Below, piece after piece: positions 1 to 55,055 of a DNA stretch of 55,055 nucleotides. Below the pieces are notes generated by a model. That model was not told where the DNA came from, ran no database searches, and saw only the letters and a program-made list of their open reading frames with translations. How positions within the stretch are numbered: position 1 is the stretch's first letter; each line of letters opens with the position of its first letter. The DNA lies in the IMG/VR virus record IMGVR_UViG_3300044844_001196, positions 1 through 55,055 of that record; one strand, given 5' to 3'. The translations under genes were made by a program, and so were the position numbers. The stretch comes from a virus.

Positions 1-3000
1 AATATTTTAAACGGATTTAATAATTTAGTAAGTTCCCTTGGAACGTTTACAACAATCCTAAATGGATGTTGTAATTCCGCATGTTCTATTTCATCAACTA
101 TTAGTGGAGGGTATAAAAACACAACAAGTGGGTCATATAGTTTTATAGGGGGTGGTAGGAACAATACCACTAGTAATATCTATGGTTCAATTATTAATGG
201 TACCGGAAATACCTCATCGTCTGTTTCATCATTAATTGGTAACGGTATTGGTAATACTGTCTCATCAAGATATGGTAGTGTAATTAATGGTATATGTAAT
301 TTATCACAAGGAGCTTCTTTTAACACCATCACTAATGGATGTTTGAATAACATATGTGGTAAAACCTCTTGTTTTTCAAGTATTATTAATGGTAGTGGTA
401 ATACAATTAATACGTCAACATACTCATTTATAGGTAATGGTAGTGGTAATACATTATCAGCAAACACAACAGGGTCATTCATTTCTAATGGTTATAACAA
501 TATTGTTTCGGGGTGTAGCTCTTATATAGGTAATGGTAACTCTAATACTATAAGTGGTAATTATTCCGCAATTATTAATGCCGGTAAAGGATTTACCTAT
601 GGGGGAAGTATTATATGTGGTTCACACTCAACAATAATAAGTAATAATGGAAACGTTGGTAAATGTGGGGGATGGATTTGTGGGGACTCAAATTTAATCG
701 GTAATTCAACATCATCTTGTATTTGGCGTAATACTTTTTCATTACAAATGAACACCAATTGCTCTCAAATTATTGATGGTAATGATAAAGGATGTTCTTA
801 TAATCAAATTATTGGAGGTACTAATAGTTTTGTTTGTGGTAGTTACGCGACCACTGTTATTAATGGATTTGGACATCAGATTAATAATGTGACTTACGGT
901 TTTGTTGGTAATGGTAGTCATGTTATGGGAGGTCATAATAATGTTACAACGTCGGGTTATACATCAATAATAAATGGAAATAGTAATATTATTTGTTTTT
1001 CATCTCATTCGTTTATTGGTGGAGGGACATCAAACAGAATATGTGGGGCAGCTAAAAATTTGACAGGTGTTTGGTCATTTATTGGTAGTGGTTTTGGTAA
1101 CGGAACTTGTGGAGGTACACCTGATTGGAACAATTTAGTATTTTCACCATCAGGTGCTGTAACTCAATCATCAGGAACTTTTTCATTTATTGGAAATGGA
1201 TTTCAAAATAATACGACAGGAAGCGGGTCAACGGTTGTTAACGGTTATTGTAATTATAACAATGCTGATTGGTCATTTGTGGGTAATGGTAGTGGTAATA
1301 CATTAAATGCGTGTTACTCAACTGTTGTTAATGGAATTGGTAACTGTATTTGTAATTTAGCATATTACGGCTCAATACTTGTTGGAAGTGGTAATACTAA
1401 TAGTGGTTGTTATTCTACTATTGTAAGTGGTAATAGAAATAATATAGTTTCAAGACCATCTTCATTTATTGGTGGTGGGTGTTGTAATATTATAAGTGCT
1501 AACGTTTCTACATTTTTAATTACTGTTGTTGGAGGATGTTGTAATATTGGTTCAGGAGGTAATTCATTTATAGGTGCTGGAAGTTGTAACTCTAATAGTG
1601 GTGGGACATCATTTATTGGTGCGGGAGCTTGTAACACAGTATCATCAAGCTATTCTTCAATTGTTGGTGGAAGAGGGAATACTATTAATACTGGTTCTTA
1701 TTCATCTATTTTAGGTGGGATTTCAAATACTGTTTCTGGAGGTTATAGTGCGGTTTTAGGAGGATGTGGTAACACCTCAAGTAGTAAATATTCAACTATT
1801 GGCGGGGGATGTTTGAATACTAATTCAAGTGTTGCAGGATTTATAGGTGGTGGTCTTAGAAACTCAGGACTTACAGGTAATTATGTTACTGTAGTTGGAG
1901 GTGAATTAAATTGTACAATAGGTGCTTGGTCATTTATTGGTGGAGGACAATGTAATAGAAGTTGTTGTTCTTATTCTTTTATTGGTGGAGGACAATGTAA
2001 TGTTATTTCAGGACAAAGTACGACAATTGGTGGAGGGTTTAAAAATTCTGCGTGTTGTGACTTTGCGTTTTTAGGAGGGGGGTATCAAGGGATATCAAAT
2101 GGGTGTTATTCAGTATTAGGAGGAGGTTTAAATAATATTTCTTGTTTATTCTCAACATCTGTTTTAGGAGGTGCTAATAATTCTGGTCATACTTCATACT
2201 CATTTATTGGTGGTGGTATTTGTAATGCGGTTACTTCAGGTAGTGATTGTTCAGTAATTAATGGTGGATTCTGTAATAGGATATCTAATTTAAATTCATT
2301 TGTTGGTGGAGGAGGGTGTAATTCGGTTACAGGTCAATTTAGTGGTATTGTTGGAGGTAGTGGAAATACTGTGTCGTCTAATTTTTCATTCGCTGCTGGA
2401 TGTGGATTAACCGCTTCTGTGGCATGTACATTCTATTCTAATAATTTTTGTGGAACCACTTCAGTTAACTCTCCAAGTTTTAGCGGTTCTGTTGGTACTA
2501 TTTCAGGAACAAAAGGAAGTATAACTATAAGCGGTAGTTCCGTAGGAGCGTTAACCACATTTTGTGGAAGTGGAACAGTCGGAGGCGCTAGTTACATAGA
2601 TTTTATTAGAGTTACCAATAACTCAGGAGGTGCAACAAACCCAAATAAAACTTTTAGAGTGAATGGTACAGGAGGACTTGAAGTCGTTAACAGCACTTAT
2701 GGTACAATTATACTCTCACTTACGGATGCCGGAGTATTAAGTACACCAGGAGGTGGAACATCCGATTTAAGAAGAAAAATAAATGTTCAGTATATTAATG
2801 ATGAAATCACACCACATATTTTAAATTTAAAACCTGTTAAATTTGAATATAAAGATTATAGCGGCACAACAAGACACGGTTTTATTGCGCAAGATGTACT
2901 TATTGCATACCCTGAATTAGTGCTTGGCGATGGTGAAAAAGAAGACGGAACATACGGACTAGATTATGATGGTATTTTATCTCTAACAGTTAAATCATTA

Positions 3001-3072
3001 CAAGAAACAATATTAAGAGTTGAAAAACTTGAAAAAGAAATTGAATTACTTAAAAATTCATCTTCACAATAA
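1..3072 (+). CDS. Tail fibre/spike protein, C-terminal part, beta-roll repeats plus S74 chaperone domain (5' partial)
   Basis: The frame is open from the first base, so the gene starts outside the window; an internal TTG at 343 is not the likely start. About 900 residues are repeats of roughly 13-20 residues built on I(I/V)NGxGN and IGGGxCN cores, like the YadA-head/left-handed beta-roll repeats of trimeric fibres. The last ~100 residues are a peptidase S74 intramolecular chaperone: the junction TSDLRRKINV carries the self-cleavage serine, followed by LNLKPVKFEY, GFIAQDV and a terminal coiled coil. In this family the chaperone drives trimerisation and then cleaves itself off. Cysteines recur at the same repeat position, which is unusual. 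A glycosyltransferase, SET protein and sulfotransferase follow on the same strand, which suggests that the fibre or its receptor is modified. Confidence 0.85.
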   Translation, partial: NILNGFNNLVSSLGTFTTILNGCCNSACSISSTISGGYKNTTSGSYSFIGGGRNNTTSNIYGSIINGTGNTSSSVSSLIGNGIGNTVSSRYGSVINGICNLSQGASFNTITNGCLNNICGKTSCFSSIINGSGNTINTSTYSFIGNGSGNTLSANTTGSFISNGYNNIVSGCSSYIGNGNSNTISGNYSAIINAGKGFTYGGSIICGSHSTIISNNGNVGKCGGWICGDSNLIGNSTSSCIWRNTFSLQMNTNCSQIIDGNDKGCSYNQIIGGTNSFVCGSYATTVINGFGHQINNVTYGFVGNGSHVMGGHNNVTTSGYTSIINGNSNIICFSSHSFIGGGTSNRICGAAKNLTGVWSFIGSGFGNGTCGGTPDWNNLVFSPSGAVTQSSGTFSFIGNGFQNNTTGSGSTVVNGYCNYNNADWSFVGNGSGNTLNACYSTVVNGIGNCICNLAYYGSILVGSGNTNSGCYSTIVSGNRNNIVSRPSSFIGGGCCNIISANVSTFLITVVGGCCNIGSGGNSFIGAGSCNSNSGGTSFIGAGACNTVSSSYSSIVGGRGNTINTGSYSSILGGISNTVSGGYSAVLGGCGNTSSSKYSTIGGGCLNTNSSVAGFIGGGLRNSGLTGNYVTVVGGELNCTIGAWSFIGGGQCNRSCCSYSFIGGGQCNVISGQSTTIGGGFKNSACCDFAFLGGGYQGISNGCYSVLGGGLNNISCLFSTSVLGGANNSGHTSYSFIGGGICNAVTSGSDCSVINGGFCNRISNLNSFVGGGGCNSVTGQFSGIVGGSGNTVSSNFSFAAGCGLTASVACTFYSNNFCGTTSVNSPSFSGSVGTISGTKGSITISGSSVGALTTFCGSGTVGGASYIDFIRVTNNSGGATNPNKTFRVNGTGGLEVVNSTYGTIILSLTDAGVLSTPGGGTSDLRRKINVQYINDEITPHILNLKPVKFEYKDYSGTTRHGFIAQDVLIAYPELVLGDGEKEDGTYGLDYDGILSLTVKSLQETILRVEKLEKEIELLKNSSSQ

Positions 3073-3092
3073 CTAATACATATTTTATATTT

Positions 3093-3110
3093 TAATCAAA
3101 GCTTTGATTA
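3093..3110. repeat. 18-bp perfect palindrome between fibre and glycosyltransferase genes
   Basis: TAATCAAAGCTTTGATTA reads the same on both strands and ends on the A of the downstream ATG. It could be an operator or an mRNA hairpin that masks the start codon or marks a processing site. No U-tract follows, so it is not a standard terminator. A 14-bp palindrome lies at the equivalent place in the second fibre cassette (37044-37057). Confidence 0.6.
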
Positions 3111-4000
3111 TGAATATAATTTTCCAAATTAATGGTGGTATAGGTAAATGTATTTTGGCAACCGCAGTTACCGAAGTAATTAAAAAAAAATACCCAAATT
3201 CTAAACTTATTGTTGTCTCAGGATATCCTGATGTTTTCTTAAACAATCCACATGTTGACCGAGCGTTTAATTTTGGTGAACATTCTTATTTTTATTCTGA
3301 CTATATTGAAGATAAAGAATTCAAACTTTTGGCTCATGACCCATACCTTGAAACTAACCATATTAATAAAACAGAACATTTAATTGAAACTTGGTGTAAA
3401 CTATTTGATTTAGAATATAATGGTGAACAACCAAACATATATCTAACTGAGAGAGAGATTAATTTCTTTTCAAGAAAATACACAACTGATAAACCAATCA
3501 TGGTTATTCAAACTAATGGAGGGGTTGAACAAAATTTGAAATACTCTTGGGCTCGTGACATTCCATTCCATATTGTTGAAAGTGTGATTGAAAAATTTAA
3601 ATATGGTTACACTATTTTTCACCTGAAAAGAGAAGACCAACCATCTTTCGCTAATACAATCCCTGTCACTGATACTTTTAGGTCAGTTGCAACTTTAATT
3701 GCGATAAGTAATAAAAGATTTTTTATGGATAGTTTTGGTCAACATGTTGCGGGAGCTCTAAAATTAGAATCCACAGTTTTGTGGATTGTTAACTCACCAA
3801 AAGTATTTGGATATGAAACAAATAAAAATATTGTTTCAAACCAATTCACAAAAAAACCAGAATTAAAAATGTCATATTTAAACAAGTTTAACATAATGGG
3901 AGAACCTTTGGAATTCCCATATAATGATGAGTTTGAAATGTTTGACATTGAGAACATATTAAATTCTTTAAGTAACAATGAACATCCCGATACCAAATAA
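3110..4000 (+). CDS. Glycosyltransferase, GT9/heptosyltransferase-like
   Basis: The 296-residue protein opens with a nucleotide-binding-like segment (IIFQINGGIGKCILATAV) and has the GT-B-like layout of ADP-heptose-type transferases: an early glycine loop, a middle VIQTNGG...YSWARDIPF segment and a late FMDSFGQHVAGAL segment. The ATG at 3110 is preferred over the TTG at 3104. It is clearly paralogous to 33824-34702, sharing YFYxDYIxDK, TNHIxKxxHLIExWC and IQTNGG. It overlaps the SET gene by 23 bases and follows a fibre gene. Inference: it transfers a sugar either to a phage protein or to a host surface glycan; donor and acceptor cannot be read from the sequence. Confidence 0.65.
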   Translation: MNIIFQINGGIGKCILATAVTEVIKKKYPNSKLIVVSGYPDVFLNNPHVDRAFNFGEHSYFYSDYIEDKEFKLLAHDPYLETNHINKTEHLIETWCKLFDLEYNGEQPNIYLTEREINFFSRKYTTDKPIMVIQTNGGVEQNLKYSWARDIPFHIVESVIEKFKYGYTIFHLKREDQPSFANTIPVTDTFRSVATLIAISNKRFFMDSFGQHVAGALKLESTVLWIVNSPKVFGYETNKNIVSNQFTKKPELKMSYLNKFNIMGEPLEFPYNDEFEMFDIENILNSLSNNEHPDTK

Positions 4001-4364
4001 AATTGAAGTGAAATCGTCCCCAATTCACGGATTTGGGGTTTTCGCGATTGAAAAAATATTAAAAGATGAAATAATTGAAACCTGTTATTCAATTTTTTTC
4101 AAAACAGATTTAGGGTCAAACGATGATATATTACTAAAATATCGTTTCTCATATCCTTGTGGGGCATCTCCAATAAAGTACGCAATACCTCTTGGGTATG
4201 GGTGTATTTACAATCATAGTGATGATAATAATGCAACATGGACATGTGATTCAGATAATGGAATGTATTATTTTATTGCGGTTAAAGATATTGAGCCAGG
4301 TGAAGAAATTTGTACATCATATGGAAAAAAAGAATATTGGGAATCAGTAAAAAAAATATATTAA
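3978..4364 (+). CDS. SET-domain protein, putative lysine methyltransferase
   Basis: This 128-residue protein is almost only a SET domain. It has GFGVFA (residues 18-23, SAM-binding N-terminal motif), the hallmark NHS (79-81) inside CIYNHSDDNNATW, and GEEICTSYG (108-116) carrying the catalytic tyrosine region. SET enzymes move a methyl group from SAM to protein lysines; small bacterial and viral examples exist. The start overlaps the glycosyltransferase gene by 23 bases and the sulfotransferase starts 2 bases after its stop, so it is translationally embedded in a modification cassette. Its substrate is unknown; the neighbouring fibre or a host protein are both possible. Confidence 0.8.
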   Translation: MNIPIPNKIEVKSSPIHGFGVFAIEKILKDEIIETCYSIFFKTDLGSNDDILLKYRFSYPCGASPIKYAIPLGYGCIYNHSDDNNATWTCDSDNGMYYFIAVKDIEPGEEICTSYGKKEYWESVKKIY

Positions 4365-4366
4365 AA

Positions 4367-5191
4367 ATGGAAAGATTATTTTTTCAGAGTTCACTACCAC
4401 GAGCAGGTAGTACTCTACTACAAAACATTTTAGCTCAAAACCCTGACATATACGCAACACCAACAAGTGGTGTTTTAGAGTTAGTGTACGCGGCTAGAGC
4501 AAACTATAGTAATTCACCTGAATTCAAAGCTCAGGACCCTGAACTTATGAAAAACGCATTTTTATCTTTTTGTAAAGAGGGGTTAACTGGTTTTTATGAA
4601 AGTATTACTGATAAAAAATATGTGGTTGATAAAAGTAGAGGATGGGGTGTCCATTATGGATTTTTACAACAAATTGTTGATAAACCAAAAGTTGTTTGTA
4701 TGGTGAGAGACCTTAGAGATATCTATACCTCTATGGAAAAAAACTTTAGAAAAAATCAGCACAAAGATTTTGGGATTGTAAATCATTCGGATTTGAAAGG
4801 AACATCAACACCTAAAAGAATAGACATATGGGCAAACTCACAACCTGTTGGTATGGCGATTGAAAGACTACAAGAAATTTTCAGACAAGGTATTAATGAA
4901 AATATGATGTTTGTTAAGTATGAGGATTTATGTTTGTATCCCGATTTAATCATGAGAAAAATTTATGAATATTTTGAAATACCTTATTTTGAACATGATT
5001 TTGAAAACATTGAACAAATAACAAAAGAAGATGATGAAGTGTATGGTATTTTTGGGGACCATAAGATAAAAAAGACTTTAGAGTTATTACCATCGGATGC
5101 TCAAAAAATTTTAGGTTCAGATATTTGTGATTGGATTTATAATAATTATGGGTGGTATAACGAGATTTTTAAGTACCCTAAAAATATGTAG
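4367..5191 (+). CDS. Sulfotransferase family protein (copy 1)
   Basis: The 274-residue protein has the 5'-phosphosulfate loop SLPRAGSTLLQN (residues 9-20) and a 3'-phosphate-binding region VRDLRDIYTSMEK (113-125), the two PAPS-binding signatures of the sulfotransferase fold. It resembles protein or carbohydrate sulfotransferases that use PAPS. The ATG at 4367, two bases after the SET stop, is chosen because the 271-residue paralogue at 36227-37042 starts at the equivalent residue; upstream in-frame ATG 4310 lies inside the SET gene. PAPS could come from the APS kinase encoded at 35539-35967. The acceptor is unknown. Confidence 0.8.
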   Translation: MERLFFQSSLPRAGSTLLQNILAQNPDIYATPTSGVLELVYAARANYSNSPEFKAQDPELMKNAFLSFCKEGLTGFYESITDKKYVVDKSRGWGVHYGFLQQIVDKPKVVCMVRDLRDIYTSMEKNFRKNQHKDFGIVNHSDLKGTSTPKRIDIWANSQPVGMAIERLQEIFRQGINENMMFVKYEDLCLYPDLIMRKIYEYFEIPYFEHDFENIEQITKEDDEVYGIFGDHKIKKTLELLPSDAQKILGSDICDWIYNNYGWYNEIFKYPKNM

Positions 5192-5199
5192 TTTATTGG

Positions 5200-5207
5200 T
5201 ATTTATA
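5200..5207 (+). promoter_or_regulatory. TATTTATA box upstream of adhesin gene
   Basis: TATTTATA lies 5 bases before the ATG at 5213 and is fused to a TATATTTG sequence (5204-5211). It matches boxes at similar distance before other genes (28468, 40488, 40844, 49840 minus, 50211). Function is inferred only from position. Confidence 0.4.
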
Positions 5208-5212
5208 TTTGA

Positions 5213-7582
5213 ATGAGTTGCTACATAACAATCCCAAATATAAGCGGTACCCCACCCTATCAGATAACTGTTTGCGATAATAACAATAATAATTGTTTTC
5301 TTGCGGCATATGAGTTATCATATGTACCTCCAACAATATATGTTGATGTCCCATCCGATTGGTCAGGTTTACCATTTGTGATTGTTTCAGTACAAAGTTC
5401 AGAAGGTTGTGAAGAAATTCAATTTGTACCTACCACACCTACACCAACACCTACCCCAACTGCCACTTCTGTAGGGCCGACACCGACACCAACAATTACA
5501 CCAAGTATTACTCCATCTATAACACCTACTAAATCAGTACCTGTACCTCCATATTTCCAAGTTCAAAATATTAATGGAGCGAACCCTCAGTCAATAACTT
5601 TAAACGCTAAATTAAATAGTAAATTTACGGTAGATTTTGGAGATGGGACAGCTCCGTTAAATTATTCAATTACTAACCCTTCTTACACTGGCGCTACAAA
5701 TTTAGTCGCATTAAGTAAAAGTTATGTACCTTCAGATTATATTACAACAATATATGATTTAAGATATGGTTCACCTACTTTTCCAAATTCCGCTGACGGT
5801 TTAAGGGATATATATGTTGATAAAATATCTAAAATTTTTGTGAATGATTATACCTTTACTGCATTTACTAGTTTAGACGGAATATATATCACTAATTCTA
5901 CTGTCGATACTTTTAAATTTGCATTGACAAACGCCTTTGATGTTTTTACTTATCAATACAACTCGGCAACTACTTTTGATTTTGAAATATTAAATCCAAC
6001 ATCTATTACTCAGTTACAGAATGTTTATTATCGTTATAATAATTTTACTTCGGCGACTATTAATTATTCGGGATATACTACAACTTCACGACCCGCATCA
6101 CTTGTTATCACAAATAACTCGAGTTTGACAAATCTTAACTTTGCCCCACCTCAAAGCGGAGGTGTTATTTACATATATGATAATGGACAATTAAGTGATA
6201 TTAATTTTATAAAACCATTAAGTTCAAGCACTACGGTTTCAAGGATTGACTTACATGCAAATCGTTTTACAGGGTGGACAACAAATTTCCCAACACAAGT
6301 TTCCAGAATTGATATGGAACAACAACAGGGAGGGTTTAGTTTAGGTGTAAACTCATTTAGATATTTCTCACCTGATTTGTCAAATAATACAGGTTTGACA
6401 CAATTAAATTTATATACCAATAGTTTAACAAGTATTACTGAAACTATATCAGGTTGCACATCATTGACCAATTTAAGAGTTGATAGAAACCAATTAAATA
6501 CACTACCACCTATACTTCCGAATTCTATCACTGACCTAACCGCTCATAGTAATTATTTTACAGGGTATACTTCTAATTTCCCAACGTCCATGAATTACTT
6601 TAATATTAATAAAGGGACTGGGAACCCTTCATTACCTACTTGGAATGTTGAAATTACGGGAGCGACAAATTTACAAACATTTTTGGCTAACTCTGTTGGA
6701 CTAACTGCGTGGACTAAAAATTTCCCAACGTCAATAGTTACTATAGATTTTAGTGAAAATAGTCTCACCTCATTCCTTAATTCAATTTCAGGAAACACAA
6801 GTTTAGTTACACTATCTCTTAATAATAATAATTTAACTTCAATCCCCCCAATTTTTCCTAACTCCATTCAAACATTAGAATTACAAAATAATGATTTAAC
6901 GGGTTATACTAGTAATATTCCAACATCTTTAGTGACCTTCTCAATCGAAAATCAATTTGTGATTGGTAACTATATACCTGAATGGTCTCAAGAATTGACA
7001 GGTTCTACAAATTTGAATTCTTTTGATATAAGTAGAGTTGGATTAACTGGATGGACTAAGACCTTCCCGTCTTCAATACGAACAATCGATTTTAATAATA
7101 ATAATCTTACTAATATTAATTTTGGATTAATGACAGGGGCGACTAATATTAATTTAGGTGTTAATTTGACTTTAAGTGCTGCGACTAATTTAAGTGCGGT
7201 TACAAATTTAGTAACTCTGTCTTTGAACTCAACTGGTTTTAAAGATTCGTCAGATTTTATACAAGGAAATTTTCCTAAAACTCTGAAAAATTTTAATATC
7301 ACTCTTTCTACTAATTTATCAGGATGGACTAATTCTTTTTCGGCTCTGACAGGGTTTACTTACGGATATTTCTATAGGACAGATTTAAAAACGGCTGCGG
7401 TAGATTTCTTACTTGAGGATTTTTATAAATTGGCGACCGCTAATACATTAACAAATAAAACTTTATTATTTACTGGAACGTCAATCCCACAACCTGAATC
7501 CCCGACAGGTGGTTTATCTAACCCATATTATTTGGCCCTAAAAAATTCCCCATACAATTGGACTGTAACTGTAAAACCATAA
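5213..7582 (+). CDS. Leucine-rich-repeat-like adhesin with Pro/Thr linker
   Basis: The 789-residue protein has three parts. Residues 1-75 form a small beta domain (SCYITIPNISGTPPYQITVC) related to the 74-residue protein at 16856-17080. Then comes a PT-rich linker of TPTPTPT and ITPSITPS type (about 76-110). The rest is a large region of degenerate leucine-rich repeats such as LTSITETISGCTSLTNLRVD and LNNNNLTSIPPIFPNSIQTL, with recurring GYTSNFPTSM/GWTKNFPTSI units. LRR domains in phage fibres commonly mediate binding. It sits between the modification cassette and another PT-linker adhesin, so a virion-surface receptor-binding role is likely. No signal peptide or S74 domain is present. Confidence 0.7.
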   Translation: MSCYITIPNISGTPPYQITVCDNNNNNCFLAAYELSYVPPTIYVDVPSDWSGLPFVIVSVQSSEGCEEIQFVPTTPTPTPTPTATSVGPTPTPTITPSITPSITPTKSVPVPPYFQVQNINGANPQSITLNAKLNSKFTVDFGDGTAPLNYSITNPSYTGATNLVALSKSYVPSDYITTIYDLRYGSPTFPNSADGLRDIYVDKISKIFVNDYTFTAFTSLDGIYITNSTVDTFKFALTNAFDVFTYQYNSATTFDFEILNPTSITQLQNVYYRYNNFTSATINYSGYTTTSRPASLVITNNSSLTNLNFAPPQSGGVIYIYDNGQLSDINFIKPLSSSTTVSRIDLHANRFTGWTTNFPTQVSRIDMEQQQGGFSLGVNSFRYFSPDLSNNTGLTQLNLYTNSLTSITETISGCTSLTNLRVDRNQLNTLPPILPNSITDLTAHSNYFTGYTSNFPTSMNYFNINKGTGNPSLPTWNVEITGATNLQTFLANSVGLTAWTKNFPTSIVTIDFSENSLTSFLNSISGNTSLVTLSLNNNNLTSIPPIFPNSIQTLELQNNDLTGYTSNIPTSLVTFSIENQFVIGNYIPEWSQELTGSTNLNSFDISRVGLTGWTKTFPSSIRTIDFNNNNLTNINFGLMTGATNINLGVNLTLSAATNLSAVTNLVTLSLNSTGFKDSSDFIQGNFPKTLKNFNITLSTNLSGWTNSFSALTGFTYGYFYRTDLKTAAVDFLLEDFYKLATANTLTNKTLLFTGTSIPQPESPTGGLSNPYYLALKNSPYNWTVTVKP

Positions 7583-7634
7583 TGGATTTATTTTTCATAA
7601 AACTTATTTAGTATTATTTATTATATAGAAAATT

Positions 7635-9608
7635 ATGTTTGTACCACCATATAATTATTTAGTTGTTAGTTGTTGTGACGGAGCTCAATATATCATCAAC
7701 ATGCCAAGTGGAGGACAGGTTGGTGAGATGTGGTATATTAATACTGTTGAAGGACCAAGTTTTTGTTTTGTAATTGAAAATTTAATAGGTCCATCATCTT
7801 CAGGTTATGATTATGGTGCGGATACTGCGGAAATAGTTTTAAATGGACTTAATAATTGTTCCGAAGCTCCTGGATTTTGTTGTGCAACATCCCCAACCCC
7901 AACACCTACGGTTACAAGAACTCCTACTTTAACCCCTACCAAAACAAAAACTCCAACACCAACAAAAACAAAAACTCCAACACCAACAAGAACGGCTACC
8001 CCAACTAAAAGTATGGGATTTACACCGACCCCAACTGTTACAAGAACTCCAACTGTCACACCTACAATGTCGGTCACTCCGACAATAACACCAACTGTTT
8101 CAGTATCTAGAACTCCATATCCTGAAATAACCGCAAGTTTACGTATTACAGGTAGAAATGAATGTGATATTATTACCATTTATCCAATGGAGGTACAATG
8201 TCAGACAGTTCAAGAACCAAGTACCTCAACATCAAGTGACGGTATATTATCTTTATTTATAACAGGAGGTACACCACCATATACAATACAGTGGTCTAAT
8301 GGTCAAACTTCACAAACTTTAAATAATGTTAGTTATGGATTTTATACTGCGGTGGTTACAGATTATTACGGAGATTTCTCATCCACAACTACTTGTGGAT
8401 TTTATGCTCCGACACCTACACCGACCACTACTCCTACCACTACGCCAACTATGACTCCATCAAGAAGTGTGGGAAGTAATCCTGTAATTCCAAATCTATG
8501 TATGTCATTTACATACTGTGAACAGTCATATTTGATTACATTTATTAATAATGGAACATACAATTCTCATTACTCTTGGATTTCTGAAGATGGACAATAT
8601 TTCATATTACATAATGGTAGTTATTGGGAATTCATTGGATTAGTAATGTGTGGTAGCCAAACTCCTCAATTAAGGACAACAACAACGTCATCGATACCTA
8701 ATAATGGTTGGACATTCTTAGGTGCTGGAAATACAGTAAATGGACCAGTTATAGTAACTGAGGGTACTTGTTCGTCTCAACCATTGGCATTGACATATAC
8801 GGCTAACGGTGCGTGTACTAACAATGGAAGTATTTTATCAACTGCGAACGGAGGTTCTTCACCGTATACATATTCAATTGATAACATTACTTATCAAAAT
8901 TCTCCATTATTTAATAATTTGGTATCAGGAAATTACACGTTGTATGTTATGGATAATAACAGTAATACATCTAATGTTGGTGTAACAGTACCACAAATTG
9001 CAAATCAAAATTATGTTATAAGTGTTAATTTTGTTGGTAACCCAACAGGGAACTACACAACTACAAATTGGACATCTAATCCATCTTCGATATATACTAC
9101 AACTATTACAAATGGTAGATTAGCACAAATTACAATCACTCCATCATTACCTAGCGGTGTTATTGTTGAATTTGATTTAAGTTTTACAAGTCAAATAACC
9201 CAATCACCTCAATATAATTCTTCAGACTATTATAATTGGGGAACAAGTAATTCAGTTGAAAAAAATTCAATATTACAGACACCTGTGGTACAACCTCAGA
9301 GTATTACTAATTTCCCATTAGCGGGATGTAAAGGAGCCCTATCAGGTAAAACAATTGTATTAGATGTTGATATGTATAATGGTCTACAAATGATTAGTAC
9401 CGATACATACGATTTATCATTCAATCATTCAATACTAATAGGTAATAAACCAAATGGTGTATTTCCTTGTAATAAAAAGTATGAATACTTATTGAAATAC
9501 CAATTAAGAAACATAAAACTTTATAACGCACCTTGTTCAACAGTATCGATAGGTAATGACATAGTTCAAGTTTCAGTTAATTTAGGTCAACAATTTTTTG
9601 GAGGGTAA
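7635..9608 (+). CDS. Modular adhesin with PT linkers and SprB-like repeats
   Basis: The 657-residue protein starts with a Cys-rich beta domain (VSCCDGAQYI..., residues 1-85), followed by a long PTPTxTRTPT/KTKTPTPT linker (~90-165). A SprB-like module follows (GGTPPYTIQWSNGQTSQTLN ... GFYTAVVTD), then a second PT linker and a lectin-like region. A second SprB-like unit (ANGGSSPYTYSIDNITY ... GNYTLYVMD) and a C-terminal domain complete it. SprB repeats are typical of Bacteroidetes gliding adhesins, so this may be a host-derived module. It lies between two other structural-type genes on the same strand. Likely a tail appendage; exact role is inferred. Confidence 0.65.
   Translation: MFVPPYNYLVVSCCDGAQYIINMPSGGQVGEMWYINTVEGPSFCFVIENLIGPSSSGYDYGADTAEIVLNGLNNCSEAPGFCCATSPTPTPTVTRTPTLTPTKTKTPTPTKTKTPTPTRTATPTKSMGFTPTPTVTRTPTVTPTMSVTPTITPTVSVSRTPYPEITASLRITGRNECDIITIYPMEVQCQTVQEPSTSTSSDGILSLFITGGTPPYTIQWSNGQTSQTLNNVSYGFYTAVVTDYYGDFSSTTTCGFYAPTPTPTTTPTTTPTMTPSRSVGSNPVIPNLCMSFTYCEQSYLITFINNGTYNSHYSWISEDGQYFILHNGSYWEFIGLVMCGSQTPQLRTTTTSSIPNNGWTFLGAGNTVNGPVIVTEGTCSSQPLALTYTANGACTNNGSILSTANGGSSPYTYSIDNITYQNSPLFNNLVSGNYTLYVMDNNSNTSNVGVTVPQIANQNYVISVNFVGNPTGNYTTTNWTSNPSSIYTTTITNGRLAQITITPSLPSGVIVEFDLSFTSQITQSPQYNSSDYYNWGTSNSVEKNSILQTPVVQPQSITNFPLAGCKGALSGKTIVLDVDMYNGLQMISTDTYDLSFNHSILIGNKPNGVFPCNKKYEYLLKYQLRNIKLYNAPCSTVSIGNDIVQVSVNLGQQFFGG
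7941..7988 (+). repeat. 24-bp direct repeat (two copies) in PT-linker coding sequence
   Basis: Two near-identical 24-base units encode KTKTPTPT twice. Such exact repeats allow slippage or recombination that changes linker length without loss of frame. Confidence 0.7.
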
Positions 9609-9637
9609 TAAAATTTAGATTTTGATAATTATTATAT

Positions 9638-11821
9638 ATGGGTTATATTTTACAAAATACATCAGGTTTAATTTCAACTAGAATTACAGATGTTGGGAGA
9701 AGAAAGATATCGCAAGGTAGTTTAAATATACAGTATTTCCAAGTAGGGGATAGTGAGGTATCTTATACCGGTGTTACAAATTCAGTGTCAACCACTTCAA
9801 AAATTTTGATGCCACCATATAATGCTCAAAATAATACAGGGTTCCCTCAATCTACTAAAAATTATATTAAATACCCATATTACATGCAAGGTACCTCAGG
9901 TAACACATATGGTATACCTTACATGGAATCTGAATATGTATCAATATATAATACTGCGGAACCTAGAGGGTTTTTTTCTGGAGACTCAACATGTTGGTAT
10001 GTACAACCTTGTTCAGCGTATACTATTAATAGCGAGTTTGATACTGATACAACACTACTTGACGGTGGTATATTAGTAGAAGCTTCCTCAAATCCATTGG
10101 CGTGTGATACTACTGCAAATGGAACTATTGAGATTGGTGATTTAATAACAATTTTTTATAATCAAACGGACCTTTGTTCATGTTATCAATCTTGTTACCC
10201 TACTCTAACATATCGAGTTACTTATTATGATTCAGGTAGCAATTTAATTGGTTTAGATAGACCTTGTGTTAATTTTACAAATATTACAACTACTGCAAAT
10301 TCTAGATTAATGGTATACCCTTCAGGTATGACTGAGTTATATGATACAATAACTCCGGCTGGACATTGGAATGATGATGTTGTTAATTATGAATCACTAT
10401 GTTATACTGACCAAATTTCTTCACTTATATGGAATATGAATATAATATGGTCTGAAAGTATTGCGGGATTAAATAATGCAATATACCAAGATTATAATTA
10501 TTATAATTCAAAAGACTATATTGGGACTAAAGAATATTTAGGTTACATGTCTTCTTTAGGACAATCAGCAACTACTGATGTTTATTATTATAATTCGTAT
10601 AATGAAAAAATAATAGTGACACCTGAAGAACAAAAATCTATCGCGGTAATACATTTCACTAATCAATCTATTAATAATTTTTACGGTGAAAAATTTGCGG
10701 TTGAGGAATACGACGTGAATAATCCAGGTGAAACGGGACAAGCTAGAAATTTTAAATTACATATACCTACAGTAATGTGGCATAAGGGTACTAATTGTTG
10801 TTCAGGTGAAACGTTTTATATTGACCCACCTGTAAATGGTGGAGGATTTATGGAACAAGGATTACTATTATCGTCAAAAAATTCAGATATGAATAACCCT
10901 GGTATTAGATATTATACTTTATGGGATAATCATTCAACATCTACAGGTTTACCTAGCAGAATTGGTAAAGTATTCCCTGATGACCAATTGGTTGTAATTG
11001 ATGACCCTGAAATAATTGCGATACTATCATATAAATCGAATAGGAATTGGACGTTACCTGCTCCAAAATTAACATTAACTGCTCCTAATATATGTAATGG
11101 GGATATAAATAGTGACGGAGTATTAAGTGCGGAGACAGAAACATTATGGGTGTCATATGGATTCTATAATAATTCAACTTTCACTAGTTCATTACATTGT
11201 CAATATTACCAACAAATTATAGGACCAACAAGTGGATGTACTAATTATTCTATGGATGTTTCATTAATTTTTGGTAATGAATTTGGATGTATGAACACTG
11301 ACGGGATTGTTGGTTTCGTTGCCGAGGAATTTTATGTGATTGCTCAGAAAGTTACTACTGGAGATAGACCGAATCCAAATTTATGGAAAGAAATTGATTT
11401 TACTGACCAATTAAGTGGATATACAGTTAACGGGTATATCACACCTCAAGGACTAACGGCTAGTACATTTACAATTACATCTACTTTATATGATAACGCA
11501 CCAACACATGACATGGGTAGTGTTCTTTACTTACCGACTGTTGGAAGTACAGGGGAATTAAATTTTGGAGATGAATATTATTTTTATGGAAATATTGAAA
11601 CAGATATCCAAGCTACAATATACGAAATGAAATATAGGATTAATTTACCTTCGGGTATGTTTATGAATAGTAGTAATCCATCTTGGAATAATTCATTAAC
11701 TCCATATTTTAATGAAATCGGTCTTTACGATTCTGAGAATGACCTTATTTTTATATCAAAAATGCAAAGACCCACTCAAAGAAGTGGTATACAGCAGATA
11801 ATGATTAAATACGATTTTTAA
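9638..11821 (+). CDS. Probable tail/baseplate structural protein
   Basis: I do not recognise a named family across the 727 residues. The first 50 residues (ISTRITDVGRRKISQGSLN then IQYFQVGDSEVSY) resemble the tail-fibre N-terminal pattern TxxGRxxIA...FxxFxxGDG that attaches fibres to the baseplate. The rest is Tyr/Asn/Thr-rich, beta-predicted and lacks low-complexity linkers. The gene ends in TAATG overlap with the RuvC-like gene. It follows two adhesin genes on the same strand. A baseplate-proximal connector for the adhesins is a reasonable inference. Confidence 0.5.
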   Translation: MGYILQNTSGLISTRITDVGRRKISQGSLNIQYFQVGDSEVSYTGVTNSVSTTSKILMPPYNAQNNTGFPQSTKNYIKYPYYMQGTSGNTYGIPYMESEYVSIYNTAEPRGFFSGDSTCWYVQPCSAYTINSEFDTDTTLLDGGILVEASSNPLACDTTANGTIEIGDLITIFYNQTDLCSCYQSCYPTLTYRVTYYDSGSNLIGLDRPCVNFTNITTTANSRLMVYPSGMTELYDTITPAGHWNDDVVNYESLCYTDQISSLIWNMNIIWSESIAGLNNAIYQDYNYYNSKDYIGTKEYLGYMSSLGQSATTDVYYYNSYNEKIIVTPEEQKSIAVIHFTNQSINNFYGEKFAVEEYDVNNPGETGQARNFKLHIPTVMWHKGTNCCSGETFYIDPPVNGGGFMEQGLLLSSKNSDMNNPGIRYYTLWDNHSTSTGLPSRIGKVFPDDQLVVIDDPEIIAILSYKSNRNWTLPAPKLTLTAPNICNGDINSDGVLSAETETLWVSYGFYNNSTFTSSLHCQYYQQIIGPTSGCTNYSMDVSLIFGNEFGCMNTDGIVGFVAEEFYVIAQKVTTGDRPNPNLWKEIDFTDQLSGYTVNGYITPQGLTASTFTITSTLYDNAPTHDMGSVLYLPTVGSTGELNFGDEYYFYGNIETDIQATIYEMKYRINLPSGMFMNSSNPSWNNSLTPYFNEIGLYDSENDLIFISKMQRPTQRSGIQQIMIKYDF

Positions 11822-12414
11822 TGTCAAAAAAAGAACTTAAAAACAATCCTAAAATATTAGGATTAGATGTGTCTACCAAAACAATAGGTTGGGCACTTTT
11901 TGATTTACAAACTAAAGAGTTATTGGAATTAACTCATATTTCCCCACAACCAAAACCAAAATCTGAGGATAAAATAGAAGAGCTTTTAAAAAAATCTGAT
12001 TTATTTAAAATAAAATTAGAACAATATAAAAACTTAGGTATTGTTAAAGTTGTTATTGAGGAACCATTACTTAATTCTAATAATGTTTACACAATTGGTA
12101 CTTTATTACGATATAATACTTTAATTACTAAAGAGGTTTATGATGTGTTAGGTATAGTACCTGAATACATATCTACATATAACTCTAGAAAAAACGCATT
12201 TCCTGAATTGGTTAAAGAAAATGATAAAGGTAAATTTGTTTTATTTGGTGGGTATCCGAAAGACATCGATAAGAAACAAGTTATTTGGGAATTAGTTGCG
12301 AAACGTGAACCACAAATAACTTGGTTATATACTCGAAACAATACTTTAAAGAAAGAGAACTTTGATATGACAGATGCATATACTGTTGTTTTAAGTTATT
12401 TTAATTCAAAATAA
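11821..12414 (+). CDS. RuvC-like crossover junction endodeoxyribonuclease
   Basis: The 197-residue RNase H-fold nuclease has its catalytic aspartate in LGLDVSTKTIGWALF (D16), a glutamate in VVIEEPLL (E80/E81) and a late acidic pair in FDMTDAYTVV (D182/D185). This matches the D-E-D/D set that binds two Mg ions in RuvC-type resolvases. RuvC enzymes cut Holliday junctions; phages use them to debranch DNA before packaging. It starts one base inside the upstream stop (TAATG), so it is coupled to a structural gene rather than to the recombination genes at 19.5-23.6 kb. A rho-independent terminator follows. Confidence 0.75.
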   Translation: MSKKELKNNPKILGLDVSTKTIGWALFDLQTKELLELTHISPQPKPKSEDKIEELLKKSDLFKIKLEQYKNLGIVKVVIEEPLLNSNNVYTIGTLLRYNTLITKEVYDVLGIVPEYISTYNSRKNAFPELVKENDKGKFVLFGGYPKDIDKKQVIWELVAKREPQITWLYTRNNTLKKENFDMTDAYTVVLSYFNSK

Positions 12415-12433
12415 AAAAACATTAATAAATTTT

Positions 12434-12459
12434 AAAGGGTCCAATAGGACCCTTTTTTT
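12434..12459. terminator. Bidirectional intrinsic terminator
   Basis: Stem AAAGGGTCC, loop AATA, GGACCCTTT, then a T-run. It lies between convergent genes (RuvC-like + and giant adhesin -), and the A-rich left flank gives a weaker U-tract on the other strand. Confidence 0.85.
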
Positions 12460-12488
12460 ATTTAATGTGTTGTGTAAACTACGATTTA

Positions 12489-15400
12489 TTATGTCGATGG
12501 AGGACAGTTTGGTGTGTCAGATATATTCGATGCTACCCCAAAATAGTTACCTGTGTGTACAATATCTGCAGGATAGTTAGGGCTCCAACCTGGAATTACA
12601 TTTATAAATGTTACTTTCTTACCTTGTGAAGGCGAAGTTGGTTGAGATGTGAATCCTTGACCTAATGATACATTTGGAACTGGTTGTGTTTGTATTACTA
12701 TAATTGGACTTAGTGGATAACTTCTACAAACTCTATAAATATACGTGTAAGCTTGTAATGATGGAGTTGGTGTTAATGTTGAGGATGGAGTTGGTGTTGG
12801 AGTATACGTTGGAGTCGGTGAAGGACTAATACCTGGTGTACAGAATACACAATTTAATAAATCAACAGATGCCACTGAAGTTAGTGAATGTGTTGGTGCG
12901 GTACTAACAACATCAACATAGGTTACACAGTAACTAATATTATTAATATAAACTGATACTACTGCTCCAATTGGGACTTCACCTAAACTACCTGTAACAT
13001 AAAATATTTGGTCAGAATTACAATCTACTAATTTTTTAGAGATTGGACATAACAAAAATTGTTCAAACGAGTTATAAGTAACAGTACCGGCAATTGGTAC
13101 GTCAAACGGTAGTGGTGTCGGTGTTGGTGTTTTTGTTGGAGTTGGTGAGGTAGATATAGTTATTGTTGTTGCGGAAACGTCAACTGATTTACCTGAACAA
13201 TATTGTGTGGGTGTTGGAGTAGACGTAGGTGTTGAAGTTACCGTAGGTGTTAATGTGGGTGTTGGAGTCAATCCTGGGTAAGACCCACTACCATCAACGG
13301 AACACTCAAACTGTGCTTCAAACCAAAAATCAGAACATGTAATATCGGATGGTGTTGGTGTTGGTGTTACAAGACCTATATATAATATGTCATCACATAA
13401 GTCAGGACATTTATTAAAACAAGGACTCTTACCTTCTAATACACATGGACCATCTAAAGTTTGTGATAAACACCATCTTGTAGTCCCTGTATTATAATAA
13501 ATTACATTTAGACTTGATGAGTTCCAATAATAAGATTGTCCATTCCATTCACTTATTAAATTATAAACTCCATCATATTGTGAATACGATGGGTCGTTAG
13601 TGTATACAGTATAAACTTGTAATGGACATGTGGTATATGTTGTTGGAGTAATTGTAGGTGTGATTGAAGGGGTTACAGTTTTTGTTGGTGTTGGTGTTGG
13701 TGTATTAAAAGATACACTTGTTCTTGTAACTGTTGGTGTTGGGTTATTTGTTGGTGTAATTGAAGGTGTGACAGTGTTTGTTGGTGTTAAAGTTAAAGTT
13801 GCGGTTGGTGTCTTTGTTGGGGTAGATGTTTTAGCCGGTGTCTTTGTTGGGGTGTTTGATGGGGTAATTGTTGGAGTTACTGCAACTGCGGTTGTTGTAA
13901 ATACTTTTGAAGGAGATGCGGTACCTCCTCCTGTACAAGTAATTAATGTGTATAAATATAATGGACCTGTCAAATATCCTGACGCGGCTATTGTCACTGA
14001 CGGACCACACCCAAAGGTACTTGATGAATATGTTATATCATCAAAAGAATAATATAAAGTAACAATGTTACAATTACCTGTAGTAGTCTCCCAAGTTACA
14101 TAAAATTGGTCACCACCTAAATAAACTGCTGATAATATGTTTGGTGAAGTACAAACTTGTGATTTAGTTGGGGTAATGGTTCTTGTTGGTGTTGATGTTG
14201 GTTTTATTGATTTCGAGGTTGTACTTGGTGTTGGTGTTGGAGTCTTTGTTTTTGTTGGTGTTGGAGTCTTTGTTTTTGTTGGTGTATTTGTTGGGGTTGG
14301 TGTAGATGTTGCTTGAGCTAAATTTGATGTATGTGTTGGTGTTGGAGTTTTTGTTTTAGTTGGTGTAATCGTTGGTGTTGGGGATGCGGGTATTGGTGCG
14401 GGGGCAGGTGATGGATTACCTTGAACATTACTTAATGATACTGTATTACAAATAATTAATGATGCAGCTCCTTGATTGTATACGCTAGTGCCTCCTGCAG
14501 GGGTTAATACCCAAGACCCTGAATTATATGTTAATTGTAATACTTGGCCTAAACTATTGCCTCGATAAAGATAAATATTACCCGCCTTAATACCGATTCC
14601 ATAAATGTCGTTATACCCTAAACTACCAACATTTATTTCAACTTCAATAGTCCCTGAGTTGTCTGAACTATATTGACGAACTAAATACGCTACAGGTCCT
14701 CCCCCTGTTTGATATTCTGTTGTAATATATTTACCATTTGTCAATTTTAAAATATCTCCATTTAAGTAGGATATTCCTGTACCGTCACCTAATGGAAATA
14801 ATTCAGTTATTGTTGCGGGATTTGGTAATAAATTAACTTGATATAAAATACCATTTGATTCTGTTATTATTAAATTATCATTTAATGAATCTAACCCTGC
14901 GCCTAAATAAAAAGGGTTACCATTATATGTTAATGTTCTCGAATCGACAAATTGTAATGTTTGTTTATTATATCTTGAGATGACATGGTTAAGGTAACTG
15001 AAAAAATAATTATCAGATACTGCCAAATCAGGACCTTGATTTGTACCACCAACCAATTGACCAACTAATGTTGTTGTATTTGTGATTGGATTGTTAATGT
15101 AAATGTTTTTTCCTGCATTAACATAAATTGGACAAGAGTCAGTTCCTGATGTAGGAGTAGGAGTTGGAGTTTTAGTCGGAGTCTTAGTCGGAGTCTTAGT
15201 CGGAGTCTTAGTCGGAGTCTTAGTCGGAGTCTTAGTTACTGTAGGTGTAGGTGTTGGTGTAACACATGTAATACCTTCAGATGACAAACAGGTTGCACAA
15301 TCATTCGCTCCGTATTTTGTTATTGTAGTTGAAGCGACTGTTGGAGGACCATAAAGAGGTAACGTTCCATTGAATACTGTTGAGAATGAAATAAGAACAA

Positions 15401-16856
15401 AACAACTTGTAATTTCAGTTCCTAATGACAAATTTTTAATTGACATATGAACTGTCATCCCAACTGATGGAACCACACTTTGACCTACCCAATTTACGCC
15501 TGTCACTTGGTAATTAATACCTGAACAACATTCTTGTAATATATAATAAGCGTTTTTATTAACCGACGTTGAAGATGGTGTAGGTGTTGGAGTTTGAGTA
15601 GGACCTGGAGTTGGTGTAACAGGGTTACTAATTAAGTAATTTAATGTTATTGTGTTACAACCAGGACTTGAAGAACCTGCTCCTGATATTGATTGACCAT
15701 TTATTAGGTCGTATAAGAAAATAACTTGGAAACTTGAACCATTATAAATTAATCTATATACTGAATAATTGTTTACTAAAAATAAACTATTACCTTGAGT
15801 TGCGATACCCTCAACTTGAGTCAATCCCAAAGTTGTTAAATTTACCGAATTTTGTAAATTACCCGAAACATCATATTCATTTAAGTACTTAACACCTGTG
15901 TTACTTGTTACAGACATTATATACGTGTTTGATGAAGTTTTAATTAAATCACCTGTGATTGAATAACCTGTTGGTAATTGAAATAATAATGTGTTGGATG
16001 CTGTTGAAGTGCTTACATTTAATTCATAAATTGAATTACTTGAATTACAAATCAACACATTATTACTAATACTTGCTAAACCTCTACCTAACGTAATTGT
16101 TGTTGTAATAGTGTTAACAAGTGTTAATGTTGTCTTATTATATCGGTATATTGTATTACCTAAGTTTGAAGTATATAGATAACTTGATGAAACTGCGACA
16201 TCGTTTGAAGATAACGCAGGTGTTAGAGTTCCTAAAAGATTATATGTATTTGCGCTAGGATTAAGTGTCATAATCCTATCCGCGTTAGCGTCTATTAAAT
16301 AAATTGTACAATCAACAAATCCGTTAGTTGGAGTGATTGTTGGTGTGGGTGTTTTGGTAGGTGTTTTGGTAGGTGTTTTGGTAGGTGTTTTGGTAGGGGT
16401 CTTAGTAGGTGTAACTGATGGAGTTTTTGTTTTTGTTGGGGTATGAGTTTTTGTTGGTGTCGGAGTTTTTGTTTTTGTTGGTGTAGGTGTCGGAGTGGTG
16501 GCAGCTCCACCGGAATCTTCGCAAATTAGAAACTCCGATTTACAAACAGTACAGCTAGCACAACTATTAGTTAAACTTGCACACGGTCCATAACCACCAC
16601 TACCTACAAACCCAGACCAAGTGTATGTTGAAAGAGATGGATTAGGTCCTGGAAGTGAGGATACAATTATTCCACAATCACCTGATGTGAAACCTGAACT
16701 TACAATTATATATACTTCACCTGTTTGAACAGTTATAGTATCACCTAAGTAATTAGTATAGTCAGGAATACCGCTAGGGGCGTAAAGAACATACTGAGTT
16801 TGAGATACACCGTTACAACATCTATTTACTTTATAATAACCTGGTAATAAAGCCAT
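12489..16856 (-). CDS. Giant modular Cys-rich adhesin with PT/KTPT linkers and propeller-like domains
   Basis: The 1455-residue protein is a string of small beta domains separated by linkers of PTPTPTK and KTPTKTPTKT type. The N-terminal module is YYKVNRCCNGVSQTQYVLY; a similar module recurs internally (YYILQECCSGINYQV). Two ~220-residue segments (starting CTIYLIDANADRIMTLN and CPIYVNAGKNIYINNP) have six-blade-like repeats reminiscent of NHL/SMP-30 beta-propellers. Further Cys-containing domains fill the C-terminal half. The ATG overlaps the stop of the upstream 74-residue gene (TAATG). Length and modularity suggest a long flexible surface fibre. No anchoring or S74 domain is visible. Confidence 0.65.
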   Translation of the reverse strand: MALLPGYYKVNRCCNGVSQTQYVLYAPSGIPDYTNYLGDTITVQTGEVYIIVSSGFTSGDCGIIVSSLPGPNPSLSTYTWSGFVGSGGYGPCASLTNSCASCTVCKSEFLICEDSGGAATTPTPTPTKTKTPTPTKTHTPTKTKTPSVTPTKTPTKTPTKTPTKTPTKTPTPTITPTNGFVDCTIYLIDANADRIMTLNPSANTYNLLGTLTPALSSNDVAVSSSYLYTSNLGNTIYRYNKTTLTLVNTITTTITLGRGLASISNNVLICNSSNSIYELNVSTSTASNTLLFQLPTGYSITGDLIKTSSNTYIMSVTSNTGVKYLNEYDVSGNLQNSVNLTTLGLTQVEGIATQGNSLFLVNNYSVYRLIYNGSSFQVIFLYDLINGQSISGAGSSSPGCNTITLNYLISNPVTPTPGPTQTPTPTPSSTSVNKNAYYILQECCSGINYQVTGVNWVGQSVVPSVGMTVHMSIKNLSLGTEITSCFVLISFSTVFNGTLPLYGPPTVASTTITKYGANDCATCLSSEGITCVTPTPTPTVTKTPTKTPTKTPTKTPTKTPTKTPTPTPTSGTDSCPIYVNAGKNIYINNPITNTTTLVGQLVGGTNQGPDLAVSDNYFFSYLNHVISRYNKQTLQFVDSRTLTYNGNPFYLGAGLDSLNDNLIITESNGILYQVNLLPNPATITELFPLGDGTGISYLNGDILKLTNGKYITTEYQTGGGPVAYLVRQYSSDNSGTIEVEINVGSLGYNDIYGIGIKAGNIYLYRGNSLGQVLQLTYNSGSWVLTPAGGTSVYNQGAASLIICNTVSLSNVQGNPSPAPAPIPASPTPTITPTKTKTPTPTHTSNLAQATSTPTPTNTPTKTKTPTPTKTKTPTPTPSTTSKSIKPTSTPTRTITPTKSQVCTSPNILSAVYLGGDQFYVTWETTTGNCNIVTLYYSFDDITYSSSTFGCGPSVTIAASGYLTGPLYLYTLITCTGGGTASPSKVFTTTAVAVTPTITPSNTPTKTPAKTSTPTKTPTATLTLTPTNTVTPSITPTNNPTPTVTRTSVSFNTPTPTPTKTVTPSITPTITPTTYTTCPLQVYTVYTNDPSYSQYDGVYNLISEWNGQSYYWNSSSLNVIYYNTGTTRWCLSQTLDGPCVLEGKSPCFNKCPDLCDDILYIGLVTPTPTPSDITCSDFWFEAQFECSVDGSGSYPGLTPTPTLTPTVTSTPTSTPTPTQYCSGKSVDVSATTITISTSPTPTKTPTPTPLPFDVPIAGTVTYNSFEQFLLCPISKKLVDCNSDQIFYVTGSLGEVPIGAVVSVYINNISYCVTYVDVVSTAPTHSLTSVASVDLLNCVFCTPGISPSPTPTYTPTPTPSSTLTPTPSLQAYTYIYRVCRSYPLSPIIVIQTQPVPNVSLGQGFTSQPTSPSQGKKVTFINVIPGWSPNYPADIVHTGNYFGVASNISDTPNCPPST
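15172..15231 (-). repeat. Five exact tandem copies of a 12-bp unit
   Basis: TTAGTCGGAGTC on the + strand is repeated five times without mismatch and encodes TPTK on the minus strand. The identity at third codon positions suggests recent expansion. Confidence 0.9.
16348..16395 (-). repeat. Four exact tandem copies of a second 12-bp unit
   Basis: GGTGTTTTGGTA on the + strand is repeated four times and encodes the same TPTK motif with different codons from the 15172 array, so the two arrays expanded independently. Confidence 0.9.
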
Positions 16857-17080
16857 TAACTTACATTAAAATTATTAATTATCACACACCCATAAACATC
16901 AATTAATTTAATAATATAATTACTTTGAGTATCAAATGGTTGTGGTATTATAAAATTATATGGTAATTGAGAATCGGTAATTTGATTAATATAAATGCAA
17001 GTTGTTTGTGAAGTGTCACAAAGATATACATCATACGGAGTTGACCCCGTTATATTATTAACCGTAACTTGAACTGCCAT
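16856..17080 (-). CDS. Small beta-domain protein, adhesin N-terminal-domain paralogue
   Basis: The 74-residue protein (VTVNNITGSTPYDVYLC ... YGCVIINNFNV) matches the first ~75 residues of the LRR adhesin at 5213, which has IPNISGTPPYQITVC ... EGCEEIQF. It is a free-standing copy of what is elsewhere an N-terminal domain. It overlaps the giant adhesin start by one base. Possible roles are an attachment or capping domain for fibres; this is inference. A TATTTATT box lies 8 bases upstream. Confidence 0.65.
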   Translation of the reverse strand: MAVQVTVNNITGSTPYDVYLCDTSQTTCIYINQITDSQLPYNFIIPQPFDTQSNYIIKLIDVYGCVIINNFNVS

Positions 17081-17121
17081 AACTTTTAAATAAATATAGA
17101 AGTAACAAAAAGTTTGTGTAG

Positions 17122-17152
17122 TTTGATTTAAATAACTTTTTTATTATATTTT
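17122..17152 (+). promoter_or_regulatory. Candidate Bacteroidetes-type promoter before primase
   Basis: TTTG (17122-17125), 19 bases, then TATATTTT (17145-17152), one mismatch from TAnnTTTG. Only five bases separate it from the ATG at 17158, so any transcript would be almost leaderless. Confidence 0.45.
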
Positions 17153-17157
17153 ATGGT

Positions 17158-18054
17158 ATGGACGAAAATGAAGTATTGGTGGATATGATGAGAGACCTTT
17201 TTGGGAAAGAAAAACATTTCTATTCTTCAAAAGGACAAATTTCATTTAATTGTCCTTATTGTGATGATGGGAAAAATAAAGGTAATTTAGAAATTAATAT
17301 TAATGAACACGTCTACAAATGTTGGGCATGTTCTGAAACAAATGGAACTCATGGAGTGCTAGGAAAATTAATTGACATATTTGGTACCAAAAGACAAAGA
17401 AAGATTTACGACCTATTTAAACCTGAAGACCAAAAAGTAAAAGAAAAGTTTATTCCAAAATTACAACTACCCAAAGAATTTACATCATTTAAAGATATTA
17501 ATCCACTACATATTCCTCACAAAGAAGCTCTAAAGTATATAAAATCAAGAGGTATAACGGACCAAATGATTGAAAAATATAATATTGGATTTGCTTCAGA
17601 AGGAGAGTATATGGGGAGGGTTATTGTACCATCATATGATAAAGAAGGTGAGTTAAACTACTTTGTTTCAAGAGCTTGGTTTAAGACAAAAAATAAATAT
17701 AAAAATCCTGAAGCTCCAAAAGAAGTGATAATTTTTAATGAAAGATTAATTGATTGGGATAAAACAATTTATTTATGTGAAGGTGTTTTCGACGGATTCT
17801 TTGTTCCAAATCCTGTAATACTTTTAGGTAAAGTTTTAAGTGAAAAGTTATTTGAGACAATCTATGACAATGCAAAATCAGATGTGATTATTTGTTTGGA
17901 CGCTGACGCATGGAAAGACGCCCAAAAATTATACAACCAATTAAATGGTGGAAAGTTAAGAGGTAGAGTTAAAGTTTTAAAACTACCAAAAGATTCAGAT
18001 GTTGCCGAATTAAGAGGTAAGATTGATGATTATTATTATGAAATGAAATATTAA
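17158..18054 (+). CDS. DNA primase, DnaG-type (zinc finger plus TOPRIM)
   Basis: The 298-residue protein has a zinc finger with C32-P-Y-C35 and C55-W-A-C58, then the TOPRIM core. The glutamate lies in YLCEGVFDGF (about residue 208) and the metal-binding acidic motif in CLDADAWKD (about 247). Its size matches compact phage primases such as T4 gp61. It makes RNA primers for lagging-strand synthesis, probably with a helicase encoded elsewhere. It leads a run of replication and recombination genes, with the next gene one base downstream. No helicase domain is present. Confidence 0.85.
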   Translation: MDENEVLVDMMRDLFGKEKHFYSSKGQISFNCPYCDDGKNKGNLEININEHVYKCWACSETNGTHGVLGKLIDIFGTKRQRKIYDLFKPEDQKVKEKFIPKLQLPKEFTSFKDINPLHIPHKEALKYIKSRGITDQMIEKYNIGFASEGEYMGRVIVPSYDKEGELNYFVSRAWFKTKNKYKNPEAPKEVIIFNERLIDWDKTIYLCEGVFDGFFVPNPVILLGKVLSEKLFETIYDNAKSDVIICLDADAWKDAQKLYNQLNGGKLRGRVKVLKLPKDSDVAELRGKIDDYYYEMKY

Positions 18055-18055
18055 A

Positions 18056-18910
18056 ATGGATTTAAAAAATGTTGCTCTTGAGATTAGAGAGATTTTAGAA
18101 GAAAAAAGAAATGAATTAGAGTTAACTTTTATTGAAGATACTCACACTTATTTTATGAAAGATGTTGATGGGGAAGTTAAAAGTTCTTTCCCGTCAGTAT
18201 CAAAAGTACTAAAAAAGTTTTACCCTGAGTTCCCGACTGATGAAGCCGCGGAAAAAAAATCAAAAGGGGACCCTGTAGTTAAACAACAACTTATTGAGGA
18301 ATGGGCGGCTGCGGGAGATTACTCAACAAATATGGGTAGTCGAGTACACTATATCTTGGAAAAGAAATTAATTGAAAAACATGGCGATTATAAAGAAGTA
18401 AGACAACCTGTTTTTGATTGTGATTTTACTCAAATATTAAAAGGGGATAGTATGATATCCGCTGGGTCAAAATATCTTAAACTTATGGAAGGTAGAGATG
18501 TTGTCTTATTAGATACTGAGATGGTATTGGGGCATCCTGAACTTGGTTACACAGGACAACCTGATAAAATTTGGTTAGTGGTTAATAAGAAAGGTGATGA
18601 ATTTGGATTACTAATAACCGACTGGAAAACAAATAAACCTAAAAACTTTGTTGCTAATAATTTCACAAAGTCAATGTATAGTCCGTTTCAGAAGTATCCA
18701 AATACTGCATTAGGACATTATTATGTTCAGCTACCACTTTATGGTAAATTATTGTTAAAAATGTTAGAGGGGACAAAATATGAAAACATTAGGTTATATG
18801 GATGTATTGTCGTATTATTGCGTGAGGATTCAGAATATGAAGAATATCGTGTTCCACAAGATGTAATTGATACCGTTCTTAATATGAACGTAAAAGATTA
18901 TTTAAATTGA
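18056..18910 (+). CDS. PD-(D/E)XK family exonuclease (RecB/Cas4-like)
   Basis: The 284-residue protein shows the nuclease core in order: MGSRVHYILEKKL (about residue 95, GxxxH-type motif), YTGQPDKIW (catalytic Asp, ~175) and LITDWKTNK (Asp-x-Lys, ~200), followed by YYVQLPLYGKLL, a helix typical of the RecB-like clade. Such enzymes degrade or resect DNA, and in phages often act in recombination or host DNA breakdown. The start lies one base after the primase stop. Whether it is an exo- or endonuclease cannot be told. Confidence 0.75.
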   Translation: MDLKNVALEIREILEEKRNELELTFIEDTHTYFMKDVDGEVKSSFPSVSKVLKKFYPEFPTDEAAEKKSKGDPVVKQQLIEEWAAAGDYSTNMGSRVHYILEKKLIEKHGDYKEVRQPVFDCDFTQILKGDSMISAGSKYLKLMEGRDVVLLDTEMVLGHPELGYTGQPDKIWLVVNKKGDEFGLLITDWKTNKPKNFVANNFTKSMYSPFQKYPNTALGHYYVQLPLYGKLLLKMLEGTKYENIRLYGCIVVLLREDSEYEEYRVPQDVIDTVLNMNVKDYLN

Positions 18911-18943
18911 CAATAAACTTAAAAAGTTATATATTTAAACACT

Positions 18944-19162
18944 ATGATTAAACTAACATTTTACACAAAAAACAAACAAGTTACCGTTGATTTTGGTGAC
19001 CTACATCACGAAAGTTACGAGAACGTACCAACAGTTCAGGTAAGAGAAGGATACTATGAAGTTATGAAACGAATTGATAATATTATGGTTCCTTCAGGTT
19101 ACTCATCAATTCCGGTACTCAGAGTACCAATTTCACAAACAATAATGTTTATCGAAGAATAA
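18944..19162 (+). CDS. Hypothetical protein, 72 aa
   Basis: No family recognised. It appears to be a small soluble beta-rich protein (MIKLTFYTKNKQVTVDF at the N-terminus). It sits between nuclease genes with 33 and 1 bases of spacing, so it is co-transcribed with them. An AT-rich TATATTTAAAC sequence precedes the ATG. Confidence 0.6.
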   Translation: MIKLTFYTKNKQVTVDFGDLHHESYENVPTVQVREGYYEVMKRIDNIMVPSGYSSIPVLRVPISQTIMFIEE

Positions 19163-19163
19163 T

Positions 19164-19247
19164 ATGATTACATTTGGAATTATCTCAATTGCAATATCAG
19201 TGTATGTTGCTTACGATATTATAAAAACTGTTAAAAATAATAAATAA
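19164..19247 (+). CDS. Tiny membrane protein, 27 aa
   Basis: The ORF MITFGIISIAISVYVAYDII ends in a short basic tail (KTVKNNK). One hydrophobic helix of ~18 residues followed by lysines indicates an inner-membrane peptide with the C-terminus in the cytoplasm. It starts one base after the preceding stop and its stop abuts the next ATG at 19248, so the tight spacing supports a real gene. Function unknown. Confidence 0.55.
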   Translation: MITFGIISIAISVYVAYDIIKTVKNNK

Positions 19248-19481
19248 ATGGATTTAGAAAAACCAAGAATTAATTTAAGAGAAATGAACTTTGTTAAATG
19301 TGACGAGTGTGACTTTGACCAGTTCAAAGAAGTTACTTATTTAAAATTAGTCCCAAAACTAATGACAGGGTCGCCTAATGACACAATCGTACCTTTTCCA
19401 ACTTACGCTTGTCTGAAGTGTGGACATATTAATGAGGAATTAAATCCTTTCACACAAGACTCACCTAAACTTGACTTATGA
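19248..19481 (+). CDS. Zinc-ribbon protein, 77 aa
   Basis: Two Cys pairs, CDEC (residues 18-21) and CLKC near residue 60, make a four-cysteine zinc ribbon with a strand-rich middle. It overlaps the gp47-like gene by four bases (ATGA). Small zinc ribbons of this type often bind DNA, RNA or a partner protein; here a role beside the recombination nuclease is inferred only from position. Confidence 0.65.
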   Translation: MDLEKPRINLREMNFVKCDECDFDQFKEVTYLKLVPKLMTGSPNDTIVPFPTYACLKCGHINEELNPFTQDSPKLDL

Positions 19482-20257
19482 TAAAAAAAATAATTCATTT
19501 CAGTGATTTACACATTCGTTTATTTAAAGACCACGACTTGTATAAGAGAATTTTACAAGATGCCTTCAAACAGTGGAGAGATATTGCTCCTGACCGTATT
19601 GTCTTTACTGGAGATTTAGTACATTCTAAAAATCAAATGACGCCTGAGCTTGTTGAATTTATTGCTTGGGTATTGACAGAATGTTCAAAAATTACTAAGA
19701 CAATTTTAATACCTGGTAACCATGACTTCCTTGAAAATAATATGGAAAGATTGGACGCCTTAACTCCAGTGGTGGATTCACTACAAAATGAAATGGTGGT
19801 CTATTATAAAAATAGAGGTGTTTACCCTGACCAAAATATTGATTGGTGTGTGTACTCACTTATGGACCATAATATTCCACCTGAGATTGAAAAATCAGAC
19901 CGAGTTAAGATTGGATTGTTCCATGGTCCTGTACAAGGATTAACAACCAATTTAGGATTTAAATTTGAAGATGGATTTGAATCTTCAAAATTTGATGGAT
20001 GTGATTTGGTATTTTGTGGTGACATCCATAAGAGACAAATCTTTGATATACCTGGTGGAAAGAAAGCTTATATGATTGGTTCAACCATTGTACAAAACTA
20101 TGGTGAAACTATTACAAAACATGGGTATGGAATTTATGATGTTGAAAAGGATGAATATGTTACTGTTGACTTACATAACCCAAAACCATTTATTGCTTTT
20201 AGAATAAACTCATACGAAGATATTGAAAATGGAAAAGAAAAACTCGTTAACTATTGA
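19478..20257 (+). CDS. Recombination endonuclease subunit, gp47/SbcD/Mre11-like
   Basis: Metallophosphoesterase motifs occur in order: FSDLHIR (D9/H11), TGDLVHSK (~47), PGNHDF (~83), LFHGPV (~149) and CGDIHKRQ (~183). With the gp46/SbcC-like ATPase downstream it would form an Mre11-Rad50-type complex that processes DNA ends for recombination-dependent replication, as in T4. At 259 residues it is shorter than T4 gp47 (339); the C-terminal capping and partner-binding part seems reduced. Three genes intervene before the gp46 homologue, unlike T4, where one small gene separates them. Confidence 0.85.
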   Translation: MIKKIIHFSDLHIRLFKDHDLYKRILQDAFKQWRDIAPDRIVFTGDLVHSKNQMTPELVEFIAWVLTECSKITKTILIPGNHDFLENNMERLDALTPVVDSLQNEMVVYYKNRGVYPDQNIDWCVYSLMDHNIPPEIEKSDRVKIGLFHGPVQGLTTNLGFKFEDGFESSKFDGCDLVFCGDIHKRQIFDIPGGKKAYMIGSTIVQNYGETITKHGYGIYDVEKDEYVTVDLHNPKPFIAFRINSYEDIENGKEKLVNY

Positions 20258-20681
20258 GTTAAGTAGATTAGACTCTGAGGATATTAATTTATTTTGTAAA
20301 TTAAATGAAATAAATGATGTAAATGGATTTATTACATTATGTTTGAGAAAAGGGTATTATATTGAAAAATATGGATTATTAAATCAAGGTAACCTACCTG
20401 ATGTAATTGAAAGAGAATTTGAAAGAGAAATAAAAGTCGAGGATACTTCAAAGATTGAAGAACTTGAAAATCAAATTTATATACTTAAAGGTAAACTTGA
20501 AAACCAAAAAGAAATTGAGTGTTTAAAACTTCAAGAAACACTCATGGAACTTAATAGACAACTTGGAGATAAAAATGAAACAATAAAAGAATTAAGAAGT
20601 AAGGTTAATGACCTTGAAAATTTGACAAAAACTTCTTATGCTTTTTATATGAAAAATTCAAACTTAACAAATAAATTATAA
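20229..20681 (+). CDS. Coiled-coil protein, 150 aa
   Basis: The ATG at 20229 is preferred over a TTG two codons upstream; it overlaps the gp47 gene by 29 bases. Residues ~70-140 form a long heptad-type helix (IEELENQIYILKGKLENQ, LNRQLGDKNETIKELRSKV). The N-terminus (LSRLDSEDINLFCKLNEIND) looks helical. No enzyme motif. It could be an adaptor to the gp46/gp47 complex, but this is only suggested by position. Confidence 0.6.
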   Translation: MEKKNSLTIELSRLDSEDINLFCKLNEINDVNGFITLCLRKGYYIEKYGLLNQGNLPDVIEREFEREIKVEDTSKIEELENQIYILKGKLENQKEIECLKLQETLMELNRQLGDKNETIKELRSKVNDLENLTKTSYAFYMKNSNLTNKL

Positions 20682-20685
20682 TATT

Positions 20686-21036
20686 ATGACAGCATTTATT
20701 GTATGGGCAATATTAGCCTACGGATTTAGCACAATAATGGTATATGGTACCATTTTTAAAGGAATGAGAAATTTCATAAAAGAATATGGGGAATCTGATT
20801 TGATTATGTCTGATACATCTAAATTCATATCTGGTATTTTATCATGTATGATGTGTTGTTCTACATGGATTGGGTTTTTCTTAGGTTTATTTATTTATTC
20901 CCCTACCCACGAATTATTCCAATTAAACTCATATTTCTCTTGGTTTTTTGACGGATTATTGGCTTCAGGGTCAGTATGGGGAATAAATGGATTTATTGAA
21001 TGGTTCGAAGAAAATAGACCAAGTAAAATTAAATAA
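20686..21036 (+). CDS. Membrane protein, 116 aa
   Basis: Hydrophobic segments lie at residues ~3-22, ~50-70 (GILSCMMCCSTWIGFFLGLF) and ~85-103. The CMMCCSTWIGFFLG segment resembles the CxxCxGFWxGL pattern of small phage and bacterial membrane proteins (DUF1360-like). The short C-terminal tail is charged. Four bases after the previous gene. Function unknown. Confidence 0.6.
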   Translation: MTAFIVWAILAYGFSTIMVYGTIFKGMRNFIKEYGESDLIMSDTSKFISGILSCMMCCSTWIGFFLGLFIYSPTHELFQLNSYFSWFFDGLLASGSVWGINGFIEWFEENRPSKIK

Positions 21037-21052
21037 CTAAAAACAAATATAT

Positions 21053-21238
21053 ATGCCAAAATCAAGATTAAGACCAAACCACAAACAGAAAGTTGCGGCT
21101 TGGAAAATGAAAGTAGAACACGCTAAAAGACGTTATCAAAGAATGATGAACGAAGCGATGATGGAACAAATTGAAAAAATTAGAGAGGCTCAATCAGGAA
21201 CCACTGAGAACAATGAACCTGTTCAGCAAACCGTTTAA
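21053..21238 (+). CDS. Small basic protein, 61 aa
   Basis: Strongly basic N-terminal half (PKSRLRPNHKQKVAAWKMKV, AKRRYQRMMNE) with predicted helices, then a Gln/Glu tail. It may bind nucleic acid or be an assembly factor; no family assigned. It lies immediately upstream of the gp46 homologue, the place where T4 has small gene 46.1/46.2-type ORFs. Confidence 0.55.
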   Translation: MPKSRLRPNHKQKVAAWKMKVEHAKRRYQRMMNEAMMEQIEKIREAQSGTTENNEPVQQTV

Positions 21239-21254
21239 TTTAGAGAGAGTAAGG

Positions 21255-23582
21255 ATGATTAAAGATTTGGATTTTAATAAGTTTGAAAACCCATATGTAC
21301 AAGTCGTATGGGAGGATGCTCCCGAAAATTTCACACAAGAAAAGTTAAAGAATGTGAAACATTACTTCCAAAAGAAGTATAACACAACTAGTGTAAATGT
21401 TATTACAAAACTTAAAAAGAGTGAAGAAGTTCAGGACAATGTTGACGTGTCATTCAATATTATGGATGAAAACTTCCAACATGAACTTATGAAATCCATT
21501 CTTGAATCTAAAGGACAAGTAAATCTTTATGAAGATATTCTAAAAATTGACTCAGCAGTTAACAACAAAATGATTGCTGAACAAGAAGAGGTTGGGACAT
21601 TCAAGAAGTGGTTTATTAAGAAAATTGAGTTTTCAAATTTTTTATCTTACGGTGAAAATCAAACCCTTAACTTTGAAAAGTTAGGGGGTATCACTGTAAT
21701 TGAATCAGACCCACCTAACTTTGGAGGTAAGACTGTTCTATCTGTTGATTTATTGTTATTTTTATTCTTTAATACTACGACCAAGACAAACAAGGCTGAG
21801 GAAGTATTCAATAGGTACTCAGATAAAGATAAAGTATCTGTTCGTGGTGAGATTGTAATTGATGGTGAGGATTACATTATTGTTCGAGAACTTGAACGTA
21901 AAAAATCAAAGGCAGGTGAATGGAATGTTAAAACTGAATTAGATTTCTTTAAGAAATATCCTGATGGTTCATTAGTTAAGTTTACTGGAGAACAAAGACG
22001 AGAAACTGAAAATTTCATCAAAACATCTATTGGAAGTTATGATGACTTCTTAATGACTATTTTAACTACAGGTACTAACCTTGAAGATTTACTTGAGGCT
22101 AAACCAACGGCAAGAGGACAAGTTTTATCAAGATTTTTAGGATTAGATTTCTTAAAAAGAAAAGAAGAAACTGGTAAAGAAATTTATTCAGTATTTTCTA
22201 AGTCTATGATTTCAAATATCTACAACACTGAATCATTAAAAACTCAGAATGAGGAGTTAGTCATTACCAATGAAACTATTAAAAATACAATTAAGGAAAA
22301 TCAAACTAAGATTGTTGATGTTAATGGACGTATTGATAAAGGTCAGGAGTATCGTGACAATTTATTAAAATCAAAAGTTGTTGTTGAAAAAGAACTTACT
22401 CTAATGAACCCTGACCAAACTCAAAAAGAGATTGATGGGTTTGAAAATCAGATTAAACAAAACATTTTATTGAGAGATTCAATTAAGATTGTTGAACCTT
22501 CAGAGTTTTATACTGAAAGTGAACACGACAAGATTAAAGAAGAATATCAAAAGGCTTATAAGCAAAAAGTTGAGGTTGATACGAACATTTCAGGAATTGA
22601 AAAGTTAAAAAGTTCTGTGAGTGGTGGAATCAAATGTGAACACTGTGGAATTGAATTAATGAACGCGGCAATCACACAATCTAGAATCGCAGAACTTGAC
22701 GGACTTATCATGCAAAAAACCGAAATACAAGGGCTAATGCAGGAATTGTCCGACAAAGAACAGGGGTTTGTTAAACTTAAAAAAGACTTTGATGAGTATG
22801 AAAAAAATAAACTTGTTTATGAAAAATACCAAGCTACAATAGAAACATTCCAAACTAAAAAAGAAACTTTGGAGTCAAAACTATCAAGGTACTCTGAGAT
22901 GCAAGACGTTATTAAGTCAAATGAGCAAATCGAGAGCCAAATCATAAAGGCAAATTTAAGGTTGGAAGAATTAAAAAGAGAATTGGAACAGATACAAAAA
23001 AGTATCTCCAATTCAGAGTTCCAAATTAAACAAAACGAGGAGAAAATTGACGGTAATTTAAAGACAATTGTTAAAATTGCTGAGGAACAAGAAAAAGAAA
23101 TGAAGTATAAATTGTACTTGGAATTGTTCGGTAAGAATGGTATTGCTAAGAGAATTATGAAGAGCATGATGCCACTTATCAATTCAGAGTTACAACGATT
23201 ATTACAGGACTCTTGTTATTTCAGATTAGAAATTCGTATTAGTGAAAAGAATGAGGTTGAGTTTTGGATGATTGATAACAATACCCAAGTTGAAAAACTT
23301 ATGACAACAGGTTCAGGGTATGAGAAAACCATTGCATCACTCGCTCTAAGAGCGGTACTTGCCAAAGTATGTTCATTACCAAAACCAAACATTACAGTAT
23401 TTGACGAGGTGTTCGGAAAGATTTCCAACGACAACTTGGAAATGGTATATGAGTTCTTTATTAAGATTAAAGAGTACTTTGAAAACATTTTAGTAATTAC
23501 ACACAACCCAATGATTTCAAATTGGGCGGATAATGTAATCAAAATTTCAAAAACAGACAATATCTCCAAAGTTTCACAATAA
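21255..23582 (+). CDS. Recombination ATPase subunit, gp46/SbcC/Rad50-like
   Basis: The start at ATG 21255 has a good ribosome site (GAGAGTAAGG); ATG 21213 is an alternative. An unusual ~118-residue N-terminal extension precedes the Rad50 fold (IKKIEFSNFLSYGENQTLNF). Walker A reads SDPPNFGGKT (~151-160), where the first conserved Gly is Pro. Long coiled coils flank a zinc-hook CEHC (~460). Near the C-terminus are the ABC signature TTGSGYEKTIASLALRA and Walker B ITVFDEVFGK (~711-720). With the gp47 homologue it forms a DNA-end-processing ATPase-nuclease. A terminator overlaps the 3' end. Confidence 0.85.
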   Translation: MIKDLDFNKFENPYVQVVWEDAPENFTQEKLKNVKHYFQKKYNTTSVNVITKLKKSEEVQDNVDVSFNIMDENFQHELMKSILESKGQVNLYEDILKIDSAVNNKMIAEQEEVGTFKKWFIKKIEFSNFLSYGENQTLNFEKLGGITVIESDPPNFGGKTVLSVDLLLFLFFNTTTKTNKAEEVFNRYSDKDKVSVRGEIVIDGEDYIIVRELERKKSKAGEWNVKTELDFFKKYPDGSLVKFTGEQRRETENFIKTSIGSYDDFLMTILTTGTNLEDLLEAKPTARGQVLSRFLGLDFLKRKEETGKEIYSVFSKSMISNIYNTESLKTQNEELVITNETIKNTIKENQTKIVDVNGRIDKGQEYRDNLLKSKVVVEKELTLMNPDQTQKEIDGFENQIKQNILLRDSIKIVEPSEFYTESEHDKIKEEYQKAYKQKVEVDTNISGIEKLKSSVSGGIKCEHCGIELMNAAITQSRIAELDGLIMQKTEIQGLMQELSDKEQGFVKLKKDFDEYEKNKLVYEKYQATIETFQTKKETLESKLSRYSEMQDVIKSNEQIESQIIKANLRLEELKRELEQIQKSISNSEFQIKQNEEKIDGNLKTIVKIAEEQEKEMKYKLYLELFGKNGIAKRIMKSMMPLINSELQRLLQDSCYFRLEIRISEKNEVEFWMIDNNTQVEKLMTTGSGYEKTIASLALRAVLAKVCSLPKPNITVFDEVFGKISNDNLEMVYEFFIKIKEYFENILVITHNPMISNWADNVIKISKTDNISKVSQ

Positions 23583-23604
23583 TTCTTTGGGGATATTGTT
23601 TTTT
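23557..23604 (+). terminator. Intrinsic terminator at the 3' end of the gp46 gene
   Basis: ACAATATCTCCAAAG pairs with CTTTGGGGATATTGT (one G-U pair) across a 13-base loop holding the stop codon, followed by a six-base T-run. Its right arm contains the TTTG (-33) of the next promoter. Confidence 0.85.
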
Positions 23605-23617
23605 CATCGTATATTTG
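23586..23617 (+). promoter_or_regulatory. Bacteroidetes-type promoter
   Basis: TTTG (23586-23589), 20 bases, TATATTTG (23610-23617): a full match to the TTTG-N19-21-TAnnTTTG pattern of Bacteroidetes primary sigma factors. It lies 13 bases before the ATG at 23631 and drives the unknown gene and sigma-factor gene. Confidence 0.8.
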
Positions 23618-23630
23618 TAGAAATAAAATT

Positions 23631-24152
23631 ATGGAATATATACTTTTTGCTTTTGGGGATTACAAGGAAACTGAGCCTCACATTAAATTAATAATTGATT
23701 GTGTCTCACAAATATCTAAAAAAGACGTAAGGTACCAATATGGAGACGCTGGGATAATAGTTAACTTTGAAACTTCATTGGATACTGATGGAATTAGTAA
23801 ATTTTTTGAAGAATCAATAACTAAATTGACCGCAATGTTTTTTGTTTTTCCTGTAAATGATAATATGATTCTTTCTATGGATGAGGACATTCATAGTCAT
23901 TTATTTGGTGAAACTGACAAAAAGTCAGACAATAAAGTCACAAATTTTACAATTGATATGACTGACATACCTAAGTTTGGGGATAGTGATATCAGTGATT
24001 CTATGGAAAAACTGTTTAGTGTATTATTTAAACCACAGACAATACCTGTTGAAGTACCTACTTTGGACCAATTATTGGACAAGATAAATGAATCAGGTAT
24101 TGACTCATTAACTGAAAACGAAATCAAATTATTAAATGAATACTCAAAATAA
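23631..24152 (+). CDS. Hypothetical protein, 173 aa
   Basis: No known family. The protein is acidic with an alpha/beta N-terminal half (EYILFAFGDYKETEPHIKL) and a Ser/Asp-rich middle. It is first behind a strong host-type promoter and overlaps the sigma-factor gene by 17 bases, so the two are co-expressed; a regulator or partner of the sigma factor is possible but unproven. Confidence 0.6.
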   Translation: MEYILFAFGDYKETEPHIKLIIDCVSQISKKDVRYQYGDAGIIVNFETSLDTDGISKFFEESITKLTAMFFVFPVNDNMILSMDEDIHSHLFGETDKKSDNKVTNFTIDMTDIPKFGDSDISDSMEKLFSVLFKPQTIPVEVPTLDQLLDKINESGIDSLTENEIKLLNEYSK

Positions 24153-24960
24153 ATTAAACATGATAAATAAACAATCTGTAATTCCAATTAATCAAGACGA
24201 AGTTAGTTTTTACTTAAAAGACATTAGGAAAATTAAAGTGATGACACCTGAAAGAGAAAGGGAGTTATCAAAAATAATGCAATCTGAAAACATTTCAGAA
24301 AAACAAAAAGAGTCAATTAAGAAGGAAATTTTAGAAGGTAATTTACGTTTTGTCATTACAGTTGCAAAACAGTACCAAAATCAAGGAGTTGATTTTCCTG
24401 ATTTGGTTGCGGAAGGTAATATTGGATTGATGAAAGCTCTGAATAATTTTGATTGGTCTAAAAATTTAAGATTTATTTCTTACGCAGTTTGGTGGGTTAG
24501 ACAATCAATTCTACAGTCTCTTAACGAACATTCACGAACTATTCGTATACCCGTTAACGTTGTTCAAGACCTACATAAAGAAAAAAAGAGAGTTGAAAAA
24601 ACTGACGGTAGAATGGAGGATAAATTCGCCAACTTACCATACACTATTAACTTAGAGACTCAAATCAATGAAGAGGGGGATACTTTAATTGATTTGATTG
24701 AGAATAAGGATTCTATGAGACCTGACGAAGTATTCAATACTTCACAACAATTACGAGATGGTTTAGTTAATATACTAAACATATTAGATGAAAGAGAAAA
24801 ACAAATTGTTGAGGACTATTATGGAATTTCAGGTACACCTAGAACATTAGAGGATATCGGTTCAGATTTCAATCTAACTAAAGAAAGAGTTAGACAGATT
24901 AAAGAAAAGGCTCTACGTAAGTTACGTAATGAGAGTTCATCGTTGTTCGATTATATCTGA
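24136..24960 (+). CDS. RNA polymerase sigma-70 family factor
   Basis: The 274-residue protein has region 1.2 (DEVSFYLKDIRKI, ~21-33), region 2 (EGNLRFVITVAKQYQN to ISYAVWWVRQSILQSL, ~67-129), region 2.4/3.0 (EHSRTIRIPVNVV) and region 4 (ILDEREKQIVEDYYG; DIGSDFNLTKERVRQIKEKA, ~250-265). It lacks the large region 1.1 and non-conserved insert and has a shortened region 3. It resembles group 1/2 primary-type factors more than ECF factors. It probably redirects host polymerase to phage promoters; the TATTTATA boxes are candidate targets. Confidence 0.88.
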   Translation: MNTQNKLNMINKQSVIPINQDEVSFYLKDIRKIKVMTPERERELSKIMQSENISEKQKESIKKEILEGNLRFVITVAKQYQNQGVDFPDLVAEGNIGLMKALNNFDWSKNLRFISYAVWWVRQSILQSLNEHSRTIRIPVNVVQDLHKEKKRVEKTDGRMEDKFANLPYTINLETQINEEGDTLIDLIENKDSMRPDEVFNTSQQLRDGLVNILNILDEREKQIVEDYYGISGTPRTLEDIGSDFNLTKERVRQIKEKALRKLRNESSSLFDYI

Positions 24961-25009
24961 TGAAGTATTTATTGTTTATTATTTATATTTAAATTTTAAA
25001 AAAAAAGTT

Positions 25010-25288
25010 ATGGACAAAATTAAAAATTATCTTCCGATTACGACTTTTGTTTTAGTATTCTTAATTTTCATTAAAGGATGTGGAACAGGAAGTCAGGTTA
25101 AATCAACACAAAAAGATGTTGAAATTTTAAAAACTAAAGTAGATTCACTATCCAATATTTTGGTAACACAAGATGAGATGGTTAAGTTAATTAAAGAAAC
25201 TCCAAATTGGAAAACTTTAGAGATTGAAGAATTATCTGACAAAAACAATGTGCCAATAAATCATTATAAGAATGAATTAGAAAAATGA
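25010..25288 (+). CDS. Single-pass membrane or lipoprotein with coiled coil, 92 aa
   Basis: The start at ATG 25010 gives a hydrophobic segment (residues 8-24, ITTFVLVFLIFIKGC) followed by a helix rich in K/D/S (STQKDVEILKTKVDSLSNIL). The Cys at the end of the hydrophobic segment could be lipidated, but the lipobox is weak. The architecture resembles an inner-membrane spanin. It overlaps the next membrane gene by four bases and lies two genes upstream of an amidase-like protein, so a lysis group is possible. Confidence 0.55.
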   Translation: MDKIKNYLPITTFVLVFLIFIKGCGTGSQVKSTQKDVEILKTKVDSLSNILVTQDEMVKLIKETPNWKTLEIEELSDKNNVPINHYKNELEK

Positions 25289-26151
25289 AAAATTGGTTAA
25301 CTAAAAATCTAAAAAACATTATCGTAACTGCTTTTGTTATACCGATTTTACTTGTTGCCTTTGTTTCTATTTCCCATGTAACTTCTTTTTACGGGTTATC
25401 GAATCCATTTACTTGGGCAATTTATTTGTCTGTTGGTATTGAAATTGCTGCATTGTCAGCACTTGCGGCTGTCTCTGTTAATATGGGTAGGTTTGTTTAC
25501 TTACCCTTTTTTATTGTGACTCTAATACAAATGTTAGGTAACATATTTTTTTCATTCACTTATATTGACGAAACAGGGCAATCGTTTAAAGATTGGATTG
25601 ATATGACTGGAGGATTATTTGAGACTATGGGTGTTGAAAGAAACGATTTAAATTCACATAAAACAATTTTATCTTTTTTGACCGGTGGATTATTACCAAT
25701 AATATCTTTAACTTTCGCACATATGTTGGTTAAATTTAGTGAAAAAAATCAGTCAGTAGTTGAAGAAGTTAATGATAAAGTGGAGTTAACTACCGAGGAT
25801 GCCCGTAAGATAATGGAGGAGAAAATTAAACAAGAAGAAGAAATAAGATATAAACCAACAGAAGAGGACTTACAAAAATTAGAAAAGGTTATTAATGTTA
25901 TTCATCACGAACCTGAAGAAGTATCCACAGAACCTATTAGACCATCTGATGAGGAGTTAGATAAGTTGCAAGATTTATTGAACCAAAAATATATGGGGCA
26001 TATTGAAAATTCTACAACTACTGAAGATACTGAAACAATCTTGAATAATGATGAGAATAAAGAAATTACTTTGGAGGAAAACACAATAAACGATTCCTTA
26101 AATCCGCCAAGGTCTTTGAGATATGTCAACGATAGAATTTACGGTAGATAA
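25285..26151 (+). CDS. Multi-pass membrane protein with acidic C-terminal tail
   Basis: The 288-residue protein has four hydrophobic segments: about residues 12-32, 42-66, 70-90 and 128-152. A charged cytoplasmic tail of ~135 residues rich in Glu follows (EARK, EEVNDKVELTTEDAR, EPEEVSTEPIRPSDEE). No family recognised. Its place between a single-pass protein and an amidase-like protein would fit a holin or scaffold in a lysis cassette, but it is larger than usual holins. Confidence 0.55.
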   Translation: MKNWLTKNLKNIIVTAFVIPILLVAFVSISHVTSFYGLSNPFTWAIYLSVGIEIAALSALAAVSVNMGRFVYLPFFIVTLIQMLGNIFFSFTYIDETGQSFKDWIDMTGGLFETMGVERNDLNSHKTILSFLTGGLLPIISLTFAHMLVKFSEKNQSVVEEVNDKVELTTEDARKIMEEKIKQEEEIRYKPTEEDLQKLEKVINVIHHEPEEVSTEPIRPSDEELDKLQDLLNQKYMGHIENSTTTEDTETILNNDENKEITLEENTINDSLNPPRSLRYVNDRIYGR

Positions 26152-26740
26152 GTATGGTGTTTTCAAATCTCTTGGTACACACGATAAAAAGAACATAATA
26201 TTATGTTCAACTAATAGGGATATTACAAATTATTTAATTAGTTTAAAATATCGGTATTTAAAAGAATACTCTAAAATCCCTCACTATATTATTACAAAAA
26301 CCGGCACAGTGTTACAATTATTGAATAACACTGATGTCGGTTATTTTTTTCAAAACCCTGAAATAGATAATGAGAGTATTGTTGTTTGTTTAGAAAATTT
26401 AGGATGGTTTGAAAAAGAAGTACAAAATAATGGTTTCAAAGACTGCTTTGGTAATATTTATAAAGAAGTAGAAGTTTTTGAAAAAAAATGGAGAGATAAA
26501 CTTTATTGGGACGTTTTTACTGAACAACAAAAAAATGTTATTTATCCACTATTAGATAAAATTTGTACTGAAAATAACATAAAAAAAAGGTTTATTGGAC
26601 ATAATACTAAAGTAAAAGGGTTCAGTAAGTTTGAAGGTGTACTGATAAGAAGTAATATTAATCAGAGATATTTGGACTTAAACCCATCTTTTGATTGTGA
26701 ATATTTAACAAAAAAATTTGATAATGATGAATTCATATAA
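26123..26740 (+). CDS. N-acetylmuramoyl-L-alanine amidase-like protein, degenerate active site
   Basis: The 205-residue protein follows the amidase_2/PGRP fold: strand IILCST (23-30), PHYIITKTGTVLQLL (53-67), SIVVCLENLGWF (85-96) and IGHNTKVKGFSKFEG (158-172). In active enzymes such as T7 lysozyme the first strand ends in a zinc His and the last motif carries His plus Asp/Cys. Here the first position is Cys/Ser and the final acidic or Cys ligand is missing, although H160 and H54 remain. It may bind peptidoglycan without cutting it, or use other ligands. It overlaps neighbours on both sides. Confidence 0.55.
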   Translation: MSTIEFTVDKYGVFKSLGTHDKKNIILCSTNRDITNYLISLKYRYLKEYSKIPHYIITKTGTVLQLLNNTDVGYFFQNPEIDNESIVVCLENLGWFEKEVQNNGFKDCFGNIYKEVEVFEKKWRDKLYWDVFTEQQKNVIYPLLDKICTENNIKKRFIGHNTKVKGFSKFEGVLIRSNINQRYLDLNPSFDCEYLTKKFDNDEFI

Positions 26741-27329
26741 TGACATTAAAGACCATTTAGCCAAAGTAAGACAGGCTCTTAGCTCTAATCAACAAAACAT
26801 TAAAGAAAATAAAGATATTAAAAATCTCTATGTTATTAAAGAGGATTTTGAGGCGACAGGGGATATCACTAAGAAATACGATTTGGGTAAAACTATTGAA
26901 GATGAAATTGATGTGGACATTGATAGAGAAATCCCAAAAGATGAATACGACCAAGCTTATAGAATATCTGGAGGGGTATTAATCATTTACGGAAATAAAA
27001 AGTCTGATACCGAACTTACTAGTGAAGAGAAAACAGTATTTCAAGAAACTATGGATGAATTTGTAAGTGAAGTTTCTGATTTAACAAATTTTGGTCCATT
27101 ACAAATATATTCAAATAATGTTGAGTGGTCAGGTAAAATTGTTGATTTTGATATGACATTTAAATTTAGAATAGGTGAAAGTAACGGATTGTACATTACA
27201 GGGGACACATTACAGGTTGATGATAACTTTTTAAACACTATCACAAAATTACAAACCTATTACGAGAAATTTAAATCTAAGTGGGCTAAAGTGATAGCAT
27301 CAAGAAAAAAGACAAGTGTAAAAAAGTAA
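26724..27329 (+). CDS. Hypothetical protein, 201 aa
   Basis: No family recognised. ATG 26724 (or 26727) is preferred over an upstream TTG; it overlaps the amidase-like gene by 17 bases. N-terminal half helical and charged, C-terminal half an alpha/beta domain (DEFVSEVSDLTNFGPLQI, WSGKIVDFDMTFKFRIG). Followed by small helical genes likely in the same operon. Confidence 0.55.
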   Translation: MMNSYNDIKDHLAKVRQALSSNQQNIKENKDIKNLYVIKEDFEATGDITKKYDLGKTIEDEIDVDIDREIPKDEYDQAYRISGGVLIIYGNKKSDTELTSEEKTVFQETMDEFVSEVSDLTNFGPLQIYSNNVEWSGKIVDFDMTFKFRIGESNGLYITGDTLQVDDNFLNTITKLQTYYEKFKSKWAKVIASRKKTSVKK

Positions 27330-27335
27330 TTAATT

Positions 27336-27581
27336 ATGGCTCTATCCCAAAGTGAAAAAAAAGAAATTGAAACTCTTGTAAAAAAAGAGATTAAAGACTT
27401 TTTAAATTCAAACACTCTTAGGCAGTTTGAAGATAAAATGTTAGATATGGTTGCTAAAGATTTAAAAAGAGGAAAACTAGAATCTGAGACCAAAGAAATT
27501 GTAATAAAAATATTCAAAGAGTTTTACCAATTGATGTGGACACAAAGGTCAATGTGGGAACCAAGACTAAGAAGTGCTTAA
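27336..27581 (+). CDS. Small helical protein, 81 aa
   Basis: Lys/Glu-rich helices (SEKKEIETLVKKEIKDFLN, MVAKDLKRGKLESETKEI) ending in an aromatic segment FYQLMWTQRSMWEPRL. No family recognised, but this pattern recurs in small phage virion-associated proteins. It sits 6 bases behind the previous gene and 5 bases before the next. Confidence 0.55.
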   Translation: MALSQSEKKEIETLVKKEIKDFLNSNTLRQFEDKMLDMVAKDLKRGKLESETKEIVIKIFKEFYQLMWTQRSMWEPRLRSA

Positions 27582-27586
27582 AAAAA

Positions 27587-28450
27587 ATGGAAAACAAAAT
27601 CGCAAGTAATTTTAAAAGTGAGTTAAACAAACAATTTGCAGCGGCTTCTGCCCAAAACTCCGATTTGAACTCAATTGAAGGTGTTAAAACTAAATCTGAT
27701 TTCATCAGTTCAATAAAAGAGAAGAAAGGTGAAACTAATGAAAAATGGTCTGAGAAGTACAAAAAAAGTATAGACTGTAACAACCCTAAAGGTTTTAGTC
27801 AAAAAGCTCATTGCCAAGGTAAGAAAAAGAAAAGTGAGAATAAAGAGGCGGCATCTTCAGGAGGTGCAGGTGCTTTTGTTACCGCACTGTCAGGTAAAGT
27901 ACAAGAAAATATTACTGAAGCTGAAAGAACTATTATGGCTAAATTAAGAGACTTATCTAAAAAGTACGCTAAAGAAAAAAATGACTCACCATCGAAAGAA
28001 CAAATAGAAAAAATTTATCAAGATTTAAAAAAACAATTTAACAAAGGTGTTAATGTTGAAAAAGAACATAAATCTGCGGACCCTAAACTCATAACCTTAG
28101 ACCACTTATCAGAGGACCCAAAGTATTATGATAAGTTAGAAAAGGTTGAAGCTAAAGAGGCGACTAGTTCATTTTCTTCAGGTTCATATGAAACACCATC
28201 ATTTTTAGCAAAATCCATGAGTCCAAAAAAGTGGAGAGGTAGAAGTAAAACACAGATTCCTGGAGGTAAATTTGTTGAGGTTAAAAAAAAATGTAAGAAA
28301 TTTCCTTACTGTAATCAAGGAGATATTAATGCGCTTACTTTAACTGAAAATAGTACAATAAAAAATATTATTAAAAAATTGGCAAAAGAATTTGGAGTTA
28401 ACGAGTCAATTATAAAAAAAATTATAATTAGAGAATACTCTAAAAACTAA
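27587..28450 (+). CDS. Hypothetical Lys/Ser-rich protein, 287 aa
   Basis: ATG 27587 is chosen; an upstream GTG overlaps the preceding gene. The sequence is highly charged with a KCKKFPYCNQGDINAL segment near residue 245 and a C-terminal helix TIKNIIKKLAKEFGVNESII. The C-terminal LTENST/IKKI pattern also occurs in the next gene (LTENTTMDLTEDEL), suggesting related signals. Possibly a head or internal virion protein; no family found. Confidence 0.55.
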   Translation: MENKIASNFKSELNKQFAAASAQNSDLNSIEGVKTKSDFISSIKEKKGETNEKWSEKYKKSIDCNNPKGFSQKAHCQGKKKKSENKEAASSGGAGAFVTALSGKVQENITEAERTIMAKLRDLSKKYAKEKNDSPSKEQIEKIYQDLKKQFNKGVNVEKEHKSADPKLITLDHLSEDPKYYDKLEKVEAKEATSSFSSGSYETPSFLAKSMSPKKWRGRSKTQIPGGKFVEVKKKCKKFPYCNQGDINALTLTENSTIKNIIKKLAKEFGVNESIIKKIIIREYSKN

Positions 28451-28467
28451 AAAGCTAATTATTGTGG

Positions 28468-28475
28468 TATTTATA
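28468..28475 (+). promoter_or_regulatory. TATTTATA box
   Basis: Exact TATTTATA, four bases before the ATG at 28480; same arrangement as at 5200 and 40844. Confidence 0.4.
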
Positions 28476-28479
28476 TAGT

Positions 28480-29958
28480 ATGAATAAGAAAACTATCATA
28501 GATAAAATTTTGAATGAGTCAATCGATGACAAAATTAATGAATTGACATCAAGACTTGAAGAAAAAATTAATATTTTAGAAGTTGATGCTTATGATTTAG
28601 AATATGAACAGACATATGTTTTTGATAGTGTTAATGGAAAACCTAAAAGAGTAATTTTTAAAGGTAGAGGTAGAAAAGGTAGGAGTGATTCTGAAACCCA
28701 AACTTATCATTTTGAAGATGATAGAGGTAACGATATAATGTTATCAAAAAAAGGAGTGTTGAATAAAATAAAAAATGTAGATAAAGAAATGAAAAAAGAA
28801 AATGACGAGTTTACCGAGGGTAATGCTTTCACAAAAAAATTGAAAGATACCAAAAAAGGTGGTGAATTTAAAATTGGAAATAAAACTTATGTTGACAAAT
28901 CAGAATTAGAAGAAAAACTATATGGTGGTCAAAAAAAGTTAGACAAAAATAACAATAATAAAATTGACTCTGAGGATTTTAAAATGTTAAGAAAGCATAA
29001 TAAATCTGAAATTGAAGAGTTAGGTGGTATGGATGATGTACACCCAAGATTTGGAAAGAAAAATTTTGGAAAAATGAGTTATGATGAGATAATTGGTCTT
29101 TTAACTCAAAAATTGGAAGATGATGAGGATGAAAGTGGGACGAAAACCAATAATAGTGACCGTTTGGAAGAAGCTAAAAAATTTATTCAGAAAGCGGTAA
29201 ATAAAATGGGAAAGAAAGGTACCTCAGGTGCTAAAAATGAGTCAATTATGTATAAATTAGCATTAACTGAAAACACAACAATGGATTTAACTGAAGATGA
29301 GTTGATTGATATGATTGAGGAATTAGTTATTGAAGCGAAAGAAAATGAAAAGTTTTCAGGTAAGGCTAAAGGTACAGTTGAATATGAAAGAATTTCAAAA
29401 TTGAATAAGAAAGAAAATAGTGACGCGTTAAAAGACGTAGATAAAAAAATGAGAGAATATCTCAAAGATGGTTCAAAGGGACAGTACAATACAAACCCTA
29501 AATTTTTTCCAAAAAATAACGGACAATTGGCTAAAATGGATAAAAAGGCTTATATCCCTTCCGATGCGGTTAATGATTATGTGGACAATTTAACGGCTGC
29601 GGCACTTGAAAACATTGATTATGATGGAATAAATCCTGACGAGAAATGGGTAACTGATAATATTGAAGGTTCTTCAAGAACTGGTAACAATCCAGGATGG
29701 GCGAACACAGGAGAATCCGATGTTAACAAAAAAAGAAATAAGATTAGAAAAGATAATTTGTTATCTAAAATTAAAAGAAAGGCTTATAATAAATCCGCTC
29801 AACCAATTGTTAAAGATTCTTCAGGTGAACAAACGGATAAGGCAAGTAAATTAATGATGAAGTTAGAGTCAACTTTTGAAAAAGAACAAAATAATTTAAT
29901 TAGTGAAGAGTTCAGTAAAATTATGAACCTTATGAGTTACAATAAAAAAACTCAATAA
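28480..29958 (+). CDS. Hypothetical, possible internal head protein with EF-hand-like motif, 492 aa
   Basis: The N-terminus MNKKTIIDKILNESIDDK is an amphipathic helix resembling capsid-targeting sequences of T4 internal proteins, with a LNE site where a T4-type prohead protease could cut. An EF-hand/dockerin-like loop DKNNNNKIDSEDF lies near residue 160. The rest is Lys/Glu-rich, low in hydrophobic residues and probably extended or helical. A hairpin terminator follows directly. The virion role is inferred. Confidence 0.55.
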   Translation: MNKKTIIDKILNESIDDKINELTSRLEEKINILEVDAYDLEYEQTYVFDSVNGKPKRVIFKGRGRKGRSDSETQTYHFEDDRGNDIMLSKKGVLNKIKNVDKEMKKENDEFTEGNAFTKKLKDTKKGGEFKIGNKTYVDKSELEEKLYGGQKKLDKNNNNKIDSEDFKMLRKHNKSEIEELGGMDDVHPRFGKKNFGKMSYDEIIGLLTQKLEDDEDESGTKTNNSDRLEEAKKFIQKAVNKMGKKGTSGAKNESIMYKLALTENTTMDLTEDELIDMIEELVIEAKENEKFSGKAKGTVEYERISKLNKKENSDALKDVDKKMREYLKDGSKGQYNTNPKFFPKNNGQLAKMDKKAYIPSDAVNDYVDNLTAAALENIDYDGINPDEKWVTDNIEGSSRTGNNPGWANTGESDVNKKRNKIRKDNLLSKIKRKAYNKSAQPIVKDSSGEQTDKASKLMMKLESTFEKEQNNLISEEFSKIMNLMSYNKKTQ

Positions 29959-29985
29959 CATACACGATTTATTAAATCTTATTAT

Positions 29986-30018
29986 ATTCTCCATAGTATC
30001 CCTATGGAGAATTTTTTT
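29986..30018 (+). terminator. Intrinsic terminator overlapping the start of the next gene
   Basis: ATTCTCCATAG and CTATGGAGAAT form an 11-bp perfect stem around the loop TATCC, followed by seven T. The ATG at 30004 lies in the right arm and the T-run encodes the FF of MENFFN. Confidence 0.85.
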
Positions 30019-30483
30019 AACTACATATCAAAACCAGTTACTGAAGACGAGTTTAGTCTTTGGTATGAATCTAATAATATAATTTTTGAAAGGCTCGAAG
30101 TCTATCAGGATTTTGTTGTTTCATTAGTCCTTATGATTATGGATACGTACTTAGGGGATGATGGAGATGAGAACGCAGAAACTAAAATTAGGTTAACCAA
30201 AGATGAAAAAGACGACCATTTTGAATGGTGTTGGAATAAAGTGGTTAATAACTTCTCAAAGGAAAACATCATGATAGAACAAGATGGAGAACACAAGGTA
30301 TTCCTTAAAGACTTCATATTTGAAATCTATTACGAACAAAAAAATAAATACATCAAAGATTCAATGATTAAGTTTTTTCAAGATGTATTTAAACTTGGAA
30401 CGGTAATAACTAAATCCGACTTAGATTTAATAACAACAATTTATAAAACATTTAATCGAAGTACTAAATTTAGATTTACATAA
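30004..30483 (+). CDS. Hypothetical protein, 159 aa
   Basis: An acidic, mostly helical protein (FSLWYESNNIIFERLEVYQD; FIFEIYYEQKNKYIKD). No family recognised. Its start codon is inside the upstream terminator hairpin, so readthrough or a transcript starting within the hairpin would be needed for efficient translation. Confidence 0.6.
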   Translation: MENFFNYISKPVTEDEFSLWYESNNIIFERLEVYQDFVVSLVLMIMDTYLGDDGDENAETKIRLTKDEKDDHFEWCWNKVVNNFSKENIMIEQDGEHKVFLKDFIFEIYYEQKNKYIKDSMIKFFQDVFKLGTVITKSDLDLITTIYKTFNRSTKFRFT

Positions 30484-30519
30484 ACAAAAAAAATAGTATT
30501 TTTTTAAAAAAATAAACTT

Positions 30520-30699
30520 ATGGAAACAACTATTGAAAAAATCAAAGCTTTAACAGAGTCTCTTTCAGGTGATGTCACTAAATTCAATAACGGGAATAAT
30601 AGTGCTGGGACTAGAGCTAGAAAAACATCACAAGAATTAAAATCATTATTACAAACTTTAAGAGGTGAAATTCTTGAAAAAAGAAAAGAAGAAAAATAA
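30520..30699 (+). CDS. Histone H1/Hc1-like protein, 59 aa
   Basis: METTIEKIKALTESLSGD followed by NNSAGTRARKTSQELKSL and LRGEILEKRKEEK matches the small Bacteroidetes Hc1 family, whose core is NKAAGTRARKxxQELKxL. Such proteins are thought to bind and compact DNA. In a phage it could organise phage DNA, act in transcription, or be a captured host gene. Only 59 residues, so easily missed. It is two bases upstream of a small membrane gene. Confidence 0.75.
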   Translation: METTIEKIKALTESLSGDVTKFNNGNNSAGTRARKTSQELKSLLQTLRGEILEKRKEEK

Positions 30700-30701
30700 T
30701 A

Positions 30702-30884
30702 ATGGATTTTAATATTTTGTATAAGTTCTTTTGGGTATTTTCACTCTTGTATAGTGGAACGTTTTTAATACGATTTATATTTTCGATTTTTAAAACAGTT
30801 CCTGAAAAAATACAAGTGGGTTATTGGGAAAGAATTTTTCTTTACATTAATATTTCTTACTTTATAACTTATTTAATAAAATGA
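30702..30884 (+). CDS. Small membrane protein, 60 aa
   Basis: Two hydrophobic helices (residues ~6-29, FFWVFSLLYSGTFLIRFIFS, and ~43-59) flank a short loop with KTVPEKIQVGYWER. Overlaps the next gene by four bases (ATGA). Function unknown. Confidence 0.55.
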   Translation: MDFNILYKFFWVFSLLYSGTFLIRFIFSIFKTVPEKIQVGYWERIFLYINISYFITYLIK

Positions 30885-31324
30885 AAATGTTTGATTACTT
30901 AAAAAAAATTGGACCTTATTTCTTTCAGTTAAGAAAATTGGAAGACTATTTGGTTTTTGATGTTTTATTTCCTAGTTCTTGGAAATTACCCAAAAGATTT
31001 ATACAAGAAGATAAATTTATTAATAATGGTGAAACTGATAAAGAAGAATTATCATTATCATTTATTACTGATTTTACCGAAAGTGGGGTTGATTTAATGT
31101 ACCAAAATATTATTGGTATTATTAATTTTAATATTGAAAGAGAGGAAAAAGAAAGATTACTTGATGAAAAAATTGGTGAATTAAAAAAATTGTTTGATTC
31201 ACAAAAATTAGAAAACTTAAAAGAATTAAAGTTTGACATTAACCAATTTAAAGAACCTGTAAATGAAACACTCAAACGTGGAAACAGAACTAAATCTACT
31301 TCAGAAATCACAACTGAAGAATGA
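30881..31324 (+). CDS. Hypothetical protein, 147 aa
   Basis: An aromatic N-terminal segment (MFDYLKKIGPYFFQLRKLED) is followed by a helix with heptads (EREEKERLLDEKIGELKKLF) and a Ser/Thr-rich tail. Possibly membrane-peripheral because of the preceding membrane gene. It overlaps both neighbours. Confidence 0.55.
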   Translation: MKMFDYLKKIGPYFFQLRKLEDYLVFDVLFPSSWKLPKRFIQEDKFINNGETDKEELSLSFITDFTESGVDLMYQNIIGIINFNIEREEKERLLDEKIGELKKLFDSQKLENLKELKFDINQFKEPVNETLKRGNRTKSTSEITTEE

Positions 31325-31448
31325 GTTAGATATTGAAAATTATAAAAGTAGTTTAATACAAGAGATTAAAACTCTAAAAAAAGAAGATATAGTTAAAACA
31401 GAGAAACTTACATTATGGAGGAGAATCAAGATAATATTGGGTTTGTAG
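31263..31448 (+). CDS. Small coiled-coil protein, 61 aa
   Basis: Starts inside the preceding gene (62-base overlap) and encodes a heptad-rich helix (ELNLLQKSQLKNELDIENYK) ending in a basic amphipathic tail LWRRIKIILGL that could touch the membrane. Overlapping placement makes it less certain, but composition is protein-like. Confidence 0.5.
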   Translation: MKHSNVETELNLLQKSQLKNELDIENYKSSLIQEIKTLKKEDIVKTEKLTLWRRIKIILGL

Positions 31449-31636
31449 AGAAATTAGCACTTATTGCGGATGCTTGTGAAAGTCTAATACCGGTACAATC
31501 CAATATATTATTTGAGTTAAATGATGAGAATTATAAAAAAGTTTGTAAAGAAGTCGGATTTAACAAAGAAGATTCTGAATTAAAAGTAGATGTTGGAATG
31601 ACTTCTTTTATTTTTATTCGCGAGGGTGAGTTGTAG
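31415..31636 (+). CDS. Hypothetical acidic protein, 73 aa
   Basis: MEENQDNIGFVEKLALIADA followed by an acidic alpha/beta sequence. It overlaps the upstream small gene by 34 bases and the convergent minus-strand gene by 23 bases. No family recognised. Confidence 0.5.
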   Translation: MEENQDNIGFVEKLALIADACESLIPVQSNILFELNDENYKKVCKEVGFNKEDSELKVDVGMTSFIFIREGEL

Positions 31637-32243
31637 TTTTCCTATACAACATCTTTTTATTAAACCCATAATCTTCTAATAATTTATAAAGATATTTTCT
31701 CTGCTCAATTGAAAAATCTATAGAAATCAGGTACGGTTTCTTTTTTTCATTTGAAAGTATATTAATTATTCTTTCACTGTCATCTTCATTTTTTAATGAA
31801 AATAGTTCAATCAATTCATTATTTTGAATAATAATTTTGTTATTAAGTTTTGAAATTAAACTTATCTCTTTTTTATTTATTATTGAGTTGTAAAACTCAT
31901 CATATGATATCTTTTTATTTCTTTTGATATCAAATAAAAAATCTTCATTTAAATAATCATTTAGTTTAATGATTTCGAAATCTGATGATGTGATTGATAC
32001 ATTTCGACCAAACTTGTCCGTGAAGAAAAATTTACTATTTAAATTTAAATCTTCAAAAATCAAACCAATCATATAAGAACACCGTTTACCATTTTCAAAT
32101 TCTTTATTAAATTTAATAAGTGAATTTTTATTTAACAAATCACTAAAATAAGATAATGCTCGTTGTTTAGTTACAAAACTTTTGACAACCTTCTTTTTCT
32201 TATTATTTTTAAAAATAACTACTTTGAATTTTTTTTGATTCAT
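31614..32243 (-). CDS. Hypothetical protein, 209 aa
   Basis: Lys/Asn-rich protein beginning MNQKKFKVVIFKNNKKKKVV, with alternating strands and helices and a C-terminal FSIEQRKYLYKLLEDYGFNK segment. No family recognised. It is divergent from the DnaJ gene 40 bases away; the shared region holds an AT-rich TATTTATT box on this strand. Confidence 0.55.
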   Translation of the reverse strand: MNQKKFKVVIFKNNKKKKVVKSFVTKQRALSYFSDLLNKNSLIKFNKEFENGKRCSYMIGLIFEDLNLNSKFFFTDKFGRNVSITSSDFEIIKLNDYLNEDFLFDIKRNKKISYDEFYNSIINKKEISLISKLNNKIIIQNNELIELFSLKNEDDSERIINILSNEKKKPYLISIDFSIEQRKYLYKLLEDYGFNKKMLYRKTTTHPRE

Positions 32244-32283
32244 ATGTAAAGAATAAATATTAATTTCAAATTTTGAACATAAT

Positions 32284-33213
32284 ATGGAGAATTATTATAA
32301 TGTTTTAGGAGTTTCAGAAAATTCCACACAAGAAGATATTAAAAAGGCTTATAAAAAATTAGCAGTACAACACCATCCTGATAAAGGTGGGAATGAGGAA
32401 ACATTTAAAAAAATTTCCGAAGCGTATGAGACCTTAGGTGACTCTGAAAAAAAACAACAGTATGATTCACAGAGAAACAATCCATTTGGTGGTGGAGGGG
32501 ATGGTTTTGACCCATTCAGTATGTTTTCAAATATGTTTAATAACATGGGGGGAGCTCAAAGAAAAAATCCCGATAAAATTGTTAATTTAAAAGTTGGTAT
32601 TTTTGAGGCGTATAAAGGTGGAAGAAAAAAAGTTAACTATATGAGACATGACAAATGTGATGTTTGTTATGGTACTGGTGGGGACAAAGAAAACTGTAAA
32701 TCGTGTCAGGGACAAGGGTTTTTCATACAGAGAGTTGGGAATGGATTTTTCCAAACTGTACATAAAACTACTTGTCAGGCTTGTAACGGTAAAGGTTTTA
32801 AATACACTAAGGCTTGTTATTCTTGTAATGGTAATACAACTATGGTAAAAATGCAAAACATCGATATTGAGTTACCAAGTGGAGTTGATGACGGTACTTT
32901 CTTTAAATCACATGGAGGTGGTGACTATGCTAATGGTTCATACGGTGATTTATTATTTAAAGTTGAGGTTGTCCCTGAAAATAACTTCGAGAAAATAGGA
33001 CCTGATTTAGTTTATAACTATGATTTTACTATCGAAAATCTTAACGATGATAAAATTACCATTCCACATCCTAACGGAAATTTACAAATTGATTTTCCGA
33101 TTGATTTAGAAACAAAAAAACCTTTACGGGTTAAAGGTAAAGGTTTTTACAGAGAAGTTAGTGACTTGTATATAAAATTTAATTTTAAATACAAAAAATT
33201 AAAAGAAGGATAA
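32284..33213 (+). CDS. dnaJ: DnaJ-like co-chaperone
   Basis: The 309-residue protein has a J domain (1-65) with the HPD tripeptide (31-33) that stimulates DnaK, then a Gly/Phe linker ([13 protein letters not shown]). A zinc domain with four CxxCxGxG-type repeats follows ([31 protein letters not shown]), then a shortened client-binding domain. It is about 65 residues shorter than bacterial DnaJ and lacks the C-terminal dimerisation region. Phage J proteins usually recruit host DnaK for virion assembly or replication. Its 3' end overlaps a minus-strand mini-gene. Confidence 0.9.
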
Positions 33214-33342
33214 AATCCATTTTGTACATTCAACACAACCCCATATAAACATGGATAAACTGAATAATTGAAACATTATTAACCATGGTTTATAATCGTT
33301 GATTTTTGCACATGCTTTACATTTTGGAGTATTTTGTATCAT
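33199..33342 (-). CDS. Small Cys-pair membrane protein, 47 aa
   Basis: [18 protein letters not shown] followed by a hydrophobic helix ([16 protein letters not shown]) and CVECTKW. Two Cys pairs flank one membrane segment, which could hold a metal or form disulfides. It overlaps the DnaJ 3' end by 15 bases on the other strand. This ORF fills most of the otherwise gene-free 33.2-33.4 kb stretch. Confidence 0.5.
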
Positions 33343-33393
33343 AACTTATTATTTTTAATTTAATAATAAAAAGTTTAATTAAATAATAAATAT

Positions 33394-33789
33394 TTAATTC
33401 TTAGCTTCGGGGACCACTAAGTACATCCAAGCGTAATCGTTATATTCTATTATCATAAATAACACTCCTGTAATTTCAGAAGGTCCCATATAGAAGTTAC
33501 AACTATTCCCACTAGAATCTTGCATTCGGTATTGGGCAACATTATCTTGTTCTGCAAGTTTACCAACAACATAATAATCTTGTTGAGATTTACTAAAAAT
33601 AGTAACTTTGGAATCCGTAAGTTTAATTAGAATGTCACAATCATTTATTGTTCCGTTCCATACAATTTCATTTGTACTAAAGTCACGGTAACCAATATTA
33701 AATGTTCGGGCTCTCGCGTACTCAATGTCTTGAGAGAAATAGGGTAAAGAAAAAAGAAAGAAAAGAATTGATAAGATAAAGTTTTTCAT
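33394..33789 (-). CDS. Secreted protein, 131 aa, own promoter
   Basis: A clear Sec signal peptide (MKNFILSILFFLFSLPYFSQ, cleavage after Ser-Gln as is common in Bacteroidetes) precedes a ~110-residue beta-rich domain with two Cys (NDCDILIKL, GNSCNFYMG). Probably periplasmic or extracellular. It has a strong host-type promoter and so may be expressed early, for example as a superinfection or surface-modifying factor; this is inference. Confidence 0.65.
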   Translation of the reverse strand: MKNFILSILFFLFSLPYFSQDIEYARARTFNIGYRDFSTNEIVWNGTINDCDILIKLTDSKVTIFSKSQQDYYVVGKLAEQDNVAQYRMQDSSGNSCNFYMGPSEITGVLFMIIEYNDYAWMYLVVPEAKN

Positions 33790-33805
33790 TTGATTATATT
33801 TTTTA

Positions 33806-33836
33806 CAAATATAATAAAAAAAATTAATTTACCAAA
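33806..33836 (-). promoter_or_regulatory. Bacteroidetes-type promoter (minus strand)
   Basis: On the minus strand: TTTG (33836-33833), 19 bases, TATATTTG (33813-33806), 16 bases before the ATG of the secreted protein. It overlaps the 3' end of the glycosyltransferase gene. Confidence 0.75.
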
Positions 33837-34702
33837 CTAATCAATTTATTAATATCAAACATTTCGTCAATAGACATATAAGGACATTCATGATTTGGAC
33901 CTTCAAATGAATAGTCAAAAAGATATGAGTCAATTAACTTAACTGTATCAGTTGGTAACTTTGGTGATATATTATTATGTATACTATATCCAAAATTATT
34001 TGGTGATGTTCCTACCCATATAACATTAGATTTAAGATTTAGAGCTGCCGCAGCATGTTGTAAACATGAGTCAATTAACACCCTTTTGTCTGATGATAAA
34101 ATGATTAAACATAAATCAACTGCGGACAATTCATAATCAATAACTTCGGCATTTGGAAGTTGTCTTGATGATTTTTTACAAATTTGAATTATATGGTGTG
34201 TTTCACTAAATTTATTAGCAATTGATGATGACACATCAAATGGGATATCTCTGGTCCATGAATAAGATTGATTTGAATTAAACGCGCCCCCATTTGTTTG
34301 AATGAGTAATATTGGTTTTTCTCTTTGCCATTTAGACAATGAACGTTTTTGAGAAATATTTAAACTAATACTTGGTGTTTGATTGGTATACTCAATCCCG
34401 AGTAAGTCACACCAATTTTCAATTAGATGTGATTTTTTAAGTATATGATTTGTTTGATAATATGGTTCTTGTCGAAAGATTATTGTGTCTTTATCTTTAA
34501 TATAATCATCATAAAAATATTGAGTGGTACCTAATTTGTATACTCTATAAACTGAAGAATGGTTTAAGAATACTTCAGGGTATGAGGCGACTACTACAAT
34601 TTTTCTGTCTTCGTATTTCTCTTTTAATGATGTTAATAGAGACGTGGCGGCAATGTTTTTACCCAATCCTCCCTGTATGTGCCAAACAATATATTTTTCC
34701 AT
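33824..34702 (-). CDS. Glycosyltransferase, GT9-like (copy 2)
   Basis: The 292-residue paralogue of 3110-4000 shares IQGGLGKNIAATSLL, YFYDDYIKDK, TNHILKKSHLIENWC, LIQTNGG and YSWTRDIPF. The ATG at 34702, one base after the DUF2061 stop, is favoured. It is the last gene of the tail-fibre/sulfation operon. The presence of one such gene beside each fibre gene argues for a specific acceptor in each module. Donor sugar unknown. Confidence 0.65.
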   Translation of the reverse strand: MEKYIVWHIQGGLGKNIAATSLLTSLKEKYEDRKIVVVASYPEVFLNHSSVYRVYKLGTTQYFYDDYIKDKDTIIFRQEPYYQTNHILKKSHLIENWCDLLGIEYTNQTPSISLNISQKRSLSKWQREKPILLIQTNGGAFNSNQSYSWTRDIPFDVSSSIANKFSETHHIIQICKKSSRQLPNAEVIDYELSAVDLCLIILSSDKRVLIDSCLQHAAAALNLKSNVIWVGTSPNNFGYSIHNNISPKLPTDTVKLIDSYLFDYSFEGPNHECPYMSIDEMFDINKLISLVN

Positions 34703-34703
34703 A

Positions 34704-35147
34704 TTAATTTTTAGAACCAATTCTTATAAATTTATACCATACTCTTTCGTGGAAGAAATAAACAATTGGTTTAAGTAACAATTCTCCCACACCTAATAAC
34801 GATGATAACTCAATTGATGCCCCCAATGAGTACGCAACTCCTACGGTAATTAAAGTACCTAAAATTCTGTAAGATATTGTTTTTAAAATATGTCTGGTTA
34901 ATACCGATTCTTGTTTAACTGTTGTTATATATGCTACAGTGTTTTTAATCTCACAGTGACCCTCACAACTGATATGCCATTTATATTCGTTTAATTCAGG
35001 TATCCAGTCTTTAGTAGTATAAGTGTGACCATCAACAACAATATCAGAAACTAAAATTTCAGAACCATTCTCAATCAATCTCCATCTATCACATTCATTA
35101 GTTGAGTGAGTGTTAAATCTTATTTGAAATGTTTTAATTTTTTTCAT
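34704..35147 (-). CDS. DUF2061 membrane protein with N-terminal extension
   Basis: Residues ~85-145 form a DUF2061 domain: RHILKTISYRILGTLITVGV, LGVGELLLKPIVYFFHERVW, with two membrane helices. In bacteria this domain is often found next to or fused with sulfate-activation enzymes such as CysC. The N-terminal ~75 residues (FNTHSTNECDRWRLIENG, HISCEGHCEI) look like a soluble beta domain. It overlaps the nucleotidyltransferase gene by four bases, and APS kinase lies next upstream, which supports a role in sulfate handling. Confidence 0.75.
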   Translation of the reverse strand: MKKIKTFQIRFNTHSTNECDRWRLIENGSEILVSDIVVDGHTYTTKDWIPELNEYKWHISCEGHCEIKNTVAYITTVKQESVLTRHILKTISYRILGTLITVGVAYSLGASIELSSLLGVGELLLKPIVYFFHERVWYKFIRIGSKN

Positions 35148-35542
35148 AGTTTACCTTCCAATTTCATTTGTTCTCTTATTTTAGTTGCAGAAATATCGTG
35201 TATTTCTTGAGGGGGAATTCTTTCAATAATATCATACCCAACACCTCTACCAAATTCTATTGAACATATATCAGGTATTACCATCACTTTAACTCTATCA
35301 CTCAATTCAGAATAGTGTGACTCAATATTACTCTTAACTTCTTGAGCGGTGAATGGATTTTTTTCATCAGGTTCAATGTCTCTGATACAAATCAATACAT
35401 TCTTACCTTCATCCATCGCTTGTTTAAATAACTCTTGGTGTCCTTTATGTAGTGGTTGCCATCTACCGACAAACATTGCAAATTGTCCATCTTTTGGTTT
35501 CAAAGATGACTGAACGTGAACTTTTTTATCCCAGTTACTCAT
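35144..35542 (-). CDS. HxGH nucleotidyltransferase (adenylyltransferase-like)
   Basis: The 132-residue Rossmann-like protein has GRWQPLHKGH (26-35, HxGH ATP site) and ISATKIRE (117-124, the ISSTxIR motif), both typical of NadM/PPAT/cytidylyltransferase enzymes. It overlaps APS kinase upstream and DUF2061 downstream by four bases each. Given APS kinase next door it might form APS from ATP and sulfate, since ATP sulfurylase belongs to the same superfamily. Its motifs look closer to NMN or other adenylyltransferases, and an NAD or sugar-nucleotide role is equally open. Confidence 0.75.
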   Translation of the reverse strand: MSNWDKKVHVQSSLKPKDGQFAMFVGRWQPLHKGHQELFKQAMDEGKNVLICIRDIEPDEKNPFTAQEVKSNIESHYSELSDRVKVMVIPDICSIEFGRGVGYDIIERIPPQEIHDISATKIREQMKLEGKL

Positions 35543-35967
35543 TTTTTATTAAAAGGTATTAAATCAAGACATTCGTCTATAGTTTTATTTGTTGTGTCAA
35601 TATCAATAAAGTTTTCAGTTGGTTGTTCATACTCCTTAACAAAGTTTTGTTCTCTACCTCTGATTTCACTTGTGTGAACATAGATTTCACAAACTTCATT
35701 AGTTTCTTTTAATGAGTCCCTCATTCTTTTATAAGGAGCAACAACAGAAATTACAACTGTAAATCCCTTGTGGTCTAAAAAACGAGCCAAATCAACAACA
35801 GATTGGATATTTTTAATTCTACCTTCAGGTGAATAATCAAAGTTTTGAAATAACTCCCTCAAACCATCTCCATCAACATTAATACAATTATCTGAACACT
35901 TCTCAATTAAAGCATTCGCCAATGTTGTTTTTCCTGAGCCAGGTTGACCTGTGAACCAATAAATCAT
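35539..35967 (-). CDS. cysC: Adenylylsulfate (APS) kinase
   Basis: The 142-residue P-loop kinase has Walker A GQPGSGKT (7-14), the APS motif NVDGDGLRELF (30-40), SVVAPYKRMRD (74-84) and a C-terminal FVKEYEQPTENFIDIDT. APS kinase phosphorylates APS to PAPS, the donor for sulfotransferases. It is shorter than bacterial CysC (~200) but the catalytic motifs are present. It is four-base-overlapped on both sides, so PAPS formation is co-expressed with the fibre and sulfotransferase genes. Confidence 0.85.
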   Translation of the reverse strand: MIYWFTGQPGSGKTTLANALIEKCSDNCINVDGDGLRELFQNFDYSPEGRIKNIQSVVDLARFLDHKGFTVVISVVAPYKRMRDSLKETNEVCEIYVHTSEIRGREQNFVKEYEQPTENFIDIDTTNKTIDECLDLIPFNKK

Positions 35968-36221
35968 AGTTGTGTATAAGTTTTACCTGATTGAATCGTA
36001 TCGTTTATTTCCGTTAATTGAGTTTCAGTTAATGCTGACATAAACCAATCTTTACTTTTCATAACTTCTAAATGTTTGTAATTTCTCTCGACTGTAGTTT
36101 TTTTAACTTCAATTTTTTCTGTTGGTAATTTAGAACCATCAATAATTCCATTTATTAGTGTCACCGAATTAAAGGCTGAATTAATTGATTTAGTTGGGTT
36201 TGGTATTTCATCGTTTTCCAT
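35964..36221 (-). CDS. Hypothetical protein, 85 aa, in sulfation operon
   Basis: No family recognised. The N-terminus is polar (NDEIPNPTKSINSAFNS), the C-terminal half helical (KTTVERNYKHLEVMKSKDWF, TETQLTEINDTIQSG). It starts five bases after the sulfotransferase stop and overlaps APS kinase by four bases. A fibre-associated or assembly role is possible. Confidence 0.6.
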   Translation of the reverse strand: MENDEIPNPTKSINSAFNSVTLINGIIDGSKLPTEKIEVKKTTVERNYKHLEVMKSKDWFMSALTETQLTEINDTIQSGKTYTQL

Positions 36222-36226
36222 AAAGC

Positions 36227-37042
36227 TTATTTATAATTAAATTTATTGAAGAACCAATTATAGTGTTCGTATAATCTATTACTATTATCAGCACCTAATA
36301 TTTCGTTATAATCTTCTTTTGGTTGAGATAATGTATTTTTTATTGAGTGGTCACCAAAAATTCCGTGTATGACATCATTTTCAATAGTTAACTGCTCAAT
36401 ATTATTAAAGTCGTGTTGATAAAAAGGTATCTCCAAATAATCGTAAATCCGTTTTAACTCTTTATCAGGATTTGATGTTAGGTCTTCAAATCTAACAAAA
36501 AGAATATCTTTGTCATATCCTTGGTGAATTGACTCAAATAACCATTCTAATGATGGACCAATTGGGGGAGATATTGAAAAATGGTCAACTCTTGATGTTG
36601 TTGTCATATTTTTTAATTCATTGACATTTACTAATAGAGGGTCTTTATGTGAATTTTTTCTATAGTTTTTTTCCATTGAAGAGAAAATTGCCCTTAGGTC
36701 CCTAACCATACAAATAATTTTAGGTGTCCCGTAAAACCACTTTAAGAAATGATAGTTACCTATCCACGCTCTACTCTTATCAATAACATAGGGTCTATCA
36801 GTTATGTTATCGAAAAAACCCGTTAAACCTTTTTCACAAAAACTTTTTAATCCCTCTCTCATTTCATCAGGATTTTGTGCTTTAAATGCGTCACCTGTTG
36901 TATATATGGTTCTAGCTTGTAAAAGTAGCTCAATCACTCCTGAAGTTGGTGTTGAATAAATTTCAGGATTTTGCATTAATATGTTTTGAATTAATGTTGA
37001 CCCTGCTCTTGGTAATGATGCGTTAAAAAATATTTTCTTCAT
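36227..37042 (-). CDS. Sulfotransferase family protein (copy 2)
   Basis: The 271-residue paralogue of 4367-5191 shares SLPRAGSTLIQNIL (PAPS loop), NPEIYSTPTSGVIEL, CMVRDLRAIFSSMEKNYRKN and GIFGDHSIKNTL. The copies are diverged (for example RGWGVHYGFL versus RAWIGNYHFL), which suggests different acceptors. It directly follows the fibre gene; a 14-bp palindrome sits just before its start. Confidence 0.8.
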   Translation of the reverse strand: MKKIFFNASLPRAGSTLIQNILMQNPEIYSTPTSGVIELLLQARTIYTTGDAFKAQNPDEMREGLKSFCEKGLTGFFDNITDRPYVIDKSRAWIGNYHFLKWFYGTPKIICMVRDLRAIFSSMEKNYRKNSHKDPLLVNVNELKNMTTTSRVDHFSISPPIGPSLEWLFESIHQGYDKDILFVRFEDLTSNPDKELKRIYDYLEIPFYQHDFNNIEQLTIENDVIHGIFGDHSIKNTLSQPKEDYNEILGADNSNRLYEHYNWFFNKFNYK

Positions 37043-37043
37043 A

Positions 37044-37057
37044 GGTTAATATTAACC
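37044..37057. repeat. 14-bp palindrome before sulfotransferase start
   Basis: GGTTAATATTAACC is perfectly self-complementary and ends one base before the ATG. It holds the same place (after the fibre stop, before the first modifying enzyme) as the palindrome at 3093-3110. Confidence 0.55.
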
Positions 37058-37079
37058 CACAAAACTAAAAATGTCAAAG

Positions 37080-40000
37080 TTAAGCTAATAAAACTTTGTA
37101 AGAATTTCCGTTAATTCTTATTTCCCAAGTCCTTGAGGAACTGCACGACTCAGTTGTTATAGTACCAATAGGAATTGAGGAACTACCTACAACAAATTGA
37201 TTATTTCCAGTTGCCGTAGCATAACCACCAAGAATAATTGAATAATTATAATTTCCTGAATTTGTATTATTACCAATTGCAATATTTCGGTACCCTGAGG
37301 TGTTTTGATATAATGATTTATATCCAAGTGCAATATTTGATTGTCCATAGTTAGAAAATAAAACACAATAGCCCAATCCAATATTATGAGAACCACCATT
37401 ACTTCCATACATTGATTTAAGACCTAAAAGAATATTATAACTACCACCGCAAGACGTTCTTCCAAAACTATAATATCCAATAGCAATGTTGTGATTTCCA
37501 ACAGGTACTGGACCAGTATAACCAATTGATTTAGTCCCTATTGCAATGTTATTATTACCTCCATTAGCCCTATATAGAGCACCACTACCTATTGCAACAT
37601 TTTCACTGCCATATACATTAAAAGTGAGAGTATTATGTCCTAAACTCACATTTAAATTTCCATAATAGTTGCAAGATTGAGATTCTTGCCCTATCGCAAT
37701 ATTACCTGAAAATTTTGAGTAATTTGTTGTGTAGTACGGCGCTCCTGAGTTTGTTGTACCACCATATAGGGAATTCAATCCGATTGCAATATTTGATAGT
37801 CTACTTTCACCACCAACCCAATCATGTAATGTATTGGGCCCAATTGCTATATTATCAGATTTTTTGTCCGATTTACGAAGTGATTGATAACCTATCGCAA
37901 TATTTCTAACCCCATCAGTATTATAACATAACGCCTGATTACCAATTGCAATGTTGTCTCTACCTGTACTTGTATAGTATAATGAGTTATATCCTAATGA
38001 AATATTGTTACTACCTGTTGTAATTTCTCCACCTGAATTTCTACCTAACGCAATGTTGTGTACACCTGTAGTATTACTATATAAAGAACTTCTACCTATT
38101 GCAATATTATAATTACCCGTAAAATTGTTGGCCATTGTACCTCTACCTAACGCAACATTACCACAACCTTGGTTGGAATAACATCCTGAATTACTCATCA
38201 AAGCTCTTCTACCAATTGCAATATTTTCACAACCATTATTATTATTTAACATTGAACACCTACCAATTGCAACGTTAAAATCAGGTTTTGGTCCTTGTGC
38301 TCCTGTATTGTAATACAATGCCGCCTGACCAATTGCAATGTTATGGTCTGAAGCCGAAGTATTGTTTCTTAAAGAATCATATCCGATTCCAATATTACCA
38401 ATACCACTTGTTAAACAATTCGAGTTTTGTCTTATAGCATTAGTCCCAATTGCAATATTCTTGGAACCGTTGGGATTACAATACAATGATGTAACACCTA
38501 AGGAAATATTATCATCACCTGCACATTTATTTTTTTGACTTTTGAAACCCAATGCAATGTTACGAGAAAAACTAATTGAACATCCGTAACCATATAACGC
38601 ATAATCACCTATACCGATATTACAATAACCTGTAGACAACTTTTTTAAAGAATTAGTACCTATCCCAATATTACGAGAAATACTAGTCCCCTCACGTAAT
38701 GATTTATCACCAATTGCAATATTTCCAAACATACATTGAGAGATATTATAAAGAGAAGAACTCCCCATAGATATGTTATTATTCCCACATGCTTGGTACA
38801 TATTTTTATATCCAATGGATATATTGTAATTCAGGCCATAACATACTGATTGAGAACTGGACATAGATTTATGACCTAAGGATATGTTAAAATCACCTAT
38901 GGTTTTACTTCTTAAAGACTTATACCCAATTGATGTATTACCTTGTCCAAGATTACTTGTTTGTGACTGTTGTCCTATCGCAATGTTATTCCCTCCAGGA
39001 GCCACTCCACTAAATGCAACACCACCAATTGATATATTAGTACATACGTTAAAATTACCTCTACCAACACGAACACCATTCACATTCAACGTTGGTGAGG
39101 TTGCGGCACCATCAAATGTTAACAATGATTCTGCAACTGCGCCTCCACTACCATCAGATGTTAAAACCTGATTGTTTGAACCTGGCACCGTGAACTGAGG
39201 TGACCCACTAAAAACTAATGTATTTGTTGACGCTGAAGTAATTGATATATTAACACCACTAAAATTTATAAAAGTTCCAGTATTTGCGGAGAATTGTGTG
39301 GTACCACTAATTCTTACAGATTGAAATGATGATGGTAAGTTTTGATATGTGGTTGCAGATATTGTAGTTGCAGTTAATCCTTGTAGTGAAGTATTTCCTG
39401 TTACGGTTAAGTTGCCATTAATAGTTCCACCACTTTTATCAAATTTATTACTTATATCGGTTTGAATTGTTTGAATTATTGAACATCCGCTTAATGTACC
39501 ACAAGTCAAAGCCGAATTGTCTGAAAATGGTGTTATTCCATAAGAATAATGTTGGGTACCTTCAGTGACTAAAGTTATTGAATGTGATTGATTACTAGTA
39601 TTCGTTGCTCTTACTTTTACAACAATTCTGTCAGTTGTATTTATTGATGAACCCGAATAATATCCGTCCGTTAATTGCATTGATGGATTTGGGGAATTTG
39701 TAGTTACTGGAGCCGGGTCAGTTGTAACAAGTAGAGTTTCGGTTCCCCCTGTGGTTCTTAAATAAACCTCACAGAATATATCAAAAGATGCGTTACTATT
39801 TTGTTTGAAAGAATGAAGATAAAAGCTCCAATATCCTGCAGGTATTAGAGATGCGTTTGGATATCCAGTTGGTGTTTGAAATGAGGTAATCGTACTAGTT
39901 ACTCCATTGTTAATTGTAACAGCCGTTATTTGTTGTGAATTTGTTGTTCCACTTGGACTAAATTCTCTATATGGTGGTTGTGAGTTTGATAAATTTAAAT

Positions 40001-40463
40001 AATATACTTGACCTCCAGGTCCTCCTATTGGAAGTCCAGTAACCGTAAAAGTTCCTCCTGTATTATTTAAAAAGGTAATTTCTCCATTTGTATAAGTTCC
40101 TCCTGTAACATAAACATCGGTTGGTAAATTCTGATAAGTTGTTGCTGAAATTGTGTTAGCAGTTAGTCCACTTTGGAATATAGTCCCCCCCGATACAGTT
40201 CCACCACTTAACGGAAGATATACACCTGTTGTTCCTCCAGCAGGACCCCAATTGGCGTTACCTGAAGCATCACAAGTTAATACATAACCATTTTGTTCAG
40301 TTCCATTAGAATACGTAAATCCACTATTTATAGTAAGTCCCGATAAAAAGATTGGATTAACAGGAATGGCTCCACCGATACGATAAACAATACCTGTTGA
40401 TAAGTCAGATTGTAAGACGTAATTATAAGAATCTTTAATTAATTGGTTTTTAATATCGGCCAT
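37080..40463 (-). CDS. Tail fibre with IAIG beta-roll repeats
   Basis: The 1127-residue protein opens with a fibre attachment segment (MADIKNQLIKDSYNYVL, VYRIGGAIPVNPIFLSG) and the usual GYVLTCDASGNANW joint. A beta-rich middle (to ~470) follows. The rest is dozens of ~20-30-residue repeats of NIAIGxxSL / NISLGxxSLY type, similar to YadA-head beta rolls. It lacks an S74 domain and ends TWEIRINGNSYKVLL. It heads the minus-strand modification operon. Repeat Cys residues are frequent, as in the 1-3072 fibre. Confidence 0.8.
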   Translation of the reverse strand: MADIKNQLIKDSYNYVLQSDLSTGIVYRIGGAIPVNPIFLSGLTINSGFTYSNGTEQNGYVLTCDASGNANWGPAGGTTGVYLPLSGGTVSGGTIFQSGLTANTISATTYQNLPTDVYVTGGTYTNGEITFLNNTGGTFTVTGLPIGGPGGQVYYLNLSNSQPPYREFSPSGTTNSQQITAVTINNGVTSTITSFQTPTGYPNASLIPAGYWSFYLHSFKQNSNASFDIFCEVYLRTTGGTETLLVTTDPAPVTTNSPNPSMQLTDGYYSGSSINTTDRIVVKVRATNTSNQSHSITLVTEGTQHYSYGITPFSDNSALTCGTLSGCSIIQTIQTDISNKFDKSGGTINGNLTVTGNTSLQGLTATTISATTYQNLPSSFQSVRISGTTQFSANTGTFINFSGVNISITSASTNTLVFSGSPQFTVPGSNNQVLTSDGSGGAVAESLLTFDGAATSPTLNVNGVRVGRGNFNVCTNISIGGVAFSGVAPGGNNIAIGQQSQTSNLGQGNTSIGYKSLRSKTIGDFNISLGHKSMSSSQSVCYGLNYNISIGYKNMYQACGNNNISMGSSSLYNISQCMFGNIAIGDKSLREGTSISRNIGIGTNSLKKLSTGYCNIGIGDYALYGYGCSISFSRNIALGFKSQKNKCAGDDNISLGVTSLYCNPNGSKNIAIGTNAIRQNSNCLTSGIGNIGIGYDSLRNNTSASDHNIAIGQAALYYNTGAQGPKPDFNVAIGRCSMLNNNNGCENIAIGRRALMSNSGCYSNQGCGNVALGRGTMANNFTGNYNIAIGRSSLYSNTTGVHNIALGRNSGGEITTGSNNISLGYNSLYYTSTGRDNIAIGNQALCYNTDGVRNIAIGYQSLRKSDKKSDNIAIGPNTLHDWVGGESRLSNIAIGLNSLYGGTTNSGAPYYTTNYSKFSGNIAIGQESQSCNYYGNLNVSLGHNTLTFNVYGSENVAIGSGALYRANGGNNNIAIGTKSIGYTGPVPVGNHNIAIGYYSFGRTSCGGSYNILLGLKSMYGSNGGSHNIGLGYCVLFSNYGQSNIALGYKSLYQNTSGYRNIAIGNNTNSGNYNYSIILGGYATATGNNQFVVGSSSIPIGTITTESCSSSRTWEIRINGNSYKVLLA

Positions 40464-40487
40464 GCTTTAATTTTACAAATTTTAAGT

Positions 40488-40499
40488 TATTTATAAATA
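40488..40499. promoter_or_regulatory. Palindromic TATTTATAAATA box between divergent genes
   Basis: The 12-bp palindrome gives TATTTATA on both strands. It is six bases before the + start at 40502 and 28 bases before the minus fibre start at 40463, so one site could serve both directions. Confidence 0.45.
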
Positions 40500-40501
40500 G
40501 T

Positions 40502-40840
40502 ATGGCAACTGTTTGTTATAAATGGAGTGACGCACCTTTTGCGTGGATTGATACCCCTTTTACATGGGTGGAAGGGTGTATTATTGAAAAAATATTAGAT
40601 GTAGTTAGTGCCGGTAGGGACAATTACAAAAAAACTAAAGAAAGAATAAAAGAATTAACAGACGATGAAAAGGAAATTTTAATAAAACTTTTTGTCAGAT
40701 TAGAAGTTGATGAGATAGAGTTTGAAAAAAGAGTTAATAAAAATAAAAATACAAAAGTTAAAATAAAACTTAAAGATATTGAAGTTGCAATGGCTCAAGA
40801 AAAATTTATAAAAGTCAATGTTAAAATTAATGAAGATTGA
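40502..40840 (+). CDS. Hypothetical protein, 112 aa
   Basis: Aromatic N-terminus (YKWSDAPFAWIDTPFTWVEG) with repeated xFxWxDxPFTW, then charged helices (ERIKELTDDEKEILIKLFVR). The N-terminal aromatic pattern is seen in small phage structural proteins, but no family can be named. It is close to a palindromic TATTTATA box. Confidence 0.55.
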   Translation: MATVCYKWSDAPFAWIDTPFTWVEGCIIEKILDVVSAGRDNYKKTKERIKELTDDEKEILIKLFVRLEVDEIEFEKRVNKNKNTKVKIKLKDIEVAMAQEKFIKVNVKINED

Positions 40841-40843
40841 TAT

Positions 40844-40851
40844 ATTTATAA
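40844..40851 (+). promoter_or_regulatory. TATTTATA box
   Basis: Exact TATTTATA three bases before the ATG at 40855. Confidence 0.4.
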
Positions 40852-40854
40852 GAT

Positions 40855-41316
40855 ATGGGATACAATTTATATACAGACAAACCAAATAAATTCAATTGTA
40901 ATATTGAAATTGAAGGTACTTCCTTATCTAAGTCTAAAGTTAGATTAGTTGTTGAAACAAATGACATGTCATACATGTTTAATGGTAGTATCGAAAATAA
41001 TGGAGTTTGTGAAGTTAACATCCCAAAAACAAAACACTTTTTACCTGAAGGTACAAAAGGTAATATGAGACTTGAAGTTATTGCTGATGATGTTTATTTT
41101 GAGCCATGGTCCTCAGACTTCAACGTTAAAACAAACAAAAAAGTGAATGTTACGGTTTCAGAACAAGTTGAAGAAAAACCAAAATTAAAAGTTCAAGTAT
41201 TTGAACAAGAAGAAGAAAAAAATGTTAAACCCGTTGTCGAGACAAAACAACCTGTTAAGAAATTCAAAAAACAGTTAACAAAAGAGGACCTTCTTAAAAA
41301 ATTGATGTCACTTTAA
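40855..41316 (+). CDS. Hypothetical protein, possible T4-like virion-assembly factor, 153 aa
   Basis: An N-terminal beta domain (~1-95; CNIEIEGTSLSKSKVRLVVE) is followed by a Lys/Glu/Val-rich linker and a short C-terminal helix KKQLTKEDLLKKLMSL. A folded domain plus flexible linker and terminal helix would fit a scaffold or chaperone binding a partner, but no homologue is recognised. Confidence 0.5.
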   Translation: MGYNLYTDKPNKFNCNIEIEGTSLSKSKVRLVVETNDMSYMFNGSIENNGVCEVNIPKTKHFLPEGTKGNMRLEVIADDVYFEPWSSDFNVKTNKKVNVTVSEQVEEKPKLKVQVFEQEEEKNVKPVVETKQPVKKFKKQLTKEDLLKKLMSL

Positions 41317-41368
41317 TTCTAAAGTTGATATTTCTAATATTTAATGTTATATTTTTACCAAAAAAATT

Positions 41369-42208
41369 ATGCTATCATATATTGGAGGTAAGAGTAAAAT
41401 TGGTAAATGGATTGTTCCGTTTTACCCAAAAGATATGGAAACATATGTGGAGACTTTTGGAGGGATGTTTTGGTGTTTCTTTAATATGGACTTAAAACAA
41501 TTTCCAAATCTTAAACGAGTTGTTTATAACGACTTTAATCCACTTAATTACAATTTGTTTATGTGTCTTCAAAATCCCGAAGTTCTTTTATCTGCGGTGA
41601 ATAGAATTCCCTGTCAGGAAAAAGGAGAGGAAGTGACCCCACCAATTTACAAAGAACAGTTTCAGGATTTTCAAAAAGAAATATTTGGGGAGGGATTTGC
41701 AATTAATTACCCTGACTATGATATCGCTGCTAAGTACGCTTATGTTTTAACTCAGGTATTCAGTGGTTCAAAACCAGAAACAAGTTCATTTATTGATTTA
41801 AAAGGTAAATACAAATCAAAATATCTTACATTCAGAGATAAATTATCTAAACCTGAATGGGTTGAGCATTTTAATAAAATAAGTCATTTCAGATTAGGTG
41901 ACTTTGAAAATGTTATTAAAGAATTTGATAGTCCTACTACATATTTTTATCTTGACCCTCCATATTGGAAAACTGAAAATTATTACTCAAACCATGATTT
42001 TGATAGAGATGACCATGAGCGTCTTGCGAATTCTTTAAAAAATATACAAGGAAAATTTTCACTATCGTATTATGATTTTGAACTATTACACACTTGGTTT
42101 CCTGAAAGTCAATATAAATGGGAGAAAAAAGAATTTGCTAAGGCAGCCGCTGCTAAAAAAGGAAAATCACAAAATATGGGTGAGGAATTGTTAATTATGA
42201 ATTATTGA
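41369..42208 (+). CDS. dam: DNA adenine methylase, D12 class
   Basis: The 279-residue protein has YIGGKSKIGKWI (N-terminal motif, residues 4-15), VETFGGMFW (SAM motif I variant of FxGGG) and the catalytic YLDPPYWKT (about 194-202, DPPY at 196-199). D12 enzymes methylate N6 of adenine, often in GATC. It stands alone without a cognate restriction gene, so it likely protects phage DNA from host enzymes. Recognition site cannot be predicted. Confidence 0.85.
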   Translation: MLSYIGGKSKIGKWIVPFYPKDMETYVETFGGMFWCFFNMDLKQFPNLKRVVYNDFNPLNYNLFMCLQNPEVLLSAVNRIPCQEKGEEVTPPIYKEQFQDFQKEIFGEGFAINYPDYDIAAKYAYVLTQVFSGSKPETSSFIDLKGKYKSKYLTFRDKLSKPEWVEHFNKISHFRLGDFENVIKEFDSPTTYFYLDPPYWKTENYYSNHDFDRDDHERLANSLKNIQGKFSLSYYDFELLHTWFPESQYKWEKKEFAKAAAAKKGKSQNMGEELLIMNY

Positions 42209-42233
42209 TATATTTATTGTAAAAACTCAAAAG

Positions 42234-43595
42234 ATGAAATTTACAAATTTATTAAAGTCGCTTATTGTCGAAAATTCAAGATTTAAGCTACTATATGACA
42301 AACTTGTTCAAAAAACTGAAAAAGATAAGAAGGAAGGTAAGAAAATTCCGTTTGAAATATTAAAAGCATTGATATTTGCTGACCCAGATACTAAAATACC
42401 AAGAGGTATGGAAGGTGATATTGACACATTAACTCCTGAACAAATGGATAATGTGAAGGTTGGTAAATACACACAGTGGTTATTGAAAAGTTTTATCGCT
42501 CCAACATCTGCAACTATTACTGCTGAAGTTGGTACTCCTGAGTATAAAAAACAATTGAAAAATTTCAGAGATTTGTTTTTGGAGGATTTATATAAGACAA
42601 CAACTGACCTCAAAAAATTTGAAAAATATAAAGGTAGATTACCTGAAGATTCAAGAGATATTAATAAGTTAACTCCTGAAACTTTATTTAACTTAGTTAA
42701 AGATTTTTCTTTAGAAAAAGTTAAAGCTAGTAAAGAAGAGAAAAAACAAGCTGCTACGACATATTCACATCCTGGTGGTGACATTGTATTTAAAGGTCCT
42801 AATTGGACTGTCATTAAAATTGAAAGACAGGATAAATTAGGTAAAGATGCTGCATGTTTCTATGGTGGACAACATGAGTATGATAAAGGTGAATCAAGAT
42901 GGTGTACATCATCACCTGGGTTGACTTATTTTGAAAGATATATTAAGGATGGTCCTTTATATGTAATTTTACCTAATGATGCTGAACAACGTGGACAAGT
43001 TTCACAATTACCTGTCGATAGATATCAATTCCATTTCCCATCTAATCAGTTTATGGATAGACATGACCACAACCAAGATTTAGTAAAATTATTGAGTCCT
43101 GGTGGTAAACTTGCAGAGATTGCTGATTATTTAAAACCTGAATTTGCAAAAGGATTTAAAACTCAGGGAGGTAAAAAGGTTGAAATTAATATTCCTGATA
43201 GTTCAGCAGGTAAGTTTATTGCGATTTACGGACCTAAAGAACTTTTTGATAACTTACCTGACGATGTTGAACATTTATTGATTCAAAATAGAAGTGATAG
43301 AAATTTAGGATGGAAATCTGACGTTTTAATGGGTATTGGAAGATTTAACAATTTGGAGGCGTTAATGTTGAAAAATTGTGTAGACGAAGTTCCTGAAACT
43401 TTATGTAATTGTAACCAACTTACTTTATTAGCGTTACCTAATAACCCTAATTTAAAGAGTATTCCGGCATGTGTTGGAGATTTTGAAAACTTGGCTTTCA
43501 TTAACTTAAAAGACAGTAACAAAAACGTACATATTCCTGAAGAGTTGAAATCAAAACTTGACGACCAAGGTGATGGTTTTTATTACATTATGTAA
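42234..43595 (+). CDS. Phage protein with WCTS domain and C-terminal leucine-rich repeats
   Basis: The 453-residue protein starts with a short helix (MKFTNLLKSLIVENSRF) resembling a capsid-targeting tag. A middle domain carries KDAACFYGGQHE, GESRWCTSSPGLTYF and KDGPLYVILPND, a pattern seen in phage proteins of unknown function. The last ~120 residues are LRRs (NNLEALMLKNCVDEVPETL, LTLLALPNNPNLKSIPACV). Combination of a helper N-terminus with LRRs suggests a virion-associated or host-directed protein. Function unknown. Confidence 0.6.
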   Translation: MKFTNLLKSLIVENSRFKLLYDKLVQKTEKDKKEGKKIPFEILKALIFADPDTKIPRGMEGDIDTLTPEQMDNVKVGKYTQWLLKSFIAPTSATITAEVGTPEYKKQLKNFRDLFLEDLYKTTTDLKKFEKYKGRLPEDSRDINKLTPETLFNLVKDFSLEKVKASKEEKKQAATTYSHPGGDIVFKGPNWTVIKIERQDKLGKDAACFYGGQHEYDKGESRWCTSSPGLTYFERYIKDGPLYVILPNDAEQRGQVSQLPVDRYQFHFPSNQFMDRHDHNQDLVKLLSPGGKLAEIADYLKPEFAKGFKTQGGKKVEINIPDSSAGKFIAIYGPKELFDNLPDDVEHLLIQNRSDRNLGWKSDVLMGIGRFNNLEALMLKNCVDEVPETLCNCNQLTLLALPNNPNLKSIPACVGDFENLAFINLKDSNKNVHIPEELKSKLDDQGDGFYYIM

Positions 43596-43617
43596 TTAGA
43601 ATTTGAAAAAAAATTCT

Positions 43618-43625
43618 TATATTTG
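43618..43625 (+). promoter_or_regulatory. Probable TAnnTTTG promoter element
   Basis: TATATTTG lies 18 bases before the ATG at 43644. A matching -33 TTTG is not at the usual distance; TTAG at 43596 (18-base spacer) is the nearest. So this is a weaker call. Confidence 0.45.
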
Positions 43626-43643
43626 TTGTTTAAATTTTAGATT

Positions 43644-43934
43644 ATGAATAATGTAGAAGCTGAAATATATTTAAACAACCTTTTAGGATTCTTTGAAAAA
43701 AATCCTAATGACCTTATTGACCTTATCGGTGAAATGAATAAGGATGCTTTCTACAAAAAATTAAGAGAAAAAGTTTACGAAAACGCTGAAAAGGGTGAGG
43801 AAATACAACTCACCCAAAAACAGCTTATTGATATTGTAGTTGGTATGTACGACGAAATGACTAAAAAGGGTGAAAAGATAGAAGTATTAGTCCCTGTTAT
43901 TAAAACAAATTACGGAATTATTTGGTTGAATTAG
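43644..43934 (+). CDS. Hypothetical protein, 96 aa
   Basis: Helical acidic protein (EAEIYLNNLLGFFEKNPNDL, LRQKQLIDIVVGMYDEM-like helices) with a beta end (IEVLVPVIKTNYGIIWLN). Own TAnnTTTG element upstream. No family recognised. Confidence 0.6.
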   Translation: MNNVEAEIYLNNLLGFFEKNPNDLIDLIGEMNKDAFYKKLREKVYENAEKGEEIQLTQKQLIDIVVGMYDEMTKKGEKIEVLVPVIKTNYGIIWLN

Positions 43935-43952
43935 AATTTTGATGTATCTTTG
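43921..43952 (+). promoter_or_regulatory. Bacteroidetes-type promoter
   Basis: TTTG (43921-43924), 20 bases, TATCTTTG (43945-43952): a perfect match, 25 bases before the ATG at 43978. It drives the DUF932/PcfJ-like/thioredoxin/glutaredoxin run. Confidence 0.85.
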
Positions 43953-43977
43953 TACTCATAATTAAACACCAAATAAT

Positions 43978-44727
43978 ATGATAAACATAGAGTCACTTCA
44001 AGAAAACGTACCTTCACTTTTCCAAACAGAAAAACTTTCAAAATTATCTGACCGTTATGTAATGGTTCCCACTATTGATGTGGTAGATAAATTTATCCAA
44101 AATGGTTGGCAAGTTAGTTCGGCAAAACAAGTTGGTAAGACCGCCTATGGTAAACACCAAATTCGTCTTCGTAACTCAGATTTACCACAAGTAGGTGACT
44201 CATTATTAGAGGCGGTAATCACTAACTCACACAATGGTACATCAGCTCTTCAAATTGGAGCCGGACTACACAGATTGGTATGTTCTAATGGTCTTACAGT
44301 TCCTGTATCGACATTCGGAGATATGAAACAAACTCACTTAAATTTGAGTATGAGTGATGTTGAGATGATTACTGAGCAGTTCGTGTTAAACACTCCAAAA
44401 ATTCAAAAGTCAGTAAATCGTATGATGGAAGTGACTATGGATACTGACAGAAAGATTGACTTTGTATCGAAGGCTGTTGGAATTCGTTGGAAGAACACTG
44501 AAGACATTTCATCTTTGACTTTGGAGACAATCATTGACCCACTTCGTGACGGAGACCGAGAAGACAACTTATGGAACACCTTCAACGTTGTTCAAGAGAA
44601 GTTAATTCGTGGTGGATTCATCAAACAACAAGGTCGTAACGTTAGAACAGTAAAGGGAATCCAATCCTTAAATATGGACAACTTAATTAACACCAAACTT
44701 TGGGAACTTGCTGAAACATATTGCTAA
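43978..44727 (+). CDS. DUF932 (phage/plasmid-like) protein
   Basis: The 249-residue protein carries the DUF932 pattern: YVMVPTIDVVDKFIQNGW, GKHQIRLRNSD, EAVITNSHNGTSALQIGAGL and LHRLVCSNGLTVPV. The family is common in phages, plasmids and near ssDNA-processing genes; its function is not established. It is first in a promoter-led operon and overlaps the next gene by one base (TAATG). Confidence 0.75.
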   Translation: MINIESLQENVPSLFQTEKLSKLSDRYVMVPTIDVVDKFIQNGWQVSSAKQVGKTAYGKHQIRLRNSDLPQVGDSLLEAVITNSHNGTSALQIGAGLHRLVCSNGLTVPVSTFGDMKQTHLNLSMSDVEMITEQFVLNTPKIQKSVNRMMEVTMDTDRKIDFVSKAVGIRWKNTEDISSLTLETIIDPLRDGDREDNLWNTFNVVQEKLIRGGFIKQQGRNVRTVKGIQSLNMDNLINTKLWELAETYC

Positions 44728-46412
44728 TGGAGAACTTATTCAAACTCATCAATGAAAAACATTATGTCGGTTATTATCTCCCCTACAATTCGGTAGGGGA
44801 GGTTGCCGATAGTATTCTTTTAGAACCATTTGGTTTGAAAGATAGGTATCACGCCAAAGAATCCTTTGATGGTAAGCATTATGTTTATACATTTGATAAA
44901 TCTGTAAATGGTGATAAAGAAGAGTTTGAAAAAAACTATGGTAACCCTCTTTGTGAGGTAACTGTATATAGAAGTACTTTTGTTGTTGAGGAGAATGAGG
45001 ATAAGATTTGCTTAAAAGTATTTTACTGTGGTAAACACAGAAAGGTTGGGGAAGTATTTTTTAGAAAAAGTACTAAACTAAATTACATCACATTTAATAA
45101 AAAAACCAATATTTTTACTGTAGGTAAAAACACTGAATACCATAAAAAAAGAGGTAAGGGTAAGGGTAGTGTCGTTAGAAGAAACTCATTTCCGGTGTCA
45201 TTAACTACGGATGGTTATCATTCTTTTATGAATGGGATTAAGGACTCTGAAACATATGGTTTGGATGTTATTGAAGGTATTAATGTATTTTTGTCTAAAC
45301 TTGGGGCTGAAAGAATTTTAAACTATAGTAAGTTACCTATGTCTTTATTTGGATGTTTATTAGACAAACAAGGGGTTAAGAAACCTGACAATTGGAGAGG
45401 GTATTACGAGGTGTTTCCAAAACCAACTAAAAAAGACTATCAGAAAAATGGGTTTAAGATGATTGATACTTATATGAAATTACATAATGTAAGTTCAGAG
45501 AAAATTAAAAAAGTATTACATAAAGTCCAAAACCCTTGTTTCAAAAGTATTAAGAGTTTGATACACATATTCGGTAAAGATTTTATTTTACAAAGACCTG
45601 AAGAAGAGTTATGTATTATCTTTAATGTCAAAGGTGATGAGTCTCCATTTCAACCTGCGGTGTATCATTTTGAAAATTTTGGTAAAAGGGATATGATTAA
45701 TTGTTATCTTACTTACTTATTATGTAAGAAAGACCCTAATTCGTCCATTCATACTTTTTACGACCACATAAGATTTTTTGACACCATATCAAGATATGAA
45801 CCGATTAAATGGATGTCTAAAACATTAAAAGAATTAATCACTGAACATAGTGTTTGGTCGGACAAAGTTGACTTCTATACCAAAGGAAAATATTCAAGAG
45901 AGTATTCCAATGAATTTGTTGAACAAGTTTCAAAACCAATTATAACAAAAGATGGTATGGTATTTAACCCTGTTGTTTTACAAAGTAGTGAAGAGTATGT
46001 TAATGAATCAGTACATCAGTCTAATTGTGTAAGAACTTATCAAGATAGACCTTCATCATTAATTATATCACTTCGTAAGGAAGATGGTGAGAGAGCATCA
46101 ATCGAATACAGACCTTCAATCAGTAAGTTTGGTATGAATGAAAATCAACCAGTCCATTTTAAACGAGTTCAGACACTTGGAAGGTTTAATAATGTGTTAG
46201 ATGATACTTGGCATGGTGCAATTTTTGATTTAGATGTTAGGTTAAAAACCGTGACTTTGAAAAAGTGGGGGAATCCTATTGCTAAGTTTATAAGTGGTGG
46301 TGGGACGAAAGAATATGACTTTATCTTTGATAAAGATGGAATATTGTCATGGAATAATCTTCACAAAGACGAAACAATGGATTATCTTCCATTTTATGAA
46401 ATTGACTTTTGA
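44727..46412 (+). CDS. PcfJ-like protein
   Basis: ATG 44727 overlaps the DUF932 stop by one base; an upstream TTG is less likely. The 561-residue protein has a C-terminal PcfJ-like segment, VNESVHQSNCVRTYQDRPSS then IISLRKEDGERASIEY, corresponding to the family's LHHCVGSY...IRxxxxxxxxTIE pattern. PcfJ-like proteins occur on conjugative plasmids and phages; their activity is unknown. The N-terminal ~370 residues are not assigned. Confidence 0.65.
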   Translation: MENLFKLINEKHYVGYYLPYNSVGEVADSILLEPFGLKDRYHAKESFDGKHYVYTFDKSVNGDKEEFEKNYGNPLCEVTVYRSTFVVEENEDKICLKVFYCGKHRKVGEVFFRKSTKLNYITFNKKTNIFTVGKNTEYHKKRGKGKGSVVRRNSFPVSLTTDGYHSFMNGIKDSETYGLDVIEGINVFLSKLGAERILNYSKLPMSLFGCLLDKQGVKKPDNWRGYYEVFPKPTKKDYQKNGFKMIDTYMKLHNVSSEKIKKVLHKVQNPCFKSIKSLIHIFGKDFILQRPEEELCIIFNVKGDESPFQPAVYHFENFGKRDMINCYLTYLLCKKDPNSSIHTFYDHIRFFDTISRYEPIKWMSKTLKELITEHSVWSDKVDFYTKGKYSREYSNEFVEQVSKPIITKDGMVFNPVVLQSSEEYVNESVHQSNCVRTYQDRPSSLIISLRKEDGERASIEYRPSISKFGMNENQPVHFKRVQTLGRFNNVLDDTWHGAIFDLDVRLKTVTLKKWGNPIAKFISGGGTKEYDFIFDKDGILSWNNLHKDETMDYLPFYEIDF

Positions 46413-46722
46413 TTTTAAATTTGAGGATATTGTAGATAAGATAGATAGCACTCTATCAAGAATTCAAATTTTGGATAATAAGATAAGTCCTGACTACATT
46501 TTAAAAAATGCTAAGGATTATGAAATTTTATTTATAAATTCTAAATTTTCTGATAGTAAAGAAATTATTTATGATGAAATCTTCAAACTTAAAAATGGAT
46601 TGATTTTGTATTTATCAAGAGAACAAGAGACCCCAATTTTTAAATTAAAGGTCTATTATGATATCGAAAAAATAAACGAACTAAAAATGTTTTTAAGTAC
46701 ATTAAAATTATGGAAAGAATAA
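46396..46722 (+). CDS. Hypothetical protein, 108 aa
   Basis: ATG 46396 lies 17 bases inside the PcfJ-like gene. Alpha/beta sequence with LILYLSREQETPIFKLKVYY near the C-terminus. It overlaps thioredoxin by 13 bases. No family recognised. Confidence 0.55.
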   Translation: MKLTFDFKFEDIVDKIDSTLSRIQILDNKISPDYILKNAKDYEILFINSKFSDSKEIIYDEIFKLKNGLILYLSREQETPIFKLKVYYDIEKINELKMFLSTLKLWKE

Positions 46723-47012
46723 GCTCACAAGAAGTAAAAAGTAAGATTGATAATAAAGAATCTTTTATTTTAAAAATGTCCGCAAGTTGGTGTGGACCAT
46801 GTAGACAACTAACTGAAGAAATTAACAAGTCTGGAGTATCAGTACCTGTTTACGAATTTGACGTAGAATCCGATGTTAACTTCTCAAGGGAAATGAATGT
46901 TAGAAGTGTACCTGTAATGAAATTCTTCAAAAATGGAATTGATTCAGCTACTACGGTAGGTTTAAAACCAGCAAGTGAAATAAAACTTATGTCAGAACAA
47001 TATATACTATGA
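46710..47012 (+). CDS. Thioredoxin
   Basis: The 100-residue thioredoxin fold has the classical SASWCGPCRQL active site (C28, C31), the central cis-Pro in VRSVPVMKFF and a C-terminal helix. It reduces disulfides with electrons from a host thioredoxin reductase, probably for ribonucleotide reduction or virion-protein folding. It overlaps glutaredoxin by four bases (ATGA). Confidence 0.88.
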   Translation: MERISSQEVKSKIDNKESFILKMSASWCGPCRQLTEEINKSGVSVPVYEFDVESDVNFSREMNVRSVPVMKFFKNGIDSATTVGLKPASEIKLMSEQYIL

Positions 47013-47299
47013 TTAAAAAAAGAAAACCACTTAAAGTTTTGATTGTTTATTCTATGGAAGGATGCCCATGGTGTATAAAATTTAAAGAGTTATTAACAAA
47101 ACATAGAATCAAATTTAAAGAAAGAGATATTCATAAATTTAAAGATGAGTACGATTTATTTGTAGAAGCGACTCAAAATGATTTTGTTCCAGCATTTATG
47201 ATTTTAGATGTTGCATCTGAAAAAGGTGATTTTTTCGCACCTGAGAGAGATTTCCAAGATTTAGATGAAGCTTTAAAGATTGTTAAAGAAAATTTGTAG
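47009..47299 (+). CDS. Glutaredoxin-like protein
   Basis: The 96-residue protein has EGCPWCIKFKELL with the C19-P-W-C22 active site and the cis-Pro in DFVPAFMIL. T4 glutaredoxin feeds electrons to ribonucleotide reductase; the same role is possible but no reductase gene is in the window. Paired overlap with thioredoxin indicates joint expression. Confidence 0.82.
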   Translation: MIKKRKPLKVLIVYSMEGCPWCIKFKELLTKHRIKFKERDIHKFKDEYDLFVEATQNDFVPAFMILDVASEKGDFFAPERDFQDLDEALKIVKENL

Positions 47300-47307
47300 T
47301 ATATTTG
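47300..47307 (+). promoter_or_regulatory. TAnnTTTG element giving a near-leaderless transcript
   Basis: TATATTTG ends only four bases before the ATG at 47312, so transcription would start at about the start codon. The -33 match is poor (ATTG with 17-base spacing). The same geometry is seen at 52267-52274. Confidence 0.45.
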
Positions 47308-47311
47308 TTAC

Positions 47312-47839
47312 ATGAAAGAATTAGTTTTTAAAAAGAAAGGGGTGGTTCACACCCCTTTGACTTACTGGCAAATTGATAAACGATACACAATTGCGATTTA
47401 TCAGGGAGGTAGAGGAGCTAGACCTGACCTTGACTTTATTGTAAAATATAAAGAAGAGGGTAAACGGTTACGTACTCCATCACATACTCATTGGATTGTA
47501 GATTTGATTGCAAAGGCTCAATACGATAAGGGAAGAGTTAAATCATATGTTGAAGATATGATTAAAATGTATGATGAGTGTGAACCTTTTAATAGTGAGG
47601 AAGAACGAAACAATTATAAGTTACAATGTCCTACAAAATTTTGGATGAATCACATTATGATTGAGGATAAAGGATATTATCCACTACAGGTATTAACTAC
47701 CTTTATTGAGTTATTTTCTAAATGTGAAAAACAAACACCAGGGGCTTTCATGTTTAGAAACTTATTGGTTTTGGTTAAAGAGTATTGTGAAGGTAAAAAA
47801 GACTTTTACCAGATAGTAGGTTACTCTAAACGAGTTTAA
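47312..47839 (+). CDS. Hypothetical protein, 175 aa
   Basis: No family recognised. Contains YTIAIYQGGRGARPDLDFIV, SHTHWIVDLIAKAQYDKGRV and a helical C-terminal half (TTFIELFSKCEKQTPG). Possible leaderless transcript. Convergent with the minus-strand gene at 47836, with a four-base overlap of stops. Confidence 0.6.
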   Translation: MKELVFKKKGVVHTPLTYWQIDKRYTIAIYQGGRGARPDLDFIVKYKEEGKRLRTPSHTHWIVDLIAKAQYDKGRVKSYVEDMIKMYDECEPFNSEEERNNYKLQCPTKFWMNHIMIEDKGYYPLQVLTTFIELFSKCEKQTPGAFMFRNLLVLVKEYCEGKKDFYQIVGYSKRV

Positions 47840-48453
47840 AATAAATTTAACAATAACCTACTTTCATCTAACAATACATCAATTGGACCATCGTAGTTAT
47901 CTTTTAGGATTGACAATAGTTTTTCTGATGTATAATAACTATCAGATTTTATTGATGTAATTTCAAAATCTGTTTTAGTTAGTTTACAAGTTAACTCGAC
48001 CCAACTAAATTTAAAATACGGTTGAGATTTACAAGATATTTCTTTCAGATGATTATAAGTTTGTTTAAGGTAATTTTCAGAGTAACCGTGAGGGAATTTT
48101 GAAGATACTGAAATACTTAATTCTGAATTGATTTGAGGGACTTCTTTAGTGGAATATGAGATTACCTCATCTTCAAAATCTTTTTCATCACAACTATATG
48201 ATATTACATCAATCGTACTAATATATTTTAAATATGGGTATTTGTTTTTAACCGACTCAACAAACTCAGAAGATATTTTGTTGGGAGATATTACTTCAGA
48301 ACTTTCAGTAAACCCTTTAATTACCATAAAGTTCTCAACATCAACTACTGATAATCTTGTTTTATGTGTGTTATTCTCACTGATTAAATTACATAGATAA
48401 TCGGCAAAATCGTTAACTAAATTTTGGCGAACTGATACTTCCATTTTTTCCAT
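47836..48453 (-). CDS. Hypothetical protein, 205 aa
   Basis: Alpha/beta sequence (LVNDFADYLCNLISENNTHK, FSWVELTCKLTKTDFEITS, LLSILKDNYDGPIDVLLDES). No family. A TATTTATA box lies 28 bases before its start (48482-48489 on the plus strand as TATAAATA). Confidence 0.55.
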   Translation of the reverse strand: MEKMEVSVRQNLVNDFADYLCNLISENNTHKTRLSVVDVENFMVIKGFTESSEVISPNKISSEFVESVKNKYPYLKYISTIDVISYSCDEKDFEDEVISYSTKEVPQINSELSISVSSKFPHGYSENYLKQTYNHLKEISCKSQPYFKFSWVELTCKLTKTDFEITSIKSDSYYTSEKLLSILKDNYDGPIDVLLDESRLLLNLF

Positions 48454-48510
48454 GTTAAAATTTAGTAGGAAAAAAAATGACTATAAATAGTAAATTGATT
48501 TTTACAATTA

Positions 48511-49836
48511 TTAAAAGTAATCTCCGATATTTCCGTTAACACAACTATCAACTTTCCTATGGTCGGGATATTCGTCTAATCTTGGAACTCTCAATAAATC
48601 ACGACCACCATCATCAATTAAATCTGAATATAATCTTTCGTAACTACCAAAATATATGATTGTATCGCAATAAGTACCATTACAATCTTTGTTATCGTTT
48701 AACCATTCTGAAACAACATTATATATACAGTTTGTTGCTTTGTATCTTGTTCCGTAAAATGTTCTTGATACTTTATTACCATCTTTATCGAAAGATTGTT
48801 TTTTGTATGAATAGTCATCTATTTCACCATTATCAATTACAGAACCAATTAGTTCCCCCATTAAACTTTTATACCATTCTTCAGTTAATACTCCTTCATA
48901 ACAACCCTGGTATAAACTATATAAATCACTTCTAACATCATATAATTCTTTATTGATTAGATATTCAATGGTATCATCGTCACCAAGTACTCGAGAAATA
49001 ACATCATCGGTTAACTCAACGTCATTACGACCTTGTTCCCGAGCAATTTCTTTAAGTAATTCGGTGTCGGTACCTATTGTTTTCATATCTCTAAGTTCTA
49101 ATACAATTCTTTCATTAACCAATTGTTTATTTTCATTTTTTAATTCAGTATATACGTCCCTATAAACATCATCAGTCACATCCCAAAAATTCATATCATG
49201 TTCACCTTGTAAAATACTTTCAATCGTATCTCTACTCATTTCACTGCGATAACCTGTTTCAAAGAAACCTGAAAGTTCCGCAGGGGATGTGTCAAAATAA
49301 TAATCGTTACCAATTTTTGTAACATCTGAAATAAATTTATCAACTATTGTCCAAACAAATGAACTATCGTTTTCATAGAATAAATAAAATAATTGATTTT
49401 GGTAATCATCCCAATCACTTGAAAAAGGGTCAATGTAACCAAGAAGATTGTTTTTTGTTAATAAATTAAAAAATTTATCTATACCACCTATTGCATTTTC
49501 AATAAAATCAACATCGATGTCCCCATTTTGAAATTTATTAAGGATTCTAAGTAATTTTTCTTGAACTTTATTTAATTTAAGTTCTTCTTGTTCTTCTTCA
49601 TTTAATTTTTTATTGTGTATTAAATTACCGCTATCAATAATTTCATAATTAACACAATCTTCATTAAAATTGACTACATCTAAAATTGGGTGGGTAACAT
49701 ATATTTTACTATTTCTAATTAGACAAACTTTTGTTGGAAACCCTATTAAGTCTTTCATGTGTTTCCAGCAATGAAATTCAGGGTCTTCATTTATGAACCC
49801 TTTGATGTAAATTGTATCACCCATTTTTAATTCCAT
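48511..49836 (-). CDS. Large acidic hypothetical protein, 441 aa
   Basis: Acidic and Tyr-rich, with segments such as YYFDTSPAELSGFFETGYRS and VTDDVYRDVYTELKNENKQL, and a C-terminal domain with IIYFGSYERLYSDLIDDGGR. No family recognised. The helical acidic middle resembles in style the protein at 50223-51503; the two flank the tiny-peptide region and may be distant relatives. An exact TATTTATA box precedes the ATG by three bases. Confidence 0.55.
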   Translation of the reverse strand: MELKMGDTIYIKGFINEDPEFHCWKHMKDLIGFPTKVCLIRNSKIYVTHPILDVVNFNEDCVNYEIIDSGNLIHNKKLNEEEQEELKLNKVQEKLLRILNKFQNGDIDVDFIENAIGGIDKFFNLLTKNNLLGYIDPFSSDWDDYQNQLFYLFYENDSSFVWTIVDKFISDVTKIGNDYYFDTSPAELSGFFETGYRSEMSRDTIESILQGEHDMNFWDVTDDVYRDVYTELKNENKQLVNERIVLELRDMKTIGTDTELLKEIAREQGRNDVELTDDVISRVLGDDDTIEYLINKELYDVRSDLYSLYQGCYEGVLTEEWYKSLMGELIGSVIDNGEIDDYSYKKQSFDKDGNKVSRTFYGTRYKATNCIYNVVSEWLNDNKDCNGTYCDTIIYFGSYERLYSDLIDDGGRDLLRVPRLDEYPDHRKVDSCVNGNIGDYF

Positions 49837-49839
49837 AGT

Positions 49840-49847
49840 TATAAATA
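49840..49847 (-). promoter_or_regulatory. TATTTATA box (minus strand)
   Basis: TATAAATA on the plus strand, i.e. TATTTATA on the coding strand, three bases before the ATG at 49836. Confidence 0.4.
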
Positions 49848-49851
49848 TTAA

Positions 49852-49875
49852 AAAAGGGAGAATATTCTCCCTTTT
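49852..49875. terminator. Intrinsic terminator after tiny Cys-rich genes
   Basis: A 24-bp perfect palindrome: AAAAGGGAGA, ATAT loop, TCTCCCTTTT. Reading either way it ends in four T. It lies downstream of the minus-strand mini-genes at 49905-50128. Confidence 0.8.
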
Positions 49876-49904
49876 AAATTCTTTAATTAATAGATTTGGA
49901 TTGA

Positions 49905-49955
49905 TTATTTACCACAACCACATCCACCACCGTTATTACCACCACCGTTTTTCAT
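49905..49955 (-). CDS. Tiny Gly/Cys peptide, 16 aa
   Basis: MKNGGGNNGGGCGCGK: six residues other than Gly/Asn/Cys/Lys would be expected by chance, yet none occurs after Met. The CGC motif is shared with the neighbouring 44-residue protein. At 16 residues the gene call is uncertain, but placement between an AT-rich leader and a terminator supports it. Possible metal-binding peptide. Confidence 0.4.
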   Translation of the reverse strand: MKNGGGNNGGGCGCGK

Positions 49956-49993
49956 AGTATTATTTTTTTAAAAGTTTATTATCTATAAATATT

Positions 49994-50128
49994 TTATTGC
50001 TGTTTGTTTTTATAAAATTTTTCAATAGTTTTTTTTACTGCATTTTGTACACTTTCATTTTGTTGTTGAACTTGTTGAATTTTAACCTGTTGTTCAGGAT
50101 TTTGTTTGTTTTTACAGCCACAGCCCAT
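49994..50128 (-). CDS. Small MGCGC protein, 44 aa
   Basis: MGCGCKNKQNPEQQ leads into a Gln-rich helix (VKIQQVQQQNESVQNAVK) and a basic end KKTIEKFYKNKQQ. The N-terminal CGC could bind metal or be lipid-modified or disulfide-linked. A TATTTATA-like box lies upstream. Function unknown. With 49905-49955 it fills the 49.84-50.22 kb stretch that otherwise holds no gene. Confidence 0.55.
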   Translation of the reverse strand: MGCGCKNKQNPEQQVKIQQVQQQNESVQNAVKKTIEKFYKNKQQ

Positions 50129-50210
50129 ATTTTTATTTTTTTTAGATTTATTCTTTTTTATAAATATTATTAATTGAAATATTAAAAGGAAATAGTTATT
50201 AATTTAACAG

Positions 50211-50218
50211 TATTTATT
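50211..50218 (+). promoter_or_regulatory. TATTTATT box
   Basis: Seven of eight bases match the box; four bases before the ATG at 50223. Confidence 0.35.
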
Positions 50219-50222
50219 TAAT

Positions 50223-51503
50223 ATGAATAGTAGAAACTTAATAAAAAAATTCATTAAAGAACTGGTTTTAGAATCTGAAAATGATATTGTACATTTAACA
50301 CCTGAGAAATATATTGAGTTAATGAATTTTGTTGACCATGACGGAAGAAGAATTAATAATTTGAAAAAATATAAAGGAAAACAAATTGTTATTGACGGTA
50401 ATATAAAACTACCAAGTGATACAACTTATTTAGGTAATATTACTGTTAATGGTAGTGTTGATGCGAATTACAGTCAGCTAAGAACTAAACAAGGAGTTAT
50501 TGCTAATTACATATCATATTATAATACACCTCTTAAAAAACAAGAAATCTATCAAGAATTCCAAAGAAGAAAGGAGGTTCAGAATGATAGAAGAGAGGAA
50601 GGTTATTTTGAAGAAAGGGGAGATTTATCTGATGTTGATAAATGCACATTAGCATTATTTAATTTTTTAATATCAACTGTATATGAAGAGAAAACACCTG
50701 AAGATACACAAAGATTAGAGGACCTTTACGCTGAAAAAGAAAGAAGAGAACAAATAGAGAAAGAGACGGAAGATGATGAGAATCTAACAGAACTTAGAGC
50801 GATTGACATCGAAATAGAAGAAATTGAAGGTCGTATTGACATTTATGATATTATTTACGAAGGTAAACATTATTTCTTACATTCATTCAAAGTTTTAGAG
50901 AGTGATGGTGAGAGTCGTGCAACATGGGCGGTTGGTGATGAATATTATACTGAAAAAACGGCATATAAAACAGTTGAAAACTTAATTGATGATGTCGGAC
51001 TGGAAGGATTTAGAACAGGATTTGTTGAGAATCATATTGATGAAGAAGAATTGAAAAATTACTTTAGAGAAAGTGAGGAAGATTATGTTAGAGAAAATTT
51101 AGAAGATTTCTTTGATGAAGATGATTTTGAATATTCTGACTCAGAAGTCCAACAAAGAATTGATGAGATTACTGAAATGTTGGAAGATTCTGAGAACTTA
51201 TCACAAGAACAATATGACGAATTAAATGAAGAGTTGGACGAGTTAAAAGATAGTGATAAAACTATACCTGAAAATTTGATTGAAGAAAAGGTTGAGAGTT
51301 TGTTGGAGGATAAAACTTATGATGTTGCTACAACAATTAGAGATTACGGTCTAAATATGCAAGATTTTGTTGATATGGGCGCGTTAATTAAAGATGTTGT
51401 TGATACTGACGGATATGGGAATACAATTAATTCATACGATGGTACAGAAGATACTGTTGAGTTTGATAACGAAACATACTATATTTTCCAAATAGATGGT
51501 TGA
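50223..51503 (+). CDS. Acidic hypothetical protein with capsid-targeting-like N-terminus, 426 aa
   Basis: N-terminus MNSRNLIKKFIKELVLESE is a short amphipathic helix like those at 28480 and 42234. Residues ~50-95 form a beta repeat (VIDGNIKLPSDTTYLGNITV, NGSVDANYSQL) like bactofilin-type strips. The remainder is long acidic coil (FFDEDDFEYSDSEVQQRIDE). A packaged or assembly protein is possible; no family named. It overlaps the next gene by eight bases. Confidence 0.55.
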   Translation: MNSRNLIKKFIKELVLESENDIVHLTPEKYIELMNFVDHDGRRINNLKKYKGKQIVIDGNIKLPSDTTYLGNITVNGSVDANYSQLRTKQGVIANYISYYNTPLKKQEIYQEFQRRKEVQNDRREEGYFEERGDLSDVDKCTLALFNFLISTVYEEKTPEDTQRLEDLYAEKERREQIEKETEDDENLTELRAIDIEIEEIEGRIDIYDIIYEGKHYFLHSFKVLESDGESRATWAVGDEYYTEKTAYKTVENLIDDVGLEGFRTGFVENHIDEEELKNYFRESEEDYVRENLEDFFDEDDFEYSDSEVQQRIDEITEMLEDSENLSQEQYDELNEELDELKDSDKTIPENLIEEKVESLLEDKTYDVATTIRDYGLNMQDFVDMGALIKDVVDTDGYGNTINSYDGTEDTVEFDNETYYIFQIDG

Positions 51504-52266
51504 TATGGAAAAAACCGACAAACGGAAATACAATAGAAAGAAAAAACACTTGAAGTTAAATCCTGAGTGGATAGTCGAACACACTCCTGATTTTGAATAT
51601 CACTATTATAAATTAATGGATTTTATTAAATATTCTGATTCACAGATTGATAAATTTGAGTTATATCCATTATTTAGTGAAATGTCATTACATCTTGCTA
51701 ACTTACAATCAATTAGTAATGACTCAAAATACATTACAATTGATAAAAAATTTAAAAGCGTTGATGATGAAATACTCATAACTGATTTAAAATTTAACCC
51801 AATTCCTAATATGACCGATAATGAAATTAAGGAGTTTGATAAAATTTTAAAATACTGTGGTCAAAAAATTTTTGAATATTTTAACATCGTTAAAGCACTT
51901 TGGACAATAACTTACGATTCAATATCTATCAATATAATTAATACTGAAAAATTTGACACTATCGAAAAGGGTTACTTTTTTACTGTATATAACGAAACAA
52001 CGTACATTTGGGGATACAATGTTAAAATTTCTGATGTTGTCAGATTTGATAAAAAAAATGGAGTTAACATAATCTATGAAGATGTGAGTCAAAAAAATGT
52101 ATTTGAAATACTACGTGAAATAGATGAGGATGATAAATTACCGGTGTTTGAATTATCATCAAAAAATGAGTTACCTTTAGAAAACACACTATTACCAGTC
52201 TTTAAAAGAAAATTACTTACATATATTACGCAAGCTAAAACTATTGTTGTTTTGAAAAATCCGTAG
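51496..52266 (+). CDS. Hypothetical protein, 256 aa
   Basis: ATG 51496 overlaps the upstream stop; ATG 51505 is an alternative. Basic N-terminus (EKTDKRKYNRKKKHLK) then alpha/beta sequence with YCGQKIFEYFNIVKALWTIT. No family recognised. A promoter for the next gene lies in its 3' end. Confidence 0.55.
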   Translation: MVDMEKTDKRKYNRKKKHLKLNPEWIVEHTPDFEYHYYKLMDFIKYSDSQIDKFELYPLFSEMSLHLANLQSISNDSKYITIDKKFKSVDDEILITDLKFNPIPNMTDNEIKEFDKILKYCGQKIFEYFNIVKALWTITYDSISINIINTEKFDTIEKGYFFTVYNETTYIWGYNVKISDVVRFDKKNGVNIIYEDVSQKNVFEILREIDEDDKLPVFELSSKNELPLENTLLPVFKRKLLTYITQAKTIVVLKNP

Positions 52267-52274
52267 TATATTTG
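52243..52274 (+). promoter_or_regulatory. Candidate Bacteroidetes-type promoter, near-leaderless
   Basis: ATTG (52243-52246), 20 bases, TATATTTG (52267-52274), then four bases to the ATG at 52279. Confidence 0.5.
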
Positions 52275-52278
52275 TAAT

Positions 52279-52455
52279 ATGGGTTTTAATAAAAAAATTG
52301 TTGGGGAGTTACAGATAGACAGTATTTGTAAAAATTTGAATGAGATTAGATATTTTTTAAAATCCGATTGTTTATTATTTACCACTAATGAAGTAGAACA
52401 AAAATTTAGAACATATGAGAAAAAATACATCTCCGACAGAAATTCTGTTAGCTAA
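52279..52455 (+). CDS. Hypothetical protein, 58 aa
   Basis: MGFNKKIVGELQIDSICKNL and a basic C-terminus (FRTYEKKYISDRNSVS). It sits directly behind a TATATTTG element and overlaps the winged-helix gene by 41 bases. No family recognised. Confidence 0.5.
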   Translation: MGFNKKIVGELQIDSICKNLNEIRYFLKSDCLLFTTNEVEQKFRTYEKKYISDRNSVS

Positions 52456-52618
52456 ACTTGAAACACCAATACATATCAATTATATTTCTGAATATATTCT
52501 TAGAGTTGGTTTAAATGAAACTAAAGAAAGAATTGACAATTTAATTGAGGATGGATTAGTTAAAGAAAGTGAATATGGAAAAGGATATTATGTCGCAACA
52601 AAAAGAAATGGTAAATAA
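52415..52618 (+). CDS. Winged-helix-like small protein, 67 aa
   Basis: The sequence fits a winged helix-turn-helix: helices ILLAKLETPIHINYISEYI and LNETKERIDNLIEDGLV, then the wing KESEYGKGYYVATKR. Likely binds DNA as a small regulator, but it could also bind protein. Confidence 0.5.
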   Translation: MRKNTSPTEILLAKLETPIHINYISEYILRVGLNETKERIDNLIEDGLVKESEYGKGYYVATKRNGK

Positions 52619-52820
52619 CCCTGAACACTATGGAGGAGTCTCAAATCCATATGAAGCAATAAAAGTAATTGATGCTTGGGACCTTGGGTTCTGTTTAGGT
52701 AACACAGTGAAATATATTTCTAGAGCTGGTAAAAAACACAAAGAAAAAGAGTTGGAAGATTTGAAAAAAGCTCTTTGGTATTTACAACATCACATTGAAA
52801 AGTTAGAAAATAATGATTGA
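52590..52820 (+). CDS. DUF3310 protein
   Basis: VNNPEHYGG ... YEAIKVIDAWDLGFCLGNTV and KYISRAGKKHKEKELEDLKK match the DUF3310 core (NHPxHY, NAVKYIxRAGKK, EDLxKAxWYL). ATG 52590 is preferred because AAGGA lies four bases upstream; ATG 52575 is possible. The family is frequent in phages beside nucleotide and DNA-modification genes; its role is not established. It overlaps the methyltransferase gene by eight bases. Confidence 0.8.
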   Translation: MSQQKEMVNNPEHYGGVSNPYEAIKVIDAWDLGFCLGNTVKYISRAGKKHKEKELEDLKKALWYLQHHIEKLENND

Positions 52821-53670
52821 AAATTATATTAATAAAGTTATTACCGGAGATTGCATTGAGGTGATGAAAGAAATGCCTGAAGGTTGGGTTGATTTAATTG
52901 TTACATCTCCACCTTACGGTGTTAATATCGCTTATGATGTTCACAATGATGACATGGAGATTGGTGAATATTTGGAATTTACCCGACAATGGTTAACTGA
53001 AGCTTATAAAGTATTGAAAGACGATGGACGTATCGCTTTAAACATTCCTTATGAGATTAATAGACAATCAAAGGGAGGTAGAATTTTCTTCGTATCTGAA
53101 GTTTATCAGGTTATGAAAGAGATTGGGTTTAAGTTCTTTGGTGTAGTTGATTTAGAAGAAGATAGTCCTCACAGAAGTAAAACAACTGCTTGGGGAAGTT
53201 GGATGAGTCCATCTAGTCCGTACATCTATAATCCAAAAGAATGTGTTGTATTGGCTTATAAGAAGGTTCATATTAAGAAAGTTAAAGGTGAAACACAATG
53301 GAAGGGAGAACCAACAGTAACTGAAGAAGGTAAGAACAAGATGGTTTATCAGGATGAAGATAAAAAAGAGTTTATGGAGTTAGTATTTGGTCAGTGGAAG
53401 TATTTTGCTGACACAAGGTCCCTAACTAAGGCAACATTCTCAATGGATATCCCAAACAAGGCAATTAAAATTTTATCTTATAAGAATGATATTATTTTAG
53501 ACCCATTTAATGGAAGTGGTACAAGTTGTGTGGCGGCCGAGATTAATGATAGAAGATGGGTAGGGATTGAATTATCTGAAAATTATGCAAATATTTCTAG
53601 AGAAAGAATACAAGGATTTGTTGACCAAAAGAAACAACAAAAATTAGAATTTGAAAACGGGGGGCAATGA
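52813..53670 (+). CDS. DNA methyltransferase, beta-class N4-cytosine/N6-adenine type
   Basis: The 285-residue enzyme has VTSPPYG near the N-terminus (31-36, catalytic motif IV before motif I, the beta order) and LDPFNGSGTSCVAAE (~229-243, SAM-binding FxGxG). TSPPY is more common among N4-cytosine enzymes but also occurs in N6-adenine ones. With the Dam-like enzyme it gives the phage two orphan methylases, likely for anti-restriction. The stop codon lies in a terminator loop. Confidence 0.88.
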   Translation: MIENYINKVITGDCIEVMKEMPEGWVDLIVTSPPYGVNIAYDVHNDDMEIGEYLEFTRQWLTEAYKVLKDDGRIALNIPYEINRQSKGGRIFFVSEVYQVMKEIGFKFFGVVDLEEDSPHRSKTTAWGSWMSPSSPYIYNPKECVVLAYKKVHIKKVKGETQWKGEPTVTEEGKNKMVYQDEDKKEFMELVFGQWKYFADTRSLTKATFSMDIPNKAIKILSYKNDIILDPFNGSGTSCVAAEINDRRWVGIELSENYANISRERIQGFVDQKKQQKLEFENGGQ

Positions 53671-53682
53671 CCTCCGTTTTTT
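53654..53682 (+). terminator. Intrinsic terminator
   Basis: AAAACGGGGG pairs with CCTCCGTTTT (one G-U) around a seven-base loop containing the methyltransferase stop, followed by further T. Confidence 0.8.
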
Positions 53683-53713
53683 ATTTTATGATATATTTAT
53701 TAATAAAAGAATT

Positions 53714-54079
53714 ATGGAACAGGTTATTATTGAACTTTTGACAATACAAAATCAATTTAGAATATATCATTGGCAAACAAAATCATACGCTAGACACAAT
53801 GCTTTTGGAACTGTTTACGGAGATTTAGACGGTTTGATTGATGAATTTGTTGAAATTTGTATGGGTAAACATGGAAGACCTGATTTCCAAGGGAAAGTAA
53901 GTTTAATACTTTCTGATTTAAAAGAATTGGACCCAACTCATTTCTGTGACACTGTTATTGAATTTTTAATTGATTTAAACAATAAGTACGACAAAACAAA
54001 AGACAGTGACTTATTAAATTTACGTGATGAAATTATGGGTCTAATCAACAAGTTGAAATATTTGTTGACTTTAAAATAA
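53714..54079 (+). CDS. DUF5856-like (ferritin/Dps-like helical) protein, 121 aa
   Basis: FRIYHWQTKSYARHNAFGTV and YGDLDGLIDEFVEICMGKHG match a small phage family with a HWQT...H...D..E pattern, reminiscent of Dps/ferritin four-helix bundles. Whether the ligands bind iron is unknown. ATG 53714 is used; the upstream TTG start overlaps the methyltransferase and a terminator. A TATTTATT box lies upstream. Confidence 0.65.
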   Translation: MEQVIIELLTIQNQFRIYHWQTKSYARHNAFGTVYGDLDGLIDEFVEICMGKHGRPDFQGKVSLILSDLKELDPTHFCDTVIEFLIDLNNKYDKTKDSDLLNLRDEIMGLINKLKYLLTLK

Positions 54080-54098
54080 TCAATTTTAATTTCTTATT

Positions 54099-54512
54099 AT
54101 GAAAGACGTAGCGGGTATTTTAGTTAAATATCAAGATAGGTGTTTGCTTTGTAAAAGAGCTCCGGGTGAGCATTTGGAAGGGTATTGGTCAATTCCTTGT
54201 GGAGGGGTTAATCCTAAGGAAGATTTAAAAGATGCTGCGGTAAGAGAATTTAGGGAAGAAACTTATTTGGTTTTGAATCCCCAAGAAGTTTCTTATGTAA
54301 CATCAATTCTTAATTCAAACAAGAAAAAGGTAATAACATCTATATTACATGTATTTTATACAAGGGCTTCAACAATAAAAAAACCTAATTTAGAAAAGGC
54401 AAAAGATGGGTTTGAACATACTGAATGCCGTTATTTTGGGTTAAGTGAGGTGGATAATTTAAAAATTACTCCAAAACTCAAAGAAATTATCAAAAAAGCC
54501 TTGGCAAATTAA
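54099..54512 (+). CDS. Nudix hydrolase
   Basis: The 137-residue protein has a Nudix box GGVNPKEDLKDAAVREFREE (35-54), with the GX5EX7REUXEE core intact and Thr-Tyr at the usual Gly position. Nudix enzymes hydrolyse nucleoside-diphosphate-linked compounds such as dNTP damage products, NAD(H), sugar nucleotides or RNA caps; the substrate cannot be predicted. It is the last ORF before the promoter-rich RNA region. Confidence 0.88.
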   Translation: MKDVAGILVKYQDRCLLCKRAPGEHLEGYWSIPCGGVNPKEDLKDAAVREFREETYLVLNPQEVSYVTSILNSNKKKVITSILHVFYTRASTIKKPNLEKAKDGFEHTECRYFGLSEVDNLKITPKLKEIIKKALAN

Positions 54513-54531
54513 AAAAAAAGTATTAGATTTG
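54500..54531 (+). promoter_or_regulatory. Candidate promoter P1 of the right-end RNA region
   Basis: CTTG, about 20 bases, TAGATTTG; one mismatch in the -33 box. It overlaps the 3' end of the Nudix gene. Confidence 0.5.
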
Positions 54532-54589
54532 TATCACTTTTGAAATATTAAAGATATTTATATTTCACAAGAAAAAAACTCTAAAAAAG

Positions 54590-54621
54590 TTTGACACTTT
54601 GAAAAAAATGTCGTAAGTTTG
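54590..54621 (+). promoter_or_regulatory. Promoter P2 of the right-end RNA region
   Basis: TTTG (54590-54593, within TTTGACA), 20 bases, TAAGTTTG (54614-54621): full consensus. A hairpin TTTGAGA/TCTCAAA (54629-54664) lies in its early transcript. Confidence 0.8.
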
Positions 54622-54681
54622 TAAAAGATTTGAGATAGGTAACGATTCAGATACAAGTCTCAAAAAAAATAAAACAAATTA

Positions 54682-54713
54682 CTTGACAAGAACAGAAAAA
54701 TGTCGTAACTTTG
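54682..54713 (+). promoter_or_regulatory. Promoter P3 of the right-end RNA region
   Basis: CTTG (54682-54685, within CTTGACA), 20 bases, TAACTTTG (54706-54713). P2 and P3 share the flank AAAAATGTCGTAA before the -7 box, suggesting duplication of a strong promoter. Confidence 0.75.
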
Positions 54714-54719
54714 TAAAAC

Positions 54720-55055
54720 AAATCTCAAATGTGAGATTTAAAACGGGGAAACGTTCTTTGAAAATACCTAAATACCCCCTTTGAAGTATATAGGTAATAT
54801 TAATTATCCGTTCAGTAGTTGATTATGAGACCTTCGGGTTGATTATGAGACATTTAATCTGATAAACGATAATGGGCCGTGTATGGTCCTTAAATAAACT
54901 ACGAAAGTAGGATAAAGTGGTCTCCCCTGTGTTGAGGAGACTGCGGTTTGAAACCCCGTAAGGGGAATTGAACTCAAGTACACAAGTGGGATATCATCAA
55001 ACCTTTAGTACCGAGGATAACTTCGTAGGGAAAATGGTAGGGTGACTTGGGAAAG
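54720..55055 (+). ncRNA. Large structured non-coding RNA (3' end outside window)
   Basis: This stretch holds no ORF of note, is more GC-rich than the surrounding genes and is densely hairpinned. Stems seen: AAATCTCA/TGAGATTT (54720-54739); GACC-TTCG-GGTT (54829-54840); GGGCC/GGTCC (54874-54889); CTAC-GAAA-GTAG (54899-54910); GTCTCC/GGAGAC (54920-54941); CCCC-GTAA-GGGG (54954-54965); CGAGG-ATAA-CTTCG (55012-55025). UUCG, GAAA and GUAA loops are typical of stable RNAs. Three promoters point into it, and GTTCTTTGAAAA (54753-54764) resembles a rRNA-leader boxA. Size, phage context and structure recall ornate RNAs such as GOLLD or ROOL, but no match is claimed; it is not rRNA, tmRNA or a tRNA. Confidence 0.6.
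54818..54851 (+). repeat. 14-bp direct repeat, 20-bp period, within the RNA
   Basis: GTTGATTATGAGAC occurs at 54818 and 54838. The hairpin GACC-TTCG-GGTT joins the end of the first copy to the start of the second. Confidence 0.8.

Follow-up and report, generated by a model that had tools for sequence, protein, structure and literature searches.

The window, by which we mean the whole 55,055-nucleotide stretch of DNA analysed here, from a large uncultured phage (IMG/VR record IMGVR_UViG_3300044844_001196), carries a cassette that appears to encode the activation and transfer of sulfate, together with a GT9-type enzyme and fibres. The original prediction had suggested such a phage-encoded system, and it is supported by conservation: the search of other phages for the same gene order that it proposed found the linkage kept in hundreds of viral contigs. 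Seven genes occupy 33824-40463 on the minus strand in the order fibre, sulfotransferase (ST), an 85-aa protein (p85), a short APS-kinase-like protein (APSK), an HxGH nucleotidyltransferase (NT), a DUF2061 protein and a GT9-fold glycosyltransferase (GT), and the genes, coordinates, strand and order agree with those first described. The four-base overlaps said to link most of the genes were found (as ATGA) only at p85-APSK, APSK-NT and NT-DUF2061, whereas the fibre-ST junction is a gap of 37 bases and the ST-p85 junction one of 5 bases. APSK lies no more than two genes from NT in all of the 79 distinct viral loci of NT that include sequence upstream, so the operon is not a chance assembly; its linkage is far beyond chance. 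We refine the earlier reading to two separable modules, ST/GT and APSK/NT/DUF2061, with ST and GT going with the fibre. Some loci have ST and APSK with no detected NT (L285, L316 and L321), and one group of NT loci has no ST or fibre nearby (L055, L080-L083 and L086). The lack of a nearby ST was considered as counter-evidence and rejected, since a sulfotransferase is found elsewhere in 8 of 20 such records, in several of them adjoining another fibre. Literature searches found no relevant paper on a phage PAPS cassette, on a phage APS kinase with a sulfotransferase, or on an APS kinase-nucleotidyltransferase fusion.

NT (35144..35542, minus strand, 132 aa) matches CTP_transf_like (33.6 bits; cut-off 21), and its family is unnamed in Pfam, NCBIfam and PHROGs alike. 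Its nearest relative in fold and sequence is archaeal NadM, of the HxGH superfamily, with which it has the motifs GR(F/W)QPxHxGH and NPFT in common. The NMN-stacking Trp segment and C-terminal part of NadM are absent from NT, which has an invariant xGRxVGY motif of its own. A role as NMN adenylyltransferase was rejected because the pocket for NMN is missing and the score against the NadM equivalog TIGR01527 is 33 bits, far below 181.2. Membership of the ATP sulfurylase family PF01747 was also rejected, at 17 bits against a gathering score of 24.3; among 46 virus records, none had an ATP sulfurylase over the cut-off, with weak matches only. The original prediction assigned the nucleotidyltransferase no role; our results suggest that its unnamed family does the work of ATP sulfurylase.

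The association of NT with APS kinases extends to fusions. One phage protein family, phrog_10255, joins both halves, and cellular genomes encode NT-APSK fusions (L136, L132, L129, L133 and L144) as well as fusions with the reverse domain order (L127, L140, L150, L158 and L240). The kinase parts of several exceed the apsK equivalog cut-off of 138.7 bits (L127, 172; L136, 203; L150, 150; L240, 157; L140, 151), and in L119 NT adjoins a full canonical APS kinase of 268.6 bits. In haloarchaea, APS_kinase was found in 6 of 40 genomes; five of the six carry NT with neither ATP sulfurylase nor CysD, and in the remaining one a canonical ATP sulfurylase adjoins the kinase. Across cellular NT genomes, many of which are incomplete MAGs or single-cell genomes, 32 of 44 have no PF01747 and no strong CysD, and a PF13469 sulfotransferase is present in 34 of 44 compared with 2 of 14 controls. 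Pairing or fusion with an APS kinase and replacement across genomes are what would be expected of an ATP sulfurylase, and here the likeness is one of functional analogy, not of family membership. NT is predicted with good confidence to make APS from sulfate and ATP. Because it is NadM-like without an NMN pocket, is fused to APS kinases and has this distribution in haloarchaea, making APS is its most likely function, and APSK and NT are therefore most likely a miniature PAPS synthase. This is similar to the bifunctional PAPS synthetases (human PAPSS1/2, Aquifex-type SAT/APS kinase), in which an APS kinase is likewise fused to or paired with an HxxH/HxGH adenylyltransferase and feeds sulfotransferases. 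In the phage type, however, the adenylyltransferase is a NadM-like domain of 110-130 aa instead of an ATP sulfurylase of roughly 400 aa, and the kinase is cut to 142 aa.

This short P-loop kinase, APSK (35539..35967, minus strand), matches the adenylyl-sulfate kinase structure 7yq0 at 8e-18 and APS_kinase PF01583 at 68 bits (cut-off 21.1). It keeps the motifs DGDxLR, GRxxNI, APYxxxR and YExP with a shortened lid, and its score of 77.6 bits against TIGR00455 is below the equivalog cut-off. Judged by homology, it very probably phosphorylates APS to PAPS. ST (36227..37042, minus strand, 271 aa, clade A) is a Sulfotransfer_3 protein (PF13469, 65.9 bits; cut-off 27) that also matches Sulfotransfer_1. 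It carries the 5'-phosphosulfate loop PRxGST and the Arg and Ser for the 3'-phosphate, and its PAPS-binding positions P11, R12, G14-T16, R114 and S122 are invariant in 30 sequences. Its best PDB match is the protein-tyrosine sulfotransferase TPST1 (3e-5).

For GT (33824..34702, minus strand), the probable start is the ATG at 34702, one base past DUF2061, rather than the TTG that extends the ORF to 34720. No glycosyltransferase family of Pfam matches GT to E 1. Its AlphaFold model (pLDDT 92) finds GT9 enzymes first in Foldseek (3tov, 7.8e-10; WaaF; TibC), so the label GT9-like is right, although GT has only 11-15% identity to WaaC/WaaF and TibC and no Pfam GT9 match. TibC glycosylates an autotransporter protein. 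The DUF2061 protein (34704..35147, minus strand, 147 aa) has a conserved N-terminal domain, which is a separate ORF in some relatives, and a DUF2061 membrane domain (PF09834, 55.6 bits; cut-off 23.1) confined to residues 87-137. DUF2061 had been described as known near sulfate-activation genes; this holds strongly in phages (71 of 84 loci), but none was seen near NT in cellular loci, and none of the DUF2061 papers found concerned sulfate, going by title and the opening of the abstract. We speculate that, at the membrane, it helps to supply sulfate or anions. p85 (35964..36221, minus strand) belongs to no family and is mostly near NxAIG fibres in the loci fetched; it is perhaps a fibre accessory protein or chaperone.

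The operon fibre (37080..40463, minus strand, 1127 aa) matches the virion/tail-spike families PHROG 6002 (3e-61) and PHROG 4636 (1.5e-59) and contains 31 NxAIG-type repeats (NIAIGxxSL) spaced about 17 residues apart. The window also contains a second cassette, fibre-GT-SET-ST at 343-5191 on the plus strand, which the original prediction missed. It comprises a fibre of 909 aa with a C-terminal Peptidase_S74 endosialidase chaperone domain (343..3072), a paralogous GT with 40% identity to that of the operon (3104..4000), a SET-domain protein of 128 aa (3978..4364; PF00856, 1.1e-13) and a paralogous ST of clade B with 51% identity to the first (4310..5191). The SET-domain protein is a possible protein lysine methyltransferase, and its presence hints at a protein target. 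Among the loci, an NxAIG-repeat fibre adjoins clade A ST in 33 of 35 and clade B in 0 of 29 (p=3e-16), and a fibre-like gene lies upstream in 28 of 38 ST loci compared with 5 of 26 NT loci without ST. The matching of clade to fibre could come partly from inheritance of one linked block. A pairing of ST and GT at one fixed site was rejected, because ST and GT move with the fibre in L036, a relative that shares the backbone of the window: they adjoin another fibre, and only APSK-NT-DUF2061 is left at the operon site. A scan of fibre proteins without selection on ST or NT mostly matched an internal domain (residues 147-311) and not the repeats.

In the route that we propose, NT with its NadM-like fold would convert sulfate and ATP to APS, and the short APS kinase would convert APS to PAPS. 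The single APSK-NT-DUF2061 module would supply both ST and GT pairs, each fibre gene having its own. The GT9-type enzyme would add a sugar, and ST would sulfate that sugar or the protein. Such decoration of the adjacent fibre, within the infected cell, would give virions with sulfated, glycosylated fibres. The chances that the adjoining fibre is the target of ST and GT are about even, and the whole route, from PAPS module to a pair decorating its own fibre, may equally prove right or wrong.

The same PAPS chemistry could instead serve to modify the receptor, a polysaccharide or LPS on the host surface, and so prevent superinfection or the re-adsorption of phage to debris; the fibre linkage would then reflect a match to the receptor bound. 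Fibre linkage alone gives the same expectation for fibre and receptor modification. Serotype-converting enzymes can adjoin tail-spike genes, as in phage P22, which offers a precedent; GT9 enzymes include LPS heptosyltransferases, and GT2, GT10-like, DegT aminotransferase and epimerase genes lie near the cassette in other relatives. Cluster VI of Campylobacter jejuni HS:19, with CysDN, a transporter, CysC, a sulfotransferase and a glycosyltransferase, is a cellular parallel and was proposed to sulfate proteins or glycans (PMC8743553). Like the window it combines dedicated, non-assimilatory sulfate activation with a sulfotransferase and a glycosyltransferase, but it is cellular, CysDN-based and without fibre linkage or the NT family. 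We regard host-surface modification as rather unlikely, with evidence against it in the presence of two fibre-specific ST/GT pairs in one phage, the strict match of ST clade to fibre repeat type and the SET protein methyltransferase in the second cassette. Neither a lipid-sugar flippase nor a membrane enzyme of Gtr type was seen in the cassette.

NT might also make a different activated compound, such as NAD or an ADP-sugar used by the GT9 enzyme; PAPS would then be made from host APS. ADP-heptose is the donor used by GT9 enzymes, and HldE/GmhB logic combines a kinase, a HAD phosphatase, an HxGH transferase and a heptosyltransferase. NT is an HxGH protein with NadM as its nearest structure, many relatives have a gene for a HAD phosphatase between those for APSK and NT, and the heptose-enzyme family phrog_7878 gives a weak match to NT (8.5e-4). 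Synthesis of ADP-heptose in the manner of HldE was nevertheless rejected as the main reading, because the kinase partnered with NT belongs to the APS-kinase family, passing the equivalog cut-off in fusions, and not PfkB as in HldE, and no RfaE or HldE model was among the NCBIfam matches of NT to E 0.01. The NadM scores and the missing NMN pocket segment argue against NAD. NT also occurs without a GT9 gene, which is present in 32 of 54 NT loci, and it is found in haloarchaea with no ATP sulfurylase; such an alternative product is improbable. Still less probable is that APSK phosphorylates a substrate other than APS and that the gene group makes a non-sulfate decoration. The CysC-like kinase Cj1415, of Campylobacter MeOPN synthesis, reportedly has a cytidine diphosphoramidate as its substrate; the short lid and low equivalog score of APSK would suit such an exception. 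However, the adjoining sulfotransferase has invariant PAPS-binding motifs, cells have full APS kinases in the same place, and other sulfotransferase families lie near the APSK/NT pair, such as Sulfotransfer_2 in L044-L047 and L207; no glutamine kinase or amidotransferase was seen.

Our preferred reading, sulfation and glycosylation of fibres, bears on the PF13469 sulfotransferases of phages, whose role was stated to be unclear in 2023 (PMC10580990). The sulfotransferases of cyanophages S-SKS1 and S-SRM01 and of OM43 phages are of PF13469, as is the window ST, and in the passages considered neither a PAPS module nor fibre pairing is noted (PMC10580990). Identity to the window ST is only about 30%. 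The cassette offers these enzymes a source of donor, a glycosyltransferase as partner and a likely target. We tentatively propose, at somewhat less than even chances, that NT founds a new class of ATP sulfurylase, compact and derived from NadM, which occurs in hundreds of phages and also in bacteria and archaea, that it forms an unusually small PAPS synthase with APS kinase, and that phages sulfate and glycosylate the receptor-binding fibres of their own virions with a fibre-matched pair of enzymes. If NT makes APS, ATP sulfurylase has been replaced by a different family, one missed by the family libraries searched, in organisms that apparently have no ATP sulfurylase. Sulfation of fibres would modify virions in a new way and could affect adsorption and host range.

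All seven minus-strand genes of the original prediction were present as described in the window at 33824-40463, in the order fibre, sulfotransferase (ST, 36227-37042), 85-aa protein (p85, 35964-36221), short APS-kinase-like protein (APSK), HxGH nucleotidyltransferase (NT), DUF2061 and glycosyltransferase (GT). Pfam agreed with the assignments of ST, APSK, NT (CTP_transf_like) and DUF2061, and the fibre, which carries 31 NxAIG repeats, matched tail-spike and virion-structural PHROGs. GT had no Pfam glycosyltransferase match; GT9 glycosyltransferases were the first structural matches of its confident model, consistent with the predicted GT9-like identity. Three junctions were ATGA four-base overlaps and the remaining junctions were not. 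p85 belongs to an unnamed family of small proteins and is perhaps a fibre accessory or chaperone; of the 55 copies fetched, counted without dereplication, 46 have an NxAIG fibre within 3 kb. On the plus strand, the cassette is flanked by apparent genes for a DnaJ-like co-chaperone (32284-33213) and a Dam-like DNA methyltransferase (41369-42208), judged by sequence appearance. A 1455-aa minus-strand protein (12489-16856) matching phrog_15511 (unknown function) is a further candidate structural protein.

The window, a virus record of 55,055 bases, has a near-identical contig, L002, and two larger contigs (185 and 294 kb) have the same cassette with about 90% ST identity. Relatives of NT and ST were found in at least 586 and at least 576 IMG/VR stretches, respectively. 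The gene linkage was conserved in other phages, as the original prediction proposed to check: among 84 distinct NT loci, APSK lay within two genes of NT in all 79 with upstream sequence, and DUF2061 was near NT in 71. In the 54 loci with 3 kb on both sides, the ST family lay within 5 kb of NT in 33 and GT in 32. Of 51 loci viewed from ST, 37 had GT nearby, 34 had APSK or NT, and 35 had a fibre-like gene upstream (by a crude rule, at least 300 aa and >33% G+S+T+N). Sulfotransfer_2-type enzymes replace the PF13469 ST near NT in L044-L047 and L207. L006 (10247-10588) and about 28 loci have an HAD-superfamily phosphatase gene that separates APSK from NT or follows NT. It resembles hydrolases including a polynucleotide-3'-phosphatase; a role as PAP 3'-phosphatase, recycling PAP, or as sugar-phosphate phosphatase is a possible lead. 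In a group of large phages (L055, L080, L081, L082, L083 and L086), APSK-HAD-NT adjoins an FKBP-like gene, with no fibre, ST or GT nearby.

The L036 phage shares the downstream genes p131, DnaJ and p209 with the window. It retains APSK-NT-DUF2061 with a different fibre at that place, where ST, p85 and GT are missing; its ST and GT lie elsewhere, past a 1532-aa fibre-like gene, in the order fibre-GT-SET-ST. This layout led us to a paralogous plus-strand fibre-GT-SET-ST cassette in the window (343-5191), with a SET-domain gene between GT and ST, which the original prediction had left unmentioned. Its ST (4310-5191) and GT are 51% and 40% identical to the minus-strand pair. An NxAIG fibre adjoins STs of the minus-strand clade in 33 of the 35 fibre-containing loci, compared with 0/29 for the second-cassette clade (p about 3e-16), and a fibre-like gene lies upstream in 28/38 ST loci versus 5/26 NT loci without ST (p 3e-5), the significance of both tests being overstated through shared inheritance of linked blocks.

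NT appears to be the most novel element of the cassette. PF13469 sulfotransferases were already known in phages, with unclear function (PMC10580990), and sulfation clusters that include CysDN-CysC are known from cells (PMC8743553). The literature searched, short of a full search, contained no description of the phage cassette or of an NT-APSK fusion. In the 132-aa NT, GRWQPxH..H, R..NP, and GR and the G of the xGRxVGY motif are invariant, and IS.T..R forms a C-terminal signature. NT passes superfamily models only (TIGR00125, PF01467); NadM, CoaD and ATP-sulfurylase models all scored under their cut-offs, and no library names it. The structure nearest to its AlphaFold model (pLDDT 92.6) is archaeal NadM. 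In NadM a Trp stacks the nicotinamide, whereas NT lacks the segment bearing it.

Across 53 cellular loci, fusions of NT with APS kinase occur in either domain order, and in other cases NT adjoins a short or canonical APS kinase. The bacterial and archaeal fusions (L127, L132, L136, L140, L144, L150, L158 and L240) are scored by the family libraries used just as separate APS-kinase and nucleotidyltransferase domains. Sulfotransferases adjoin NT in several cellular loci (for example L133 and L240), and Sulfotransfer_5 is near NT in L118. Among 44 cellular NT genomes, mostly incomplete, PF01747 occurred in five and a CysD match of at least about 198 bits in nine (three above cut-off), with one or both in 12 and neither in 32; PF13469 was above cut-off in 34. 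Haloarchaea offered a clean test, with strong NT matches in 5/146 genomes, well apart from NadM matches (E <1e-37 vs 1e-9 to 1e-14). APS_kinase was found in six of 40 haloarchaeal genomes examined, five being the NT genomes, and ATP sulfurylase and CysD were absent from all five; the sixth has a canonical ATP sulfurylase beside the kinase. Since APS kinase requires APS, this genomic pattern is most simply explained if NT supplies it.

ST retains the PAPS-binding residues, and its nearest solved relative is a protein-tyrosine sulfotransferase. The modelled GT has among its fold neighbours TibC, whose target is an autotransporter protein. That ST and GT instead modify the host surface is a live rival to modification of the fibre. 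In the pathway we favour, NT would likely make APS, APSK would likely convert it to PAPS, and fibre-specific GT and ST would add sugar and sulfate, most likely onto the repeat-rich fibre.
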